Both the position numbers and the translations under genes were made by a program. The notes under the pieces were generated by a model, which worked only from the letters and a program-made list of their open reading frames with translations, was not told where the DNA came from and did no database searches. Shown here piece after piece: positions 1-64,000 of a DNA stretch of 64,000 bases. How positions within the stretch are numbered: the first letter of the stretch is position 1; the number at the start of each line of letters is the position of its first letter. The DNA lies in assembly GCA_017483195.1 (NCBI GenBank), contig JAFULR010000005.1:34749-98748 (forward strand), given 5' to 3'. Origin of the DNA: Clostridia bacterium (lineage in GTDB: Bacteria; Bacillota; Clostridia; Oscillospirales; CAG-272).

Positions 1-855
1 GAATATGTCCCACGCCATATTTCGCAAGATGTTCAAAATGTTCTTTTTTCCTTTTTGAACCTTACCGAAAAACCTAAGCTTTGTTCCTTGCTCCCAATAC
101 GCCAAACCTATATTAACAAAGCCCATATCACTAGTGCAAGTCACTTCATTTTGAAACTTTAAAAGTTCAATGAGTTTTTCTCTTATCTTAGATTTTTCAA
201 AATTAAGCAACACAATCTTTAGCAGCATGCAATAGGTATAATCATACCGTTCTTTATAAACATTTGCCATCCGGGCATACTTAACAAATTGTATTATTTG
301 ATTCGTTGAATCATCGGCATTTATCTTTGCTTCTTCTTCAGACATTATAGGAATGTTTAAGAAATAGAATACGCTCCATATACTAATTCGATTTTTAAAA
401 TCAAATTCTTTAGAGATGATGCAGTTTTCACTTACATATGCATCAATATTAATCTCTGAAGCAATTGTTCTGTTTATCCGCAAAGGTAAAACAACGGGAA
501 TATTAACATCATCCAAGCATCCATTAATATATCTTTCGATGTAACTTACTATTTGCGTATCCAATCCAATGTCATAATTCAAAAAAACACCTTCTGCTTT
601 TTTGGAAAACAAATCTGTGTTCAATATCATTAGTTTGTTTGAATAGAATACAGAAGAAACCTCTCCTTTTTTGATATCAAACATATTTATTACTGATGAA
701 ATTATATCGCTTCCTCTTTGCAAATCAACATATATAAAATCAACGTTGTTTAGATATGAAAAGTATTGATTAAAAACTTCCAAGCAATCTTCATTATTTA
801 CACTGCAAACCTTGTCAATTGCCATTTCCCTGATTTCTGCATTTGTATACTCCAT
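1..855 (-). CDS. Hypothetical protein, 5' part only (cut by window edge)
   Basis: The reading frame starts at ATG 855, just downstream of the SD sequence GGAGGG, and stays open for 285 codons to base 1, so the C-terminus lies outside the window. The protein is rich in Ile, Asn and Leu and appears mostly helical and soluble; I see no signal peptide, membrane segment, Walker motif or known catalytic motif. It points away from the integration-junction repeat at about 1.0-1.2 kb and so probably belongs to the flank or to a neighbouring element. I do not recognise the family. That it is a gene is fairly certain from its length and SD; its function is unknown. Confidence 0.75.
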   Translation of the reverse strand, partial: MEYTNAEIREMAIDKVCSVNNEDCLEVFNQYFSYLNNVDFIYVDLQRGSDIISSVINMFDIKKGEVSSVFYSNKLMILNTDLFSKKAEGVFLNYDIGLDTQIVSYIERYINGCLDDVNIPVVLPLRINRTIASEINIDAYVSENCIISKEFDFKNRISIWSVFYFLNIPIMSEEEAKINADDSTNQIIQFVKYARMANVYKERYDYTYCMLLKIVLLNFEKSKIREKLIELLKFQNEVTCTSDMGFVNIGLAYWEQGTKLRFFGKVQKGKKNILNILRNMAWDIF

Positions 856-942
856 GACACCCTCCTACATAATTAATCGAAAACAATTTCATAAATATTA
901 TACCACCTTTATACAAAAATGTCCACATATTAGTTAGCATGC

Positions 943-1179
943 GAATCGCCTTTTCTTTGATTACTGTGTATCAAATTTTGAACATCACTGATACATAAAG
1001 ATAGTCCCTGAACATCAAGAAACGATGTTCAGAGGCTTGTTTTTTTGACCACATGTTTGACCACTTACAGAACCGGAGCACATGGAAACAAGAGCGCCAG
1101 AGAGCGCGTTTTGACAACTTTTGTGTACCAGAAAGGTCTAAACGGAGCAGAAACGCCTAGAAAATAGTAATTTTTACCA
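943..1179. repeat. Integration-junction repeat, copy 1
   Basis: Bases 1034-1147 are identical to 43852-43965 (114 bp), with weaker similarity on both sides. The unit runs terminator hairpin, the motif TTGACCACATGTTTGACCAC, about 120 bp of spacer, then the att-like sequence. A diverged copy with the same order lies at 48.86-49.08 kb, and the motif alone recurs at about 36.92 kb. I see no convincing gene inside. I interpret it as DNA left at element-chromosome junctions by repeated integration at one site. Confidence 0.75.
1008..1046 (+). terminator. Intrinsic terminator in the left junction repeat
   Basis: A 9-bp stem (CTGAACATC with GATGTTCAG) is followed by a T-run at 1040-1046. A closely related hairpin stands at the same relative place in the junction repeat near 43.8 kb, and functionally equivalent hairpins precede the shared motif near 36.9 and 48.9 kb. 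Confidence 0.6.
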
Positions 1180-1224
1180 TTGGGGTGGTAGAGGCCGCAA
1201 GTTCAAGTCTTGTCACTCAGACCA
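1180..1224 (+). repeat. Putative attL: 45-bp direct repeat resembling a tRNA 3' end
   Basis: These 45 bases are identical to 36744-36788. The end of the repeat can be drawn as a tRNA T-arm (stem GCAAG with CTTGT, loop TTCAAGT), followed by a 7-nt acceptor strand CACTCAG, discriminator A and CCA. A terminator hairpin follows immediately, as expected after an RNA gene. Upstream there is no matching 5' acceptor strand, so this is only the 3' end of such a gene. A tyrosine integrase starts 228 bp inside, which fits an attachment site. The tRNA isotype could not be assigned. Confidence 0.75.
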
Positions 1225-1227
1225 GTT

Positions 1228-1257
1228 AAACCGAGCACGAAAGTGTTCGGTTTTTCT
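1228..1257 (+). terminator. Terminator directly after putative attL
   Basis: An 11-bp stem (AAACCGAGCAC with GTGTTCGGTTT, one G-T pair) with a GAAA loop runs into a T-rich tract, starting 4 bases after the CCA of the att-like sequence. Hairpins of different sequence occupy the same position after the other two att-like copies. Confidence 0.75.
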
Positions 1258-1339
1258 TTATTTATCAAGGGTTTTCGGACTTTTTGCGTTTTTCTGATCG
1301 CTACCACAAAGCATTGGATTTTAGGCAAAATGGTACAAA

Positions 1340-1361
1340 TATCAACTCGCGTATCAACTCG
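1340..1361. promoter_or_regulatory. Possible integrase arm-type sites
   Basis: TATCAACTCG occurs twice head to tail with a 12-bp period (1340-1349 and 1352-1361), between the att-like core and the integrase start. A related GTATCAACT lies at 36588-36596, about 150 bp inside the opposite att repeat. Short direct repeats flanking both ends are typical of arm-binding sites for tyrosine recombinases with an N-terminal arm-binding domain. The role is inferred from position and repetition only. Confidence 0.35.
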
Positions 1362-1451
1362 TTCACTTGAAAATAGTTTACTTAGAGTGGAGGCCACCCT
1401 CAAAAAACCTATATTTTATCTCACATTTTCACTATCTAAAGGAGGTAAAAT

Positions 1452-2642
1452 ATGGCCAGTGTAACCGAAAAAAGCAACGGAAAATGTGTAGTTCGCGTGT
1501 TTTGTGGAAATGATGACTACGGACGCAAGGTTGTCAAGAGCAAGACCTTCACTCCCAGCTCACCCAATCTTTCCTATTCAAAATATCACAAGGAGCTGAC
1601 ACATTTCACAAAGCTCTTTGAGGAAGAATGCCAAGAGCTGATCGAAAAAGGACTTTTGAACTGCATAAGTCAAAGCAAGATGCCCTTCTCTGCTTTTTGC
1701 GAGAAATATCTTGAGATTCAAGAAAAGAATCTTGCGCCCGAGACCTTACATTTTTATCGAACCGTCATCAACACACATTTAATTCCTATGTACGGAAAAC
1801 TGATGATATCGGATATTAAGGTAAGGCACATCCAGGATTACATCGTTTTCCTTTCCAAGAAGAAAAAACCCCATAGCAGACTTGAGATATCCCCCGCAAC
1901 AGTCAAGCGATATACAACAGTCTTGCGCTCCATTATGACGCTTGCATACAAGATGGAGTACATCGAGGATGATATTAGTTCCTCTAAAAGATTAGTATTT
2001 CCAAAGGAGGAAACACCTGAGATCGAAGTCTTTTCCGAGGACGAGCTTAACACCATATTTGAAGCGCTTGAGAGCGAGCCAATAAACATTCGTGTATTAA
2101 TTGAGCTTGCGTTAATGACCGGATGCAGACGTGGTGAAATAGTTGGGCTTAAATGGAGTGACATTGATTTGGAAAAGCAGACTATCTCAATTAAAAGAAG
2201 TGCTTATCAGGTAGCTAATCAAGAAATCAAAACTAAAATGCCCAAAAGCAAGAACAGTATCAGAAGGTTCTCAATTCCCTCTCGCCTGTGTTTGACCTTG
2301 AATGAGTATAAGAATGACTATGATACTTGCAAGGCAATGTGGGGCGAAAGCTGTAACCCCGAGGGCTATCTTTTTACACAGTTTGATGGAACATTGATGC
2401 ATCCCGACACGCCGACGAGGCAGTACGCAAAATTCTTAAAACGACACGGCATACGGCACATAAAGTTTCATGCCTTACGCCATACTGCTGCCACAATTCT
2501 TCTTGCTAACGGTTGTGATATTAAAACAGTTTCAGCACATCTCGGACACGGTGACATTGAAACAACAAATATCTATCTGCACGCTATGCAAGAGGCGGAT
2601 AGGAAAGCCGCCAACACTCTTGATAAGCTATTTGCTAAGTAA
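1452..2642 (+). CDS. int: Tyrosine-type site-specific integrase
   Basis: This 396-aa protein is a tyrosine recombinase that would cut and rejoin DNA at the att-like repeats to insert or excise the island. The N-terminal ~70 residues resemble an arm-binding domain and residues ~70-170 the core-binding SAM-like domain. The catalytic domain shows the first Arg in TGCRRGEI, the HxxR box in HALRHT, the second His in LGHGDIETT and the Tyr nucleophile in NIYLH. The ATG follows a strong SD (AAAGGAGGT) and the gene ends at a terminator. It lies 228 bp inside the left 45-bp repeat and reads into the element, the usual position. A second, distinct integrase lies just downstream on the other strand. Confidence 0.93.
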   Translation: MASVTEKSNGKCVVRVFCGNDDYGRKVVKSKTFTPSSPNLSYSKYHKELTHFTKLFEEECQELIEKGLLNCISQSKMPFSAFCEKYLEIQEKNLAPETLHFYRTVINTHLIPMYGKLMISDIKVRHIQDYIVFLSKKKKPHSRLEISPATVKRYTTVLRSIMTLAYKMEYIEDDISSSKRLVFPKEETPEIEVFSEDELNTIFEALESEPINIRVLIELALMTGCRRGEIVGLKWSDIDLEKQTISIKRSAYQVANQEIKTKMPKSKNSIRRFSIPSRLCLTLNEYKNDYDTCKAMWGESCNPEGYLFTQFDGTLMHPDTPTRQYAKFLKRHGIRHIKFHALRHTAATILLANGCDIKTVSAHLGHGDIETTNIYLHAMQEADRKAANTLDKLFAK

Positions 2643-2646
2643 AATG

Positions 2647-2674
2647 AGCTCCGCACAAATGCGGAGCTTTTTTT
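2647..2674. terminator. Bidirectional terminator between convergent genes
   Basis: A perfect 9-bp stem (AGCTCCGCA with TGCGGAGCT) has a CAAA loop, a T-run on the + side and A-rich DNA on the other. It separates the + strand integrase from the - strand excisionase-like gene. Confidence 0.85.
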
Positions 2675-3134
2675 ACCTATAACGTCTGGCTGTAACAATT
2701 GAACATTGCAATTCTTCGGAGGGCTTTGAATATTTATGTTCAAAAATGATATTAGTAAGTCTTTCTTCATTTTCCTTGTCAAAGGATTCAAGGGCAACGT
2801 AAGTTCGATTACCAATGTGAATGTTTGGAATATAGTCATATTTACCCAGCTCACAGACAAGTTGGCGGCTTAATCCCATTTCCAGGCTTGCTGTATATGA
2901 GTAAGCTCCGTGGACTGTTCTTATTCGAGGCAGCTCCTTTCTATCTCTCATTCCTAAAAGATAGTTGATGTCCCTGATTAAGTATTCCAGATCATAATAA
3001 ACACGATTGCCCCTCGCAAATGAACGTATGGATCCATCCCTCGACAAGTATTCAAGGAAAGCAACTGTAATATCGGTTTCAGGATCAATCTCTTTGATAT
3101 CAGCTATTATCTTGTGTTTTGTTTTGAGTCTCAT
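2673..3134 (-). CDS. Putative excisionase-like DNA-binding protein
   Basis: A 153-aa protein whose two halves share a pattern: a GNR box followed by Tyr/Val and a helix (ARGNRVYYDLEYL near residues 40-52 and HIGNRTYVALESF near 106-118). This resembles the winged-helix fold of excisionases (Xis) and MerR-like proteins present in two copies. The ATG at 3134 has the SD GGGGG and lies 35 nt inside the 3' end of the upstream integrase gene, so the two are translationally coupled. An integrase-Xis pair would control the direction of recombination. The family assignment is my inference from pattern and context, not a recognised signature. Confidence 0.55.
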   Translation of the reverse strand: MRLKTKHKIIADIKEIDPETDITVAFLEYLSRDGSIRSFARGNRVYYDLEYLIRDINYLLGMRDRKELPRIRTVHGAYSYTASLEMGLSRQLVCELGKYDYIPNIHIGNRTYVALESFDKENEERLTNIIFEHKYSKPSEELQCSIVTARRYR

Positions 3135-4320
3135 TAGTCCCCCTGTCTTTATTAGTATTTAACAGTGCAGATAAAGTTTCTGAAGAAGCTTTTTTGGCTT
3201 CATCATAGGTATGCACATACCTCATAGTTGTACTGATGTTTTTATGCCCAAGATTGTCACGAATAGTATCAATAGACACGTTATTCGAGTTGAGAACAGA
3301 TGCATAAGTATGCCTCAATCCATGAGTGTGTATCGGATCCCCGACCATAAGCCCGGTGATCTTCTTGATTCGTTTGCCCGCCATATCAGCGCTTAGGTAA
3401 TCCTTAGTCCTCTCACCGCGAAGGATCTTGTTTGAGGGCTTGTAATCTTTATTTGCCACAAGTGTTTCCCTATACTCCTTCAAGAGATCCTGGAGCTGCA
3501 CAGGTATGTAGACCACTCTTTGTAAATAGGTCTTAGTGCTCTTCTCTATCTGTCCACTTCCCTTTGGTCTGACAGCAGCTTTCCTTATCATAAGCTTCTC
3601 CCCTTCCCAATCTTCCCAAGCCAGAGCAACGATCTCGCCCCTTCGTAGGCCTGCAAGCCCATCGAGGCAAACCAATATTTTGTCTTGAAGTGAGATCAGA
3701 TCACTTGATAAAAGCTCGTTGAAGAGCTTCCAATAATCATCCGGTGAATAGTATTTTACTACCTTCTCTTCAATCTTTGGCTTGGATACTTCCTTTCGAT
3801 CGAAGGGATAACGTGGGGCATACTTGTTTTTTACACACCAATGCATTAATTCACAAAAGCAAGTTTCGTAACGCCTTATAGTAGCAGCTGAAAGTGACTT
3901 TTGTACAGTTAAATGTGGACGTTCTGCAGGGTCATTTTTAATAAGACGATTAACAAAGTTTTCAAGGTCGCACTGGTCAATATTTGAAATAGCCTTCTTC
4001 TTTACCACTGGTATGATGTCTTTTTTAATAATGCCCAAATATAAGTCAGCAGTTTCGGGGGAGTTGATGATCTTGTACTCCTCGATGAAATAAATATATA
4101 CATCTTCAACTGTTTTGCTGAATTTGGGCGGGTTTATTTTATTGTCGTGATAAAGCTTATCAAGCTTTTCGCGCTCTTCCTGAGCCTTGCAGATAGCTAT
4201 CTCGGGTGGATACACTTCTGGGAGTTCGAATGTGATTACAAACTGTTCCTTATAGCCATTGGTATGTCTGCAAAGACGTGTTTTGAATGTTGTTTCATTA
4301 ATCTGATTTATCTTACTCAT
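3100..4320 (-). CDS. Second tyrosine-type site-specific recombinase
   Basis: A 406-aa tyrosine recombinase. The catalytic residues are visible: Arg in GLRRGEIVAL, HxxR in HGLRHTYAS, His in LGHKNISTT, and Tyr in MRYVHT. The start at ATG 4320 is chosen over the ATG 15 nt upstream because GGAGGTC lies 6-7 nt before it. It differs clearly in sequence from the integrase at 1452 and faces the opposite way, toward it. It is co-transcribed with the excisionase-like gene. It may serve a different attachment site, act as a resolvase for a replicating form, or be a leftover from another element. Upstream lies a long non-coding repeat block that could contain its binding sites. Confidence 0.9.
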   Translation of the reverse strand: MSKINQINETTFKTRLCRHTNGYKEQFVITFELPEVYPPEIAICKAQEEREKLDKLYHDNKINPPKFSKTVEDVYIYFIEEYKIINSPETADLYLGIIKKDIIPVVKKKAISNIDQCDLENFVNRLIKNDPAERPHLTVQKSLSAATIRRYETCFCELMHWCVKNKYAPRYPFDRKEVSKPKIEEKVVKYYSPDDYWKLFNELLSSDLISLQDKILVCLDGLAGLRRGEIVALAWEDWEGEKLMIRKAAVRPKGSGQIEKSTKTYLQRVVYIPVQLQDLLKEYRETLVANKDYKPSNKILRGERTKDYLSADMAGKRIKKITGLMVGDPIHTHGLRHTYASVLNSNNVSIDTIRDNLGHKNISTTMRYVHTYDEAKKASSETLSALLNTNKDRGTNETQNKTQDNS

Positions 4321-4330
4321 ATTCTTGACC

Positions 4331-4680
4331 TCCATTATGATAAATTTCTAAATGTTTTTGCACACAAATTATTAAAGTGGAAAAACACATATGTACTTGA
4401 ATTATGATAGATTAAGGAGGAAAAATCTTCTGCCCTATTTTACTGGTCAAACTCATCCATGTTTGAGACATATATTTGGACAAATGCTATCATGCGCTTT
4501 TTTCAAGCGGAAAGACACATGAGCTATAAAAAATAGTTTTCAAGAGGTGGCGTTTAGCAAACATGTCTTTCCACTCTTTTTTATTATGATAGAGTGAAAT
4601 CAAGAAATCTTTTTGTATGGATTTGCACTACAAATGTCCACATTTCTCGCTGACATTTATATTATGATAGAGTGAAGGCC
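4331..4680. repeat. Non-coding block with ATTATGATA boxes and an inverted repeat
   Basis: Four ATTATGATA boxes lie at 4335, 4401, 4582 and 4662; the last two share ATTATGATAGAGTGAA. Between them GGAAAGACACATG (4509) and ACATGTCTTTCC (4561) form an inverted repeat spanning about 65 bp, with a related GTGGAAAAACACATATG at 4377. No coding potential stands out. TATGAT could act as a -10 element, or the boxes may be binding sites for the adjacent recombinase or Xis-like protein. The sequence alone cannot decide. Confidence 0.5.
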
Positions 4681-4768
4681 AATAATAATTTCTCTTTTAC
4701 TTTTTCCTTTAACATTTCTTATAACCTCTTTCATTTTCTCTATTATGTTCTCCAAAACAAAAAACCGC

Positions 4769-5230
4769 CCTGCTTTCACAGGACGGGTAAACGTCAGATA
4801 ATTGAGGGAGATATGACGGAGGGCAAATTCCTCTCTCTCCTTCTCTTTATTTCTTTCTGATTCGTGTATTCAAATGGATCAGTTCTTCTATACAGTTAGG
4901 ACGGTTTAAAATAAAGAGATTTGAGAGAGAGCTTGCTGAGAGGATCTTTGCCCCTCTTCTTTATTCTCTTTAAAGATGTGATGAAGCGTTCTATGTAAAC
5001 ACGATAGGAACGCAAAAACGAAGGAGAATTTGAGAGAGAAAGCACTCTCATTTTCTCCTTCACATTCTCATTTTTCTCTCCATAAAAGATGTAATCAACT
5101 GTTCTATGCAAACAGTATAGGCACACAAAAACTGAAGGAAAGTTTGAGAGAGATTCTTAATTCAATAGATTAGCCGTCCTATCTGCTTAGGACAATTTTA
5201 AAAAGAAGCGTTGACGGAGAAAACATCTCT
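4769..5230. repeat. Tandem degenerate repeats with embedded hairpins
   Basis: Two near-identical ~68-bp units start at 4972 and 5085 (period 113 bp), each with a GTTCTATG..CAAA..TATAGG hairpin and a GAGAGAGA purine run. A shorter related unit starts near 4880, and another hairpin (CGTCCTA..TAGGAC) lies near 5174. A GC-rich hairpin opens the block at 4769-4787. Purine runs (GAGAGAG) alternate with pyrimidine runs (CTCTC), giving many possible long-range pairings. There is no open frame of note. Candidates are a replication origin with iterons, an array of small RNAs, or recombinase accessory sites. Confidence 0.5.
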
Positions 5231-5387
5231 CATATTCTCCTTCATATTCTCTTTGATTTAATTCGATGAGACTCAACGGAATGTATGAAGGAGATATCAC
5301 TAAGACTCAAATCCGGAGTTTAAGAATTGTCCGCGAAGGAGAAAAGCCATCCTTCACATCCTCCATCAATCTCAATGGATTATCTCT

Positions 5388-5546
5388 TTCAAGCTATAGC
5401 ATTTTTGAATACTTCTCCAAAAATGTTATAGCCTATTAGCATTCTTGAAAAAGGCTGACAAAAAATACTACGAGATAACGATGCATTTTTGAGATACATT
5501 TGCAAAAATGTTATAGCATACTAACATTCTTGAAAAAGGCTGACCG
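5388..5546. repeat. Two hairpin repeats, 85-bp period
   Basis: Two copies of a stem-loop plus tail lie 85 bp apart. In the first, GCTATAGCATTTTTG and CCAAAAATGTTATAGC (about 5390-5432) form a near-perfect ~15-bp stem. In the second the stem is partly degraded (about 5475-5515). Both copies end in the shared CATTCTTGAAAAAGGCTGAC. Nothing coding is seen. They could be two small RNA genes or protein-binding sites. Confidence 0.5.
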
Positions 5547-5606
5547 ACAAACAGAACAAAAATCATACATTTAGGATTGATAAATATTGGTGCAAAAACA
5601 AGAAAA

Positions 5607-5634
5607 CGAGCTTCAAAATGAAGCTCGCTTTTTA
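5607..5634. terminator. Bidirectional intrinsic terminator
   Basis: A perfect 9-bp stem (CGAGCTTCA with TGAAGCTCG) with an AAA loop has T-rich sequence on both strands. It ends the - strand ADP-ribosylglycohydrolase transcript and isolates it from the repeat block. Confidence 0.8.
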
Positions 5635-5693
5635 TATTATAAAGTGTAGTATGTCTCAATTATTCAATTCATTTCTATTCTGTAGTGGAATAA

Positions 5694-6635
5694 TTAGTTA
5701 TCCCAAACTTTGGCAGCCCTCTCGCACATTTCCTCAATACATTCCCTTTTAGCGAGAGTATTAAGCCACTCTTTGGGAATCGCGTCATATCCGTAGAGTG
5801 CGCCGGCGAGGCCGCCTGCTATTGCGGCGACGGTGTCGGTATCTTCACCGAGGTTGACGGCTTTTAGCACACAATCGCGATAATTCTCGGTTGTGAGAAT
5901 GCACCAGAGAGCCGCCTCAAGCGTGTCAACGACGTAGCCGCCACTCTTTATCTCATAACGGCTCAAATGCTCAAAATCGGGCTTAAACAGGCGCTCATAG
6001 TGTTCGATTTCGGGTAGGAATGCAAGATCATCGGCGGCAAATTTGAGTCCTTCACAAATCTTATCTTTTGTTTGCTCCATCATTATGAAGTTAAACACAG
6101 TTGAGTAAATAAGGCAAGCAACTTTCGAACGATCGTGCGAGTGCGTGAGTGCAGAAACATTGTCGATGAGCGCAAACCAATCCCATTCCCTGATCTTGTT
6201 AACATATGCATACAGGACCGCAACGTGAATTCGCATCAAGGAGCCGTTTCCGTTGTCATACTCCTCTGCTCCGCCACATTCGTGTGGATTTGCGCCTTGC
6301 ATATATCTCAAAATGGATTCACGGCTGGTATTGCCTACGTCAAAGCAGACTCCCTTCGGCGTGAATTCTCCCTGATCAAGCCACTTGACGAAATTGTCCA
6401 TTATCCTTGAGAGATTCCAATCCTTGTGGCTCAGTGCTTCAAGCGTACACAAGCTCATGGAAGTATCGTCGCTCCACGTTCCCGCAGGATAAGGATACGT
6501 ACCAAATCCACGCATATCGGTCACGGGATTTGCATCGAGTTCTTCTCTTGTGCAGAATTCCACAGGTACACCGAGGGCATCGCCCACCGCGTGGCCGAGT
6601 ATTACTGATTTGATTAAGTAGTTATAGTTTTTCAT
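5694..6635 (-). CDS. ADP-ribosylglycohydrolase family protein
   Basis: A 313-aa protein of the DraG/ARH family, which removes ADP-ribose from proteins or other acceptors using two Mg2+ ions. Metal-binding and fold motifs are in place: GHAVGDALG at 14-22, GTWSDDTSMSL at 52-62, NGNGSLMRI mid-protein, ALTHSH, and NLGEDTDTVAAIAGG from about 261. Length is normal for the family and no signal peptide is present. It overlaps the upstream phosphatase-like gene by 14 nt, so the two are co-translated. With the macrodomain and RES genes further on, it adds to an ADP-ribose theme in this island. The substrate cannot be read from sequence. Confidence 0.92.
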   Translation of the reverse strand: MKNYNYLIKSVILGHAVGDALGVPVEFCTREELDANPVTDMRGFGTYPYPAGTWSDDTSMSLCTLEALSHKDWNLSRIMDNFVKWLDQGEFTPKGVCFDVGNTSRESILRYMQGANPHECGGAEEYDNGNGSLMRIHVAVLYAYVNKIREWDWFALIDNVSALTHSHDRSKVACLIYSTVFNFIMMEQTKDKICEGLKFAADDLAFLPEIEHYERLFKPDFEHLSRYEIKSGGYVVDTLEAALWCILTTENYRDCVLKAVNLGEDTDTVAAIAGGLAGALYGYDAIPKEWLNTLAKRECIEEMCERAAKVWDN

Positions 6636-7104
6636 TTTTATGCTCCTTCAGTGCATTATACACTTTTCTAAACACAAGCTTATTGGGATAATACCTATCG
6701 TCAGCAAAGACGCGTATTCCCTTTCCGGTGGTAAATTCGATAATAGCTGCAGCAACGCCTGCGCTACGGGATTGACCGTACTCGCATTGGCAAATCAGAG
6801 TATCAACATTCCCTTTTACACGGTTATAAAACTCAGCGATCTGACGCGCTTGCTCATCACTGAACATATGGTGTTTTTCTTCAATTCTCTTGCGATGCTC
6901 GGGTGTCGGGCAAGGTCCAAGCTGATCTGCAACGGCGTCATTGTCGAGGTCGTCAAAGCTCAGTCGCAATATCTCCCGGGGCATATTTTCAAGCTCCACT
7001 ATAGGATTATGAACACTCGTTATACTTATCACCGCTACACGTTCCTCAAACGGTTCGAGAGCTAAATCCTGCAAAGCAGTTCGTCTCATTATTTTGATTT
7101 TCAT
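6622..7104 (-). CDS. Tyrosine/dual-specificity phosphatase-like protein
   Basis: A 160-aa protein with the Cys-x5-Arg signature loop CEYGQSRSAG near residue 113, preceded by a hydrophobic strand, as in cysteine-based protein tyrosine and dual-specificity phosphatases. The conserved HC before the loop is QC here. The general-acid Asp may be one of those in the DDLDND region (about 47-52). ATG 7104 is preferred over an upstream start because GGTGGTGAA lies just before it. It overlaps the ADP-ribosylglycohydrolase start by 14 nt, so the pair probably acts in one pathway. The physiological substrate is unknown. Confidence 0.75.
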   Translation of the reverse strand: MKIKIMRRTALQDLALEPFEERVAVISITSVHNPIVELENMPREILRLSFDDLDNDAVADQLGPCPTPEHRKRIEEKHHMFSDEQARQIAEFYNRVKGNVDTLICQCEYGQSRSAGVAAAIIEFTTGKGIRVFADDRYYPNKLVFRKVYNALKEHKNEKL

Positions 7105-7211
7105 TGTTTCACCACCTATAAACATATTATATCACAAAATTCGACAAATTTTAGTGCTACTTTTTATTGTTTCCGAAGTGTAGTCAAATCGCTACACCTC
7201 AAAAATTGATG

Positions 7212-7240
7212 TTGACAAATACCGTTATATTTGGTATAAT
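7212..7240 (+). promoter_or_regulatory. Consensus sigma-A promoter of the structured leader
   Basis: A perfect TTGACA (7212-7217), a 17-bp spacer and a perfect TATAAT (7235-7240). Transcription would begin about 7 nt further on, right at the start of the first long RNA stem. Few promoters in this window match the consensus so closely, so a strong, probably constitutive RNA is expected. Confidence 0.9.
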
Positions 7241-7246
7241 TTCAAA

Positions 7247-7480
7247 TGTAGATGGTTTCGCTGCCGTGTGCAAGCACGGAAGAGCTACACTCGTTTGTAG
7301 CCGTGACGACCGGGCAAGAGCTTGCCAACCATCTACAACAAGAAACGGCAGGTCTGCCTCAAAAAGGATATGTACCAACACACGAGTTTGTGTACTGTTT
7401 CTTGCCCCTCAAGAACTCGACTTGGTTCCTTGCTTTGCAAGTAATTTGCGACATTATTGTCGAGTCGGGTTCTTTATTTT
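7247..7480 (+). ncRNA. Structured leader RNA with three stem-loop modules (class unknown)
   Basis: Module 1: an 11-bp perfect stem (TGTAGATGGTT 7247-7257 with AACCATCTACA 7327-7337) closes a four-way junction of hairpins CCGTG/CACGG, GCTACA/TGTAGC and GGCAA/TTGCC. Module 2: CAAGAAAC 7339-7346 pairs GTTTCTTG 7397-7404 and encloses GGCAG/CTGCC and ACACA/TGTGT hairpins. Module 3: ACTCGAC 7415-7421 pairs GTCGAGT 7459-7465, extendable by AAGAAC/GTTCTT, around CTTGC/GCAAG, and is followed by TTTATTTTTAT, like a terminator. Alternative pairings exist between modules. No riboswitch or T-box consensus that I know fits. It may be an independent RNA or a leader regulating the downstream gene. Confidence 0.7.
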
Positions 7481-7510
7481 TATGCCATATTTTGAAAGAA
7501 GGTGATATCC

Positions 7511-8980
7511 ATGTATAACAAGGAATTGATCGAGCGCATTTGCGCAGTTGAGTGCTATGACAAAGAGCTTAAAATGTTTTGCTCTTGCCTTGAGGAGAAC
7601 GAGTATGATGTTGACAACTCATTCGACAAATACTATAGACTTGACAACATACTCAAAGCAATAGGACTCTATCAACAGGGCAAAATAACAGATACTTATC
7701 TTGCACATTGGGCTTGTGCATATTTGTGGATACTGCACGCAGAATCTTACGTTGATGGTTACTACGATACATTTTCTACACTACCAATGAAAGAAGTCAT
7801 AAAATCGGTGATTACCGACATACTCGATTCACTTACATTCTTCGATGAAGATTATGACTATGAGGAACACTCCATCGAAAAGTATGCTAAAACATTTATA
7901 GATCTTGACAAGTTATACCGTTCCTTCCCCGAATGGGAAATCTATTTTGCGCCCGATGACGAGTTTTATGACGATGATAACATCGGACATCCCGATAATA
8001 ATGACTATCCCGATATATGCGAAAGTTGGATATTGTTCATCAATCACGGTAAAAAACAATTTATCCGGATATATGATGATGGTTTTAACTGCAAAAAAGA
8101 CAAATTTGAAGCAAAAGAGATTACCAAGGATGAGATGAGAAATTTGGAAACCAGCTTGAAGGCTCAAGATTATACAGAGCTTGGCAATCATTCTGGATAT
8201 GATTCTTTGTATCCTGACGAGGATGATGAAAACACACCCCCAAAAGCAAGAATTTTTGATGAAGAAATGCGTCAATTATACGATCGGATTTGCAATCTCA
8301 CTTGCTCTATCGATGATCTCGAAGAATTCAATGCCTTAGAATCCAATTGGGAAGAAGGAAAAAGCGGAGAAATAAAGAACTTCACCACTCCTTATGATCT
8401 TAACGAACCATTCAGAAAATATTATAATCTCGAAACGGTACTTAAAGCATTGGATATGTTCAAAAACAAGCAAATCAATCGTTATTATTTGAGCGAATGG
8501 TTAGAAGCATATTCAGAAATTCTGCACGCACAAACAGAAAACACAATATTCTTCATTGATAAGAGTCGCAAGAAGAAAAGGCACCTTGTTCTAAAGGATG
8601 AAGCAATTGCTTATACAATCGCTATTTTGATATTAAATATGATTTATATGTTAAGCTCCAAAAAAGAAAACGAATTAAATAATGCAATTGAAGCTCTGCA
8701 TATTTACACAGCAGTATATAGAAATATCCACGATTGGCAAATAGTATATTCTCCTGCCAGCGAGAGAAAGTACTATAAGGACGAATGCTTCCATAAAGTA
8801 TTGTTTTTCAACGATAGAATTCAGCAATTTTTTATTGTCGATCCCGAAATAGGCAGTCAACGTGAATGTTACTACGAAGGTGTTTGTTGTGATAGATATG
8901 ATTTTATGAAGATCTGCGATGATTTAAGAAGCAGAAAGTATAAAGAAATTGCTATTATCAACGACGAGCAAGACGACTAA
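7511..8980 (+). CDS. Unknown acidic protein with an internal duplication
   Basis: A 489-aa cytoplasmic protein. ATG 7511 is preferred to GTG 7502 because AGAAGGTG is spaced correctly for it. The two halves are homologous: FDKYYRLDNILKAIGLY near residue 39 matches FRKYYNLETVLKALDMF near 305, both followed by a HW/EW...AY..ILHA helix, then an EW/DW-I-Y-x-P motif and a strand-rich end. The halves are joined by an Asp/Glu-rich linker (PDEDDENTPPK). I do not recognise the family and see no enzyme motif. It is expressed from the structured leader and ends at its own terminator, so RNA and protein form a self-contained unit among defence genes. Confidence 0.85.
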   Translation: MYNKELIERICAVECYDKELKMFCSCLEENEYDVDNSFDKYYRLDNILKAIGLYQQGKITDTYLAHWACAYLWILHAESYVDGYYDTFSTLPMKEVIKSVITDILDSLTFFDEDYDYEEHSIEKYAKTFIDLDKLYRSFPEWEIYFAPDDEFYDDDNIGHPDNNDYPDICESWILFINHGKKQFIRIYDDGFNCKKDKFEAKEITKDEMRNLETSLKAQDYTELGNHSGYDSLYPDEDDENTPPKARIFDEEMRQLYDRICNLTCSIDDLEEFNALESNWEEGKSGEIKNFTTPYDLNEPFRKYYNLETVLKALDMFKNKQINRYYLSEWLEAYSEILHAQTENTIFFIDKSRKKKRHLVLKDEAIAYTIAILILNMIYMLSSKKENELNNAIEALHIYTAVYRNIHDWQIVYSPASERKYYKDECFHKVLFFNDRIQQFFIVDPEIGSQRECYYEGVCCDRYDFMKICDDLRSRKYKEIAIINDEQDD

Positions 8981-8985
8981 ATCCC

Positions 8986-9020
8986 ACCGTGTCCGGTTAA
9001 TCCAGACACGGTTATTTTTT
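8986..9020 (+). terminator. Terminator of the duplicated-domain gene
   Basis: An 8-bp stem (ACCGTGTC with GACACGGT) is followed by TTATTTTTT. The opposite-strand 51-aa gene ends inside its 3' arm. Confidence 0.85.
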
Positions 9021-9167
9021 ATCCTCTTTTGTCTCTGCAAACTCACCCAATTTATGTTTTCTCCTTATTTCTATCGGGAAGTAGTCGAGTGGTTCTATAT
9101 AAACCGCCTTTATCGTCTTCCCTTTCTTTTCTGATTCTTTAGCTTTTTGTTCTAATTCTTTTTTCAT
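9012..9167 (-). CDS. Small basic protein (51 aa) downstream of the vWA gene
   Basis: A short frame begins at ATG 9167, 5-6 nt after the SD GAGGAAAG, and ends at TAA 9012. It starts 10 bp after the vWA stop codon, on the same strand. The protein is charged: a Lys/Glu-rich helix of about 17 residues, then TIKAVYIEPLDYFP and a Lys-rich tail. The SD, spacing and non-random composition support a real gene. No family is recognised. It may be a partner or regulator of the vWA protein. Confidence 0.6.
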   Translation of the reverse strand: MKKELEQKAKESEKKGKTIKAVYIEPLDYFPIEIRRKHKLGEFAETKEDKK

Positions 9168-9177
9168 AAATCTTTCC

Positions 9178-9876
9178 TCATTTCTTGTCTTCCTCGTCCA
9201 TTATCTCGGAGAGGTCGAAGTCAGCATTGCAATCACGGACGTTGCGAATGGCACGGCTCACAGTTTTATAAGAAGCATCTACGCCCGAGGGGTCATATCT
9301 GTAATTGCTCGCACGGTCGCGGCGGATTCCGAGATCGTCGGCAGTCTGCGCCACGTCAATGTTCGCTCCAAGGAATATGAAATCCCAACCGAGCTCTTTT
9401 TGTGTGCGTGTGATTCTATCCTTGATCATCTTTTGAGAATAGCGGCAGCTCGCGTTCTCCATACCGTCGGTGGTGATAACAAAAATCGTGTGCTCGGGCA
9501 CGTCCTCTGCTCTTGAGTACTTGTGCACGTTTCTGATATGGTGCATCGCATCGCCCACAGCATCAAGCAAAGCGGTGCTTCCGCGCACCTGATAGCCGCG
9601 ACGAGTCATTGGCTCGATCTTTTCAATGTCCACGCGATCGTGAAGCACGTAGCTTTCGTGATCGAAAAGCACGGTTGAAACGTAAACCTTGCCTTCCTTC
9701 TCTTTCTGCGCTTGAATCGTAGAATTGAAACCACCGATCGTGTCCGCCTCAAGCCCCGACATACTTCCGCTTCGGTCAAGAATGAACACAAGCTCGGTGA
9801 TACCGTTGGGGCACTTTTTAGGAGCAGGCATTTTGATACCGCCACAATCTTTGATCATCTTTTCATTTTTCTTCAT
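9178..9876 (-). CDS. von Willebrand factor A domain protein
   Basis: A 232-aa soluble protein made almost entirely of a vWA domain, a metal-dependent protein-interaction fold. The MIDAS motif DRSGSMSG is near residue 36, the conserved Thr lies in the middle, and TTDGMENAS holds the later Asp. ATG 9876 is chosen because GGAGGAC precedes it; upstream in-frame starts lack an SD. Stand-alone bacterial vWA proteins of this type often sit with phosphatases, kinases or TerD-like stress and defence genes. A 34-bp inverted repeat precedes the gene and a 51-aa gene follows it. Confidence 0.88.
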   Translation of the reverse strand: MKKNEKMIKDCGGIKMPAPKKCPNGITELVFILDRSGSMSGLEADTIGGFNSTIQAQKEKEGKVYVSTVLFDHESYVLHDRVDIEKIEPMTRRGYQVRGSTALLDAVGDAMHHIRNVHKYSRAEDVPEHTIFVITTDGMENASCRYSQKMIKDRITRTQKELGWDFIFLGANIDVAQTADDLGIRRDRASNYRYDPSGVDASYKTVSRAIRNVRDCNADFDLSEIMDEEDKK

Positions 9877-9898
9877 TATTTTGTCCTCCAAAATAAAA

Positions 9899-9932
9899 TA
9901 TAGTCGCAAGACACAACTGCCTTACGACTATA
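9899..9932 (-). promoter_or_regulatory. Inverted repeat in the vWA 5' region
   Basis: TATAGTCG at 9899-9906 pairs CGACTATA at 9925-9932 with an imperfect extension (CAAG/CTTA), leaving a small loop. It lies 20-55 nt upstream of the vWA start. It could be an operator or a 5'-UTR hairpin, or a terminator of the operon to its right (9977 onwards). Confidence 0.5.
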
Positions 9933-9976
9933 TCTTACACTATTCGGTTTAACAAAAGGTCGCTCGTTGGGGGACA

Positions 9977-10447
9977 TTATAAGCCGAGCAAATGCCAAGC
10001 CTCATGATATTTAAGTCTTTCGCTTTCGTCGACAAAAATAAAAATTCTCATAGTAGTTTCGTTATGCTTTTTTCCTTGATATTCTGGGCTATTCAACCAA
10101 TTTTCATATTCATTCTTGATTTTTTCAGCTAAAAATGTACTTGGAACAACATAATAACTTGGCATTTTTCCTTCATTCATATTTACAAGCACATAAAAAA
10201 GATTATCGTTGAAAATTTCTTCAAGCTTTTTAGTCATCATCCATCTGTTAACCATTTCATTATTACTTGTTTTAACTTGAATAGCAACTGATTTACTACC
10301 GTCTTTATTTGAAGCTAAAATATCAATTGCTTTGGTATTTTTTCCGGTAAGCGAAGCAATATATCCCCTTCTGGTTAATTCTGCGGCTACAAAGAATTCG
10401 CCCGCAATTCCTATACTACTATTGCTATTTATTATCTTTTCCTTCAT
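9977..10447 (-). CDS. PD-(D/E)XK nuclease-fold protein
   Basis: A 156-aa protein with the restriction-endonuclease-like core pattern: GEFFVAAELTRRGY (Glu in helix 1), AIDILA (catalytic Asp), then SVAIQVKTS (Q-x-K strand). This matches small stand-alone nuclease-fold proteins of the DUF4365-like type. The ATG follows AAAGGAGAT. It is the last gene of an operon with the macrodomain and ParB-like genes (18-bp gap). It could cut nucleic acid as an effector, but activity is not proven by motif alone. Confidence 0.75.
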   Translation of the reverse strand: MKEKIINSNSSIGIAGEFFVAAELTRRGYIASLTGKNTKAIDILASNKDGSKSVAIQVKTSNNEMVNRWMMTKKLEEIFNDNLFYVLVNMNEGKMPSYYVVPSTFLAEKIKNEYENWLNSPEYQGKKHNETTMRIFIFVDESERLKYHEAWHLLGL

Positions 10448-10465
10448 AATTTTAATCTCCTTTTA

Positions 10466-11449
10466 TCAACACCCCAGCAACACCTGATCGTACTGATAGA
10501 GCACCTCGTTGACCTCGTGAATGTCTTTATACTTCCCTGTTTTAACGAAATATTCGATAATTACATCGAACTTGCTTGAACGCGAGAGGCACATCCCTGC
10601 GGTTGAAAGCAAATGCTCGGTCTCTTCAAGACTGAGATGGAGTCCGATCGCAAAGCTCACCGCCGTGATCTTTGATGGAGTGTAATTCTTCGTGCATTTG
10701 ATTTTTGAAAACACCTTTCGACTCACGTTCGAGCGCTTGTATGCCTCAACGTCGGTCATTCCCTTTTTGTCTATGTAATCAAAAAGCGTGTCGCTGAAAC
10801 CCTTGTCGAGATTATCAAAGTAATCATCTAAAGAACTACTCTCCATTGAGCAACACTTAGAAAAAGCTATTGAACAATCAGCGCCCTTAGGATCAAGCCA
10901 ACCTTCGTCCTCATCTTCTTGATTGTAAACTCTCTCAATATAACTATCGAGCTCACTTTTCAATGATTGACTGATCTCATAGGAATCAACATCGTACACA
11001 ACGAGATAAACGTTCATCTCGTGCTTCATCAAAAAGTCGCTGATCGTCGCGGTTGCAATCTTCAACACTTTGTCCTTCGGATAGCCGTAAGTGCCCGACG
11101 CAATAAGCGGAAATGCTACACTACGGCACTTGTTATCCCATGCAAGCTCAAGCGCTTCAAGATAGCAGGAGCGAAGCAAAACGCGTTCCCCGCCAAGTCC
11201 GCCACGCCACACGGGACCTGCCACGTGGATGACGAACTTGCAGTTCTCCATCGCATACGCGGGTGTTAACACCGCCTCGCCAACTGAGAGCGAGCCAATC
11301 TCCGCACAACGAGCATCCATCTGCTCCTCCGCCGCCTCGCGTATCAGCGCATCCACGCCACCGCCACCGGACAACCATCTGTCCGTCGGATTCACTATCG
11401 CATCGCACTTTATTTTGGTTATGTCTTGTCTGATTATTTGAAGTGGCAT
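10466..11449 (-). CDS. Macrodomain protein with C-terminal helical domain
   Basis: A 327-aa protein. Residues 1-~170 form a macrodomain that binds or hydrolyses ADP-ribose derivatives: VNPTDRWLSGGGGVD carries the substrate loop, and the PLIASGTYGYP loop contacts the phosphates. Residues ~215-327 form a helical domain (MTDVEAYKRSNVSRKVFSKI onward) that looks like an HTH-type module often fused to signalling domains in Firmicutes. The start has a good SD (AAAGGAG). The operon order is ParB-like, macro, nuclease. Likely roles are removing ADP-ribose or sensing an ADP-ribose-type signal. Confidence 0.9.
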   Translation of the reverse strand: MPLQIIRQDITKIKCDAIVNPTDRWLSGGGGVDALIREAAEEQMDARCAEIGSLSVGEAVLTPAYAMENCKFVIHVAGPVWRGGLGGERVLLRSCYLEALELAWDNKCRSVAFPLIASGTYGYPKDKVLKIATATISDFLMKHEMNVYLVVYDVDSYEISQSLKSELDSYIERVYNQEDEDEGWLDPKGADCSIAFSKCCSMESSSLDDYFDNLDKGFSDTLFDYIDKKGMTDVEAYKRSNVSRKVFSKIKCTKNYTPSKITAVSFAIGLHLSLEETEHLLSTAGMCLSRSSKFDVIIEYFVKTGKYKDIHEVNEVLYQYDQVLLGC

Positions 11450-11459
11450 AATTACTCCT

Positions 11460-12167
11460 TTATTTAATAGTCAATATGTTGTTTTCTATGCAATAATCAA
11501 TGCCCATTTTAATCTCATTTCCATTTTCTTTTTTCAATGTTACGCACATCAAATCGGCAGCTATCACTACTCCGATCTCACCAGACGAAAACCTTACAAT
11601 GTTCCCTGGCGTTCTAAGTGCATTATCAAGCTTATTACCTGCACCATCATCTATTTTGGCAGCTATGGATTTCAAACCCAATTTACGTGCTGTATAATAA
11701 CGCAAATACTTGCCTTTCAAATAGTATTGTTTGTTGTCACAAGATACATAAATAGGTCTATCCAATTCTCCGTGATCTTCATAGTACTTCACCATATCTT
11801 CCACTTTTTTTGTATTCGGTGCTTTGAAGGAAGCGTTATCAACGTAAATATCCTCAAAATTAATATATCTCGTGCCTTTAAAATCAAGTTTAGGTTTTAT
11901 AGGGCAACACTTAACCACTCTACTTGCTTCTGTTACAACGGTACTTGATTTAGAGGATACAACTTTTCTCCTCTCATTGGGAAATCTAACTGTATCCACA
12001 TCATATATATCGCAATAAGTAGACTCGCTACACCGTCTTGTCTTTGCCACACAGTAACTGTCTTCTTTGCGATAGTATCTGCATTTTCGTTTATCTCTTT
12101 TAGGAAGATCATCGTTCTTTTTCAAAACTTGAATAACTTTATTTCCCCAGTTTCCTGTCTTCGGCAT
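11460..12167 (-). CDS. Hypothetical protein with Cys-rich N-terminus and ParB-like core
   Basis: A 235-aa protein. The N-terminal 60 residues contain several Cys (CRYYRK...YCVAKTRRCSESTYC), possibly binding a metal. Residues ~125-175 (YEDHGELDRPIYVS, then LKGKYLRYYTARKLGL) resemble the ParB/sulfiredoxin N-terminal fold, which binds nucleotides in some families. The C-terminus is a small beta domain. The start has the SD GGAGTATG. It is the first gene of the macro/nuclease operon. The ParB likeness is tentative. Confidence 0.7.
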   Translation of the reverse strand: MPKTGNWGNKVIQVLKKNDDLPKRDKRKCRYYRKEDSYCVAKTRRCSESTYCDIYDVDTVRFPNERRKVVSSKSSTVVTEASRVVKCCPIKPKLDFKGTRYINFEDIYVDNASFKAPNTKKVEDMVKYYEDHGELDRPIYVSCDNKQYYLKGKYLRYYTARKLGLKSIAAKIDDGAGNKLDNALRTPGNIVRFSSGEIGVVIAADLMCVTLKKENGNEIKMGIDYCIENNILTIK

Positions 12168-12274
12168 ATCATACTCCTATAGTCTTTTTTTAATTATATC
12201 ACCATATATCAAAAATTGCAACCTGTTGGATAAATTTGATGAAAGGTGTAGCTGAATGACGACAGAAAAAGATA

Positions 12275-12295
12275 CGCACCCTAATTCAGGGTGCG
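12275..12295 (-). terminator. Terminator ending the type III R-M operon
   Basis: CGCACCCT pairs AGGGTGCG with a short AATTC loop; on the - strand it is followed by TATCTTTTTC. It lies 22 bp after the small ORF that closes the operon. Confidence 0.8.
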
Positions 12296-12316
12296 CAATT
12301 AAATATATTCTTACTA

Positions 12317-12643
12317 TTAGATTCTTGATATGCCCAAATAGCCAATTTCCTTTATAGCTTTTTTGATTCCTATAGATATAGTTGTATACATAGCTGATCC
12401 AATCAGGGCCTTATGTTGCTTAGGTTTGTATATTAATCCTGTTAAAAAATATGAAATAATATGTATAATCTTTTCAAGTATTGTATTTATTATTTTACCT
12501 AATACCTTACCGAACACACCAAATATTTCTAAAAATTCAGTAGGATTAGGAGAAAAATGGCTTCTAAGGAATCTGCCAGCTTTTTTCGTGCTTTTATAGC
12601 CTAAGAACCTATTATTAGTCCTTGTTTTTTTGTTCTTTCTAAT
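12317..12643 (-). CDS. Small hydrophobic protein with apparent ATT start, after res
   Basis: The frame is open for 108 codons from an ATT codon at 12643, placed 7 nt after a strong SD (GGAGGG) that begins 4 nt after the res stop codon. No ATG is in frame near the SD; a GTG at 12517 lacks one. The product has a basic N-terminus (RKNKKTRTNNR) and an amphipathic/hydrophobic centre (IINTILEKIIHIISYFL). Either ATT is used as a rare start or an ATG has mutated. A terminator follows. No family is recognised; position suggests a small membrane-associated accessory of the R-M operon. Confidence 0.5.
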   Translation of the reverse strand: MRKNKKTRTNNRFLGYKSTKKAGRFLRSHFSPNPTEFLEIFGVFGKVLGKIINTILEKIIHIISYFLTGLIYKPKQHKALIGSAMYTTISIGIKKAIKEIGYLGISRI

Positions 12644-12663
12644 TTTTGTTCCCTCCTTTCTAA

Positions 12664-15600
12664 TTACTTAATATTACTCATAATACTTAGCAAGCTCTGA
12701 TAACTATCAACGTCGTGATACCTAACCTTGCTTGAAGAAATCTCATTAAAGAGCTTCTTAGCACAAGAAATCTTTGCTTGCTCAATGGGTTTAAGTTGCA
12801 GTGACTCCATTGTTCCTTTCGTCTCTGCAATAAAGTAGATGTGTTTTACTGTGCCTTCATTGAAAGCTATTGCCCAGTCGGGCGAATAGTTTCCTACCGG
12901 TGTCGGGATATGGAATCCTTTTGGAAGCTTCGCGTAAACACAAACCTCCTCTGCAGCATCCAAATCCTCGACAAACCTACGCTCGCCACTCATACCATCA
13001 GTAGCGTAACCGTCGGTAAACACATAGTCCTGAATGGACTTCTTTGCCAGGAAAGCCTTTTCGAAGCTGTGACCTGTCTTTTCAGCAGTGAAAATGTCAC
13101 TATCGTATGTGCCGCCTGTCTCATCATAAGAAATGTGCTCAACAATCATTGTCGCCTTCTGCTCATTGATAAGCTTAATCACCTTCGATATGAACTCTTC
13201 GGGATTAAACTTAAACTTGTAGAACTGCTTGGGCTCAATTCCTTCAAGAATCTTCGCTACCGTTCTACGCGTCAGCTTCGTACCTTCTGCAACCTTACCA
13301 ATAAGGTCATAGGACACTTTGCTGTGTTGAGCATTTCTTAACGTTTGGGTACGTGTCTTGGCGGTTTTAAAACCGTCACCACGTTCAATTTCATGCTCGG
13401 TAAGCTCACTTTTCTGAGAACCTACCGAAGTAGTGTATTGCAACTCAGTAACAAATAGCTTAGTATTGATATGATTTATTGACTTTCTGATAAGCTCGTC
13501 GCTATCAAAGTCAACCCTATACGCATACTGACGGTTGATAAGTTTCCAAAGAGTCTGGAACTCTTTCTTATAGAAGTTCTCGTTCAAAGGATTCTCCTTG
13601 ATCTTTGTTTCATGACCGTTGGTAAACATATCGTCAAGAACGCTTTCATCAAATACGGCTTGTACAAGCTTATGAATTCCTTCACTCATAGGTGCAAGTT
13701 GTGGCGGCAACGGTACCAAAGTTCCATTTGCAAGATCGTTACGATACTTATCTGTAATCTTTCTGTCCATATAGTCAGCATAACCATTTGCGATAAGGTA
13801 GCCCTCAATAATATTTGCGGCTTTATCATCAATCTGCGTGGGAATGCCATCAACCTTAACATACTTGCCTTTGAAGTAATCACTGGTAGCTGCAAGAGGT
13901 CTGTCATAGAGCATTTCTTTGATGTCCTTCTGCAAGTCGGATACAAAGTTCTTGTAGCTCTCATTTGCGATAACTGTAAGCACGTTGATGTCATGCACAA
14001 CTTCGCCTACCGTTTCGTTATCCATTCTGTTACCGGTACTATCAACGCAAAGACGAAGACCGCGTCCTACTTCTTGACGTTTAGCGGTCGTACTGTCAGT
14101 ATGACGGAGCGTACAGATTTGGAATACATTGGGGTTATCCCAACCCTCTCTTAAAGCCGAGTGCGAGAAAATAAATCTCGTTGGTTCATCAAACGAAAGC
14201 AAACGTTCTTTGTTTTTCAAAATAAGATCGTAAGCGGAAATATCGTCAGAAACTGCACCCTCTTTAACGCGTGCTGCTTCTTTACCGTCTTTGGCGTTGT
14301 TTACGCTTCTTCCGGTCTTCTTATCAATACTGAAATATCCTCTGTGTACTGCATGCGGATCATCGCAAACAGAACGCAAATATCTTTGATAAGGTGTGTC
14401 TATGAGAGTGAGATTATCGTTCAGAATACTAAGATACTCTTCTTCAAATATCTTACCGTATTCACCAAGAACCTCGTCACCGTTTTCATCGTACTGACGG
14501 TATTTTGCAACCTCATCAATGAAGAACAAAGACAGAGTCTTGATACCCTTATTATAGTTCTTTTCCTCTTTCTCAAAGTGCGAAAGAATAGTTTCACGAA
14601 TCTGAATACGACGCATATCCTGCTCGGATACGTCACCCACAACGTTGTTTGCGTAGATTACTTCACCATTAGTAAACGTTACGCAGTTGTGTAAAGGATC
14701 GATCTCGGAAATAACGTATCCCTTGTATTGTTCCATATTCTTGGATTCAACGTAAAGATTATCACCAACATCAAAAATTCTGGTTTCACGGTTAATACTC
14801 TTGTTGTATCCGATTTCAAGTTCAATCTTAGCTCTCGGAGGATGCTTGGGCGAAACGATTATACGCTCAAGGTAGAGGTACTTATCGGTTCCACGGAAGT
14901 TCTTAACCTCAAAGCCCTTGACCTCAATTTTCTTTACAAGACGCTTGTTAAAAGCATCAAGTGCATCAAGCACGTACACAAGATTATGCTGTGTTCTGTG
15001 CGTTGCAGAATAATTGATTGTAAAAAGCGGATTAAAGTTTTGAAGTGCCTTTTGAGTAACTTCACCACCCATTTTTTGAGGCTCGTCCAAGATGATAATA
15101 GGTCTATTTGCCTTAATTACATCAATAGGACGACGCGATGCGAACTCATCGCGCTTGGAGTAAATAATCAGCTGTTCTTTAGTCTTCTTCTTTCCATCCT
15201 CTGAGAAAGAACGTGCAAATGCCTGCGTGTTAATAATCATAACGTTAATGCTTGAACTTGATGAAAAGCTATCAAGCTCTTTCAAGTCGGCACTATTATA
15301 TACGAAGAACCTTGCCTTTTTGCCATAGTGCTCCATAAAGTGATCCGTTGTAATCTCAAATGACTTTTTTACACCCTCACGGATAGCAATGGACGGAACA
15401 ACCACGATAAACTTACTCCAACCGTAACGCTTATTCAGCTCGAACATTGTCTTTATGTACACATAAGTTTTGCCTGTGCCGGTTTCCATCTCTACGTCAA
15501 GAGAACATTTGCCAAGATGACCCTCGAGCTGCTTTGATTGTTTTATATTATTTTCATTTTGAAGCTGCTGAATATTGGCAAGAAGCTGAGCGTCGGTGAG

Positions 15601-15801
15601 GTTAATTTCCTCATTTTTATATCCGCTATCGCCAATAATATCATCTTCTATATCCGCAACCGATACCTGTGCTTTTGTTGACTTTTTACCAATGTCACGA
15701 ATGTAGCTTACGCTATCATGCATTCCTTGACCGTTAAAAACTCTGACTACAGCATCTACAGCATCTGTTTGATATTGTTGTATTTTAAATTTGAATTTCA
15801 C
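12664..15801 (-). CDS. res: Type III restriction enzyme, Res subunit
   Basis: A 1045-aa ATP-dependent restriction subunit that translocates or slides on DNA and cuts unmodified DNA together with Mod. It shows Walker A METGTGKT (105-112), the Walker B variant ILDEPQKM (about 237-244), motif III SATHR, motif VI GRGLRLCV, and a C-terminal PD-(D/E)XK nuclease: SPDWAIAF with IAETKG near residues 970-993. It starts with GTG 15801, overlapping the membrane gene by 4 nt. Length and motif order are typical, so it looks intact. Unusually, a membrane protein gene separates it from mod. Confidence 0.95.
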   Translation of the reverse strand: MKFKFKIQQYQTDAVDAVVRVFNGQGMHDSVSYIRDIGKKSTKAQVSVADIEDDIIGDSGYKNEEINLTDAQLLANIQQLQNENNIKQSKQLEGHLGKCSLDVEMETGTGKTYVYIKTMFELNKRYGWSKFIVVVPSIAIREGVKKSFEITTDHFMEHYGKKARFFVYNSADLKELDSFSSSSSINVMIINTQAFARSFSEDGKKKTKEQLIIYSKRDEFASRRPIDVIKANRPIIILDEPQKMGGEVTQKALQNFNPLFTINYSATHRTQHNLVYVLDALDAFNKRLVKKIEVKGFEVKNFRGTDKYLYLERIIVSPKHPPRAKIELEIGYNKSINRETRIFDVGDNLYVESKNMEQYKGYVISEIDPLHNCVTFTNGEVIYANNVVGDVSEQDMRRIQIRETILSHFEKEEKNYNKGIKTLSLFFIDEVAKYRQYDENGDEVLGEYGKIFEEEYLSILNDNLTLIDTPYQRYLRSVCDDPHAVHRGYFSIDKKTGRSVNNAKDGKEAARVKEGAVSDDISAYDLILKNKERLLSFDEPTRFIFSHSALREGWDNPNVFQICTLRHTDSTTAKRQEVGRGLRLCVDSTGNRMDNETVGEVVHDINVLTVIANESYKNFVSDLQKDIKEMLYDRPLAATSDYFKGKYVKVDGIPTQIDDKAANIIEGYLIANGYADYMDRKITDKYRNDLANGTLVPLPPQLAPMSEGIHKLVQAVFDESVLDDMFTNGHETKIKENPLNENFYKKEFQTLWKLINRQYAYRVDFDSDELIRKSINHINTKLFVTELQYTTSVGSQKSELTEHEIERGDGFKTAKTRTQTLRNAQHSKVSYDLIGKVAEGTKLTRRTVAKILEGIEPKQFYKFKFNPEEFISKVIKLINEQKATMIVEHISYDETGGTYDSDIFTAEKTGHSFEKAFLAKKSIQDYVFTDGYATDGMSGERRFVEDLDAAEEVCVYAKLPKGFHIPTPVGNYSPDWAIAFNEGTVKHIYFIAETKGTMESLQLKPIEQAKISCAKKLFNEISSSKVRYHDVDSYQSLLSIMSNIK

Positions 15802-16196
15802 TTATTATCATCCCCCTTTTCTTGAGAAATGTAATAATCCATTATGTTTTTGTTGGATTTGTCAATGCTTTTTTGAGATATCTCCATTTGACGCACTATC
15901 AAAAAAACAATAGTAATAACAGTAACATTTACAAATAAAATCCAAAATAGTGAAGACAAATACTTTACCATAGTAAACGCATCTTCTCCAGACCATTTCA
16001 AAAACAAATCTTGTATATTGTTACTTAGCAAAAATGTTAATAGAATTCCAAAAACAAAGGTTGAAAAACTAATATATATTGAATAAATAGATGTTAATAC
16101 ATCTGCTTTTTTTCCGAAAACCTTTTTGGAAAATAATCCACAAATGATGCTTGCAACTATCGAAGCAGCAACGCCTATTAAAAAGTCCAAAATCAT
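15798..16196 (-). CDS. Small membrane protein between mod and res
   Basis: A 132-aa protein with about three membrane segments (residues 1-22, ~40-62 and ~82-104) and a charged C-terminal tail likely in the cytoplasm. Its ATG overlaps the mod stop by one base (TAATG) and its stop overlaps the res GTG by 4 nt, so the three genes are tightly coupled. Membrane proteins are not part of standard type III systems. It could tether the complex at the envelope, act as an effector that depolarises the membrane, or serve as a checkpoint. No family is recognised. Confidence 0.8.
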   Translation of the reverse strand: MILDFLIGVAASIVASIICGLFSKKVFGKKADVLTSIYSIYISFSTFVFGILLTFLLSNNIQDLFLKWSGEDAFTMVKYLSSLFWILFVNVTVITIVFLIVRQMEISQKSIDKSNKNIMDYYISQEKGDDNK

Positions 16197-18148
16197 TACA
16201 GCACCTTTCTTTCTGTATCAGGGCTGTACGTAGCGAAGATCTGCTCAAAGTTGGTTGCTACGCTATCGTTTGCCATGGAGCTGTCACGCATAACGAAATA
16301 GTACGGCTTCTTCTTTGCAATAGCGGTGATGGTTTCCTCGCTGACGTTGCTATCGAAGCAAGCGTACAGGAAGCCATCGGCAACGTTGAATACCTTTTTG
16401 CCGGCGATAATCTCTTTCTCAATCTTGCTGGAGAGCAGCACGCCGAGGTCGAGCATGACCTGGAAAAGAAGATCTTCTGGCGTTCTGTCCTCTTTGATGT
16501 TGTCGGAGAGCATATCAAACATGTTTATTTCGTACTCGTCGGGAGTATAATAAACGTCCTTCATGTTAGAAGAATCCAGCTTGAGCACACGGAAGCCGGT
16601 ATCAAGGTTCTGAGCCATCATGCCGTTTTCTTCTTTGATCTTTGCACCGGCACGACGAATACGCTCCTTGCCAATTTCGCAAATAGTCCTATATCCTTGC
16701 TTATATGCAGGGGTCTTTTCTGCAATTGTTTCCGGAAGCTGTACCATAATAAATTTTCTATATAAGCTATCCTCAACATTCAATTGCATTACTGCATGAG
16801 CCGTTGTTGCAGAACCAGAGAAAAAGTCAAGAATAATATCATCATCGTTTTTGCAAAGCGTGCTGATAATTCTTTTTGCAACATAAACGGGTTTTGGATT
16901 ATCAAACGGCATCCCCATAGCATCATCGCTACCGCCAAAATACAACAAAGACGCAACTGCTTCTTCCATGTTGTCTTTTAAGAAGTATTTTTGTCTCGGT
17001 TGAGTGTTTTCATCAGCACCAAACTCGATTTTGTCTAAGGCTAACAGCTCATCCATCTTCTTATCCGTAAATCTCCAGCCTTTCTCGGGGACAGGACAAG
17101 GTTTATTTGTAATAGGATGAATCAACGGTCTATGAGAACGGGTTTCGGGCTTATCAGGAGCCGCCATGGAAACCGGCTGATATATTTTTCCTTGAGAATC
17201 AATCAAAGAATATGCACTTTCTCCACCAGAAAGCGACGACTTATTGTTTTTGATCCACTCTTTATATTCCATTCGAACTTTTTCGTTGACCGTTCCATAT
17301 TTTTTAATCAAAGATTCAACCTTTGAAATCATTTCGTCGGCATGCTCCTTTTTCTTCAAAAAAGGAACCGTGGCAAAAACGGAAATGTTTTTACAAAATA
17401 CAAGTATAGACTCATGTTGATATGCGACACCAGCAACTACACCTTTGGGGTTTCTCTTGTCCCAAACAATTGTGCCAAGTTCATTTTGAGCACCAAAAAT
17501 TTCTTTGCATACTGCCTGCATAGTATAGACTTCATTTTCATCTATATGAATGAATATCGCACCATCATCAGCAAGCAAGTCCTTCGCCAGTTTCAATCTC
17601 GGATAAATCATATTCAGCCAATCGGTATGGAAGCGACCATTACTTTCAGTGTTGGTGAAAAGTCTGTTACCGTCTTCATCGAGCTGACCACTATGTACAA
17701 GATATTCTTCAAGACTTTCAGAAAAATTATCTTTGTAAATAAAATCAACAGATGTATTATAGGGCGGGTCGATGTAGATCATCTTGATCTTGCCAAGATA
17801 GGTCTCCTGCAAGAGCTTGAGCACGGCAAGGTTGTCACCCTCAATATAGAGGTTCTGCGTGGTATCAAAGTCAACGCTCTCCTCTCTGCAAGGACGGAGC
17901 GTATCGCTAATAGGAGCGTTGGCCGCCAGGATGGACTTCTTCTTATCGGGCCAAGTGAACTGATAGCGTTCCTCTTTGCCTTCCACCACAACAGAGGAAA
18001 GCTCCTGCTTCAGCATATCAAAATCAATGGCGTACTCCAGCTCACCCGCGTCGTTCTTCCTTTCGGTCACGCAGTTCGGGAACAGAGCTCCAATCTTCTT
18101 TATATTGTCGTCCACTTTATTAAGACTGTGCATTTTCAGTTTGTCCAT
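16196..18148 (-). CDS. mod: Type III DNA adenine methyltransferase, Mod subunit
   Basis: A 650-aa N6-adenine methyltransferase of the beta class: the catalytic motif DPPYNTS (127-133) precedes the SAM-binding motif DFFSGSATTAHAV (441-453), with the target-recognition region between. Mod methylates one strand of an asymmetric site and supplies specificity to Res. ATG 18148 has the SD GGAGGAC. Its first 29 nt overlap the upstream RES-domain gene. It appears complete. The recognition sequence cannot be read from the protein. Confidence 0.96.
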   Translation of the reverse strand: MDKLKMHSLNKVDDNIKKIGALFPNCVTERKNDAGELEYAIDFDMLKQELSSVVVEGKEERYQFTWPDKKKSILAANAPISDTLRPCREESVDFDTTQNLYIEGDNLAVLKLLQETYLGKIKMIYIDPPYNTSVDFIYKDNFSESLEEYLVHSGQLDEDGNRLFTNTESNGRFHTDWLNMIYPRLKLAKDLLADDGAIFIHIDENEVYTMQAVCKEIFGAQNELGTIVWDKRNPKGVVAGVAYQHESILVFCKNISVFATVPFLKKKEHADEMISKVESLIKKYGTVNEKVRMEYKEWIKNNKSSLSGGESAYSLIDSQGKIYQPVSMAAPDKPETRSHRPLIHPITNKPCPVPEKGWRFTDKKMDELLALDKIEFGADENTQPRQKYFLKDNMEEAVASLLYFGGSDDAMGMPFDNPKPVYVAKRIISTLCKNDDDIILDFFSGSATTAHAVMQLNVEDSLYRKFIMVQLPETIAEKTPAYKQGYRTICEIGKERIRRAGAKIKEENGMMAQNLDTGFRVLKLDSSNMKDVYYTPDEYEINMFDMLSDNIKEDRTPEDLLFQVMLDLGVLLSSKIEKEIIAGKKVFNVADGFLYACFDSNVSEETITAIAKKKPYYFVMRDSSMANDSVATNFEQIFATYSPDTERKVL

Positions 18149-19133
18149 TTTTATCGTCCTCCGTCATTTTTGAGTTATCATTTGATGGGATCTCGTTTTT
18201 TTGTGCCTGAATTATTCCATAAATGTGAGCTTTTTTTGTTTGTATAGCATCTGCACTCAAATCAGGAATAGGTTTTGTTGATATTATTTTCTCTGCAGAA
18301 AAATCTATAAAATTAAGCTGTTGAGAATGTAACTGTAATATTTTGCTGCTAAAAAACACGATAGTATCCATAGAGCAATTAAAAATAACGTAATTATTAT
18401 TATTTGTAAAATGACTTTTATAACAAATACCATCGACACCATGCTTGCGAATTTCATCACTAATGAATTGAGTTATGTGATATTGTTTCGGGTCACTAAC
18501 TGGTGTAGTAAAACATTTTGCAATATAGTATTGATACCAATCGGGCAAAGATGATATCTCTAAGATTTCTTTTTCTTCAAATTGTATCATCTTTAGGTCT
18601 CGATTAATTGTAAATAAAGCTAATGAAATGTAATCTCCTATATTAGCTTTTATTTCACTTGCGGCAGTCGGTCCATTATCTGAACAATAAAAATATGATG
18701 AATATTGTCTATTGGCCCTCCCGTCAGAAGCAATACCCAAAGGTGGCTCCTTGGAATTGATCCAATCATATCCTTTCAAAAACTCACCTTCAAAATGAAT
18801 GCCCTTTTTGCAATCATAAATATCATTTATATCATTTATAATTCTTGCTCGATAAACCTTGGTGCCTTTCTTTATTTCAACAATATTTTTGTCGCTACAT
18901 AGGTTGTCGATTGATTTAAAGACAACCGAATTATATGCTTTTTCATAGTTTCTGTTTTCAAAGTCGGAAACAAACTCAGAAAAGTATATATTAGCTATAA
19001 CTTGTCCCCATATTTTTGCAATTTGCTCCGCACTTTTAACAAGGTTATCAGAAATATCATCTAAGCCTATGAGTTTTAAATCCGAAGGATCAATGCCATA
19101 TTTTTCAAGAATTTCTTTAGTTGTCTGATTCAT
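18120..19133 (-). CDS. RES-domain protein (NAD+-degrading fold) within the R-M operon
   Basis: A 337-aa protein. Residues ~85-275 match the RES fold: Arg in KVYRARI (about 93-99), the RANRQYSSYFYCS segment, Glu160 in TAASEI, and a later Ser-containing helix before GVDGICY. RES proteins of toxin-antitoxin systems hydrolyse or phosphorolyse NAD+. The N-terminal 85 residues are helical and specific to this protein. It overlaps mod by 29 nt and DUF4391 by 4 nt, so it is built into the operon. No typical Xre antitoxin pair is adjacent, which suggests control by the R-M complex instead. Family call fairly sure; role inferred. Confidence 0.75.
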   Translation of the reverse strand: MNQTTKEILEKYGIDPSDLKLIGLDDISDNLVKSAEQIAKIWGQVIANIYFSEFVSDFENRNYEKAYNSVVFKSIDNLCSDKNIVEIKKGTKVYRARIINDINDIYDCKKGIHFEGEFLKGYDWINSKEPPLGIASDGRANRQYSSYFYCSDNGPTAASEIKANIGDYISLALFTINRDLKMIQFEEKEILEISSLPDWYQYYIAKCFTTPVSDPKQYHITQFISDEIRKHGVDGICYKSHFTNNNNYVIFNCSMDTIVFFSSKILQLHSQQLNFIDFSAEKIISTKPIPDLSADAIQTKKAHIYGIIQAQKNEIPSNDNSKMTEDDKNGQTENAQS

Positions 19134-19735
19134 ATTACACCTTCTAAGCTTTTGAGTTTGTTAATTTTTTCTACCAGCTCAAACTTTTTCTTCGGCTGCT
19201 TTTCCTTACGTGCAAGAGCATCAAGACGTTCAATTTCCTTTAGGATTTGACTTTTCTTTTCATCGTGAGCGATTTGCTCTTCCAAAGAATGTTCTCCCTC
19301 AACCTCAATATTGCCAATTTGGATAACCAAGTTATCCCAAACGTCATCCATATTCAGTCCTTTAAGGAAAAGCTTACAATCATCCGCGGGCATCCACTCA
19401 CTTTGGATGAGTTTAGTATGATATACTGCAAGGCGGCGTTCCGAGGCGCATTCCAATAATAAAACCATACTTTGATTTATAAGTTTATTTATTTGTGCTA
19501 TCGTAGCTTCCTTGTAATCCTTGTGCTTCAAGGAAACAAGTAAAACGTAAATAGCAGGAACGTTGTCCCCTGCCGCAATAGTTGTTGTCGCAGGAGAAAT
19601 TTCAGAGACGATAGTGATCCTCGATATATCTGCGTCAAACTTGTCCTTGGCAGCAGTATTCATATTAAATTTTAAATATATTGCCTTTTTGGGCAACTGC
19701 TTTGACAACTCTGTGGATTTTGGTAAACCGAGCAT
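19130..19735 (-). CDS. DUF4391 family protein
   Basis: A protein of about 201 residues matching DUF4391 as I remember it: it opens MLGLPKSTELSKQLPK, then VYVLLVSLK-type strands and a Lys/Glu-rich C-terminal coiled coil. The family is found beside helicase and type III methyltransferase genes; its biochemical role is unknown to me. ATG 19735 is preferred to GTG 19738 for SD spacing (GGAGGAATAGTG). It overlaps the RES gene by 4 nt (ATGA). Confidence 0.75.
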   Translation of the reverse strand: MLGLPKSTELSKQLPKKAIYLKFNMNTAAKDKFDADISRITIVSEISPATTTIAAGDNVPAIYVLLVSLKHKDYKEATIAQINKLINQSMVLLLECASERRLAVYHTKLIQSEWMPADDCKLFLKGLNMDDVWDNLVIQIGNIEVEGEHSLEEQIAHDEKKSQILKEIERLDALARKEKQPKKKFELVEKINKLKSLEGVI

Positions 19736-19754
19736 CACTATTCCTCCTTTTTGA

Positions 19755-22700
19755 TCAAATTTTTATAATTTCACAAGGGATACTTGCCTCCTTAGCACGC
19801 TGAATCATATCGGCAGTACCGGGTGATCTGCCGTCCCAGAACACAATTACAGCATCGGCCCTTTCAGCCATCTTCTTATTGCGTATGGGACCCGCAGCAG
19901 AATCGTATTTATTCCAATTTGCCGGATAATGTTCAACCTTTAATCCGTGCTTCGATGCATATGCAAGTCCCATAGCATCTGCTCCGCGAGCATCTCCACA
20001 CAATATGGTTACGTTGTACTTATCAATCTTATCTGCAAGATACTTTTCCAAAGTATCGGATACAAAATTATAGTTATTAAAGTATCTTGTGCCTGCAACA
20101 ACAAGTCTAAAGTCCTTCTTAATGCTTTGTGCGTTTTTATTATCCTGTACTACTAAGAAACAGACAAGCTCAAAATCATCAAGCCCTTGGATTTGATTTG
20201 ATAAGAAGCTTACCTGTGAACCACCGAGAAAGCTGTCAATATCGCTTTCCTCTTTTACTTCAATAATAGAAGAAATGGCTTCACCAAGCAATTTGGAATA
20301 CTTAGTCATCTCTTTTCCGTCTTTAGTTTCCCTATTGAATGGTTTGTATGCTTTTGCAATTGGTTCATTACTTCCCTTGCAAAGATATCTCATTTTATCA
20401 AGCATATCCTTTGGCGCAAGGTGGTTACAAACAACTTGTCCATCATTTTGGATGTACACCATATAAAACGGATGGAGTCTGTTTTGATTATCAATATTTA
20501 CAGAGTTAGAACGGTTTTTTAGAACATATATCACACCCGCGGGTGTTTCATCATTCGCAGGAACTACGGAATGCAAACCAAATGGAGCTTTGTCCACATT
20601 TGAATGATTCTTAACGTATTCCAACAAGTCAAGACGAAACTCGTTAAGTCCAAGATCCATGATGGATATTCCACTTGACATTTCTTCGATGTCCACAACC
20701 TCTTCCTGCAAGCGTTTCAACTGTGCCTTGCGGTATTCAAGGTCTGTCTTTTCGTCCTCACTGATAAGGTTTTCATCGCCCGTAGCGGCCATATTAACTA
20801 TCTTCATACGAGTTTCGACCTTAGCTTTAAGGTCAATATACTCATCCAAGGAAACGTCAGGCCAAAAGTTTACAAGCTGAATAACCGTATTCTTGGAACC
20901 AATACGGTCAATACGTCCAAATCGCTGAATAATACGCACCGGATTCCAATGTATATCGTAGTTAATAAGATAGTCGCAGTCCTGCAAGTTTTGACCTTCT
21001 GAAATACAGTCGGTAGCAATCAAAACATCAATCTCCGTCTTATCGCCTGGCATAAGGAGTTCTTTATCCTTAGATATGGGTGAAAAGCACGTAAGCACAG
21101 TGTTCAAGTCATTACGTATATTAGCCGTTGTTCTGCCATCAACTGAGCCCGTAATCATAGCGGTATGAAGCCCAAACTTTGTTTTCACAAATAGACTTAT
21201 ATTTTCAAATAGATATTTAGCTGTATCCGCAAAAGCAGTGAAAATAATCACTTTCTTATTTCCTGCGTTAATAGGATTACTAATTTTATTTGCAAGCGTT
21301 TTTATCAACTCTTGAAGCTTGCTGTCATGTTCAGGCGTGATATCAGAAACCATAAGAGTAATAAGATCTAAAACTTCCTTATCCTTTACGAGTGTTCTTT
21401 TCCATGACACGTAATCCATATCGGCAAGTTCAATTTTAACCTTTTTACCAAACGAGAACAGATCGTCATTCATATCCTCGCTATCGAATTCATCGATATT
21501 ACTTATGTCTGTTAAAGTTAACTCTGCGGGTGCGATGGCATCATATTTATTGATTGTATCAATAGTAGTAGCAATTAATTGACTAATTCTTTGAAGCGTC
21601 AAACTGAAAGCATATACAGAGCTTTCCATACGTTTCATAAGGTTTATAGCCATAAGTCTTCTGATACCTTGCTCACGGTTTTTCTGCGTAAAACCAACAC
21701 TGACCTTGCTATCATCGTATAGCTCAGCATATTTATCGACTTTGCTTGGCAAAATAAAGTGAGAAGGTGTATATATAGAAAGCGTCAGAAGCATTAACTG
21801 CTCAAATATTTCGTTATAGTTAATTGCTTTTTTGAGGTCTGTAAGAGGTGGTCTCACAGAAACCGGGGGCAACCTCGTTGGGAACGTTCCGATATCAGCA
21901 GTATCATAATACTTTTGAATATGCTTTCTGGAACGTGCGATGGTTACCGAGTCAAGAACTTCAAAAAAGTCAAAATCGAGCATTTTAAGAAGGTTTTCCG
22001 TTATTCTATCTTCAGGCTCAAATTTACTCCAGTTTGTAAACGCTCTTTGAGCATTGCGGAAAATATCATCAATAGAACGGCTCGTATTAAGCTTACTATC
22101 AATAAGAGAGGAATCTCCTTCATAAGCAAGGGCAAGCTGATTTTTAAGATCGTTAAATCTATTATTTACAGGCGTTGCTGAAAGCATAAGAACCTTTGTC
22201 TTTACACCCTTACGTATAACTTTATTAAGAAGTCTAAGGTATCTATTCTCCTTTTCGTCCTCGCCACCCGTTAACTTACCGCCATTGCGGAAATTGTGCG
22301 ATTCATCTATGACTATAAGGTCATAGTTGCCCCAATTCAAACGGTCAAGATCAAGACCGTTTGAAAGGCCGTGTGTTCTTGACAAGTCAGTATGATAAAG
22401 TACGTCATAACGAAGCCTATCGCAAGCAATAGGGTTATTTACGTAATTGTCTTTATATGTATTCCAGTTATTAGTAAGTTTCTTTGGACAAAGAACGAGC
22501 ACAGACTTGTTCTTATTTTCATAATACTTTATAACAGCCAAAGCTGTAAAGGTTTTACCAAGACCAACAGAGTCAGCCAAGATACATCCATTGTATTTTT
22601 CGAGTTTATTAATAATTGCAAGAGCAGCATCTTTTTGGAAAATATAGAGCATGTTCCAAATCTTACTTTCTTTGAAACCCGTAGCTTCGTTAGGAAGAAC

Positions 22701-23375
22701 GTCTTCGGAAATATCCTCTAAAAACTCATTGAAGATATTATATAGAGTTACGAAATATATGAATTCAGGAGAGTTTTCATTATATGCGGCCGATATACTT
22801 TCAATAAGCTCGTCTGTCACATCTTGCAATATTTTCTTATTATTCCAAATTTCATCAAATTTATCAATATAAAAACGACTGTTTTCTGATGATGTTGTCT
22901 TTACAATGGCAGAGAACATATTATTGCCGCGTTCACATCCCAAATCTACGGTTGTAAATCCATTAATAGGCGAATAACTCGTTTCATCAACATTAATAAA
23001 GCCCATAAGATTATCTGCTGTGATATTGGACTTGAATGTAACCTTTTCTCTTATCCACTCAGCGCATTCTTTAGCAATCGCTTTTTGTGTCATCTCATTT
23101 CTAAGCTTGACCTCAAACTCTGTGCCATATATACTTTTTTCTCTATTGAGCCTTGGAATATAGAATTCTCTGCTTTCTCTTTTTGTAGAGTCGGTAATAA
23201 ATGTAGGAGACGTGAAAATAAAACGAAGTTCTTCAATATCTTCAAGCTCATTTTTTAATTCTTGAAAAGCATACATTGAAAAACACGCAGCAGCTATTGA
23301 TATCTTACTTCCCTTTTCAATAGTATAACTCAAATCATCTTTGAGGGTCTGATTAACATTATCTAAAAGCTTCAC
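19755..23375 (-). CDS. PLD-like/SNF2-type helicase with C-terminal SLOG (DUF2493-like) domain
   Basis: A 1206-aa protein. The N-terminal ~20-170 looks like the phospholipase-D-like module seen in related helicases. The SF2 helicase core has Walker A DSVGLGKT (268-275), DESH (about 357), SATPVNNR, and in the second RecA domain ATDCISEGQNLQ and RFGRIDRIGS. The last ~120 residues are a Rossmann-like domain: VVAGTR, GDARGADAMGLAYA, HYPANW, AAGPIRNKKM, DAVIVFWDG, close to the DUF2493/YspA branch of SLOG. SLOG domains bind nucleotide-type ligands. It starts with GTG behind GAGGGAT and follows the Xre gene by 10 bp. The fusion suggests a ligand-gated helicase. Confidence 0.9.
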   Translation of the reverse strand: MKLLDNVNQTLKDDLSYTIEKGSKISIAAACFSMYAFQELKNELEDIEELRFIFTSPTFITDSTKRESREFYIPRLNREKSIYGTEFEVKLRNEMTQKAIAKECAEWIREKVTFKSNITADNLMGFINVDETSYSPINGFTTVDLGCERGNNMFSAIVKTTSSENSRFYIDKFDEIWNNKKILQDVTDELIESISAAYNENSPEFIYFVTLYNIFNEFLEDISEDVLPNEATGFKESKIWNMLYIFQKDAALAIINKLEKYNGCILADSVGLGKTFTALAVIKYYENKNKSVLVLCPKKLTNNWNTYKDNYVNNPIACDRLRYDVLYHTDLSRTHGLSNGLDLDRLNWGNYDLIVIDESHNFRNGGKLTGGEDEKENRYLRLLNKVIRKGVKTKVLMLSATPVNNRFNDLKNQLALAYEGDSSLIDSKLNTSRSIDDIFRNAQRAFTNWSKFEPEDRITENLLKMLDFDFFEVLDSVTIARSRKHIQKYYDTADIGTFPTRLPPVSVRPPLTDLKKAINYNEIFEQLMLLTLSIYTPSHFILPSKVDKYAELYDDSKVSVGFTQKNREQGIRRLMAINLMKRMESSVYAFSLTLQRISQLIATTIDTINKYDAIAPAELTLTDISNIDEFDSEDMNDDLFSFGKKVKIELADMDYVSWKRTLVKDKEVLDLITLMVSDITPEHDSKLQELIKTLANKISNPINAGNKKVIIFTAFADTAKYLFENISLFVKTKFGLHTAMITGSVDGRTTANIRNDLNTVLTCFSPISKDKELLMPGDKTEIDVLIATDCISEGQNLQDCDYLINYDIHWNPVRIIQRFGRIDRIGSKNTVIQLVNFWPDVSLDEYIDLKAKVETRMKIVNMAATGDENLISEDEKTDLEYRKAQLKRLQEEVVDIEEMSSGISIMDLGLNEFRLDLLEYVKNHSNVDKAPFGLHSVVPANDETPAGVIYVLKNRSNSVNIDNQNRLHPFYMVYIQNDGQVVCNHLAPKDMLDKMRYLCKGSNEPIAKAYKPFNRETKDGKEMTKYSKLLGEAISSIIEVKEESDIDSFLGGSQVSFLSNQIQGLDDFELVCFLVVQDNKNAQSIKKDFRLVVAGTRYFNNYNFVSDTLEKYLADKIDKYNVTILCGDARGADAMGLAYASKHGLKVEHYPANWNKYDSAAGPIRNKKMAERADAVIVFWDGRSPGTADMIQRAKEASIPCEIIKI

Positions 23376-23385
23376 AATATATCCC

Positions 23386-23604
23386 TCACTCTGCTACGTT
23401 AGTGCCCGGTACCATTTCCATAATGTCACCCACATCGACCTGCAACGCATTGCATATTCTTGCAAGTACTTCAGTTGACACATTAACATCATTACCCATT
23501 TTTGCAATAGTTGCCTTGCTAACACCAGAAAGCTCTGCAAGATCCTTCTTTTTCATCTTGCGATCTATAAGTAATTTCCACAACTTGTTATAACAAACAG
23601 CCAT
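23386..23604 (-). CDS. Xre-family HTH regulator of the R-M operon
   Basis: A 72-aa Cro/CI-type repressor: the HTH lies at about residues 18-45 (KKKDLAELSGVSKATIAKM), ending with the usual ICNALQVDVGDIMEM helix. ATG 23604 is chosen because GAGAGGTG precedes it. It is the first gene of the operon and probably autoregulates it, like the controller (C) proteins that delay restriction until methylation is complete. A palindrome upstream is a candidate operator. Confidence 0.9.
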   Translation of the reverse strand: MAVCYNKLWKLLIDRKMKKKDLAELSGVSKATIAKMGNDVNVSTEVLARICNALQVDVGDIMEMVPGTNVAE

Positions 23605-23638
23605 AATACACCTCTCAACTAAAAATAGCATTAAGATA

Positions 23639-23667
23639 ATAATAGCACAAATATATAAATTAATCAA
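23639..23667 (-). promoter_or_regulatory. Promoter of the R-M operon
   Basis: On the - strand, TTGATT (complement of 23662-23667), a 17-bp spacer and TATTAT (complement of 23639-23644) lie 35 bp upstream of the regulator start. It is the best sigma-A match before the nine-gene operon running to 12317. Confidence 0.7.
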
Positions 23668-23687
23668 CATATTTCGAAGCAAAAAAG

Positions 23688-23713
23688 TGTAGAAATGTAT
23701 AAAAAAGTCTACA
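23688..23713. promoter_or_regulatory. Candidate operator for the Xre regulator
   Basis: TGTAGA (23688-23693) and TCTACA (23708-23713) form an inverted repeat with a 14-bp AT-rich spacer, about 20 bp upstream of the -35 element. The arms match the size expected for an Xre dimer site. The assignment rests on position and symmetry. Confidence 0.5.
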
Positions 23714-23727
23714 TTTATAGATTTTTA

Positions 23728-24585
23728 TTATATCTGCCACCCCTCGAACTCTATCTCATTCTCTTTTATCTCGGTGACGATTGCATAGAGCTTTCTGCCG
23801 AGCTTGAGGGCGGTAGTGAGGGGGATGGTGTCTGATTTGCAGACGGTTGCGACGTGAGAGTCTTTACGGATGAGAGCAACGGAATTGTTCTCTACAAGGG
23901 CGAGGTCGAAGGTGTCGCCGACATCTATTTTTTCTGCCATCTCTTTCCTCTTTATTTCCGCAATCATTCGTTTGCGGATCCAAGTATCACCTGGATTTTT
24001 TGGAGTGGATTTGGGAGAGTTTTCTTTTGATTTTTCGTCCTTTTTCAACGCTTCAACGCGCACGTTTTCTTGCAAGATCTCTTTTGCTTTCTCTCCTTTT
24101 TCTTCCGCTTTGTCGGTGATTGCGGATTGAGTTGAGGGAGATTTGGCAGAGAGATTCTCAGTCTTTTTCTCTATCTTTTTCTCTATCTTTTTCTCTGCCT
24201 TTGCTTCATTTTTTGCTTCTTTTTGAGAAGAAATTACGGAAGATTTTGCAGAGGTTGAAGATGCTCGTTTAGCCGCAGCTTGTGCTACGGCTGTTTTTAT
24301 TCTCTTGCTTCTTTTCGCCCTTTTGAAAAGTCCCCAAGGCGCTAAAAGGAAAGTCAAGCTCGCCACGAAAAATTTAGCCATTTTATCAAGCAAAATAGCG
24401 TTGCTGCTTCTTGCTTTTTGGCGCTTTTTGACCATGTATAACGGGTGATGTTTGCGGCGCTCATATTCACGTCGTTTCTGTCTTTCTATTTTTCGTTGAC
24501 GGTCGCTTTTGCGTTTGCTTGAACCGAATAGAATCATAGCACTAAACGAACGCAGCCACCATTTGAACCATCTTTTGAATGACAT
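23728..24585 (-). CDS. Highly charged Lys/Glu-rich protein, unknown
   Basis: A 285-aa protein. The N-terminal 60 residues are strongly basic with Trp/Phe (FKRWFKWWLRSF); a hydrophobic stretch ([18 protein letters not shown], about 69-86) may touch the membrane. Residues ~90-200 are low-complexity Lys/Glu/Ser/Ala with likely coiled coil (KIEKKIEKKTE). The last ~65 residues form a compact beta domain (VGDTFDLALVENNSVALI). I recognise no family for the whole. It is followed within 6 bp by another hypothetical gene of the same operon as the WYL regulator. Confidence 0.7.
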   Translation of the reverse strand: MSFKRWFKWWLRSFSAMILFGSSKRKSDRQRKIERQKRREYERRKHHPLYMVKKRQKARSSNAILLDKMAKFFVASLTFLLAPWGLFKRAKRSKRIKTAVAQAAAKRASSTSAKSSVISSQKEAKNEAKAEKKIEKKIEKKTENLSAKSPSTQSAITDKAEEKGEKAKEILQENVRVEALKKDEKSKENSPKSTPKNPGDTWIRKRMIAEIKRKEMAEKIDVGDTFDLALVENNSVALIRKDSHVATVCKSDTIPLTTALKLGRKLYAIVTEIKENEIEFEGWQI

Positions 24586-24591
24586 ATTTTC

Positions 24592-24990
24592 TCACTCTTC
24601 TTCCTTAAAAGGATTATGCTCGGGGCAAATAATACCTATGATAAATTGCTTTACTAACGTTGACATTTTGTCAGGACAACTATAAAAATGGAACCTGCTC
24701 GGATGGATATATGTGTTTCTAACATACAATCCGTAATTCAAGTGATATTCTTCTATATCCTTGTGCTCTGCTATATATACAAGATCCTCAACTGTCATCT
24801 CTCTAATACAGTCCAATGCAATTTCCAAAGCCCATTGTTCCGTTCCGGTAAATGCGCAATTTTGAATAATTCTACTATACAGTTCTATCGCCTGCTCTTC
24901 GTTTTCTGCAGGTATAAAATGAAGATGCTCACATCTTTTACTATATCGATAGCAATTCCTGTACTGTAAAAGTTCGTGTAATCCTTTCAT
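24592..24990 (-). CDS. Hypothetical protein (132 aa)
   Basis: A soluble protein with helical repeats (ENEEQAIELYSRII, ALEIALDCIREM) and a C-terminal segment with YGLYVRNTYIHPSRFHFYS and FIIGIICPEHNPF. The YGLYVRN...W/F pattern is vaguely like small DUF6794-type proteins, but I cannot assign it. The SD is weak. It lies 4 bp after the WYL regulator gene and 6 bp before the charged protein, so the three share an operon. Confidence 0.65.
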   Translation of the reverse strand: MKGLHELLQYRNCYRYSKRCEHLHFIPAENEEQAIELYSRIIQNCAFTGTEQWALEIALDCIREMTVEDLVYIAEHKDIEEYHLNYGLYVRNTYIHPSRFHFYSCPDKMSTLVKQFIIGIICPEHNPFKEEE

Positions 24991-24994
24991 AATC

Positions 24995-25975
24995 TCAAAT
25001 CAACTTTCTTATGTAATTTTTATACTCCTCAACCGTCTCCTGCGGCGCAAGAAGTTTGACTTTATCGCCAAATGACGAGCACCAGCCGAAAAAGAGGTCG
25101 CTGACTTGCACGTTGACCGTGAAACGAACTGTGTTCTCTCCGCTTGTGACCATTTTTGTTTGCTCACCAAAGAGATCGAACACAGCATCAACGAGGGTTT
25201 TGTCGATATCAATAGTAACCGCGGTCGTTTCGCCGTTAAACATTCCGAAAAGCTGTTTTTTGTAGTTCGCAACGTCAAAATGCATCTCCTCGGGCGGCAG
25301 CTCAACATCCTTTGTCCACTCGATCTCAACCTTTTCCATACGATCGATACGATAGTTTGATATCTTGCCATACCGAGAGTCAAAAGTTACAAGATAGTAA
25401 TGACCGTCAGCAAAAACGGTCGCGATGGGATTTACAACATAGTGATGGTGCTCCCTTCTGTAAACCTTGCTGTGATTGACGTCATAATCAAAGTAATAGA
25501 AAATAATCTTTTTGCCCACGTTGATGGCGTTGATTATCGTGTCAACGTTGTAATAGATGCTCTCATTCGTATTCTTTTGATTATTGAACTTAACTATATT
25601 ATTCTGCAAAACAATTCCCTTTTGGCTGCCCGCAAGGTCAGCTATCTTTTTTATAAGCTCTGCACTCTTCTTCTCAGTGATAAAGGAAGCCGCCTGAACC
25701 GCGTCCATCAGAATATGTAATTCCGGCGCATCAAAGCTGCGATCTTCCACATAGTAGAGATTGCTTCTGCCCCTGCGCCACATGATCTCATAGCCGCACT
25801 CATTGAGCAGTTCAATGTCGGCATAAATGGTTGTTCTGTGAGAGTCAATACCAAATTCCAAGAGCTTTGCGCGAAGCTCCTCAGTACCCATTGGGTGATC
25901 CTCGTCGGTCTCCTTTTTGAGTATCTCGTATATCTTCAAGGGTCTTATTCTGTTGTATTTTTCGGTTGATTTCAT
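24995..25975 (-). CDS. WYL-domain transcriptional regulator
   Basis: A 326-aa regulator. Residues ~1-75 form an HTH_11-type winged helix (KIYEILKKETDEDHPMGTEE, then HRTTIYADIELL). Residues ~140-215 are the WYL ligand-sensing domain (IINAINVGKKIIFYYFDYD ... YRREHHHYVVNPIAT.FADGHYYLVTFD), followed by the C-terminal WCX extension. WYL proteins control many defence operons through nucleic-acid or nucleotide ligands. Its ATG overlaps the stop of the nuclease-fold gene (TAATG), so the two are coupled. It may regulate this island locally. Confidence 0.88.
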   Translation of the reverse strand: MKSTEKYNRIRPLKIYEILKKETDEDHPMGTEELRAKLLEFGIDSHRTTIYADIELLNECGYEIMWRRGRSNLYYVEDRSFDAPELHILMDAVQAASFITEKKSAELIKKIADLAGSQKGIVLQNNIVKFNNQKNTNESIYYNVDTIINAINVGKKIIFYYFDYDVNHSKVYRREHHHYVVNPIATVFADGHYYLVTFDSRYGKISNYRIDRMEKVEIEWTKDVELPPEEMHFDVANYKKQLFGMFNGETTAVTIDIDKTLVDAVFDLFGEQTKMVTSGENTVRFTVNVQVSDLFFGWCSSFGDKVKLLAPQETVEEYKNYIRKLI

Positions 25976-26604
25976 TATTTCACCTCAACTACGTTGTACA
26001 TAAACATACCGTTCTTTACATCTTCAATATCACTAAAGTTAGACCAATGCATTACATATGAATTATTCAAAACAATTGTATTGTGTCCTTTAGTGGTTCC
26101 AGCAGCGGCCTGTTCACTCCATTTTAGTGTGCCAAAAACCGTCTTTCCTTCGTGAATTTTGAATGCTTCATCTATGCTTGCGTTTTTAAGCGGTTTGCGC
26201 CAATATAGCGGATCATTTGTAAGCATCACAGCATAACCCATAGAAAAACTCTTATCCAATGCTTTCATTTTTTCCAAGCGCTCGACGTCATAAAGAAAAG
26301 CATGACGATTTATATCTTGAGCACCGTGGTTTTTAAGTGAAAAAAAGTCATTGTTATCAATTGTCTGGATTTTCTTACTCTTATATTTCAGTTCAATAGG
26401 GTATGTAGCACCGCTTTCAATAACAAAAATATCAATGTGCATATCCTTTGCAAATGCTGGGCAATACTCCAATCTTATTTCCGCTTGGGGCAATTCTTTT
26501 TGAAGCTCCCAGGCAAAAGCAAATTGAAAATCCGCTTCCGAGTGAAAAATCTTTCTCTTTGCACTCAAATTCTTAATTGCTGTGTTAATATTCTCAATAT
26601 TCAT
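25975..26604 (-). CDS. PD-(D/E)XK nuclease-fold protein
   Basis: A 209-aa protein with a restriction-endonuclease-like core: HSEADFQFAFAWEL (helix with Glu), HIDIFVIE (catalytic Asp), and YPIELKYKSK (E-x-K). The remaining half is probably a substrate-binding extension. The SD is GGAG. Its stop is fused to the start codon of the WYL regulator. No methyltransferase partner is adjacent, so a defensive or toxic nuclease controlled by the WYL protein is plausible. Confidence 0.75.
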   Translation of the reverse strand: MNIENINTAIKNLSAKRKIFHSEADFQFAFAWELQKELPQAEIRLEYCPAFAKDMHIDIFVIESGATYPIELKYKSKKIQTIDNNDFFSLKNHGAQDINRHAFLYDVERLEKMKALDKSFSMGYAVMLTNDPLYWRKPLKNASIDEAFKIHEGKTVFGTLKWSEQAAAGTTKGHNTIVLNNSYVMHWSNFSDIEDVKNGMFMYNVVEVK

Positions 26605-26616
26605 ATTTCATTCTCC

Positions 26617-26802
26617 TCAAAACTCACTCACAAGATCAAGCACCATAATGGGCGTTGTCACGGTATCGATCATATTGTGGTCGTTATCAAAAAACTCCAC
26701 CTCAAACAAGCTCGGTTGGTATTCTTGAATAATAGTTCCCTGCGTACCTTCAGGAACTCCTTCATAGCTTTCTTTTAAAATAACTGTATCAAATTCTTTC
26801 AT
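26617..26802 (-). CDS. DUF4926 family protein
   Basis: A 61-aa protein with the typical DUF4926 layout: FDTVILKESYEGVPEGTQGTI (SH3-like beta fold), then a VEFFDND strand and a short C-terminus. These small proteins often accompany other orphan or toxin-immunity genes. It starts after the SD GGGGG and lies 12 bp before the nuclease-fold gene. Confidence 0.7.
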   Translation of the reverse strand: MKEFDTVILKESYEGVPEGTQGTIIQEYQPSLFEVEFFDNDHNMIDTVTTPIMVLDLVSEF

Positions 26803-26814
26803 AAATCCCCCAAC

Positions 26815-27036
26815 TTAACTAAACGTAAATTTTGCGAACAAAAAAGCTAAAAATCCAAGACCCAGCAAGCAATCTATCGCGTCCCAATCTGCTCCGTCGG
26901 CAATCAAGGATATTAACAATATAATGACTATTCCTATGACGAACCAAGCGACGCAGCCAATACCGCCACCACCACCTTTACCGCCCGAGCCGTCACTCGT
27001 GCTCTTGAACGCGTGAAAATCATTCAAATCAGGCAT
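26815..27036 (-). CDS. Small Gly-rich membrane protein
   Basis: A 73-aa protein: a polar N-terminus with a Gly-rich stretch (GSGGKGGGGGIG), then two membrane segments (VAWFVIGIVIILLISLI and LLGLGFLAFLFAKF). The SD GGAG precedes it. No family is recognised. It belongs to a run of three small same-strand genes with gaps of about 10 bp. Confidence 0.6.
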   Translation of the reverse strand: MPDLNDFHAFKSTSDGSGGKGGGGGIGCVAWFVIGIVIILLISLIADGADWDAIDCLLGLGFLAFLFAKFTFS

Positions 27037-27045
27037 AGCATACTC

Positions 27046-27237
27046 CTATTCGACATGAACGGTGACCTTGCCCGTGAGGATATGACTATGCAGGGTATAA
27101 AACTTGCCCTCGCGCTTGAACACGCACACGTTCACCGCGGGCGGATCAAACCATTCGTCGCTATCTCGCTCACCAAAATGCTCCAAGTAATACTCACGCA
27201 AATGATTATTCAGCTCCTCTTTTGTCAAAATCGCCAT
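27046..27237 (-). CDS. Hypothetical protein (63 aa)
   Basis: A small soluble protein: an acidic helix (TKEELNNHLREYYLEHFG) followed by a beta hairpin (VNVCVFKREGKFYTLHSHI). The SD GGAGG lies upstream and it is spaced 9 bp from the membrane protein gene. No family is recognised. Confidence 0.55.
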   Translation of the reverse strand: MAILTKEELNNHLREYYLEHFGERDSDEWFDPPAVNVCVFKREGKFYTLHSHILTGKVTVHVE

Positions 27238-27381
27238 TTCAAGTCCTCCGTGCTTTTGTTTACAACCTCATTTTACCACTTTTTTCATCTATTGTAAAGC
27301 GTAAGTTGTCATATTTTCACTACACCTTAACAAAAGCTGTCGGTTTTTGGGGACTTTATCAATTCTTTTTAAAATACCTCT

Positions 27382-27624
27382 CTATATATAATACCCATTT
27401 TCTCGACAAAATTCTTCAAATTTAGCAAAAAAAGCGAGCCCCTTTCGAGGCTCGCTCAATTGATGGATATTAATTACTATCTTTCTGCCAATATCATCAC
27501 AGTTTTCGTTGATCTTTTGAAGCTCAATGATTATCTCAATCATCAGTTCTTTTTCGGATAGATTTCGCAATCTTTCTCTTTCAGCGTCAATTCTCTTGTT
27601 GGCATTTCTATTCCAATCAAACAT
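27382..27624 (-). CDS. Hypothetical protein whose 3' end reads through a terminator
   Basis: An 80-aa frame with a charged helical N-terminus (KRIDAERERLRNLSEKEL). The last ~25 codons cover a strong - strand terminator (27427-27456) and continue past it, which is unusual. The neighbouring frame holds several stops just before the hairpin, so a small frameshift may have removed the natural stop. Start codon and SD (GGAGGG) look normal. Confidence 0.5.
   Translation of the reverse strand: MFDWNRNANKRIDAERERLRNLSEKELMIEIIIELQKINENCDDIGRKIVINIHQLSEPRKGLAFFAKFEEFCRENGYYI
27427..27456 (-). terminator. Intrinsic terminator inside the 3' end of a frame
   Basis: AGCGAGCC pairs GGCTCGCT with a short loop and, on the - strand, runs into TTTTTTT. 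It has the form of a genuine terminator although it lies within the annotated frame. Confidence 0.8.
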
Positions 27625-27636
27625 AAACTCCCTCCA

Positions 27637-27948
27637 TTATAGCTTAATGATCGCATATTTTGTCCTGCTGCCTCTTATACGCTCGGCACGAAATCGTTTT
27701 CCGTTCGCCTTCCAGTGAGGAAAGCTATCAGCTTTTTCCTCATTGGTATCACAATGGCAAATTTCGATATTTCCGAGAACATCGCATCCGCCAGCAGACA
27801 AAGGTCTTATGTGGTCGATTGTTGGGTGATAGGCGCTGTTAGGATTACCGCACGCCGACTTTTTCATCAATCGCCCCGCGTAATCGTACACGTTTTCTTT
27901 GTTACCGTAAAACTCATTCCATACGTCAATGGTCCGATACTTTGACAT
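27637..27948 (-). CDS. HNH endonuclease-like protein
   Basis: A 103-aa protein with the HNH motif TIDHIRPLSAGGCDVLGNIE, then CHCDTNEEKAD: His-Ile, central Asn, and a final (T)N-x-x-K-A. ATG 27948 is used because AAAGGAGGT precedes it. It lies directly after the AAA ATPase gene, a neighbourhood like Septu (PtuA ATPase and PtuB HNH), but a terminator separates them and the protein is shorter than usual PtuB. Confidence 0.8.
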   Translation of the reverse strand: MSKYRTIDVWNEFYGNKENVYDYAGRLMKKSACGNPNSAYHPTIDHIRPLSAGGCDVLGNIEICHCDTNEEKADSFPHWKANGKRFRAERIRGSRTKYAIIKL

Positions 27949-28006
27949 TTTGATTACCTCCTTTCGTTTGAGTACCATCATTATACATCGAACGAAATAA
28001 AAAATC

Positions 28007-28031
28007 GAGTGGACAGCTGTCCACTCAATTT
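28007..28031 (-). terminator. Palindromic terminator after the AAA ATPase
   Basis: GAGTGGACAGCTGTCCACTC is a perfect 20-bp palindrome (28007-28026) overlapping the stop codon of the ATPase gene; on the - strand it runs into GATTTTTTATTT. Confidence 0.8.
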
Positions 28032-29833
28032 AGTAGGTCTTTGATTTTGATATTTGCATAATTACAAACGGCAATTATGTTCTCAAGCTTTGGACAGCGA
28101 AAATGATCACCGTTTCTGTTCCACGATTTAATCGTATCAACAGACACAAACAATTTAGATGCTGCCTCATCTAAATCCTTGGTTTGATTTCGAACAGCAT
28201 TATAGCATTTTCTGCCTATCTTAATAGGATCGCCTTGTGCATACATATCAAAAACTGTCTGAACATCAAAAATATCTTCTCCAACGATATTGGTCATTTG
28301 AGAAACAAGTTCTTGATTTGATGAAACGCAATTCACTTCCGTACCTTCTTCGGTCATTGTAACAAAATGCACACACTGCCATTCATCGGGAATCAAGTAC
28401 GGACTATGTGTGGAATACACCACTTTCACACCTCGTTTTGTCAACTCCATCAAATCGCAAAGCACCTCACGCTGTGCGCTTGGATGTAACATTGCAGCAG
28501 GCTCGTCGATAATAAAAATATCACCTTCACTCAGTATGTTTTTCATAAAGTAGTAAGTAAAATACCACCGTCTGCCTGCGCTTGTTTCGTTAAGATTGAT
28601 TCGCTCCCCGGTCTTTTCTTTTACGAAAATAGAGATGTGCCCTTTCTCGCCAGCCTGCACAGAAATACTATCGTACATTTCTCTATCGAACGAAGGAATA
28701 TTCTCGTTCAAAAACGCCTCAAAATCTGCAACCGCTTGATCTGAAAGAGTCAACTCATTTTTCGAAGATCTTAGCAGTTCTTCCCGATCACTTCCGTCAT
28801 ACACCTGTCGTAAATAGGTTTCCATTATGGAATTGGAATGATCATTATAATGGTAATTTCTGTCCTCTTTCCTGAAGATTACATCATTACTCTCGTTTTT
28901 CAAGAACAAGCATCTTTTTCCGATAATATGCTGAACATGGAACAAGAACGAGTAATAGTGCTCCTCCTGTTCTTGTCTTAGCATATGATCGGTATCCAAA
29001 CCTTCTTGGATGCGTTTTGTCCTATTCTCTATTTCTTTAATTAAGTAATCAATTCGATCACAGGCGTCTTTCGTTGCCTTGTTTATCTTTGTGATTTCTC
29101 TCTTAATCGCAGTTTTGTTGATTGATACGAATTTTTGCTCAAATTTAGCGAGAGAAGGTTCTACATATTCGAGTCTAAACGCTTCTCTTTCATTCCAGCC
29201 AAAATACAGGTGTGTTTCTGCAACAAATGTTAGAGCTGCCTCATCGTCCTCAAATGATTGCAACATACGATCGAGTACTTTACGCACATTTTCTATAAAA
29301 TGTTCCGCTTGCCAGTGTAATGCACTATAATTCGTCAGCCTGCCATTTGCATTTTTCAAATTATAACAATGAATTGGCAATTCCTCATATCCATCGTGAG
29401 ATGTTTTTATAAGTTGCTTTTCGTATAAATCGACTGCATCCTTTAACTGCAATGCCAAATCTCGAATATCTGCAATTTCTTTTCTGATTGATGAAACGAT
29501 ATATTCAGAGCGTACTCTGTCAATCTTCAGATAACTACCGCTGCTATAAGCAACTATCTCACATTTGTTTTTATCATAAACGACATCAGGCAGCATTGTT
29601 GCTACATCATCTTCACACAACCGAATGTATGCACGGTAAGTAAGCCGCTCTTTTTCTCTGTTTCCGTAGTAATGAGTGTTTGCCAAAGCAATTGCTGATA
29701 ATGCTTCCAAAACATTCGTTTTTCCACTACCGTTTTTACCGATCAAAACAGTCGGCAAGCCTTCTAAGAAAGAGATTGTCACAGGGGATTTTATAGATTT
29801 ATAATTTGATATTTCAATCTTGGTTAATCTCAT
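28025..29833 (-). CDS. AAA/RecF-OLD-type ATPase with C-terminal HTH
   Basis: A 602-aa ABC-like AAA ATPase. Walker A is IGKNGSGKTN (32-41); a long coiled-coil insertion occupies ~100-320; the signature-like LNETSAGRRWYF follows; Walker B is FIIDEPAAMLHP, and the switch His is STHSPYLIP. The last ~60 residues look like a helix-turn-helix (DLDEAASKLFVSVDTIKSW). No TOPRIM domain is evident, unlike OLD. Such ATPases pair with nucleases in anti-phage systems; the HNH gene follows. It starts with SD GGAG and an ATG. Confidence 0.85.
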   Translation of the reverse strand: MRLTKIEISNYKSIKSPVTISFLEGLPTVLIGKNGSGKTNVLEALSAIALANTHYYGNREKERLTYRAYIRLCEDDVATMLPDVVYDKNKCEIVAYSSGSYLKIDRVRSEYIVSSIRKEIADIRDLALQLKDAVDLYEKQLIKTSHDGYEELPIHCYNLKNANGRLTNYSALHWQAEHFIENVRKVLDRMLQSFEDDEAALTFVAETHLYFGWNEREAFRLEYVEPSLAKFEQKFVSINKTAIKREITKINKATKDACDRIDYLIKEIENRTKRIQEGLDTDHMLRQEQEEHYYSFLFHVQHIIGKRCLFLKNESNDVIFRKEDRNYHYNDHSNSIMETYLRQVYDGSDREELLRSSKNELTLSDQAVADFEAFLNENIPSFDREMYDSISVQAGEKGHISIFVKEKTGERINLNETSAGRRWYFTYYFMKNILSEGDIFIIDEPAAMLHPSAQREVLCDLMELTKRGVKVVYSTHSPYLIPDEWQCVHFVTMTEEGTEVNCVSSNQELVSQMTNIVGEDIFDVQTVFDMYAQGDPIKIGRKCYNAVRNQTKDLDEAASKLFVSVDTIKSWNRNGDHFRCPKLENIIAVCNYANIKIKDLLN

Positions 29834-29841
29834 ATTTTCTC

Positions 29842-30570
29842 CTATTCTTCTCTCTCCTTAATATTTCTCATCACGAGTGTGCCGTTCTTCTGCTCGGCTT
29901 CGAATAGCTTGAAATCGACTATATCGCCTTCAAAAAAGAGTGGTTTTGAGTCATTATCTGCGGTGACGGGTGCTTGGACAAGCGAGATCTCGTCAACGCA
30001 ATCTGCACGAAGAAAATGTCCGTTGATAATACTACCGCCCTCAAGCACGAAAAACTCCGGCGACACGTGGTCACGCAGTATTTTCAAGGCAAGCGGCACT
30101 TCAATCCCGTTCTCGCCCGCGAAGAAATATGAAATCTCCTTCTCCTCAAGGTACGCAAGATAGCGCGGATCGACCTGCTCGGTTAAAACCTCGATGATTT
30201 TCGCTCCTCCGTAACCGGGATCGCTATCCTCGATTGCGTTGGACTGCCAACCGAGCTTACCCTTGGGGTCAAACGATATAGCAAAATAGTTCGCATCCGC
30301 AAGGTCGTCAAACCAGCAGTTCATATAGTGCCCAAAGTGTTTTTTAACTGGCTCGTATTTGCTCAAATCGGGATACCAGCCACCCGTAAAGCTCTGCTCC
30401 ATTGTAACACGTCCGCAAATAAAACCTCCCGAGCCCTGCGCTTTGTATTCCCTATTCATTTCGTAATAAATCTCGGTTGCTGCCTCACATTCGGGGCGGT
30501 TCAAAAACTCGCCCGTGACCTTTCCGTCAAGCGATGTCACCATGTGGCAAACTATGTATGGTCTGTACAT
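29842..30570 (-). CDS. RibD C-terminal/dihydrofolate-reductase-fold protein
   Basis: A 242-aa reductase-fold protein: RPYIVCHMVTSLDGKVTG at the N-terminus and FVLEGGSIINGHFLRADCVD near residue 175 are the NADPH and substrate elements of the RibD C-terminal family. No deaminase domain is attached. Such stand-alone proteins are common in Firmicutes, with unknown substrates. It lies 8 bp before the ATPase gene and after a deformylase-like gene. Confidence 0.85.
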   Translation of the reverse strand: MYRPYIVCHMVTSLDGKVTGEFLNRPECEAATEIYYEMNREYKAQGSGGFICGRVTMEQSFTGGWYPDLSKYEPVKKHFGHYMNCWFDDLADANYFAISFDPKGKLGWQSNAIEDSDPGYGGAKIIEVLTEQVDPRYLAYLEEKEISYFFAGENGIEVPLALKILRDHVSPEFFVLEGGSIINGHFLRADCVDEISLVQAPVTADNDSKPLFFEGDIVDFKLFEAEQKNGTLVMRNIKEREE

Positions 30571-30579
30571 ATTAGCTCC

Positions 30580-31005
30580 TTAAATTAATATTCCATTACA
30601 ATGATCCACCTCATGCTGAATAATCTGCGCCGTCCAGCCGGTGAAGTTTTTTGTGCGTGTTTGCATCTCCAAAGTTTGATACTGCACCTTGATGGTCTTA
30701 TAGCGCTTGCACTTACGGGGGCTGCCCAAAAGCGACAGACAGCCTTCCTCAGTGTCATAAGCGCCGTCCTTTTTGATGATCTCAGGATTGAGCATCACTG
30801 TATATGTAGGAGCTCGTCCGCTCTCGTCGAGAAAAGCGATGATGCGCTTGCGTACACCGATCATATTTGCTGCCATGCCGACACAGCTTTCTCTGTGCGC
30901 CATCAGTGTATCAAGCAAGTCCTGTGCAACCTGCAAATCTTCTTTTGTCGCAACCTCCGACTTTCCTGCGAGAAATATCGGATCGTGCATCAGTTCTTTA
31001 ATCAT
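30580..31005 (-). CDS. Peptide deformylase (shorter accessory type)
   Basis: A 141-aa metalloenzyme that removes the formyl group from N-terminal Met. It has the Cys motif EGCLSL and the metal-binding HEVDH in QHEVDHCNG. The first motif reads GMAANMIG, where classical enzymes have Gln (GLAAPQIG), a variant found in a divergent Firmicutes class. No clear SD; the ATG lies 21 nt after the Nudix gene. Deformylases on mobile islands can be duplicate copies that change drug susceptibility, but here it may simply be cargo. Confidence 0.88.
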   Translation of the reverse strand: MIKELMHDPIFLAGKSEVATKEDLQVAQDLLDTLMAHRESCVGMAANMIGVRKRIIAFLDESGRAPTYTVMLNPEIIKKDGAYDTEEGCLSLLGSPRKCKRYKTIKVQYQTLEMQTRTKNFTGWTAQIIQHEVDHCNGILI

Positions 31006-31026
31006 AATTCATATATATGCAATTAG

Positions 31027-31980
31027 TTATTTCCGCACAACATCGTAGTTTTCTTCGATTAATATCTCGAATGGCTCTCTCTTAAACGAAAAACAATTAA
31101 CCTTGTCACTTGACATTAGCATATTTTCTAATCTTTTTCTCGTTAAAGGAAAGGTAACCATATTTAATGCATCTTCTCTTTTTATCCATTGAACATCAAT
31201 GCTTTCATCACTTCTTGTTAATTCTCCTCCAACGTACTCACAAGTAAAATCAATATTTACCACATCTTTTTCTATATTCTTGCACACACCAACAAATCCG
31301 ATAATTCTTACATCAACACCTGTTTCTTCTTTTATTTCTCTAATTAATGCCTCTTGAAGAGTTTCTCCGGGCTCAACCATACCACCAGGATATTCCCAAC
31401 CCCTTCTTGGACTTTTTATTAGTAATATTTCGTCCTTATTATTGAAAACTAAACCTGCAACAGAAACAAAATGTGTATAGTTGATTGTATCATTTCTTGC
31501 TTTTTGCTTTTCTTCTTCAGCAATTCGCAATTCAATATCGTTAATAATTTCTTTTTCATTATCAACTATTATTTCTGTTAAATCTTGATAAAAGTATCCT
31601 TTTAGCATTTCATCCTTTGCTAATCTAAGCAACAAAATAACAGAGAAAATCAATATTCCAATTACTATTACAGAATTAAGGAATATATTGTCGATCACAA
31701 AAATATTGGCTAAGTATATGGGTAAAAACAATCCAATAGCTGTCACCAAAAGCTGCGGGGTATCTTTGGTCCATTGTTTACCTATCGAACAATGGTGTTT
31801 CAAATCATTATATTCCTCAATAGATTTAATTTTTTTCAAGCATTCAAGAATGTGCTTTTTCCAAGCTGTATATCCAGAATATTTTGTGCTTTTTCCTTCA
31901 AAATACTCTTTGTATTCTTTTTCTTCCGTTTCAAAATTCAAAATATTGCTATACCTATTGTTTGTTTTCTTTTTACTCAC
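31027..31980 (-). CDS. Membrane-anchored Nudix hydrolase (2TM-Nudix fusion)
   Basis: A 317-aa protein. Residues ~75-120 contain two membrane helices (LLVTAIGLFLPIYLANIFV, then VIVIGILIFSVILLL), followed by a helix and, from ~168, a Nudix domain with box GGMVEPGETLQEAL...REIKEETGV. Nudix enzymes hydrolyse nucleoside diphosphate derivatives. The arrangement recalls SLATT-like 2TM modules coupled to nucleotide domains in conflict systems, an inference from layout. It starts with GTG 31980, overlapping the DUF4238 stop (GTGA), so the two are co-translated. Confidence 0.82.
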   Translation of the reverse strand: MSKKKTNNRYSNILNFETEEKEYKEYFEGKSTKYSGYTAWKKHILECLKKIKSIEEYNDLKHHCSIGKQWTKDTPQLLVTAIGLFLPIYLANIFVIDNIFLNSVIVIGILIFSVILLLRLAKDEMLKGYFYQDLTEIIVDNEKEIINDIELRIAEEEKQKARNDTINYTHFVSVAGLVFNNKDEILLIKSPRRGWEYPGGMVEPGETLQEALIREIKEETGVDVRIIGFVGVCKNIEKDVVNIDFTCEYVGGELTRSDESIDVQWIKREDALNMVTFPLTRKRLENMLMSSDKVNCFSFKREPFEILIEENYDVVRK

Positions 31981-32864
31981 GTTTCTATCTCCTTCTTCAA
32001 AAAAACGAATCCTTTGCGAGAGTGCTTTTCAATTTCCCTGTTAATATACTGCACTTCGTCTAAAAGTAGTCTTTTGGTAATGATCACACTATTCCCATTA
32101 TTGCTGGGTTGAGGAATATCAAACACTCCCGGTCTTAACGTTAATACATGACGAGGCGTAGCATCAACGCCCAAGCAGGCCAGAATAATTGCTCTATCAG
32201 GTGATATAGGGAAAACATCATACATGGGAATATTGTCTCCTGACATAGCAATAGGGTAGCAATCGCCCAATATAAATCCATCCCCTTCTTTAGTTTCTAC
32301 AATAACAAAGTACTTTTTTATTACCCAGTCAACATCTCGCTTCATAAACAGCTTTCTAGGTGGATCGATTTCTGGATGATTAGCAACTTCTTTCATAGAA
32401 CGGCATTTTACTAAATAACCTAAATTACGTTTCCAAAAATCCTCAAAATCTTCATTTTCTTGATAGTATTTATAAAAATCCTTGGATTCTTTAGTAATAT
32501 TGTCGCCAAACTGCCGTTTCGCATTTATGCCTCTAAAAGACATAATTGCAAAAAATAACTTGAGCATATCCTCTTCAGGTACTGTAAGTTCTATTCTGCG
32601 GCTTTTTAAAAACTTGCTCTTAATTATTTCTGCTACTTCCCTCTCATATATAGATAAATCATGTTCTATTTGAACAGGCTTTTCTGTATAGTTAATCTCA
32701 TCACGGTAAAGATTTCGCTCCATAAACACTTCACATATGTTACGTTGAGAAATAATTCGTGATTCTTTATCACAATACCAAACAAGCTTTTTGCCGTTAT
32801 CACAAGCGAAATTACGCAATATAAACTGTGGTATATAATGATGTCTTATCGGTTCTTTTTGCAT
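31977..32864 (-). CDS. DUF4238 family protein
   Basis: A 295-aa protein opening with the DUF4238 hallmark HHYIPQFILRNFA and ISQRNICEVFMERNLY; the middle is helical and the C-terminus strand-rich with DVFPISPDRAII. The function of the family is not established; conserved His/Asp/Gln residues suggest a nuclease or hydrolase. It overlaps the membrane Nudix gene by 4 nt. Two-gene units of a DUF4238 protein and a membrane nucleotide hydrolase would fit a defence module, but this is inference. Confidence 0.82.
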   Translation of the reverse strand: MQKEPIRHHYIPQFILRNFACDNGKKLVWYCDKESRIISQRNICEVFMERNLYRDEINYTEKPVQIEHDLSIYEREVAEIIKSKFLKSRRIELTVPEEDMLKLFFAIMSFRGINAKRQFGDNITKESKDFYKYYQENEDFEDFWKRNLGYLVKCRSMKEVANHPEIDPPRKLFMKRDVDWVIKKYFVIVETKEGDGFILGDCYPIAMSGDNIPMYDVFPISPDRAIILACLGVDATPRHVLTLRPGVFDIPQPSNNGNSVIITKRLLLDEVQYINREIEKHSRKGFVFLKKEIET

Positions 32865-32896
32865 AATTTCACTCTCCCTACTTATGTACTATTAGT

Positions 32897-33268
32897 TTAG
32901 CAGAACAAATTAATCGCCTCTGCCGCAAATTCAGCAGTGCCCTCTCCGGACTTGTCGATGTTCTTCTTAAATCGCTCGTCGGCAACGTACATTTTTCCAA
33001 GCCCTGCGAGAATTTCGTCAGTGCAGGTGTAGTAGTTCTCTGTGATTTGCACCTGAAGGTTTGCGACAATTACCTGTGCCTCTTCGGAATCGGGACTCAA
33101 TCCACCGTTTTTGCACGCAGCAAACTCGGCAAAAATCGCCATCAAGCCGTCATTCGCCTCTGTCCACTTCTCTTTTGTGTAATCCTTTGTCTTTTGCTCG
33201 TGTTCGCGATAGGATGCAGTATCACCCCAAAGCTCGCGAGTCTCAGTTTTGTATTCTTTTGTTTTCAT
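32897..33268 (-). CDS. Stand-alone TipAS-type domain (no MerR HTH)
   Basis: A 123-aa protein matching the antibiotic-recognition domain of TipA-like regulators: RELWGDTASYREHE, KTKDYTKEKW, then LGKMYVADERFKKNI and GEGTAEFAAEAI. In TipA homologues this follows a MerR HTH; here the HTH is absent. Its ATG overlaps the DUF262 stop (TAATG), so it is translated by coupling. It may be a sequestration protein, or a truncated regulator captured behind the DUF262 gene. TipA-S itself binds thiopeptides. Confidence 0.8.
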   Translation of the reverse strand: MKTKEYKTETRELWGDTASYREHEQKTKDYTKEKWTEANDGLMAIFAEFAACKNGGLSPDSEEAQVIVANLQVQITENYYTCTDEILAGLGKMYVADERFKKNIDKSGEGTAEFAAEAINLFC

Positions 33269-35079
33269 TATAAGCCTTTATAATATTTTTCGATCAGTGC
33301 CGCCATCATCTTACGACGCTCAAGCAAAAATGTATCATAAGAAGACACGTCCATCGTATCAATATTTTTCGGAATACAGTTCTCTGCAAGATTGCTTACA
33401 AGAAGTTCAGCATCCGAGATGTTACCAAGAACGATTTCCTTCGTTTCACACTGTTCTTTTGCTCTTGTAAAATATACAAAAGGAGCATCGTCACTAATTG
33501 CTTTATTCACCTGAGTATCAAGATATATGTAGTTCGCAACCTGATTGTATTTTGTTTTGTTATCAACACCATTGCTCTTGAGATACGCACGAGGGAAGAT
33601 ATGATGAACATCGCCTGAAATTGTAACAAGATCAGATATTTTTGTGCCATTCATAAACATAGAGTTACAGTTCAAGTTAATTTGTGCAGCAATAAAAGTA
33701 TTGAAAGCTGGGCTATTAACCGACGATGTTTCGAGATTTTGTGGAAGCGTAATTGACCAAAATGTATCTGATAGCGAAGATGCCTCAACATCTGCAAAGA
33801 AATTCAAAAATCCTTTTTCAGCTATATTTCTCATATCTCTATCCATAACGGATTCAGGAGAACCTATGTAACGTTGAGTAAGTGTTGCCATAACAAACCA
33901 TTTTTGAACATAACGCTTAATCTGTGCGTTAGGAATTGTGGGGTCTTCAAGTAACATTAGATATAGTGTATAAGCAAAATCAAGAGTCATCGAAGAATTC
34001 AAAAGTTTATTTGATATAAAACCTGCACCCTTAATCGCCATTACAAACTGATCAAAATTATATTCGTTAATAAAATTCCGAATTCCATTCTCAAGCTTTT
34101 GATAGGAACTATCAACTATATCCTCACGATACTCTTTGGTTTCGAAATCTCTACCAGAAAGAAGGCTGACAAGGTCTGCAAGCTTTCCTCTGCGGAACTG
34201 ATGCATAAATGAAACGCGAAGCATATCACCGTAGTCGGGATCATATATATCGTCGTAATCCTTTGCAAGCCACTTGATTTTGTCCGCATAAATAGAACTC
34301 TGGAATTCTTTATCGCGTATCATCTGAGGATAGAATTCGGGTTTGGATGCGAGATGACAGAAATAGTCAACTGTTTTTCTAAGCATATTACCACTATGTT
34401 CAATATCTGCCGCCATTTTGGACATAACAAAGTCGGACTGACTAAGTGCAGTTCCCTTGGAGTTAATACGAATAAATATCTCGGTTACCTCGTCAATATC
34501 CAAAGAATGATTGAGTTCAATAACACCAATTTGACGATTGGCGATACCCTTAAGCTCGTTAACTGCTTTATTAACCTCGTTAGGTTTAACTCCTTCGTTT
34601 ACTGCACAGTATGTAATAGCAAAATCGAACGGATCAAAATTACTATCAAATACTACAGATATATCGGGAATCCATTTTTTATCTTTCAAATGCGAAGCAT
34701 CCTGAACAGCGAAACGTTTGGATGCATCGGTTGCAAGAGGATTGAATGCAATCTTAATTCTATCAAGATTAAAATCTTCGTCGAGGACTTCTCTGCCTGC
34801 AATTGCTGCCATAAGTGCAGTTACACGCTGCTGTCCATCAATCAAGACCTTCTTACCGTTTGCCTTTTCTCCATCCTTTGTCTGAACATCGGGATTTTTC
34901 CAAGTGATAATATATCCCGTAGGATATCCGTTATATAATGAATCAATCAGGTCTCTTACCTGACTTCTTTTCCAAACAAACGGACGCTGAATTTCGGGAA
35001 TTACAAAGTCATCGGCTTCGATTAATCCGAGTATCGCACTTATTGAATATTGCATTAGAGTAAATTTCTCGCCTGTCAT
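33268..35079 (-). CDS. DUF262/GmrSD-like restriction protein
   Basis: A 603-aa protein. The N-terminal DUF262 domain carries PEIQRPFVWKRSQVRDLI and VLIDGQQRVTAL (DGQQR motif, ~80-90), the ParB-like NTP-hydrolysing part. The C-terminal HNH-type nuclease domain has VHHIFPRAYL and YNQVANYIYLD (about 515-545). It resembles single-chain GmrSD-like type IV enzymes that cut modified DNA. The SD is GAGGAT. Genes downstream (TipAS) and upstream (MutT, 4-bp gap) are in the same operon. Confidence 0.88.
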   Translation of the reverse strand: MTGEKFTLMQYSISAILGLIEADDFVIPEIQRPFVWKRSQVRDLIDSLYNGYPTGYIITWKNPDVQTKDGEKANGKKVLIDGQQRVTALMAAIAGREVLDEDFNLDRIKIAFNPLATDASKRFAVQDASHLKDKKWIPDISVVFDSNFDPFDFAITYCAVNEGVKPNEVNKAVNELKGIANRQIGVIELNHSLDIDEVTEIFIRINSKGTALSQSDFVMSKMAADIEHSGNMLRKTVDYFCHLASKPEFYPQMIRDKEFQSSIYADKIKWLAKDYDDIYDPDYGDMLRVSFMHQFRRGKLADLVSLLSGRDFETKEYREDIVDSSYQKLENGIRNFINEYNFDQFVMAIKGAGFISNKLLNSSMTLDFAYTLYLMLLEDPTIPNAQIKRYVQKWFVMATLTQRYIGSPESVMDRDMRNIAEKGFLNFFADVEASSLSDTFWSITLPQNLETSSVNSPAFNTFIAAQINLNCNSMFMNGTKISDLVTISGDVHHIFPRAYLKSNGVDNKTKYNQVANYIYLDTQVNKAISDDAPFVYFTRAKEQCETKEIVLGNISDAELLVSNLAENCIPKNIDTMDVSSYDTFLLERRKMMAALIEKYYKGL

Positions 35080-35083
35080 ATTT

Positions 35084-35494
35084 TTATCCTCTTATTTCAA
35101 TTATTTTTTCTAATATTTCTTTATCCGCCGGGCAGAATTCGTAGTTTGGAATTTCGCCTGGGGTTATCCATTTTATATCTTTGTGCTCTAACTTTTGGGG
35201 CTCGCCTTCGGAGATGGTCGCATTGAACAATGTCAAATGCACCGTCAAGTCGGGGTATTCGTGCGTTACGTCCATAAATACGTCGCCGACCGAAATTGTC
35301 ACTGCAAGCTCTTCTCTGCACTCGCGGATGAGAGCTTGCTCTTTCGATTCTCCCAGCTCGACCTTGCCGCCAACAAACTCCCACAAAAGCCCTCTCGCCT
35401 TGTGGGCAGGACGTTGGCATATCATAAATTTATCATCTCTCCACACAAGTGCGGCCACTACTTCTGTTGCCATTTTTACTATATCACTCATCAT
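35084..35494 (-). CDS. MutT-like Nudix hydrolase
   Basis: A 136-aa Nudix enzyme of the 8-oxo-dGTPase type: FMICQRPAHKARGLLWEF at the substrate loop and the Nudix box running from GGKVELGES to RECREELAV. In Bacillota such proteins sanitise oxidised nucleotides. The first of two adjacent ATGs is annotated (35494); the second (35491) is equally possible. It overlaps the Fic gene by 11 nt. Confidence 0.9.
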   Translation of the reverse strand: MMSDIVKMATEVVAALVWRDDKFMICQRPAHKARGLLWEFVGGKVELGESKEQALIRECREELAVTISVGDVFMDVTHEYPDLTVHLTLFNATISEGEPQKLEHKDIKWITPGEIPNYEFCPADKEILEKIIEIRG

Positions 35495-36377
35495 GCTTTA
35501 TCCTATAATAATCCAATCTCAGCTTAAAATTATCCTGCGCAGAGATGCAGGTATCGATGAGATAACCGCGCTCGCGGGTCCATTCCTTGAGTCCGCGATA
35601 ATAGAAAAGCTTATGATTTTCATCGATTATGAACGGCACAATATCGTTCTTCAAGCACTCCTTAAACATAATCAATCGACCGACACGGCCGTTTCCGTCT
35701 TGGAAGGGGTGAATTTTCTCAAATCGCACGTGGAACTCGATTACATCCTCAAGCGTTACGTTTTCAAGCGAATTGTACCAAGTCAAAAGTGACTTAATTT
35801 CCTCTGCAACCTCTTCGGGCATCGTGGTGTCCATTCCGCCGACCTCATTGGGCAATCTCTTATATTCGCCCACCGCGAACCAATCCTTACGGCTGTCACT
35901 CGTGCCACTTTTAAGCAAATAATGAAGCTGCTTGATGATGGTCTCACTCAAGCTCGCATTTGCCTTGTCGATGATGAAATCAATGCAACGGAAGTGATTG
36001 GTCGTTTCAATGATATCGTCAACGCGTACCGCCTCGTCAACGATTCCGATGGTATTGGTTTCGTAAATATATCTCGTCTGATCGTGGGTCAGGCGGCTGC
36101 CCTCTATGTGATTGGAATTATACGTCAAATCAATTTGAACTCTATGATAAATGCCGCCGCGGAGCTTCGCCTTCTTCTCTTCCTTTAAAACGTCAAGCAA
36201 GGTATTTACGGCGTCATTTCTCTTCTTTCTGACAGGTTTCTCGGCATTATCAGGGATCTTCCAAGTCTTTCCCTCAAGGATCGCTCCCCCAACACGGCCT
36301 TCTGCGCAATAATTTCTCACCGCGCGCTCGGACACGCCCCACTTTTTTGCAATTTCATCTACTGTTGTATAGTTCAT
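35484..36377 (-). CDS. Fic-domain protein with N-terminal HTH
   Basis: A 297-aa protein. Residues ~1-45 form a MerR-like HTH (DEIAKKWGVSERAVRNYCAE). The inhibitory motif SNHIEGS is near residue 90 and the Fic motif HPFQDGNGRVGRL near 221, complete with catalytic His and the DGNGR loop. Fic enzymes transfer AMP or related groups to proteins; the internal inhibitory helix places it in the self-restrained class. The SD is GGAGATG. It is the first gene of the Fic-MutT-DUF262-TipAS operon. Confidence 0.93.
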   Translation of the reverse strand: MNYTTVDEIAKKWGVSERAVRNYCAEGRVGGAILEGKTWKIPDNAEKPVRKKRNDAVNTLLDVLKEEKKAKLRGGIYHRVQIDLTYNSNHIEGSRLTHDQTRYIYETNTIGIVDEAVRVDDIIETTNHFRCIDFIIDKANASLSETIIKQLHYLLKSGTSDSRKDWFAVGEYKRLPNEVGGMDTTMPEEVAEEIKSLLTWYNSLENVTLEDVIEFHVRFEKIHPFQDGNGRVGRLIMFKECLKNDIVPFIIDENHKLFYYRGLKEWTRERGYLIDTCISAQDNFKLRLDYYRIKHDE

Positions 36378-36420
36378 AACATCATCTCCATTATCTATCG
36401 GTAATATTATACCACATTAT

Positions 36421-36470
36421 CGGCAAATTATCAATATATTTTGTGAAATATTATTCAAGATATTTTGCCG
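36421..36470. promoter_or_regulatory. 50-bp AT-rich palindrome upstream of fic
   Basis: CGGCAAA at 36421 and TTTGCCG at 36470 are the perfect outer arms of an imperfect palindrome in the fic promoter region, 44-93 bp upstream of its ATG. The Fic protein has its own HTH, so autoregulation at this site is a reasonable guess. Confidence 0.45.
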
Positions 36471-36519
36471 CTAATAGTTTCACATATACCGATAAAATTT
36501 GGAAATAATAAAAAGCATA

Positions 36520-36548
36520 TTGACTTATTTGAAGCTAAATGGTATAAT
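36520..36548 (+). promoter_or_regulatory. Near-consensus + strand promoter without a downstream gene
   Basis: TTGACT (36520-36525), a 17-bp spacer and TATAAT (36543-36548). Downstream there is no convincing frame; transcription would run about 240 nt through a small hairpin (CAACTA/TAGTTG near 36608-36625) and the att-like repeat to the terminator at 36790. It may make a non-coding RNA or supply transcripts across the island end. Confidence 0.7.
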
Positions 36549-36743
36549 AAATTCAGAGATAAAATATGGGTTTTACCTCTATTTTCGTATCAACTAAACG
36601 TTACAACTAACTAAAATAGTTGCAACACAAATGTGACGAAAGTGGAGGCATATCCCACAAATTACGGTTATATTTTAATAAATATGGTTGTAATTTGATA
36701 AATAAATGGTGAATTTGCTCGTAAAGTGGTGAATATTAGCCCT

Positions 36744-36788
36744 TTGGGGTGGTAGAGGCCGCAAGTTCAAGTCTTGTCACTCAGACCA
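36744..36788 (+). repeat. Putative attR: 45-bp direct repeat resembling a tRNA 3' end
   Basis: Identical over 45 bases to 1180-1224, in the same orientation 35.6 kb away. It carries the same T-arm-like stem and CCA end and is followed at once by a terminator of unrelated sequence. With the integrase at the left end, the pair defines the boundaries of the first island. Confidence 0.75.
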
Positions 36789-36789
36789 A

Positions 36790-36820
36790 AAATCGGGAGT
36801 CGTAAGATTCCCGATTTTTC
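36790..36820 (+). terminator. Terminator directly after putative attR
   Basis: AATCGGGA pairs TCCCGATT and is followed by TTTCTTT, starting within three bases of the att-like CCA. Confidence 0.8.
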
Positions 36821-36871
36821 TTTATTTATCTCGTAAAATCTCTTGAAATCTCGCATTTTCGCAATATAATC

Positions 36872-36950
36872 AATGGGCTTGTCCTTCCCTGATTTGAGGG
36901 TTGAACAAGCCCATTTTTCGCCTTTGACCACATGTTTGACCACTTGCGGA
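36872..36950. repeat. Junction-repeat fragment with terminator hairpin
   Basis: AATGGGCTTGT pairs ACAAGCCCATT (36872-36915) with a T-run after it, then follows the motif TTGACCACATGTTTGACCAC (from about 36924) also found near 1046, 43864 and 48902. The rest of the junction unit, including the att-like end, is missing here. It is read as a remnant of another insertion or deletion at the same site. Confidence 0.6.
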
Positions 36951-36990
36951 GATTTTTACACTATTCTCGGCTATAAAAAGTGCAAAAATT

Positions 36991-37022
36991 GCACCTTCGT
37001 TTTTATGCGAAGGTGCATTTTT
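36991..37022. terminator. Terminator after AbiH
   Basis: GCACCTTCG pairs CGAAGGTGC (36991-36999 and 37008-37016), with T-rich sequence on both strands; it begins right after the AbiH stop. Confidence 0.8.
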
Positions 37023-37945
37023 TCAATCAGATGCCAGATCATAAAACTCGCTACTATGAAACATTTCGATTCTCTTTGGCGAAATTCCTTGAGATTTTAA
37101 TGCTTCAAACATATCACGCTTTTCATCTTTATCAAAATAGCAAACTCTCCATTTCAATTTCTTGCTCGTAATTTCGTCTAATAGTTTGAAATATGGCAAA
37201 TCCACACCCGCGATTGAATGACCGAGCACTATTACTTCATCGAATTTCTTTGTTACCAGTCTGTTTAATTTGTGCATATAATTTGATACATTCTTATACG
37301 TGGTTTGATAATAATCTTGTAAAACGTAACAGATGCTACTTTCTTTTTCATCGGCTTTAATAACAGCGTGATTTCTTCTTCCCTTAATATCTTCTATTCT
37401 ATTACTGTTGCCATGTCCAAGTATTGGATCGTCAGCATTATCCCGAAGCGAACCATGAATATGTATCACATTTTCTTCATTAATTCGATATGTTGTTTCC
37501 AAAACAGCTGTATAATTGAAGGTTACAAAATATCGTTATTAGAATTATCCAACTTTGATGTGAAACGATTAAGATCTCTAATTCTAATTGTTCTAACCCA
37601 CTGTTTTAAATATATTTCTAACTTTTTAATGTAATCAAATTGTTCTTCAAAGTAATCACGCAAAGTTCCTTCAATTCCTACATCTCCACTTTCAAGCCCC
37701 ATTTCAATGTGTGTTGCATCTTCTATTATGACATCTTCCCTTATATTTGCAAGATTTGTTTCCAATGCATTCCATAACAACTTCCCTTTTTGCTCATCTG
37801 TCATTCCTTGATAAATATCATAATTTTCCTCAAATGAAGAAAGAAAATCCGGATAATGCTGTGCAAGGTATGTTCTAAAATCCCAATATCGAGTAGGCAG
37901 ATTGTGAGCACGGTCAAAACCATTTCCAATTACATATAATCTCAT
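37023..37945 (-). pseudogene. AbiH-family abortive infection gene with a frameshift
   Basis: The first frame opens MRLYVIGNGFDRAHNLP, the AbiH hallmark, and ends at TAA 37523 after 140 codons. The second frame continues at once with FVTFNYTAVLETTYR and then VIHIHGS, the expected next AbiH motifs, to 37023. One extra T in the four-T run on the coding strand (AAAA at 37527-37530) would join them as NDIFVTFNY. Joined length is about 307 residues, normal for AbiH. This could be a true inactivating deletion, slippage-controlled expression or an assembly error. AbiH gives phage resistance in lactococci by an unknown mechanism. Confidence 0.85.
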
Positions 37946-37967
37946 TTTATAATCTCCCCAAAATCAA

Positions 37968-39002
37968 TCAACACTCCACCGCGACCTTGATCACTCCGTC
38001 GCGTTTATTTTCAAACAGCTAATACGCCTCGTCGATCTTCGAGAGCGGATAGATATGCGTGATCAGCGGCTCGGTATTGAGCTTGCCTTCGGCAATGAGC
38101 TTCAGCGTTTCCTCGCAATCGCAACCGTCAACGCCGCCTGTCTTGAAGGTCAGATTCTTGCCGTACATGTCCGGCAGAGGCAGAGTCTGCGCCTTATCGT
38201 ACAGAGCCACCACCGTGACGATCGCATTCGGGCGAGCGCACTGCCATGCAAGCTCAAAGGTGTTCTCTGCTCCGGCGACCTCAAGCACCACGTCTGCACC
38301 GCCGTGATCGCTGTTCTCGCGAACAAAATCAAGACATTCTTCGGGTGTAATTGTCAACACGTTTGAATAATGCTCATTTACAAACTTGATACGATTCTCG
38401 TCCGTCTCGCACACGATGATACGCTTGGGGTTCTTCAGCATCACACAAAGGAGCGTGCAGATTCCTGTGGGGCCTGCTCCGATGATGAGAACGGTATCGT
38501 CATCACGAATCTCGGAGATCTTCGCCGCCCAATATCCCGTGGCAAGAACATCGCCCACGAGCAGGGCTTGTCTATCGGTCACAATATCGGGAATCTTGTT
38601 CAGTCCCTGATCCGCAAACGGCACGCGAACATACTCTGCCTGACCGCCATCGATGCGGCAACCAAGCGCCCAACCGCCGTTTTTGTCAGTGCAGTTATTT
38701 ACGAACCCTTTCTTGCAGAAGAAGCACTCGCCACAGAAGGTTTCAACGTTGACCGTAACTCTGTCGCCGGGCTTTACGTGCGTAACCGCCGAGCCGACTT
38801 CTTCCACAATACCGACCATCTCATGACCGACCGTAATCCCCTCAACCGCTCTCGGCACGCTGCCGTGCTTAATATGTAAATCGCTCGAACAGATGCTGGC
38901 AAGCGTGACCTTGACAATTGCATCCCTCTCGTGCTGTATCGTAGGCTTTGGTTTCTCAACCAAGCCAAATTTTCCTTTTGATATGTATGTGTAGGTAAGC
39001 AT
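37968..39002 (-). pseudogene. Zinc alcohol dehydrogenase with premature stop near the C-terminus
   Basis: A medium-chain Zn-dependent dehydrogenase: GHEMVGIVEEVGSAV (catalytic Zn His-Glu), four structural-zinc Cys in the CGECFFCKKGFVNNC segment, and the NAD-binding IIGAGPTG. The frame stops at TAG 38019 after KIDEAY, but in the same frame the normal end LFENKRDGVIKVAVEC continues to TGA 37968. A single base change (probably GAG to TAG) thus removes the last 17 residues. The shortened protein might still fold. Full length would be 344 aa. It is metabolic cargo among defence genes. Confidence 0.85.
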
Positions 39003-39028
39003 AATTACCTCCTGAATTTCGATACCTT

Positions 39029-39072
39029 ATTATACCATAATTTTCGTCCTTTTTCAACCGCAATATATGAAC
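39029..39072 (+). repeat. 44-bp direct repeat flanking the 1505-aa gene, copy A
   Basis: Similar to 43701-43744 (shared ATTATACCA, CGTCCTTTTTCAACCG and TATGAAC) in the same orientation. The two copies bracket the sacsin-like gene exactly, suggesting that the gene was inserted as a unit or that both copies are separate transcript ends of one kind. Confidence 0.6.
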
Positions 39073-39146
39073 GATTAAGGCGGCAACCGCAAATTGCGAT
39101 TACCGCCTCTGTTTTGGTTATGTGGTTTTTAACAAGTAATAAATTT

Positions 39147-42100
39147 CTATTCTTCAACCTGTTCATTCGCCGTAGCGCGAATTCTAAATTCACTATTCTC
39201 GACAGCAAACTTGCTATTATTAAAGAAAGTTTCTTCTTCGCCGAGTAACAACAGATTACCCAATTCATATGGGATAGTCGGCTGTTTGTCAACGATACGA
39301 ACATACCATATCTCATATTCTTCCGCATGCTGTTCTGCAAATTCCAACTCGTTTTTGGTTAAAACGAATTCAACATTTTCAGAGGTTGAACCCTTAACCT
39401 CAACATAATGCTTTTTACCACGCTCGTCGGAATACCAAATATCATAACCCAAGCTATCATCGCCGCCTTCATTTTCATGTGCGCGGTATCCGTTACCTGA
39501 AACCCAAACGACAGATCCCTTTGAGCCTATACGAGTGCGAAGAGTATGATAAACCTTGCTTTCTGCTATAAATCCATTTTCTTCCTTGGATTTGGTGGTG
39601 GTCGAATCATACGTTCCACCTTTCTTTTTAGATCCAACGGTTTTTCTTGTTGTAGTACTTAATGCAGACAATCCAACTTTTTTGCTTTCAGCATTTGTGT
39701 TGGAAGCAATTTGAGCATTGATCTCATCATAGTTCACCTCGACCTTCGGTGCAGGCGGAGTAGTTACTATTGAAGTAGCTGTAGGAGCTTCTTGTGACTC
39801 ATCAATCAGTTTTTTTAACAATTCATCAAGACTTCCTTCTATGCCATTTAACACAGATACCGAAACGCCAAAATTATTTTCGAAGATTTTTTCAAGCTGT
39901 GCATCTACTGAATTAGTGGCTACTAAAGTTAATTCATCGTAGTTTTGCTTCGCTACCTCAAAATCAAACTTTGTTTTTATCCTTCCAGATCTTACAAGTG
40001 AATATATAAAATACTTTTCTCTGTATTTTTGCTTGATTTGACGAAGTTCTTCTTTATAATACGGCTGCAAATCAATACTTTCAAATGCGTATTGGTTATA
40101 GTGTTCGACATTGATTCCGAGCTTCTTGAACAGCTTGATAATACAAGGACAGTTTGAGAAACAGTTTAGGTTGTTGTAATCAAAGTCGATCATTAAATCA
40201 GTGTATTGGCTTTGATCAATCTTTTCTACGCCTAAAGCATTTTCAATAGCATTCCAAAACTCTATTTTTCTGTCAATTTGTTCAGAGAATTTTGCTTTTG
40301 CCAAATTGACAGTTGACAAATCATCATCGCCATTTTCAATAAAGTATTCTTCCGCTTCCTTTGTCGATTTGCATGCGAGAATTATCAAGAACGCATCCTT
40401 GTCGCCATCAACATCAAGAATTGTTGTAATCACTTCTGCAACAGCACCTCTGAATTTAACACTTTCTTTCAGCTCGTTGATGCTCCTGATATGCATAGGA
40501 ATTTTTATATAAGCAACTCTATCTTTGTAAATAAGCTCGTAATCCTGTAGCATGCCTTGTTGCTGATCATCACCAATTTTATATAGAGATAAAGCTTCTT
40601 TGACGAGGATTATCTTCGCTGATCTCAAAGCGTAAAACTCTTTATTTTTACTGTCAACGGCTATTCGCTTAGCATAGATATACGGTAAACTTCTTTGGAA
40701 TTCTTTTTGGTACGCCACATTCAAATCGTGTTCTTCATACACAACCTGTATTTCGCTTGTTGCTTGAATCGGTTGCACGCAGAACATCTTTTGAATTTTA
40801 GAAGCCCCGGCTCTCTTTCCAAGAACCAATAGAGGATAATTTTTCAGTATATCTTCACTATAGATTTTTTTATCGACATAATATACATCCCTGACAGGAA
40901 GATATACATATTCACCATTAAGCTCGGCTAAAACACCTCCTTCGGATTTGAATTTTTCGTACATTGGATTGTTATTAATCAAGCCACCTATCGTTTCCGC
41001 TTTGTATTTCAAATTTAATTTTGTATATATTTGTTTGGTAACAGTAGGCTCTGCTTTGTTCGTATATAACCCAAGCAAAATTTCATAAATTTTTTGTGGA
41101 GCAAGATCTACAACATCTTCAACGATACCAAGCTTTTCAAACAATAGGTCTATTTCTTTTCTGCTTTTTCCGCTCTTGTCGATGAGCTTAACATAATCAA
41201 TATCCAATACTTCGACAATTGGGGAGAGTTTGTGCGCAAACAAAGTACAGTTTCCAACCTCAACTTTTTGTTTGCTTAATGTGGGTAACCATTTCGCTTC
41301 AGTAAATATTTTTCTGAGCCAAGAAGCCATATAATTCTTTCTAACTTCACGGGAATATTGAACGCGAGGGGGTCTTCCCTTCATTACCGCGGCATCACTA
41401 ATTTCGTTTTCACTCATTACAGCTTCGTACAATTCGCCATCACACAACAGCCAACAAATTATATCGTAAAAATCTGCCCCTCCAAGTATTTCATCAATGC
41501 CTTTAATACTTGAAACGATTATTTCTTTTCCCCACTGAGAGAAATAAGAGACATGATTGAAACGCTCATTTCTATTATCAAAGAAATATGGATGCTTTTG
41601 AGAATTGTATTTTATGTATGCATTCTCTTCCTGATAATCTAATTTTACAGTTTCAATCGCAGGATATTGTTTGATTCCAAGAGCGTAAATAAAGGTTTTT
41701 ACATCTTCGATATTTTTATCACTCAGCCCAATTTGTTCTAATGCACCTACATATATCGTATTTTCCAAGAACGATGTCAATCGTTCTCCCAACTCGTTGC
41801 CATATTCTTTTCCTATATAGCATTTTGAGATACCGACTATTTCGTTATTTCTTGATACAATACGGATATCGGTGTTACCAAATCCGCTTGGAAAGGATCG
41901 ATTATTCTGCTCCCAATATTCGTAAAGCCAAGCAAGTGTTCCTTTGGTTTTTTCTAAATCTTCCTTGCTTTGAGAAACAAGTTCTGCCAATACTCTGTTA
42001 AAGGAATACTCCACTACATTAAAAGATTTCAGCTTATCGGTTAAGTTTCTACCTTGCGTGCGAAGGCGTTTTGACAGTGTCGTTTCCAATTCGGGATTGA

Positions 42101-43664
42101 GAAAATACATTTTGCTCCACTCGGGCAAATCAAATCTTTGGGTGGGATTGTCAAAAATCTTAACATTCCCATCAAGAATTAGATTTCCTTTGCTATCGGT
42201 TAACAGTTTAGGAGCAACCTGTGAATATGGGTATGCCTCATAATACAAAGCTATTAATTCTGCATTCAAATTGCTATCGACATAATGATGAGCATCCTGA
42301 TTTATAAGTTCAACAAGTTCTTTGTCAGAATAAAATTTTATTCCGCTCTCGCTTATATAATCAACAATATACTCATCAGGAGCGTGTTTTAACAAGGTGC
42401 GACAAGTGCTTGATAATAGTATCTCATCAAATCTACGACGAGAATACTTAGGGGATTCACTTATGCTGATATATTCCTCGTTAATGGTGGGGAATATCTT
42501 ATATTCTCTTATTTTTTCTTTTAGTCTGCTTGTAAAATTATATTCTCTGTCTAATTGACCTAACGATTCCGAAGGAAGCAAAAAACGCAATGCTTCATAA
42601 TCACATTTATCTGAATCATATACCAATCCTTCACCGATTTCTCCAATAAAGTCGATTAATCGTTCCAAGATCATCTCGTTGAAGAGATTGTCCTTTACCA
42701 AGCTGTTTCTTTCACTCGTTAATTCAAAGGTTCCGTGTATCAAGAATGGGAACGACATGGGGATATCGGTCTTGAAATACGAATATAAAACGCCATTTTC
42801 TCGAATAGTTTCACGTTCCGTAGCATCATCGTTATAAGCAATGATCAGTTCATATTTTTTAGTTTCACCATTCTCTTGAGTAAGCTCCCCTTGACGACTC
42901 CAAACTCTCCATTGTGAAATAGAGTCACCTTCCTGAATGATACATAATTCGTTCTCTTTGATAGATTCAATCTTTCGAGTGGCTTCACTTGTGATAATTT
43001 CTATTGTATTGACATACTGAAGGAACAGTAATTCTTCAAATTTCAAGTTAATTAACTGATTCCTAATTTCATCAAGATATGCATCATCGCAGTAAAGAAC
43101 GATGGCAGTAGAGTATTCCGGGGAAAGCCATTTCGAAATCTCAGCTTTGTCATTATAAACTTCAGCTGCCGTTAAAATAGCGGTTCTGCTCAATCTGTCG
43201 AGTTCTTCAGAACCGTAAGCATGACTTTGCTGTTTGTAATATCCTAAATTCCGTACGGCTCTTTCTTCGGAAAAATCCACATAGAATTCGCTCGTGTATA
43301 CCGAGATTCTATTTGCCCAGTTCAAAACAGAACGAAATCCTAAACCTTTACATCCTATCGTTCCTTCGTGTTTAGAGCTTGCATCGGTATGCATCAGCGA
43401 CAACACACCACGGGCAGAGAAAGGAACACCTGTGTTTTGGATGATCAAAAGATTATTTCTTAACTCCATACGAACAGATATCTGCGGAAATTCTTTCGAA
43501 TAGCAATCATCTGCATTTTGGAGCAATTCATATATTTGCCGACGTTTGTAATCAGTTTTGGTTTTGTTTTCGGTATTATGATCAGAAATAATATCCATTG
43601 CCGATCTCAAATATTTTTGTTCAATTGAATCTATTTCCTTTTGAATTATTTCGAATTCCGTCAT
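39147..43664 (-). CDS. Sacsin-like GHKL ATPase with C-terminal DUF3883 domain
   Basis: A 1505-aa protein. Residues ~30-110 form a GHKL/HSP90-type ATP-binding module: QIYELLQNADDCYS (N box), IIQNTGVPFS (G1) and GTIGCKGLGFRSVLNW (G2 lid), as in sacsin N-terminal repeats. A long helical middle follows. The C-terminal ~110 residues match DUF3883: GGDDSLGYDIWYSDERG and HYVEVKGST give a D...E-x-K nuclease-like core. ATG 43664 is used because TAGGAGGTG precedes it. Large ATPase-DUF3883 proteins occur in defence islands; ATP-driven control of a nuclease is likely. Confidence 0.88.
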   Translation of the reverse strand: MTEFEIIQKEIDSIEQKYLRSAMDIISDHNTENKTKTDYKRRQIYELLQNADDCYSKEFPQISVRMELRNNLLIIQNTGVPFSARGVLSLMHTDASSKHEGTIGCKGLGFRSVLNWANRISVYTSEFYVDFSEERAVRNLGYYKQQSHAYGSEELDRLSRTAILTAAEVYNDKAEISKWLSPEYSTAIVLYCDDAYLDEIRNQLINLKFEELLFLQYVNTIEIITSEATRKIESIKENELCIIQEGDSISQWRVWSRQGELTQENGETKKYELIIAYNDDATERETIRENGVLYSYFKTDIPMSFPFLIHGTFELTSERNSLVKDNLFNEMILERLIDFIGEIGEGLVYDSDKCDYEALRFLLPSESLGQLDREYNFTSRLKEKIREYKIFPTINEEYISISESPKYSRRRFDEILLSSTCRTLLKHAPDEYIVDYISESGIKFYSDKELVELINQDAHHYVDSNLNAELIALYYEAYPYSQVAPKLLTDSKGNLILDGNVKIFDNPTQRFDLPEWSKMYFLNPELETTLSKRLRTQGRNLTDKLKSFNVVEYSFNRVLAELVSQSKEDLEKTKGTLAWLYEYWEQNNRSFPSGFGNTDIRIVSRNNEIVGISKCYIGKEYGNELGERLTSFLENTIYVGALEQIGLSDKNIEDVKTFIYALGIKQYPAIETVKLDYQEENAYIKYNSQKHPYFFDNRNERFNHVSYFSQWGKEIIVSSIKGIDEILGGADFYDIICWLLCDGELYEAVMSENEISDAAVMKGRPPRVQYSREVRKNYMASWLRKIFTEAKWLPTLSKQKVEVGNCTLFAHKLSPIVEVLDIDYVKLIDKSGKSRKEIDLLFEKLGIVEDVVDLAPQKIYEILLGLYTNKAEPTVTKQIYTKLNLKYKAETIGGLINNNPMYEKFKSEGGVLAELNGEYVYLPVRDVYYVDKKIYSEDILKNYPLLVLGKRAGASKIQKMFCVQPIQATSEIQVVYEEHDLNVAYQKEFQRSLPYIYAKRIAVDSKNKEFYALRSAKIILVKEALSLYKIGDDQQQGMLQDYELIYKDRVAYIKIPMHIRSINELKESVKFRGAVAEVITTILDVDGDKDAFLIILACKSTKEAEEYFIENGDDDLSTVNLAKAKFSEQIDRKIEFWNAIENALGVEKIDQSQYTDLMIDFDYNNLNCFSNCPCIIKLFKKLGINVEHYNQYAFESIDLQPYYKEELRQIKQKYREKYFIYSLVRSGRIKTKFDFEVAKQNYDELTLVATNSVDAQLEKIFENNFGVSVSVLNGIEGSLDELLKKLIDESQEAPTATSIVTTPPAPKVEVNYDEINAQIASNTNAESKKVGLSALSTTTRKTVGSKKKGGTYDSTTTKSKEENGFIAESKVYHTLRTRIGSKGSVVWVSGNGYRAHENEGGDDSLGYDIWYSDERGKKHYVEVKGSTSENVEFVLTKNELEFAEQHAEEYEIWYVRIVDKQPTIPYELGNLLLLGEEETFFNNSKFAVENSEFRIRATANEQVEE

Positions 43665-43700
43665 AATACACCTCCTAAAGCAGATAAATTCATTGAATAT

Positions 43701-43744
43701 ATTATACCACAAAATCCGTCCTTTTTCAACCGTATTGTATGAAC
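43701..43744 (+). repeat. 44-bp direct repeat flanking the 1505-aa gene, copy B
   Basis: The partner of 39029-39072; it lies just upstream of the sacsin-like gene start and next to the junction repeat. Confidence 0.6.
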
Positions 43745-43773
43745 ACGGCGACGGATTTCTCCGCCGCCTTATT

Positions 43774-44006
43774 CTTTGATTACTGCGTATCAAATTTTGA
43801 TATCATCGTGAAATAAAGGTAGCCCCCGAACATCAAAAAACGATGTTCAGGGGCTTGTTTTTTTGACCACATGTTTGACCACTTACAGAACCGGAGCACA
43901 TGGAAACAAGAGCGCCAGAGAGCGCGTTTTGACAACTTTTGTGTACCAGAAAGGTCTAAACGGAGTAGAAATGTCCAGAAAATGGCAATTTTTACCATTG
44001 GGGTAA
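43774..44006. repeat. Integration-junction repeat, copy 3, with truncated att
   Basis: Closely similar to 943-1186, with bases 43852-43965 identical to 1034-1147. It starts with a strong terminator hairpin (AGCCCC..GGGGCT, 43821-43855) and the TTGACCACATG motif. The att-like core is cut after ATTGGGGT (43998-44005) and replaced by unrelated DNA. This marks an old boundary where the attachment site has been lost. Confidence 0.75.
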
Positions 44007-44365
44007 AGTCGAATTATGTCGTTTTTCCGGAGTAAAGGAGATTTAATGGACTAGAAACAGCTAGAAAAAATTATTAGTGCTAAAAATGTCTAGAAAACAT
44101 CAAATTCTGTGTTCACAAAAACACAGTTTTTTATATTTTACTCCGATTTCAACCTGAAATTGCGTTAAAAGCACTTGGACTTCTTCACTTTTTATACTTG
44201 AACTTCAAAAAGTGCAATGGAGGCTTTTCAAATTATTATAATTTGATAGAGATAAATAGTTCAAGTGCCTTTTCAATATCCTACAAACTCACAAAACAGT
44301 ATTCATAAGCTAACCGGCAACATCTACAAATCCAAGATACTCACGACTATCAAATGAAAACATCG
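44007..44365. other. Non-coding spacer after the truncated junction
   Basis: AT-rich DNA with no convincing gene. It contains CTAGAAA-type short repeats (44051, 44072, 44090 region), a terminator hairpin CTGTGTT/AACACAG with a T-run at 44107-44132, and an ATTATAATTTGATAGAG box near 44235 similar to the ATTATGATAGAG boxes at 4.4-4.7 kb. Confidence 0.5.
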
Positions 44366-45316
44366 TCAATCAAATAGTGATAATTGTTCTCCACCCATTT
44401 TTATGTTTGAAGATTCTAGGCTTTCGATATCACCGTTCCAATCATTTCCAATCGGAATAGCTCCTTGCTGAATCAGCGCTTTATTACCTTGATATGCCTT
44501 TTTATCCCAACACAGCTCTTTACACCAACCATACTTGAGGTTTTCAATGGCACCTGCCCAAGTTCCACCTTTGTTATATTCGGATCTCACAACAACAGTT
44601 CCCGAAGATTGCGCATATATATATCGATTTCGCATCATTGCAATGCCGACGTTAAAGCCTGCATCAGGTTTTACCACAGAAAGCAGAAGCATTTTCCTAT
44701 TTGCGAGTGCCCTTACAACGGAACTCTTTTTTATTTTCTTAAGCATTGAATCCGAAAGATATTCTATAATAGGTGCTCCCATTTCAAGCGCTTGTTCTTC
44801 AGAAACTGTATCTATCCCTTTTGCTCCTCCTGATACCACCCCAAAGCCGGAATTAATCGTTTTAGAAACGGTTTCTTTGGTAAAGGTAATATCATCCTCA
44901 GAAACGGTTCTCGAACCAACATAACCGACATACTTGTAGTCCAATAAAGAAATATCTCCCGCAACATAAAAAATAGGAGGACAATTGTTACCAAGTACTT
45001 TCTTTAGTTTTGATGGATATTCCTTATCCGCTCGTGTTATGGCTGAAATTCCTATATTTTGAAGTTGGCTTAATTCAAATGAAAGACTTGCATTTCTATC
45101 AATCAACCTAAATATTCTGTCCGCATATTCTTCAGAAACGAATAATTTTTCTTTAAGCTCTGCTTTTGAAAGATCAAATATACTTTCTGGCTGAAGTCCC
45201 GCTTCCATTAATTTTTTTGCAAGGTCACCCCACTCTTTGGGTTCCAAAGGAACAACGTTATCTCCCACACACAAATGGCTGCACAGAGTGAAAATTGCAT
45301 TTGAATTTGAGTTCAT
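44366..45316 (-). CDS. DprA-like SLOG protein
   Basis: A 316-aa protein. After a helical N-terminal domain (~1-85), residues ~95-290 form the DprA Rossmann/SLOG fold: YPSKLKKVLGNNCPPIFYVAG, YVGYVGSRTVS, GFGVVSGGAKGIDTVSEEQA, and a GGTWAGAIENLK helix. Housekeeping DprA loads RecA on incoming DNA; this copy is divergent and directly followed on the operon by no recombination gene but preceded (2 bp) by a RecQ-phosphoribosyltransferase gene. SLOG proteins in such contexts may bind a nucleotide signal. The SD is AAGGAGG. Confidence 0.85.
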   Translation of the reverse strand: MNSNSNAIFTLCSHLCVGDNVVPLEPKEWGDLAKKLMEAGLQPESIFDLSKAELKEKLFVSEEYADRIFRLIDRNASLSFELSQLQNIGISAITRADKEYPSKLKKVLGNNCPPIFYVAGDISLLDYKYVGYVGSRTVSEDDITFTKETVSKTINSGFGVVSGGAKGIDTVSEEQALEMGAPIIEYLSDSMLKKIKKSSVVRALANRKMLLLSVVKPDAGFNVGIAMMRNRYIYAQSSGTVVVRSEYNKGGTWAGAIENLKYGWCKELCWDKKAYQGNKALIQQGAIPIGNDWNGDIESLESSNIKMGGEQLSLFD

Positions 45317-45318
45317 AT

Positions 45319-47397
45319 TTAATCCTCCTTTTGACTACTGTCTGCCAATGCAAATGGGTAAATTTCTCCACATCCGCCTTGACTCAAATAATAACCGCAA
45401 GCTGTTAGTGTCCACCTTGAGTCCACAACATCATCAACAAGCAACACCTTGTCAGGAACTTCCACTCCATCCAACAAGTTGAAGGAACGCATCGCATTAC
45501 CACATTGATAAGAACTATTTTGCATTTCCTTTTGCTGACGTGTATTACTTTTTTTCAAAAGCTCCACAAATGTCAGTCCAAGAGATTCTGCTAGCCGCTT
45601 TGAAAAATCAAGAACAATGTCACTCCGAAGTGACGGTACACACGTTATGTATTTAATTCTTTTTTCATTCACAAGAGGTCTCAAGACCTTTGCACTTTTT
45701 CCTACAATCTCATCGCAAAAACGTTTTTTAGAACTATACTTATCTCGCTTTACAAGCTCTCCATAACCGGGATCACCGTATTTTGCCAAACATAATCCTA
45801 TATTATTGGGAATAGGAATATTTATTTTACCGGTATAATCAGTAGACGGCCATCTCTTTCGCGGTGGAATTTCAAGAATCAGTCCGTTTATATATGCTTC
45901 TGCAATATGGATTGAGGCAGTAGAAGGCTTGGAAGGAAGTATATCTCGCCCCAAACAATTGGCACAGTGACCACATTCATATGCACTATGATCATCAAGG
46001 CATTCAACAACAAATTTACTGTAGCAAGTAGTAGTTGTTGCAAGTTTCTTCATCTGTTCCATTTCTCTGATTCTCGTAGCAGTAACAGCATCATAATGTT
46101 CTTTATCGTAAACGAACGGTTTCGGTGTAGCATAATATAATTGCCTTTCTTTCATTATAAACCCTTCGTGTGTCAAGAAAGAGATTGCTTTATCCAAGCG
46201 AGATTTCTTTTGGTTTAAGGCTGAATATATCTGATTTTGCTTTACGCCATCGTTACATGAAATATATCCCATAACGTCTGTAGCCTCTTTTTCTGTGGGA
46301 AATGCAGTATCAACAAAATAGCACAATATATCTTCATCCTCTTTGCCAAACATCAGAAACGTATAGGCTCTATCAATATTTCTTCCGGCGCGTCCTATCT
46401 GTTGATAATAAGAAACTATGTTTGACGGCATTTGATAATGTATTACAAAGGCTATATCCCCCTTATCATACCCCATACCGAGTTTTATTGTTGCAACAAT
46501 AGCTTTTATTTCGTTTCTTCTGAATTTCTCCTCAATGTCTTTGTTTAAGAGTGCTCCATCTTCACCGTCTCTTGAATAATATGCCTCCGCATTTATTCCG
46601 TTCTTCTTCAAAAAATCACTTAAATAATCGCAATCTCTCTGTGTTAAACAATATATAATACCACTTCCGGGAAGCTTATTTATATTTTCAAGTATCCAAG
46701 CATATCTCGTAATTCTATCAGGCATCTCAAGAACCTGTATAGACAGAGATTCTCTTGTAAGAGGGCCTCTTGAAATAAATACATTATTTCCTAGTTGTTT
46801 TTCAAGATCACTTACTACTCTATCGTTAGCTGTAGCTGTTGTGGCTAATATCGGCACAGTAGCAGGTAGCGAAGAAATAACACTTTTCAAATCACCATAC
46901 TCGAGTCTAAAATCGTGCCCCCAGTCAGATATGCAGTGCGCTTCATCAATAACAAAAAGCCCTATTTTAATATTTTTCAGCTTTCTTTGAACCTCATCAC
47001 TGAAGAGTGTCTCTGGCGTTACAAGAATAAGATCAAGTTCATCGTTTTCCAGAGAATTCAAAATCTCCGCTCGTCTATCTTTAACGGTGCTATTCAAAAC
47101 ATCGCATCGCAACCCCATTTTTGTGGCAGCTTCAATTTGGTTCTCCATTAGCACAAGGAGAGGGCTAACCACCATAGTAACTCCCTTATTCTCTTTGCGC
47201 ATCAACTTAGTACAAACAAAATAAACGAGACTTTTTCCCCAACCCGTACGCTGAACTACAAGAACTCTTTTTCGAGTCATTGTTGCTTCGATAGCTTCAT
47301 ATTGACCATCTCGGAACTTTGCGCTTGGACCATAAAGTCCTTTTATTATTTGATCTGCTTGCTCATATATCAAAGTTTTTGTTACTTCTACCCCCAT
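45319..47397 (-). CDS. RecQ-family helicase fused to a phosphoribosyltransferase-like domain
   Basis: A 692-aa protein. The RecQ core: Walker A RTGWGKS (~51-57), DEAHCISDWGHDFR, motif III ATTATA, and QQIGRAGR (motif VI). The zinc-binding subdomain has Cys at YECGHCANCLG. After ~500 there is an extra domain ending in VLLVDDVVDSRWTLTACG, the PRPP-binding loop of type I phosphoribosyltransferases. This replaces the HRDC domain. It probably uses ATP to unwind DNA; the PRTase fold may sense or modify a nucleotide. It is operonic with the DprA-like gene. Confidence 0.9.
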   Translation of the reverse strand: MGVEVTKTLIYEQADQIIKGLYGPSAKFRDGQYEAIEATMTRKRVLVVQRTGWGKSLVYFVCTKLMRKENKGVTMVVSPLLVLMENQIEAATKMGLRCDVLNSTVKDRRAEILNSLENDELDLILVTPETLFSDEVQRKLKNIKIGLFVIDEAHCISDWGHDFRLEYGDLKSVISSLPATVPILATTATANDRVVSDLEKQLGNNVFISRGPLTRESLSIQVLEMPDRITRYAWILENINKLPGSGIIYCLTQRDCDYLSDFLKKNGINAEAYYSRDGEDGALLNKDIEEKFRRNEIKAIVATIKLGMGYDKGDIAFVIHYQMPSNIVSYYQQIGRAGRNIDRAYTFLMFGKEDEDILCYFVDTAFPTEKEATDVMGYISCNDGVKQNQIYSALNQKKSRLDKAISFLTHEGFIMKERQLYYATPKPFVYDKEHYDAVTATRIREMEQMKKLATTTTCYSKFVVECLDDHSAYECGHCANCLGRDILPSKPSTASIHIAEAYINGLILEIPPRKRWPSTDYTGKINIPIPNNIGLCLAKYGDPGYGELVKRDKYSSKKRFCDEIVGKSAKVLRPLVNEKRIKYITCVPSLRSDIVLDFSKRLAESLGLTFVELLKKSNTRQQKEMQNSSYQCGNAMRSFNLLDGVEVPDKVLLVDDVVDSRWTLTACGYYLSQGGCGEIYPFALADSSQKED

Positions 47398-47416
47398 TTT
47401 AGTCCCCCGTATCTTT

Positions 47417-48703
47417 TTATACTAATTTATACTTCGTCTTATTACCGTTTCCTAATTTTGCAATCAATCCCTTATCAATTAGTGCTGCTATCGTAACTAT
47501 TGCGGTTGTTTGTGAAAAGCCAAGAGCTTTTTGAATTTCCGGGCGAGACTTAATTCCCTCTTTCAGTACAGATAGCACGCCTTGCTCGTTTTCGGTCAAC
47601 TCAGCCTTTGTTTCTTTAACAGCCACATTTGTATTAGGTAACGTAATCTTAAATGCGTTATCGGATATCTCTATATGAGGCTCAAGACCGTGTTCCTTGT
47701 AAGCTTCCATGATTTTGGGCATACCCGTACCGTATGCTTCAATCAAATGAAGGCTATAGAACACATCTGCGAGCTTTTTGTTTCGGGCAATTGAAATGCC
47801 AAGAAGAATATCACTTTGCGAAATACCGCGTGCAAGACCGCCTATAGAAACAAATTCTATTCGATTATCAAAAATACTGATGAGCGTACTTGCAGAAAAA
47901 CCATACTCTCTATGAACGATAGCATTCAAAAGTGCCTCTCTGATTGCTTCCGTGGGATAGGATCTTTTATCAACACGGTACAGACCTTCCATATGTGCGT
48001 GTGTATGATTAAACTGATCTATAAACTGATACGCATCGTTAAGCTGCTTTAACAACGAGCCGCAAAATTCCCGCCTATCCTTAAATACCGTCTTATGCTC
48101 GCCTTCAAAAACTGCAATTTTTACAGTATGGGTGCACTGATCGGAAAGCAACAACGCAAGATTGGTATACGTTCCGTCCTCGCCAATCAAGCCGAGACTT
48201 CTCTTCTGTGCTTCACCGAAAGGAATTTGCTTATTTTCAAAAACAATATTTGCTTCATTGAAGGTTAATTCCTGAATAAGCGAGCGCGCCTCCTCGTAGC
48301 TATCTCCGGCGGTCTCGCGTATCATAGAAATAATTGCGCTCTCAGAAGCAGGAACGGATGAGGACCCCTGTCTCACATATACACCTTCCGGACGAATACC
48401 TTTAGCTGACAAATAGTAAGGACGGGCAGTACCGCGATTGACGGTGATTTTAACAACTTTTTTATCTTGTAGTGGTTCTACGGAAATATTGCAAAACATC
48501 GTAAGATCCGGCTTGATGGCATCACGGATAACATTTGAAACCTGGAGCATAACTCCGTCTATATTATTGATTTCAATAGCATTGCCGTCATCGTCAATTC
48601 CGATATAAAGATTTCCGCCATCGGTATTTGCAAAAGCTACAAGCGTCTTTTTTATATCCTCAACATATTCCCTTTTAAACTCTGTATTCTTATCTTCCAA
48701 CAT
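47417..48703 (-). CDS. AlbA_2/Schlafen-type ATP-binding transcriptional regulator
   Basis: A 428-aa regulator. The N-terminal AlbA_2 domain: EDKNTEFKREYVEDIKKTLV and FANTDGGNLYIGIDDDG. The middle has a GHKL-like segment (EALLNAIVHREYG, FDNRIEFVSIGGL). The C-terminus is a winged helix (PEIQKALGFSQTTAIVTIAAL). Such proteins are common local regulators beside restriction and toxin genes. The SD is GGGAGAT. Upstream repeated boxes are likely its operators. It precedes RecQ-PRTase by 19 bp, so it probably controls that operon. Confidence 0.88.
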   Translation of the reverse strand: MLEDKNTEFKREYVEDIKKTLVAFANTDGGNLYIGIDDDGNAIEINNIDGVMLQVSNVIRDAIKPDLTMFCNISVEPLQDKKVVKITVNRGTARPYYLSAKGIRPEGVYVRQGSSSVPASESAIISMIRETAGDSYEEARSLIQELTFNEANIVFENKQIPFGEAQKRSLGLIGEDGTYTNLALLLSDQCTHTVKIAVFEGEHKTVFKDRREFCGSLLKQLNDAYQFIDQFNHTHAHMEGLYRVDKRSYPTEAIREALLNAIVHREYGFSASTLISIFDNRIEFVSIGGLARGISQSDILLGISIARNKKLADVFYSLHLIEAYGTGMPKIMEAYKEHGLEPHIEISDNAFKITLPNTNVAVKETKAELTENEQGVLSVLKEGIKSRPEIQKALGFSQTTAIVTIAALIDKGLIAKLGNGNKTKYKLV

Positions 48704-48718
48704 ATTTATCTCCCATTC

Positions 48719-48766
48719 CGTTACTAACGGTTACTAACGATATTATATCAGTTATTAGCGTTACTG
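48719..48766. promoter_or_regulatory. Helically phased operator-like repeats before the AlbA_2 gene
   Basis: GTTACTAACG occurs at 48720 and again at 48730, and GTTATTAGCG at 48751: periods of 10 and 21 bp put all three on one face of the helix. The block is 16-60 bp upstream of the regulator start, suggesting cooperative binding, likely autoregulatory. Confidence 0.6.
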
Positions 48767-48858
48767 TCAATAGATCCTATTAAATTATCTCCATTTTTTC
48801 GTCGACTTTTTCTTTGTTTATTGCGCCCAAAATTTTGGGGTACGGTAAACGAAAAAAC

Positions 48859-49038
48859 AAGCCCTGTGTATCACAATAAACGGATACGCAGGGCTTGTTT
48901 TTTGACCACATGTTTGACCACTTCGAGAAGTGGACTACATGGAAACAGTAGTACACGAGAGCACGAAAATGTACGGTTTGGTTGACAGAATAGCACTAAA
49001 AAGCACTATTTAGCACCAGAAAAACATAAAAATCGGTC
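48859..49038. repeat. Integration-junction repeat, copy 4 (diverged)
   Basis: It has the same order as copy 1: terminator hairpin (AAGCCCTG with CAGGGCTT, T-run to 48902), the TTGACCACATGTTTGACCAC motif at 48902, about 120 bp of spacer with little sequence identity, then the att-like end. Confidence 0.7.
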
Positions 49039-49083
49039 TTGGGGTACTAGATGCCACAAGCTCAAGTCTTGTCACTCAGACCA
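49039..49083 (+). repeat. Diverged att-like tRNA 3'-end repeat
   Basis: It differs from the 1180 and 36744 copies at 5 of 45 positions but keeps the T-stem (ACAAG with CTTGT, here fully paired), the acceptor strand CACTCAG and ACCA. It would be the outer boundary of the third block. Confidence 0.7.
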
Positions 49084-49126
49084 AATAAGCACGATTATTT
49101 TGATAGAATAATCGTGCTTATTTTTT
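49084..49126 (+). terminator. Terminator directly after the third att-like repeat
   Basis: AAGCACGATTATT pairs GAATAATCGTGCTT around a short loop and runs into ATTTTTT. Confidence 0.85.
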
Positions 49127-49173
49127 GCTTTTTTAAGGTATTCTCTGCCTTTTTCCTTCTAAAAGCGAAAAAT

Positions 49174-49215
49174 ACCGCCGTTTTGGAACGAATCCGGGAC
49201 GGCGGTTGCTTTTTC
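49174..49215 (+). terminator. GC-rich terminator hairpin
   Basis: ACCGCCGT pairs ACGGCGGT (49174-49181 with 49199-49206) followed by TGCTTTTTCC. The next 250 bp hold AT-rich promoter-like DNA (TATAATATGTTATAA near 49430) before the zinc protein gene. Confidence 0.7.
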
Positions 49216-49468
49216 CTTTGAGCAATCGTGTAATCAACCACAAATCGTGTGATTAACCTATAATCGTGTGATTTTCACTTTACACTATCAGTAATCGAGA
49301 GCTTTGTTTTCACAGTAGCTAATACAAAATGTAAGTATTTTTACGAAAATGTAAGAGTAAGCAAACGAGGTTTTTGTGGTATAATATAATGGCAAGATGG
49401 CTATTGAAAAAACGGCAAAAATATGTTATAATATGTTATAAATAATTTAGTCAAAAGGAGCCACCGTT

Positions 49469-50533
49469 ATGGCAGAAAAGAAATACATAATTGATAATGC
49501 CGATCTGATGGCGGAGTGGAATTGGGAAAAGAATAACAAGTTGGGTTTTGACCCCAAAGTATTAACCTTTGGCAGTAACAAAAAAGTATGGTGGGAATGC
49601 AATAAAGGTCATGAATGGCCGGCAACAATAAAAAATAGAAACAAAGGTAATGGATGCCCCTATTGTTCCAGTAGATTTGTATTAATAGGCTATAACGATT
49701 TACAAACTGCAAACCCGTCCTTAGCAAAAGAATGGAATTTTGAAAAGAATAACGAATTAACTCCCACAGACGTAATGCCTAATAGCCAAAAAAAGGTATG
49801 GTGGAAGTGTAGCAAAGGACACGAATGGCAAGCTTCGATAGGTAGCAGAAATGTTGGAAATGGATGCCCATATTGCTCAGGGCGATACGTCATTAAAGGA
49901 GAGAATGATTTACAAACGATTAATCCATCTTTGGCAAAAGAATGGAATTATAAAAAGAACAACGGATTAACGCCCACAGACGTAATGCCTAATAGTTCCA
50001 AAAAAGCATGGTGGAAATGTAACAAAGGGCACGAGTGGCAGGCGACGATAGCCGATAGAAACAGCGGTCACGGTTGCCCGTATTGTGCGGGGCAAAAGGT
50101 TTTAAGAGGTGAAAACGATTTACAAACGGTCAATCCAACTTTAGCATATGAATGGCATTATGAAAAAAACAATGGATTAATGCCTACGGACGTTATGCCT
50201 AACAGTAGTCAAAAAGTTTGGTGGAAGTGTAGCAAAGGACACGAATGGCAAGCTACGATAGCTGATAGAAACAGTGGCTGCGGATGTCCTTATTGCGCTG
50301 GTAAAAAAGTTGCAAAAGGCTATAACGATTTACAAACAGTTAATCCGACTTTGGCAAACGAATGGAATTATGAAAAAAACAACAGTTTAACACCTATGGA
50401 TATTACACCTAATAGTGGGAAAAAGGTATGGTGGAAGTGCAAAAAAGGACACGAGTGGCAAGCGACGGTAGCAAACAGAAATAGAGGAAGCGGTTGCCCT
50501 GTTTGCAGAAAAACGAAAAACAAAGAGGTTTAG
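49469..50533 (+). CDS. Five-repeat treble-clef zinc protein (DUF4379)
   Basis: A 354-aa protein built of five ~68-residue repeats. Each has LA-EWN, a 17-residue spacer, a VWWKC-x-x-GHEW half-site and a GCPYC half-site, giving one Cys2-His-Cys2-type zinc site per repeat; the last repeat ends GCPVC. This is the DUF4379 probable zinc-ribbon family, related to nuclease-associated treble clefs that bind nucleic acid. The SD AAGGAG and a TATAAT-like box precede it. A membrane protein gene starts one base after its stop. Confidence 0.88.
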   Translation: MAEKKYIIDNADLMAEWNWEKNNKLGFDPKVLTFGSNKKVWWECNKGHEWPATIKNRNKGNGCPYCSSRFVLIGYNDLQTANPSLAKEWNFEKNNELTPTDVMPNSQKKVWWKCSKGHEWQASIGSRNVGNGCPYCSGRYVIKGENDLQTINPSLAKEWNYKKNNGLTPTDVMPNSSKKAWWKCNKGHEWQATIADRNSGHGCPYCAGQKVLRGENDLQTVNPTLAYEWHYEKNNGLMPTDVMPNSSQKVWWKCSKGHEWQATIADRNSGCGCPYCAGKKVAKGYNDLQTVNPTLANEWNYEKNNSLTPMDITPNSGKKVWWKCKKGHEWQATVANRNRGSGCPVCRKTKNKEV

Positions 50534-50534
50534 T

Positions 50535-51188
50535 ATGTTTGAGTGGATTAAAAAGCATAAAGCGTTATTCATTATAATATGCGTATTATTATTTATTGCA
50601 CTAATTGGTGTACCATTTGCCATAAATCTTTTATTCAAAGTTGACTCTAATATCAATGTATTTCAGGCAGAATGGTCTGCTGGTGATGCTTTGGGGTACT
50701 ACGGCGCAGTTCTTTCTTTTTTGGGCACGGTGATTTTAGGCGCATTAGCCTTGTACCAAAACCACATAATAAAAGAAGAAGCTGATAAAAAGGCAGCGTT
50801 ACTAGAAGAAAAAGAACATATTGAAAATATGCCCAAGTTTCACCTTCGCTTTGGTGGATGTTCTGGTTTTAGTTGTAGACTTTCTTTTATTGTTAAGAAC
50901 ATCTCTAACAATATCTCGTATGATATAAAAATCTACGACATACGCATACAAGAACATGGAAAAACTCTTTGGGAGTCGCCCAAAGAGTTTACAATATCAA
51001 GCTTAGATTCAAAAGGGGAATTAAATGTTCATTTAGATTCTCCTCAATTCAATGACAAAAAGGAACTGCGGGTAATTGCATGTATGAGTTGTAAAGATAA
51101 ATATTCCGATAGTCACGAATATTTACTAAGAATCAATTGTATTTACCCTAACAACTACAATTGCGAGGATATAAAAGAACTTGCTTGA
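50535..51188 (+). CDS. Two-helix membrane protein with cytoplasmic domain
   Basis: A 217-aa protein: membrane helix 1 (ALFIIICVLLFIALIGVPFA, ~10-30), a short loop, helix 2 (LSFLGTVILGALALY, ~55-70), a coiled coil (EEADKKAALLEEKEHIE), and a beta-rich C-terminal domain. The start codon lies 1 bp after the zinc protein stop, so the two are coupled. The layout is common in small unknown membrane proteins beside defence genes; I do not recognise a family. Confidence 0.75.
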   Translation: MFEWIKKHKALFIIICVLLFIALIGVPFAINLLFKVDSNINVFQAEWSAGDALGYYGAVLSFLGTVILGALALYQNHIIKEEADKKAALLEEKEHIENMPKFHLRFGGCSGFSCRLSFIVKNISNNISYDIKIYDIRIQEHGKTLWESPKEFTISSLDSKGELNVHLDSPQFNDKKELRVIACMSCKDKYSDSHEYLLRINCIYPNNYNCEDIKELA

Positions 51189-52052
51189 AAATCGTTCACA
51201 AAAGTTTATCCACCACTGTGTCTACTTACAATAGTCGCGGTGAATTTTTCTGGCACTTGACTTTCAGGAAATTTTGAGTATCTTTATAAACCAAGCAGCA
51301 ATGTTAATATTTTGAAAGAGGTGTAAAAATGTGTCAAAATCCGCGTTTGCACCCCCTAAAGTCAAAATGCACCCCCTTGTTTCCGGTTGGTTTTCGGCAT
51401 TTTCTGCACTTGGGTGTTTCTATTATTATCTACGCCCCAACCCAAAAACGGGGACGTGTCCAATTTGATGGACTGCCCCGTTTTTATAGCTTGCAGCCAT
51501 TTTCCACCTCATAAAAATAAGTATTTTATATCAATTTCTTCTTCCTTCTCCAAATTAGACCAATCCGAACTAAGGATTGGTCTTATTTTTTGCCTAAAAA
51601 CACCCTTTATAGCCCAATTTTGGTGATATGCAGCCATTTTTCAGCCTTCTTTTACCAAAATTCACATAAAATTTGTTTGCACGAGAATTGAATGCATATC
51701 TGCATTTGACTCTCTTTTTTTGTTTTTTAAGGAAAAAATTTCTAATTTATTGGTACAATTTTCGTTTAAATGTCCAGTTTATTGGATACCAATTTATAAG
51801 ATATGCAGTTATTGAAATCCAACACAGCACACCCGCCATCGTTTGGATATTGATCTCCACCATCAGCATAGTACTTATCGCAGGTGCAGTTGTTGGAGTG
51901 ATCTTTATCAAAAAGAAAAAAGGTATTGCATAAAAGCAGTTTCCGGAACGGATCAAAACCGCCATCTCGATATTTTAGAGATGGCGGTTGCTTTATTTTG
52001 TTCCTACGCCAAGTATAAGAAAGGTGGCAGGTAAAATCCTGCCACCGTCGAT
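51189..52052. other. Terminator-rich intergenic region with gene debris
   Basis: It holds three + strand terminators (AAAACGGGG..CCCCGTTTT at 51445-51485; AGACCAATCC/GGATTGGTCT at 51557-51591; AACCGCCATCTC/GAGATGGCGGTT at 51957-52000) and one for the opposite-strand two-component operon (GGTGGCAGG/CCTGCCACC, 52023-52046). Apart from the surface-protein remnant at 51817-51933 I see no gene. Confidence 0.6.
51817..51933 (+). pseudogene. Remnant of a surface-protein C-terminal membrane anchor
   Basis: The frame encodes STPAIVWILISTISIVLIAG, then a few more hydrophobic residues and IKKKKGIA before the stop: a transmembrane helix followed by a positive tail, as at the C-terminus of large clostridial surface proteins. 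Upstream sequence in frame is not convincing coding DNA, so this appears to be the tail of a deleted gene. Confidence 0.45.
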
Positions 52053-52832
52053 TTATTTTTCAAATTGAAGTCTTGCGCAGGTCTCCTCTGCCCAGCTGTA
52101 CTGCGTCATATATTCACCGTGGAACTCCGGTTTTCCGTTTTCAAGGTAAGTAAAATAATCGCATTTCAGCAAGTTGGTATCCACACGGTAACACGGAGTT
52201 TCGTGGCACAGAACCGCCTCTGCGCCAACCGACTTTAAGGTGTTTTTCAGATCCATTACAAGCTGACGAAGATATGCCGAATTTTTAGTATCATCCGTAT
52301 CGTCCGGAAACAGCACGGCGCATATTTGTTTTGCAGTCACACCTGCCCCGTTTCGGTCAACGAGAAAAGCAAACAACTCCTTTGTTTTTAAACGCTTGAA
52401 TACAAGAGTTTCATTTTTTACATACACTTCGAAATTGCCGAAGCACTTCACTGTAAGAAGCTTTGCATTTTTAAGAATTCCTTTGATATTATCGATTTCT
52501 CCCTGTACGTCCTCAGCCGATATGGGCTTCATCAAATAACCCGAAGCGTGAATCTTAAATGCGGGAATTGCATATTCCTCATGACCGGTGCAAAATACGA
52601 TCTTACAATGTGGGCGAGCGGAAATGATGGATTCAGCAAGAGCAAGTCCACCCATACCACGCATATTGATATCCAAAAATGCGGCGTCAACCGGATTGCT
52701 TCTTACATATGCAAGAGCCTCTTCACAATCTAAAAACTTGGCAATCTCCGTAATATCGGTAGACTCCTCGAGTGCCGCCACCAGCGCACCCAACATCAAG
52801 ACCTCGTCATCTACTGCTATTACTCTCATCAT
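52053..52832 (-). CDS. Response regulator with winged-helix output domain
   Basis: A 259-aa regulator. Residues 1-118 are a receiver domain: VDDE (acidic pocket), phospho-acceptor Asp54 in AFLDINM, and KP in YLMKPISAED. Residues ~128-259 are a SARP/OmpR-like winged helix (FEVYVKNETLVFKRLKTKEL, then AYLRQLVMDLKNTL). It overlaps the kinase stop by one base (TAATG); the second Met (52829) has better SD spacing. It likely controls the adjacent SipW/surface cluster or another envelope process. Confidence 0.9.
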   Translation of the reverse strand: MMRVIAVDDEVLMLGALVAALEESTDITEIAKFLDCEEALAYVRSNPVDAAFLDINMRGMGGLALAESIISARPHCKIVFCTGHEEYAIPAFKIHASGYLMKPISAEDVQGEIDNIKGILKNAKLLTVKCFGNFEVYVKNETLVFKRLKTKELFAFLVDRNGAGVTAKQICAVLFPDDTDDTKNSAYLRQLVMDLKNTLKSVGAEAVLCHETPCYRVDTNLLKCDYFTYLENGKPEFHGEYMTQYSWAEETCARLQFEK

Positions 52833-54676
52833 TACACCTCCTTGGGAATCGTAATAAGAACCTTTGTACCAACGCCTAACACACTCTCTATCTCAAGCGT
52901 TCCGTTTACCATCACCTTAAGTCTTTCACGAATGTTTCTAAGACCTACGTGTTTTCTATCGTCAACCAACGCATCGACGTCAAATCCCACACCGTCATCC
53001 TCCACCAAAACGCAATATGAGGTATCGGTTTCATATGCCATCACATTAATCGTTCCGCCGTGAGGCAGCTTCATAAGACCGTGCTTGATAGCATTTTCTA
53101 CTATCGGTTGTACGGTAAGTGCGGGAATATGGAAATCATCCGAATTCATTTCAAACGTGAAGGTCATATCCGGAAAGCGCACTTTTTCAATATTGATATA
53201 GTGTCTGACATGTTCCATTTCCTGGGACATTAAAATGGGCTTGGGATTATCCAGCTCTCCAAAATTACCTCGGAGATATTTGGCAAAATTATGCACAAGC
53301 TCTCCCGCTTTCGGAGGATCGAGCTTACATAACTGTTCTATGCTGCCAAGCGTATTATAAATAAAGTGAGGACGGATCTGGCTCATCATAGTAGAAATCC
53401 TGCTTCCCGCAAGCTCTGCGTTGAGAACGATTCTTTCCATCTCAAGCTCCTTTGTCCTTGATGCCGCATTTATACTCTCAGGAATCAGTTTAAGAACCAT
53501 AACCGTTGCTATAGCAAACAAAATAACAAAAGCATATCTTGAAACAACACCGCCTTGCCAAATACCAAGCCATGTAGCCACGGTATCGATAGCCAAAGCA
53601 AACAACGGGAATGTCACAACTATATAATACCATCTGTTTTTAGATTTTGAGATTATAAACTCCTTTATTGAGCAGAACACCAACACAATATTTGCAAGGA
53701 TCTGAACCGCTATCCAAATTATCCACGTATCATAAAAGAACACATCGGTAACAATGGGTAAAACGAAAAATACAGCATTTGCTACACCTAAAAGAATTAC
53801 CGTTGGTTCTGCAACCTTTTTTGTTGATTTAAGGAAATACAATATGGTCATTGACATAAACAGCATATAGAACATCATTGAAAATCCCAAAACAGTGGTA
53901 TTGGTAACTACTGATTCCATCCAAAAGGAAATACCGTCAGCGCTGTATATAAAGTATGTTCCCGCAAATAAAACATCAAGTCCGAAAAGCCAAATGAGTC
54001 TGTTGCTTTTTATGTGTATAAGGCTTGAAAAGAGTGCAATACCGAGGAATACGATAGCAACGAGTATCAATGTCAATCCTGCGTTTCTCTGTGCTTCGCC
54101 TTTTATCAAAACTCCCTTTTCAAAATCAATTCCTGACCAAAAAGAAATCGATGAAAGCATTTCATCAATCGCGTTTTCATTTCCAAATCTATGAGGATTG
54201 TGAATAACGATTTTTATTGTCTCCTCTTCCCCGTTCAAAAAAGTGTGAGCAACCCAACTCACACCGCAGGCAGAGCTTCCGTAAAGAGGATTTTCCATAT
54301 CACTGACAATGGGCTCGCCGTCACCCTCGACAAAGGTCAAATTAATGTGATCAGTATAAAAGGCAATCGGCATGTCTCCTCTATAAATACCAACGTACTC
54401 ACCGTCGGGCGCCAGCATATGAAAATTACCTCTTAAGGTAACGTCACCTTTTGTGGAAGAAATGTGTTTTCCACTAACTATCTTCTGCCACTCACCGTCT
54501 CCGATCCGATACTCGCCGTCAAAATATACCTGAGCTACCAAAGCCGGTTCAGCTTGCATACTTGTAATATTATTAAAATATAGCAAAAGAGCCGCGAGCA
54601 AAATCAAAATCACAATTCCCACGATCGGCAAATATGCTTTTAAAAATATTTTAATTTTGTTTTTGAAATCCGGCAT
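52832..54676 (-). CDS. Membrane sensor histidine kinase (LytS-like HisKA_7TM type)
   Basis: A 614-aa kinase. One membrane helix at ~15-36, an extracytoplasmic domain (~40-205), then about seven helices (~213-405) as in 7TMR-DISM sensors. The kinase core has the acceptor His in IRPHFIYNTLGSIEQL (~437), the N box VENAIKHGLMKL and G boxes DDGVGFD and GTKVLI. The SD is GGAGG. It pairs with the response regulator and faces the same way as the SipW cluster, from which it is separated by a terminator. Confidence 0.9.
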   Translation of the reverse strand: MPDFKNKIKIFLKAYLPIVGIVILILLAALLLYFNNITSMQAEPALVAQVYFDGEYRIGDGEWQKIVSGKHISSTKGDVTLRGNFHMLAPDGEYVGIYRGDMPIAFYTDHINLTFVEGDGEPIVSDMENPLYGSSACGVSWVAHTFLNGEEETIKIVIHNPHRFGNENAIDEMLSSISFWSGIDFEKGVLIKGEAQRNAGLTLILVAIVFLGIALFSSLIHIKSNRLIWLFGLDVLFAGTYFIYSADGISFWMESVVTNTTVLGFSMMFYMLFMSMTILYFLKSTKKVAEPTVILLGVANAVFFVLPIVTDVFFYDTWIIWIAVQILANIVLVFCSIKEFIISKSKNRWYYIVVTFPLFALAIDTVATWLGIWQGGVVSRYAFVILFAIATVMVLKLIPESINAASRTKELEMERIVLNAELAGSRISTMMSQIRPHFIYNTLGSIEQLCKLDPPKAGELVHNFAKYLRGNFGELDNPKPILMSQEMEHVRHYINIEKVRFPDMTFTFEMNSDDFHIPALTVQPIVENAIKHGLMKLPHGGTINVMAYETDTSYCVLVEDDGVGFDVDALVDDRKHVGLRNIRERLKVMVNGTLEIESVLGVGTKVLITIPKEV

Positions 54677-54789
54677 TTTATACCTCCGTTTTTCTTTTTT
54701 TCTTCCCCTTTCAGGTGTTATAATAAGATTATAACATATACATTATTCTACTGCAATAGTTTTATACAAATAAACTTTCACAAATAAAA

Positions 54790-54825
54790 AAACCGAGTGT
54801 AAATCCAAGGATTTACACTCGGTTT
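54790..54825 (-). terminator. Strong terminator at the end of the SipW cluster
   Basis: A perfect 17-bp stem, AAACCGAGTGTAAATCC with its complement, and a 2-nt spacer; T-rich on both sides. It begins 4 bp after the last cluster gene. Confidence 0.9.
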
Positions 54826-54829
54826 ATAT

Positions 54830-55360
54830 TTAGTTAGCTGAGGTTATTGTGCTGCCGGACACGGTAACGTGCCAGGAGTTACATACAGCCGTTGTGGGAT
54901 TTGCCTGAATGGCTTCTGCAAAAACGTCAACCACCTGCAAATATCCATCTTCCTCTTTAAGAGTGATCGAGCTGCCGAGCAAGCTTTCGATCTTTGCTCC
55001 CGGTGCTACGGGAACTGAATAATAGTAAGTGTTACTGCTGCTCGACTTCACCCAACCACTACCGGGGGTAAAATTGATTTCCGCAGGGGCTTTCGGAACA
55101 ACGTCACCGCTTCTGTTCACCCAATACGTAACAAGCTTTACTCTTATATAAGCATCGATGTTTCCCGTATTTTTAACGGTTATTTTGCTTTTAACATCGT
55201 TTTTAATCTCCTCGGAGATTTCACAGCTAACGACGCCGGGGATAAATTCATTAGGAACGTCACCGGTATCCTTAAACATATAAGCAAGGGCTGTGCCAAC
55301 TGACGCCAAAAGAAGCATCGCCGCAATAATGAGAACAACTATCAATCGTTTCTTATCCAT
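54830..55360 (-). CDS. SipW-dependent secreted protein (TasA/camelysin-like)
   Basis: A 176-aa exported protein. The N-terminus has Lys-Lys-Arg, a hydrophobic helix (LIVVLIIAAMLLLASVGTALA) and AYMFKDTGD, the SipW-type signal peptide form. The mature part is a beta-sandwich with the TasA/camelysin pattern ISEEIKNDVKSKITVKNTGN and DAYIRVKLV. It probably forms or caps extracellular fibres. It is the last gene of the cluster, 3 bp after the 1550-aa protein. Confidence 0.8.
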   Translation of the reverse strand: MDKKRLIVVLIIAAMLLLASVGTALAYMFKDTGDVPNEFIPGVVSCEISEEIKNDVKSKITVKNTGNIDAYIRVKLVTYWVNRSGDVVPKAPAEINFTPGSGWVKSSSSNTYYYSVPVAPGAKIESLLGSSITLKEEDGYLQVVDVFAEAIQANPTTAVCNSWHVTVSGSTITSAN

Positions 55361-55363
55361 AGC

Positions 55364-58300
55364 TTATTCCCCCTTCTTGTTGGGCAACAGGTTACTATTG
55401 CCGTTAAGCCACTGCTGATTCGACTTAAGCTGCTCACCGACGTTTACAACCGTGCCACCCGCGGATGCGTGAGCGATCACGTTGTTGTATTCAACGTATC
55501 TCCACGACCATTCTTTGCTAAGCTGATAAAGAGTATATTCGGCAAGTGTCAAGCCGCTTATCGTTACCGTACCGTTTCCGACAACGGTAACAACCAAGGT
55601 ATCACCCGTAGCATTGTTTTCAATCATGAAAACGAATACCTGTGAATCGTCTGCTGCGTTTGTAACGTTAATTGTAAGATCCGCAGCCTTTGGTGAAAAT
55701 TTAGCATAGAATTTATTGGCTTCGGTTTCACTGAGTCCGGAGCGTACAGGAACAAGCACGTTGTTCACGTCGTCGCCGTCACTTGTGAGAGTAGCCTTAT
55801 CGGGAGTAACGGGTATTGTGCAAGCCTCATCCATAAACCAACCCTCAAAGCTGTAATATTCATTGGATCTTGCAATAGAACCTTTAAATTTGTCGTCACC
55901 CATTACAACCTCTTTGGTTGATGAAAGCCAACCCATACCGCTCTGAACGGGAATGTATTCAACAACGTACTGAACTTCAGCATAGTAGAATATGATCACG
56001 TTCTGAGAAGCATCATTGGAGATCTGCTTTGACTGAGTAGTTGCGGAAACGCAGGTCCAACCGGGTTTGCTAAGCGCATTCTCAGTAATGGTTGCACCGT
56101 ATTTGGCGCTACCGGACTTGCTGTCAAGCAAGCTTTCTGTGGTATTGTACTTATAGTAATGAACCGTATAATCTACCGTGAGTCTATCGTAATAGATTAT
56201 AAGCTCGGTACCTTCTTTTGTAGCTTCGATATGATATTTTCCATCCGAAAATTCTTTAATAATGTCTCCGTTTTCTAATCGAGTTTTATCATTGTTAAGC
56301 TCAAATCCGGGGAATTCCTGCGGAGTGATCGGTATAATACTGCCAATATCCGCCACACCCTCGATATGAGTGGTGGACTCTTCATATTCTCCCGGCTGAT
56401 CAAGCTTTTCAAGCATGAACTTAACCGCATAGAATGTGGTTGTTTTATTGGGAGTATAATAGAAGTTAATTACGTTATCCTCGGGCAAGCCGACGTATTG
56501 ACCGCTTTCTTCATCCCAAACAACGGATATAACAAGTCTTTTATAGAACGCATCGGGCACCATGTTGTCAAATGCCTTGAATCGCTCGGTTACAACGGAG
56601 TCCGTAGTTTTCTTAATAACGCTATCCATAACTACGTTATTTTCCTTATTAACGTAATTAATCGTGTATGAAATTTCAGATGCCTGAACGTAGAAGAAGG
56701 TATATACGTTCTTCTCGGGATTCATATCATCAGATTCATACTGCATCGTAATCGAGTGCGAAGCAACTGTGGGGAAATAACCGGAGGCGTATTCGGGATA
56801 GAGCTGATTAAGCGGCGGGCCTGCCTTAGCCTGGAAGGTTCTTGTTGATCCCGCATAGGCATGGCCGTAGCTGTCGGGAGCAACTTTCACCGATTTGTCC
56901 GACATAAGAACGTACTGAATTCTATAAGGTACGGGCGTATGGCTTCCCCAGTCCGCATAGATTGTCATATCACTGTTGATGGGCATATTAAGGGGTGAGA
57001 ACGCCTTTTTCTGACCGTTTTCAATATAGAACCAACCCGCGAAGGTCAACGGCTGATCACCGTCGCCGGTTCTCGTAGGTGTAGTAACGCTACCAACTAT
57101 ATTACCGTGAATGATATCATTGTAAGTGTATAGCGGCTCGAGGGTATTATCCTCAAGATACGCATTCATATCGTCAAGAGTTAAGAAGAACTTAACGTTA
57201 TGCGTGGTGGGTGCCCACTTAGCATACAAAACCAAGTCATTGGGGGGCATGGTTTCATTTTCAAAATCAAACTCAGATCCGGGCAAACAACCTGCAGTAG
57301 TATACCAGCCTGCGAACTCATAGGCATTTTCTTCAAGCTTTTGAGGATATGATGGAACAAAATCCTTGTATTGAGATAATTCAGTACCAAAAGCAATTGG
57401 AGTTATTGTCTGCTCTTCCTCATTATAGTTGAAAAATGTCAACTTCATTGTATCGGCAGTATAATAATAATAAATATCATATACTTCCATAGCACTGCCG
57501 TTAATAACCTCAGTACTTGCAACTACATATCTACCCATGTAATTATATCCTGTAATAGGGGGGATTGTTTGGTTGCCTACAGTTGAGTCGTCATACGTTT
57601 CAAAGTTTTGATAGTTTTCTACTTTAAAGTTCAATTTTGACAAATTTATGTCAGTAGTCTGACTATCATAATTAGTAGAAATGCCTTCTTCACTTGGAAA
57701 ATATGCATTTATATCATCAGATTGAATCCTTATATGATAATTAAACTTTTTAGGTTTACTCCAGCCAACACGAGCACCGTTATCCCAGAATCCTAAGAAG
57801 TTTACAACACTCGATTTAATGCCGTCTACAATTATTTCTTCTTCTAACGCTTCAAACTGTTCTGCATAAATAACTTGCTCATCAAGATACATATAACAAC
57901 CCTTGATAGTTTCATTACCGCCATAACGGCTTGCATTATCTTGGGTATATTTTACCTTGTATTCACCGTTCCAAGCACTGAAGTAAGCATAGTTACCATA
58001 TTTACACAAGTCATTTACACCAGCTATAGATCCAACTCCGTGAGGACTACCATTAATTGAAGTACTATGGCTTTCAGCAATTTTAACTTCATCGAATATG
58101 CCTATTGGCCAAAAATCTTTGAGATATGCACCGTATGGTACCGTAAACTGCAAATAGTGATATGTGTAGCCATTAGTATATTCATTTGAATACTCACCAA
58201 GAATATATCTACTTGAATATTCCTGCTTAACAGTCGGCAAGTCGGCGACCTTACCCCATTCAGTAACATTCGATAGCAAAGTATATAGCGGTGTGTGTTC

Positions 58301-60016
58301 ATTTTGACTTCCTCCATAAGTACCAAATGGATACGTTGTACCACCCACCACCTCGTATGTAGTTACCCCATTAGTTTCTTTGCTTCTTGCATAGTAAAAC
58401 CTGAGTGTATAATCTTTATGTACATAATATACATTAACAACTGTAGAACCGTCACCGGCAACAGTTACGTTTTGGTCAGCGTGAACATACTCAAGGTGAG
58501 CGCCACCAGCATAACACGCATCACTATGAGTATGATTTTCATCTTTTCCGCAAACAGGATGATCGTCCAAATCATCAATACCGCTTACGCTATCATTGGA
58601 TTTAACCAAAGTTCCGTTAGGATATTGAGAAACAACCTTGCTGCCAAGGAAATAGGTCTCTCCGTTATGATCCTCTGCCCAATAAGCCACGGTATACGTT
58701 GTTTCTACAGCCTGCCAGATCGCCTTATAATACGTTTCTGTGGGTTTGCCGTCAGGTCCGTTGGGTGTTGCCTGAATGGTAGCGGGCAACGGATCTGCAA
58801 TACCGTCACCCTTATCGGGAACACCATCGTTATCGGTATCGTAAAGAAGATCCCAACCGCCGAATGCATAACCGTATCTGATGGGGTCATTTACAATAAA
58901 GGGTGTTCCGTAACGCGCGTATATCGGGTCAACACCGTAACCGCCGTTATTGTCAAAGTGCAATAAATAATAAAGTCTATCGTAATAGCACTCGAAAACA
59001 GTACTTCCGTCCGCGGCAACCGCCTCGGGAATATGGTACATCATATCAAAGCCCTCGGGATACCCCGCCCAAAATTCCAACAGTTCGTCCTGAATGATCG
59101 TACCCGTTTCCGCATTGCTAATTTGATAAAGCGATACGTTCTCGGTATAAAGGTCGTCGTTTATATTCTGGAAGAAGTACTTCGCAGCAAACGGAACATT
59201 AATGGGCTTATAGTAAAGATTGATAACGATGTCCTCATTAACTGCGGTCTCGTTGAAAATTACAAACGAACCGTCGGCATCGCCCGCATCGGGCTCGATT
59301 TTTCCGTTTCCGTCAGTATCAAAGTAAGGAGCAAATCCAAGGAACGTAGGAGAAATTACGTTCTGATTGAAGGGTGTTCCCTTTTCAACCTTAGCTATGT
59401 AAGGGCTGTAAATCGCGGTTTCTATACCCGATTCAAGTGACTTGATATCAAGATATTTGATAGTGATCGTGCGGTATTCGGATACGTCGTCCGCAAGGAG
59501 CGAAAACATACCGTTCTCGATATAGTATTTGATCAAATCCTCTTCACTAAGGCTCTCCTCGGGGGGGAGTGTTTCAATTCCGAGATCGGGATTTGCAACA
59601 AAAACGGTAACAGCGATAGCATCGCTGTAATATTTCATTCCGTCAGAGCCAAAAGCAGCGCATCTGAGATACGCAACCGATGCACCGTCAAGCATGCCCT
59701 TAAGCAAGGCATAGGAAACCTCGCATTTCTGCGTGGTCTTATCATAAATATCGACCCAAATCCCCATTTTGGCATCCATGAGGATCTGCCATTGGTATTT
59801 GGGCGCTTCAATTCCGCTTATATTTGCCAAAAGCTCAACCTTTTGGTTTTGTTCAATGCTGAAATCATCAACAACCTCACCGTCAAGCGTTACCCAAACG
59901 TCGGGCTTTACGGGAATATCGGGGAGAGAGTCGATCGCAAGAGCAACAAATCCCGCAACCTCGGTTGAAAAAAGCATAGCTATGCAAAGGATCAATGATA
60001 AAAATCTTTTTTTCAT
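55364..60016 (-). CDS. Giant secreted InlB-repeat/MucBP-type surface protein
   Basis: A 1550-aa protein with a signal peptide (KKRFLSLILCIAMLFS). It has an Ig-like region, several InlB B-repeats (LHFDNNGGYGVDP..., APTTHNVKFFLTLDD...), MucBP-like beta domains (YTINYVNKENNVVMDS), and Ca2+-binding loops DTDGNGKIEPDAGDADGS and DTDNDGVPDKGDG. A SpaA-like domain precedes the C-terminus. There is no LPXTG motif and no C-terminal anchor helix, so it may be retained by the TasA-like proteins encoded on both sides. The SD is AAAGGAGG. Confidence 0.85.
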   Translation of the reverse strand: MKKRFLSLILCIAMLFSTEVAGFVALAIDSLPDIPVKPDVWVTLDGEVVDDFSIEQNQKVELLANISGIEAPKYQWQILMDAKMGIWVDIYDKTTQKCEVSYALLKGMLDGASVAYLRCAAFGSDGMKYYSDAIAVTVFVANPDLGIETLPPEESLSEEDLIKYYIENGMFSLLADDVSEYRTITIKYLDIKSLESGIETAIYSPYIAKVEKGTPFNQNVISPTFLGFAPYFDTDGNGKIEPDAGDADGSFVIFNETAVNEDIVINLYYKPINVPFAAKYFFQNINDDLYTENVSLYQISNAETGTIIQDELLEFWAGYPEGFDMMYHIPEAVAADGSTVFECYYDRLYYLLHFDNNGGYGVDPIYARYGTPFIVNDPIRYGYAFGGWDLLYDTDNDGVPDKGDGIADPLPATIQATPNGPDGKPTETYYKAIWQAVETTYTVAYWAEDHNGETYFLGSKVVSQYPNGTLVKSNDSVSGIDDLDDHPVCGKDENHTHSDACYAGGAHLEYVHADQNVTVAGDGSTVVNVYYVHKDYTLRFYYARSKETNGVTTYEVVGGTTYPFGTYGGSQNEHTPLYTLLSNVTEWGKVADLPTVKQEYSSRYILGEYSNEYTNGYTYHYLQFTVPYGAYLKDFWPIGIFDEVKIAESHSTSINGSPHGVGSIAGVNDLCKYGNYAYFSAWNGEYKVKYTQDNASRYGGNETIKGCYMYLDEQVIYAEQFEALEEEIIVDGIKSSVVNFLGFWDNGARVGWSKPKKFNYHIRIQSDDINAYFPSEEGISTNYDSQTTDINLSKLNFKVENYQNFETYDDSTVGNQTIPPITGYNYMGRYVVASTEVINGSAMEVYDIYYYYTADTMKLTFFNYNEEEQTITPIAFGTELSQYKDFVPSYPQKLEENAYEFAGWYTTAGCLPGSEFDFENETMPPNDLVLYAKWAPTTHNVKFFLTLDDMNAYLEDNTLEPLYTYNDIIHGNIVGSVTTPTRTGDGDQPLTFAGWFYIENGQKKAFSPLNMPINSDMTIYADWGSHTPVPYRIQYVLMSDKSVKVAPDSYGHAYAGSTRTFQAKAGPPLNQLYPEYASGYFPTVASHSITMQYESDDMNPEKNVYTFFYVQASEISYTINYVNKENNVVMDSVIKKTTDSVVTERFKAFDNMVPDAFYKRLVISVVWDEESGQYVGLPEDNVINFYYTPNKTTTFYAVKFMLEKLDQPGEYEESTTHIEGVADIGSIIPITPQEFPGFELNNDKTRLENGDIIKEFSDGKYHIEATKEGTELIIYYDRLTVDYTVHYYKYNTTESLLDSKSGSAKYGATITENALSKPGWTCVSATTQSKQISNDASQNVIIFYYAEVQYVVEYIPVQSGMGWLSSTKEVVMGDDKFKGSIARSNEYYSFEGWFMDEACTIPVTPDKATLTSDGDDVNNVLVPVRSGLSETEANKFYAKFSPKAADLTINVTNAADDSQVFVFMIENNATGDTLVVTVVGNGTVTISGLTLAEYTLYQLSKEWSWRYVEYNNVIAHASAGGTVVNVGEQLKSNQQWLNGNSNLLPNKKGE

Positions 60017-60018
60017 TT

Positions 60019-60669
60019 TTAATGACCTCCTTTGCTATTTAATGATTGCCAAGCCGCAAGTCTGGGGTTGGTTTCAAGATAGAAGCCCGAGCTCTGAACT
60101 GCCAAAGCTCTGAAAGTAAGCTTCATATTGCTGATCGCCGCAACCTCTGTGGGCGTGATGTTTGTTCCAACGTAAACCGTGCCGTTCTTAATTATCGGCG
60201 CATCTGTAAGAACAGTATTTGGAATAAGTCTCTCTGCCGTGTAAGAGAAAACGTATTTTGAGCCATCCTTGCAAACGTAATCCCAGTTTGCAGCGATGTC
60301 CCAATACATTTTTCCGTTATAGGAAAATCTTCCGGTGTCGCTATTAAAGGTCCAACCGTCGGATACAGTAACCTCAACGAAAACGAAGGTCGAAGCCTCG
60401 CTTCCCTCAAAGCTTACAAGGGGGTTTTTGGAAATGTTAACACCGGGAATAACGATCCATATCTTGTCTCCGGAGGGGCTGTTTTCCTCGGTCAAGGTCA
60501 ACTCGCCAAATCTGATAACTCTGGCATCGTCATAATCGCTTGTGCCCGATTTGTATTTTGCGTAAAGACCGCCCGTTGCGTATGATGTAATGAGCACCAC
60601 GCAAAGCAAAATCAACGCAAAATGCATAATAGTAAAGGAAGGCGCTCTATTCGATTTAGTATCTCTCAT
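60019..60669 (-). CDS. SipW-dependent secreted protein
   Basis: A 216-aa exported protein with a long hydrophobic signal (FALILLCVVLITSYATGGL) and the AKYKSGTSD junction typical of SipW substrates. The mature domain is beta-rich with Trp and aromatic residues. ATG 60669 is preferred to GTG 60675 for spacing from GGAAGG. It sits between the SipW gene and the giant protein gene. Confidence 0.78.
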   Translation of the reverse strand: MRDTKSNRAPSFTIMHFALILLCVVLITSYATGGLYAKYKSGTSDYDDARVIRFGELTLTEENSPSGDKIWIVIPGVNISKNPLVSFEGSEASTFVFVEVTVSDGWTFNSDTGRFSYNGKMYWDIAANWDYVCKDGSKYVFSYTAERLIPNTVLTDAPIIKNGTVYVGTNITPTEVAAISNMKLTFRALAVQSSGFYLETNPRLAAWQSLNSKGGH

Positions 60670-60691
60670 AAACACACCTTCCTTTCTATAT

Positions 60692-61243
60692 TTATTTTTG
60701 TTCGTTTTTAAGTTTTTCGATCTCCGCTCTTATCGCGTCAAGCTCTTCCGCGTCGCGCTTTTTGTCCTTTTTGAAGGAGCCTTCAAGCAGCCACACGGCA
60801 AGACCGAGCAGAATGATCGTTCCTATGGGTGTTTTGATTAGATTAATAAAATGTCCGACAAAGGGGATAACGAGTATCACCTTGCCCTTGATGTTTGAAA
60901 AAGAGATCGGATCGTCCGCGGTGTTGTTGGCATCGCCCTGCGTGATAAACTGATCGCCGTCGATGGCGATTATTCTGTGTACCACGGCGCTTCTGCCGGT
61001 TTGAAAGACAATCACGTCACGGAGTGCATAGCTTTCCTGCGGAACAACGATGATCATATCGCCCGCGGAGAGAGCGGGCTCCATGCTGCCCGTGAGAACG
61101 ACGGATGCGCCAAAGCCAAGGGGCATGGGGAGCGCGTCGCCGTTCAAACGAGCTGCATTTATGGAATAAATACTAAAGCCAATCAGGGCTGATATAAGCA
61201 CCAGTATTACAATTCGGATAATGTTTTTTGAAGTTTTATTCAA
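60692..61243 (-). CDS. sipW: ER-type signal peptidase I, SipW
   Basis: A 183-aa membrane protease that releases SipW-dependent proteins. Membrane helix ~9-29; catalytic Ser53 in VLTGSMEPAL; general-base His89 in SAVVHRIIAI (His, not Lys, as in ER-type enzymes); and QGDANNTADDP. A second membrane helix follows at ~128-151, then a charged tail. The start is TTG 61243 behind the SD GGAGATATACC. Genes on both sides encode its likely substrates. Confidence 0.93.
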   Translation of the reverse strand: MNKTSKNIIRIVILVLISALIGFSIYSINAARLNGDALPMPLGFGASVVLTGSMEPALSAGDMIIVVPQESYALRDVIVFQTGRSAVVHRIIAIDGDQFITQGDANNTADDPISFSNIKGKVILVIPFVGHFINLIKTPIGTIILLGLAVWLLEGSFKKDKKRDAEELDAIRAEIEKLKNEQK

Positions 61244-61257
61244 GGTATATCTCCGTT

Positions 61258-62499
61258 TTAACCCTTGGTGATGATGATCACACCGCCGGCTTCCTTAACC
61301 TTTCTTCTTGCCTCGGCAGAAACGCCCTGAGTTTCAATGATAAATGCCTTGTCAAGCTCATATCCGTTACGGGCAAGCACCTTCATCTGCTTAGCCTTGG
61401 GATGGATAAGTCCCTTCTTCTTAAGGATATTAAGGGTAATAACGTCGCCGGACTCGAAGTGATCGTTAAGGATATCAAGGTTGATGTATGCCATCTTACC
61501 GTAGAAGCCTTCCTTCTTAGGATCGGGAATGATCACAGGTTCGGGTTCGGGTTCGGGTTCAGGCTCGGGTTCGGGCTCGGGCTCGGGGATAATTACAGGA
61601 ACTATCACAGGCTCGGGTTCGGGCTCGGGAACGATTATAGGTTCGGGTTCGGGTTCAGGTTCGGGCTCAGGAATGATCACGGGCTCGGGTTCGGGCTTTT
61701 CTTTCTTCATCTTTCTATTGATGATAGAGATTATAAGAAGAATAATCGCTATGAGCAAGAGCAATGCAAAGATGAATATTCCAAGCGTACCTGACGTCAA
61801 CAAGGAAGGAAGAACACCGCCATTAAGGTTAACATCAAGATTAGCCGCTGCATTAACTGTAAAGCTGACCTTAAGTCCTGCGTTATTGAGATTACCAAGC
61901 AAGGTATCAAATTCGTCATTTCCCTGCTCATAAGGCCACTTCCATTGGAAGGTATATTCAACGCACTCACCCTTCAAAAGCGTGTTGCGGTGAACTGTTC
62001 CGTTAATTTCACTTATTTCCACCCATTCCTTGGCAGAACCAAGAATATAATCGTCATTGTGGTCAAGAATGCGCACATACAATGGGAGCTTATGCTCGGT
62101 GAAAAATTCAACGCTTGGCAAAAGCTCATAGTCAATGGCAACCTTATCGGTATTGCGGACGCGAATTGTATATTCAACGTCGGTGCCGGGCGCAACCACC
62201 TTTTGACCGTCAAATCCCTCAACGGTTATGTGACCTTGATCGTTTTTATATCGAATATCAAAAATATCCAAATCATTTTTATGTATTGCGGAATTGAGGC
62301 TGACCTCTCGCTGACTTGATGCAAAATAGTCGCTCATTCTTGCGGCAAGAACAATAATGCTTAGAATGAGAAGGATAATAAGAATGGCAATAGCCACCCA
62401 AAAGCATTTTCTAACTCTCATAAACAGCTTTTTGCGAGCTTCTTTGTCTTTATCTATTTCATTTTCAGTTTCCAATGCTTTAATATCGCTTTCAGACAC
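61258..62499 (-). CDS. Membrane protein with Pro-Glu repeats and a uL15-like C-terminal domain
   Basis: A 413-aa protein. GTG 62499 is chosen over an upstream frame because AAAGGAGGAT precedes it. A membrane helix at ~25-45 and a second at ~240-265 flank an extracytoplasmic beta domain. A (Pro-Glu)n linker then leads to a C-terminal ~85 residues ([55 protein letters not shown]) that closely resemble the ribosomal protein uL15. The topology places that domain in the cytoplasm. It lies in the SipW operon. The role of a ribosomal-protein-like domain here is unknown. Confidence 0.78.
61530..61700. repeat. Hexanucleotide (GGTTCG/CCGAAC-type) tandem repeat
   Basis: A run of GGTTCG/GGCTCG units encodes the Pro-Glu linker of the uL15-like membrane protein. 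Slippage by one 6-bp unit changes linker length by two residues without breaking the frame. Confidence 0.8.
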
Positions 62500-62574
62500 G
62501 TTTTTATCCTCCTTTGATGTCAAATTTCTGATTTTTAGCTTTTCGAGGCATTTATTAAAAAGCCAATAAATAAC

Positions 62575-62604
62575 TCGAAAAACCAAAAATCTTGCGATTT
62601 TTGG
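62575..62604 (-). terminator. Intrinsic terminator after the first SipW-dependent gene
   Basis: On the - strand CCAAAAATC pairs GATTTTTGG across GCAA and runs into TTTTTC. A second, GC-rich hairpin (ATATCTCC with GGAGATAT, 62613-62650) lies just upstream. Together they probably reduce read-through from the abundant first gene into the rest of the cluster. Confidence 0.7.
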
Positions 62605-62688
62605 CTTTGATTATATCTCCCGCCCCCAGCCACGAAGGTTGGGGAGATATTAATTCAGTTTTCCAAATTTTTGTTGGTTTAAGTAAAA

Positions 62689-63342
62689 TTAGTCGATCTG
62701 AGTAGCTGTGATCTTAATAACAAGCTTAACTTCCTCAAGAGCAGCAGCATTACCCATTGCTGTATCGTATACATCATTAGCATCGCTGTTAGAGAAAATC
62801 CATCTCCAAGAGATAGAGTGAGTATTGTCACCAGTACCAAATGCATCAGGAAGCTGACCTTCTTCATAACGGTTATCAGGTTTGTTGCCATCAAGAGCCT
62901 CAATAGCAGCTAAAAGCTTAGACCAGCTGGAACCGGAACCATCATGTACAAACTCCACGCCGTCAAGAGACCAAAGAATGTTAACATTGTTTTCGATGGA
63001 TGTACCAATAGCACTACCAGCAGTAGATACTTCGAATGTGTAAGCTACTTCGGGAGCAGATCCGTTGGTTTCGTCATACTTAAACTGGAATGTTTCAGAA
63101 CCTGTTGTGCCAGGAGCGATTACATTAACAGAAGCGCCTACTGTTGTATCATAAGCGTTCTGGAAAAGATCAGTAAGATCCATGCTATTTGTAGACTGGA
63201 AACCCCAGTAAGCTACTCTTGCGGAGTCTTCGGAAGTAACGCTTGTGGTGTACTTAGCGAAAGTACCGGAAATTGCGCATGTTGTAAGAAGAACTGCTAC
63301 CAAAAGAGCGGAAGCAACTCTCATCATTGTGTTTTTCTTCAT
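62689..63342 (-). CDS. SipW-dependent secreted protein, TasA-like (first gene of cluster)
   Basis: A 217-aa exported protein: signal helix ASALLVAVLLTTCAISGTFA followed by the KYTTSVTSEDSARVA junction of TasA/camelysin-type proteins. The mature part is an acidic beta domain with DGVEFVHDGS and SWRWIFSNSDANDVYD. Its position at the head of the cluster, a strong SD (AAAGGAA), its own terminator and a structured 5' leader suggest high, regulated expression. It likely forms the main fibre subunit, by analogy. Confidence 0.82.
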   Translation of the reverse strand: MKKNTMMRVASALLVAVLLTTCAISGTFAKYTTSVTSEDSARVAYWGFQSTNSMDLTDLFQNAYDTTVGASVNVIAPGTTGSETFQFKYDETNGSAPEVAYTFEVSTAGSAIGTSIENNVNILWSLDGVEFVHDGSGSSWSKLLAAIEALDGNKPDNRYEEGQLPDAFGTGDNTHSISWRWIFSNSDANDVYDTAMGNAAALEEVKLVIKITATQID

Positions 63343-63370
63343 AGTAGAAATTCCTTTCTAAATAATAAAT

Positions 63371-63488
63371 TATTCTTCCCTAATCCGAGGGAATACGGGT
63401 TCGGCGATAAATGGGCCAATAAGATCTTATCGCCAAAAATCTTAAAGCTATGTATTCATACCTCGGCGTGGCCTCCGAGGGAAGAATA
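63371..63488 (-). ncRNA. Structured 5' leader of the TasA-like gene (class unknown)
   Basis: TATTCTTCCCT (63371-63381) and AGGGAAGAATA (63478-63488) form an 11-bp perfect closing stem 29 nt upstream of the ATG. Inside are the 8-bp stem GGCGATAA/TTATCGCC (63403-63410 with 63427-63434) and the stem CCTCGG/CCGAGG (63461-63466 with 63475-63480). This multi-branched form is like a riboswitch or attenuator, but I do not match it to a known class. Confidence 0.55.
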
Positions 63489-63540
63489 TGATTTTATATT
63501 AAGGAGCTATGCTCCAAAATATCAGTGATTTTGTTTTTCA

Positions 63541-64000
63541 GAGGAACTACACCCGTCCTTGAAAAAGCCAAAGGCTTTTTCCATCCACCCTCTTCTCCGG
63601 AAGAGGGCTCGGTGAGATATTCCTCATTTTGTAGCCACAAAGTGTAGCAAAACCATATAATATCTAACAATTTAAACTATATGGCTACGAAATAGAGTAT
63701 ATCTAACAGAGGCTCCTTCCGCAGAGGGAGCTGTCGAGCGTATGCGAGACTGAGGGAGTTTCTTTTCGATTTATAAGGTTCTTTTGCTAAGCAAGAGGAA
63801 CTACACCCGTCCGTGAAAAAGCCAAAGGCTTTTTCCATCCACCCTCTTCTCCGGAAGAGGGCTCGGTGAGATATTCCTTGCTTTGTAGCCACAAAGTGTA
63901 GCAAAACCATATAATATCTAACAATTTAAACTATATGGCTACGAAATAAAGTATATCTAACAGAGGCTCCTTCCGCAGAGGGAGCTGTCGAGCGTATGCG
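63541..64000. repeat. 254-bp tandem repeat, at least 1.8 copies, reaching the window edge
   Basis: Bases from 63541 recur from 63795 with a period of exactly 254 bp to the last base, with few differences. The unit contains several hairpins (AGCCAAAGGCTTTTT, CCTCTTCTCCGGAAGAGG and CTCCTTCCGCAGAGGGAG). No gene is seen. It resembles the intergenic palindromic repeats common in gut clostridia. Confidence 0.85.

Follow-up and report, generated by a model that had tools for sequence, protein, structure and literature searches.

We favour, with modest confidence, the reading that the operon described here is a type III restriction-modification (R-M) platform with four constant genes and two cargo junctions, in which a predicted NAD+-consuming RES-domain protein, together with a predicted membrane protein, is likely to serve as a back-up if restriction is defeated. 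The operon lies in a window of 64,000 nucleotides (the whole stretch of DNA that was analysed). Comparison of loci at the sequence level demonstrates a helicase-DUF4391-Mod-Res scaffold, its two slots, the turnover of cargo on near-identical scaffolds and the conservation of the RES active-site residues; that the scaffold is widespread, with RES and the membrane gene as exchangeable cargo, is well supported. Slot A is the junction between DUF4391 and Mod, slot B that between Mod and Res. Defence genes embedded in R-M operons are a known kind of arrangement, of which this operon is a variant. Its eight genes are all encoded on the minus strand, in the content and order that the sequence-only reading had given: Xre, helicase-SLOG, DUF4391, RES, Mod, membrane protein, Res and a small ORF.

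23386..23604, minus strand: Xre-like regulator, head of the operon; 72 aa from an ATG (Pfam HTH_26, E=2.5e-20)
19755..23375, minus strand: Snf2-type helicase with a C-terminal SLOG (YAcAr) domain; 1206 aa (Pfam SNF2/Helicase_C, PADLOC)
19130..19738, minus strand: DUF4391 protein, scaffold core; 202 aa (Pfam E=6.9e-35)
18120..19133, minus strand: RES protein, slot A cargo, a predicted NAD+-consuming enzyme; 337 aa (Pfam RES, E=1.5e-11)
18120..18148, minus strand: RES/mod overlap of 29 nt, the mod start read in another frame as the RES tail
16196..18148, minus strand: Mod, type III N6-adenine methyltransferase; 650 aa (Pfam N6_N4_Mtase, PADLOC MTase_III)
15798..16196, minus strand: membrane protein, slot B cargo; 132 aa, three hydrophobic helices by hydropathy
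12664..15801, minus strand: Res, type III restriction subunit; 1045 aa (Pfam RE_endonuc and ResIII, PADLOC REase_III)
12317..12643, minus strand: small ORF, last gene of the operon; 66 aa from a GTG or a predicted 108 aa from an ATT
12273..12297, minus strand: strong intrinsic terminator-like hairpin at the operon end; 11 pairs, then a T run

We regard this as an operon rather than a chance run of ORFs because four of its genes recur, in unchanged order, in distant genomes. It had been described as tightly coupled, with overlaps of 1 to 29 nt; this applies to the central genes, where four junctions overlap (DUF4391/RES by 4 nt, RES/Mod by 29 nt, Mod/membrane protein by 1 nt, membrane protein/Res by 4 nt), but not to the Xre/helicase and helicase/DUF4391 junctions, which have small gaps of 10 and 16 nt. 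The small ORF has a GTG start at 12517, giving 66 aa, and its frame is open back to an ATT codon at 12643, 20 nt past Res and preceded by a strong Shine-Dalgarno sequence; from this context we predict a product of 108 aa translated from the rare ATT start. It has no Pfam match whatsoever, nor a homologue in the 73 other loci.

All Pfam domain calls on the operon proteins lie above their curated cut-offs. The sequences of Mod and Res identify them as EcoP15I-like type III subunits: both are related to the proven EcoP15I proteins (E=1e-77 for Mod, E=8.8e-68 for Res), score 770 bits with PADLOC MTase_III and 951 bits with REase_III, respectively, and here have the slot B gene between them. Mod contains, by eye, the stretches DPPY and FSGSATT, and the RE_endonuc match of Res has E=6.3e-29. 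Residues 3-1077 of the helicase match PADLOC HKD+Snf2 (440 bits), followed by the SLOG domain at about residues 1090-1206 (Pfam YAcAr, E=1.6e-13). In its N-terminal PLD-like region, the HxK part of the HKD motif seems to be missing; in this comparison by eye, a distant scaffold (L076) has HGKAYI, while no HxK stands there in the window's helicase or in five of the relatives compared. The predicted structure of the DUF4391 protein (pLDDT 85.6) is an alpha/beta domain with two long C-terminal helices, without a clear match in the PDB.

The comparison drew on 73 DUF4391 regions, which came from 71 of the 73 genomes with a match; the other two, with weak partial matches (G888, G1226), were left out. 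With the window this makes 74 loci, of which 8 were dropped for want of a helicase; among the remaining 66, 23 were not counted as intact owing to contig ends, split genes or another order, and seven RES-seeded loci (L054-L060) were excluded from the scaffold counts. The 43 intact scaffolds (the window and 42 others) have the four genes in one order and on one strand. A slot counts as occupied when its gap is 250 nt or longer; on this measure slot A is filled in 22, slot B in 15 and neither in 19. Even scaffolds that are near-identical but come from different genera or families carry different cargo. Gene order is conserved for helicase-DUF4391-Mod-Res, while RES and the membrane gene vary.

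The cargo is rich in defence families, PADLOC PDC-S families among them, and suicidal-type defence genes recur within the scaffold. NAD-consuming cargo occurs in at least 5 of the 66 loci: RES twice (the window and L063), a TIR twice (ThsB-like, in L027 and L080 only) and SIR2-HerA once. These family frequencies are lower bounds, since cargo ORFs were picked by size and look rather than at random: of the 70 outside the window, 30 were compared with Pfam and 20 with PADLOC. Pfam was additionally run on one ORF beyond the last scaffold gene of L043. The second RES locus, L063, likewise pairs RES with a membrane protein, each in the slot that the other kind takes in the window, so that the presence of both kinds of gene within a restriction operon, noted from the window, has a second case. 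As fixed parts of the operon they did not hold up: they are cargo, with RES in 2 of 66 loci and no relative of the window's membrane protein among the 73 others.

The residues R95, R139, Y149, E160, S240 and N247 of RES are invariant in all 30 aligned sequences and, matched to NatT numbering by order and spacing, correspond to the NatT active site. The best PDB matches of its predicted model are MbcT and NatT. MbcT is an NAD+ phosphorylase. NatT likewise is an NAD+ phosphorylase and produces ADP-ribose-1''-phosphate (PMC11535050). On the strength of the modelled ART/RES fold and the expected residues, the initial assignment of RES to an NAD+-degrading type appears sound, and we predict NAD+ cleavage, either by phosphorolysis, the NatT reaction, or by hydrolysis. 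RES differs from MbcT and NatT in being longer, with helical extensions at both the N- and the C-terminus, in its R-M context and in that no paired antitoxin was found.

The 29-nt overlap with the mod start encodes the RES C-terminal tail NGQTENAQS. We judged the genomic context of 72 close RES homologues from such tails, and 13 of the 71 others have a tail marking a position directly before mod. Of the 38 homologues of the membrane protein, 37 have lengths of 120-134 aa, and at least 21 of the 38 end in a common C-terminal tail that overlies the start of res in the window; this tail is the only sign of a conserved context for the gene. Absence of both genes from all homologous loci had been named as the mark of a recent random insertion. 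RES is not absent, given L063 and the tails before mod, while for the membrane gene the 73 other loci hold no relative and the shared tail is what remains. No PADLOC family matches the membrane protein, nor does any Pfam family above cut-off; we infer that it acts either as a membrane anchor or as a second effector.

Elsewhere, the RES profile matched 4 of 295 family genomes and 13 of 391 class genomes (the window's own genome counted in both). No operon protein except RES was found within about 1.5 kb in 16 loci around other RES-profile matches, nor in any of the seven viewed at 15-20 kb, and therefore the RES genes of the family and class draws lie outside the scaffold. A search of named-genome contigs and viral contigs gave pattern matches and no confirmed relative; among plasmids and phages, the RES matches are all distant, with 9 and 1 records that cover at best 63% of the query.

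RES is embedded between two genes of the R-M operon, DUF4391 and mod. In the mechanism that we propose, RES would be kept silent through contact with the R-M proteins, without a dedicated antitoxin; a phage that inhibits or disrupts the R-M complex would release it, as happens with PrrC in EcoprrI, and the ensuing NAD+ depletion would stop the infected cell.

The strongest competitor, which we rate as unlikely, is that the slots do no more than tolerate insertions and that the cargo rides a well-transcribed mobile operon with no functional tie to restriction. The diversity and quick turnover of the cargo, and its absence from 19 of the 43 intact scaffolds, fit such sites, as do the opposite-strand ORFs in slot A of L061 and, in a pair, splitting mod itself in L047, and the occupied A slots of L065 and L071 (2 of 22) that contain no same-strand ORF of 120 aa; the slot B gap of L030 also has none. 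Against this, insertions fall at two exact junctions, with helicase/DUF4391 seldom hit; most cargo genes share the strand of the scaffold and are tightly coupled to it, several unrelated ones ending within the mod start; defence families abound; and A and B tend to be occupied together (odds ratio 13.7, p 0.001, uncorrected for relatedness).

It is improbable, in our estimate, that RES, or the TIR of L027, makes an NAD-derived nucleotide sensed by SLOG, with the helicase or the membrane protein as a Thoeris-like effector. SLOG is found on the helicases of only four scaffold loci (the window, L027, L021 and L030), two of which have an NAD-consuming gene in slot A (RES in the window, the ThsB-like TIR in L027); with the ascertained window removed, the comparison becomes 1 of 3 versus 3 of 62 (p 0.18). 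Moreover, the TIR locus L080 and the RES locus L063 show no SLOG, and L021 and L030 have SLOG alongside other cargo. ThsA and ThsB models are not among the PADLOC matches listed for nine proteins (for Mod the best 25 of 29, for the helicase the best 25 of 41). We give an equally small chance to a combined scheme, in which the R-M core guards swappable effectors and the SLOG version reads the RES or TIR nucleotide, failed restriction leading to a signal upon which the helicase or membrane protein ends the infection.

Least probable is that a canonical RES-Xre toxin-antitoxin module happened to land in the operon, with the operon's Xre as antitoxin: genes of the RES and Xre types do share one operon, and the typical partner of a RES toxin is a DUF2384 (MbcA/ParS-type) antitoxin (PMC3482391), but the PF09722 (MbcA/ParS-type) domain has no match in the window's 88.6%-complete genome, where the RES neighbourhood itself is complete, and the operon Xre, which has HTH families only and lies more than 4 kb from RES, has counterparts heading RES-free scaffolds, for example L023 (both slots empty), L024 and L048.

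Of the flanking genes, the macrodomain gene was considered as part of the system because NatT makes ADP-ribose-1''-phosphate, and was rejected: the terminator separates it from the operon, and it shows no conservation with the scaffold. At E 1e-5, neither it nor the ADP-ribosylglycohydrolase, the VWA protein, the small ORF and seven others have a relative in the 73 other loci. The WYL regulator, found in 3, is the sole flanking gene that does; the reading of the flanking genes as parts of the system was rejected.

The closest precedent for guarded release is the PrrC anticodon nuclease, a suicide gene within the type Ic EcoprrI R-M locus that fires upon inhibition of the R-M enzyme (PMC12707154). 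The likeness is a suicide-type enzyme gene, here the predicted RES, embedded in an R-M locus. The present operon differs in being type III, with a helicase and DUF4391, two slots and exchangeable cargo, and in that predicted NAD+ loss takes the place of tRNA cleavage; the guard step would apply here by analogy. The slot A ATPase of L083 matches the PADLOC PrrC model weakly and PDC-S06 better. In the RRDM island of EPEC, the repressor RptR and DarTG2 are embedded between hsdS and hsdR; that island is a type I R-M system whose toxin has its own antitoxin, unlike the type III operon here. DarT modifies DNA rather than depleting NAD+. A preprint by Payne et al. on "guilt by embedding" reportedly describes defence genes nested between genes of other immune systems, an arrangement like the present one, and the PDC-S families in the slots presumably resemble that embedded set; neither of the two RES proteins (window and L063) nor the window's membrane protein matches a PADLOC model at E 0.001. 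BREX and BREX-related core loci likewise hold diverse auxiliary and suicidal back-up effectors, as described in a section of PMC12839542; the BREX effectors listed in that section are nucleases, whereas the type III cargo here includes NAD-consuming families too.

If the back-up reading is right, type III systems with a helicase and DUF4391, a common class of restriction system, would double as a docking platform for suicide genes, one that takes NAD-consuming proteins of at least three unrelated kinds and extends the guardian principle of PrrC to NAD+ depletion. Inspecting the DUF4391/mod and mod/res junctions would then be a genomic rule in the search for new effectors and membrane partners, and the silencing of effectors by type III enzymes would become directly testable.

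The scaffold order itself is presumably that of LlaFI, a type III R-M system of Lactococcus. Two plasmid relatives of this type, Leuconostoc LkipL4701 and E. coli pLAO18, match it with helicase-DUF4391-methyltransferase-helicase and empty slots, and Aeromonas pE31A carries cargo in both slots, in the form of genes other than those of the window.

The window holds what looks like an intact type III restriction-modification (R-M) operon in which exchangeable genes are embedded, among them a gene for a RES protein that has the expected active-site residues. On the minus strand, in order of transcription, the genes are:

Genes of the operon
First (23604 end), minus: Xre-like regulator
Second, minus: Snf2 helicase, 1206 aa, SLOG domain at the C-terminus
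Third, minus: DUF4391 protein
Fourth, minus: RES protein, 337 aa
Fifth, minus: type III Mod
Sixth, minus: 132-aa protein with three hydrophobic helices
Seventh, minus: type III Res
Last (12317-12643), minus: small ORF

The operon ends in a strong terminator-like hairpin (12297-12273); of its junctions, four are overlaps (4, 29, 1 and 4 nt) and two are gaps (10 and 16 nt). Mod and Res are related to those of EcoP15I (E=1e-77 and E=8.8e-68, respectively), and PADLOC type III models cover both over almost their full length. The helicase matches the PADLOC 'HKD+Snf2' model with 440 bits, and its PLD-like part probably lacks nuclease activity, because the HxK of the HGKAYI found in the helicase of a distant locus (L076) is missing, by eye, from the same place in the window and its near relatives. 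The small ORF apparently uses ATT, a rare start codon, preceded here by a strong Shine-Dalgarno sequence, and would then encode 108 aa with hydrophobic stretches; no relatives were found among the loci at hand.

To follow the helicase-DUF4391-Mod-Res gene order (the scaffold), DUF4391 was searched in draws of whole genomes, the window's own genome counted in each, and was found in 7/295 genomes of the family, 15/295 of the order, 28/391 of the class and 28/319 of the phylum. We fetched 73 DUF4391 regions, which with the window make 74 loci (L-numbers); 66 contain the helicase and 43 have one intact copy each of the four genes in this order, the window included in both counts. The same order occurs on annotated plasmids of Leuconostoc kimchii, Escherichia coli and Aeromonas media, and tblastn matched the helicase in 122 plasmid records, some of them archaeal.

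Additional genes are found at two junctions, DUF4391|mod (slot A) and mod|res (slot B). Of the 43 intact scaffolds, 22 have a slot A of 250 nt or more and 15 a slot B of that size; both are filled in 13 and neither in 19, where the junctions range from -14 to +118 nt. Only four have a helicase|DUF4391 junction of this size. Occupancy of the two slots is correlated (p 0.001, uncorrected for kinship of the scaffolds). On the helicase tree, slot A changes 10 times (mean 14.7 with shuffled labels) and slot B 11 times (mean 12.6); occupancy is therefore inherited in part, yet often changing.

Cargo families were assigned by Pfam (31 cargo proteins scanned) and PADLOC (20 scanned), with many further cargo proteins left unnamed.

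Cargo families by locus
RES: window, L063
TIR related to ThsB, PDC-S66: L027, L080
SIR2 + HerA: L079
DUF2971: L022, L025
RhuM: L048; by homology also L080, L082, L083
DUF1016/YhcG nuclease: L046; YhcG-like by homology in L067
Bro-Fic: L086
Bro-N: L043
GajA-like ATPase: L093
PrrC/PDC-S06-like ATPase: L083
Schlafen AlbA_2: L087
Trypsin-like protein: L086

A simple hydropathy scan predicts one or more membrane helices in cargo of 11 loci including the window; the HerA of L079, probably a false positive, is not counted. NAD-consuming families occupy at least 5/66 helicase loci (at least 4/65 without the window), and, with these proteins as queries, the 1006 ORFs encoded by all 74 loci yielded no further relatives. 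L063, whose mod is broken into two ORFs, also combines a RES with a membrane protein, but in the opposite slots; this looks like independent recruitment, since the two RES proteins share only 25% identity.

Closely related scaffolds differ in their cargo. L063 and L066, from different genera, have helicases 95% and Res proteins 96% identical, and share no slot genes. L089 and L091, from different families, are 94.9% identical across 6 kb ending at the end of DUF4391, then differ in the middle of Mod and in the cargo of slot A, and are again 94.7% identical for 7.3 kb. The middle of Mod is where its target-recognition part lies. Two things are thus exchanged, the cargo and the middle of Mod, and cargo turns over faster than the scaffold; the near-identical scaffolds are evidence of transfer and of recombination of specificity and cargo.

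Slot genes can bear the imprint of their neighbor. The window RES protein owes its tail, NGQTENAQS, to an overlap: the final nine codons of the gene and its stop codon coincide with the start of mod (ATGGACAAACTG...), which encodes this tail in another frame. Similar tails end unrelated slot A proteins of L064 (a membrane protein; NGQTQDAQR, 29 nt), L027 (DUF6680; NGEAQNANSK, 32 nt) and L080 (TIR; NG, 8 nt). Such a tail is present in 14/72 RES homologs of the protein collection (the window's own cluster among the 14), in one of the best 120 of 4694 DUF4391 relatives, in 0/38 homologs of the window membrane protein, and in 14 of the 1006 ORFs, eight of them directly before mod. We take the tails as an indirect sign that a mod gene follows at least 13 other RES genes; the 58 RES homologs without one are neutral on this position. 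Likewise, the window membrane protein has a K[EG]xDNK tail that overlaps res at its start and its ribosome-binding region, and this terminus recurs in at least 21 of its 38 homologs (counted among 30 listed tails).

A preprint reportedly treats embedded defenses. R-M and related operons are already known to harbor embedded defense genes: besides PrrC, examples are DarTG2 in the RRDM island (PMC12255303) and backup effectors in BREX (PMC12839542). In the literature searched (preprints and most subscription journals lay outside its scope), we found no paper describing the two-slot scaffold or a type III operon that contains a RES enzyme. As a model for RES release we take PrrC in EcoprrI, where inhibition of the R-M enzyme by phage Stp activates this suicide enzyme (PMC12707154). 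In the mechanism inferred here, RES would consume NAD+ and, as no antitoxin is in sight, would be held silent by the R-M proteins, to be freed when their complex is blocked or broken; the membrane protein may serve as an anchor or as a further effector. Two points speak against this mechanism: RES is rare within the scaffold, and lethality is not obvious for some cargo.

That a NAD-derived nucleotide made by RES or TIR cargo might signal to the helicase SLOG domain is only the bold case. SLOG occurs on only four helicases (window, L021, L027, L030), scattered on the tree (four changes), and two of these loci, the window included, have NAD-consuming cargo; the association is weak without the ascertained window (1/3 with SLOG versus 3/62 without, p 0.18).

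Beyond the operon terminator lie a macrodomain protein (10466-11449) and an ADP-ribosylglycohydrolase (5694-6635). In other systems, ADP-ribose products are the targets of both kinds of protein. In the genome set, no relative of either was found near another scaffold; among the plasmids, the Aeromonas locus (L105) includes an annotated ADP-ribosylglycohydrolase, ~4 kb upstream of the scaffold. A cysteine-rich protein encoded immediately downstream of the operon (11460-12167) resembles in cysteine pattern, by eye only, two related 90-aa proteins encoded between helicase and DUF4391 (L030:10349-10621, L066:14348-14617); phmmer found no link between them. In five loci (L009, L010, L011, L014, L017), a RES gene of ~360 aa adjoins a same-strand gene of ~300-320 aa, making a recurring pair; a Pfam scan of the partner in one case, L059 (a RES-seeded locus from the same genome as L011), gave no match. 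Upstream of the operon are an AAA_15/AAA_21-type ATPase of 602 aa (28025-29833) and a WYL-domain regulator (24995-25975); three other loci (L067, L071, L025) also have a relative of this regulator near the scaffold.
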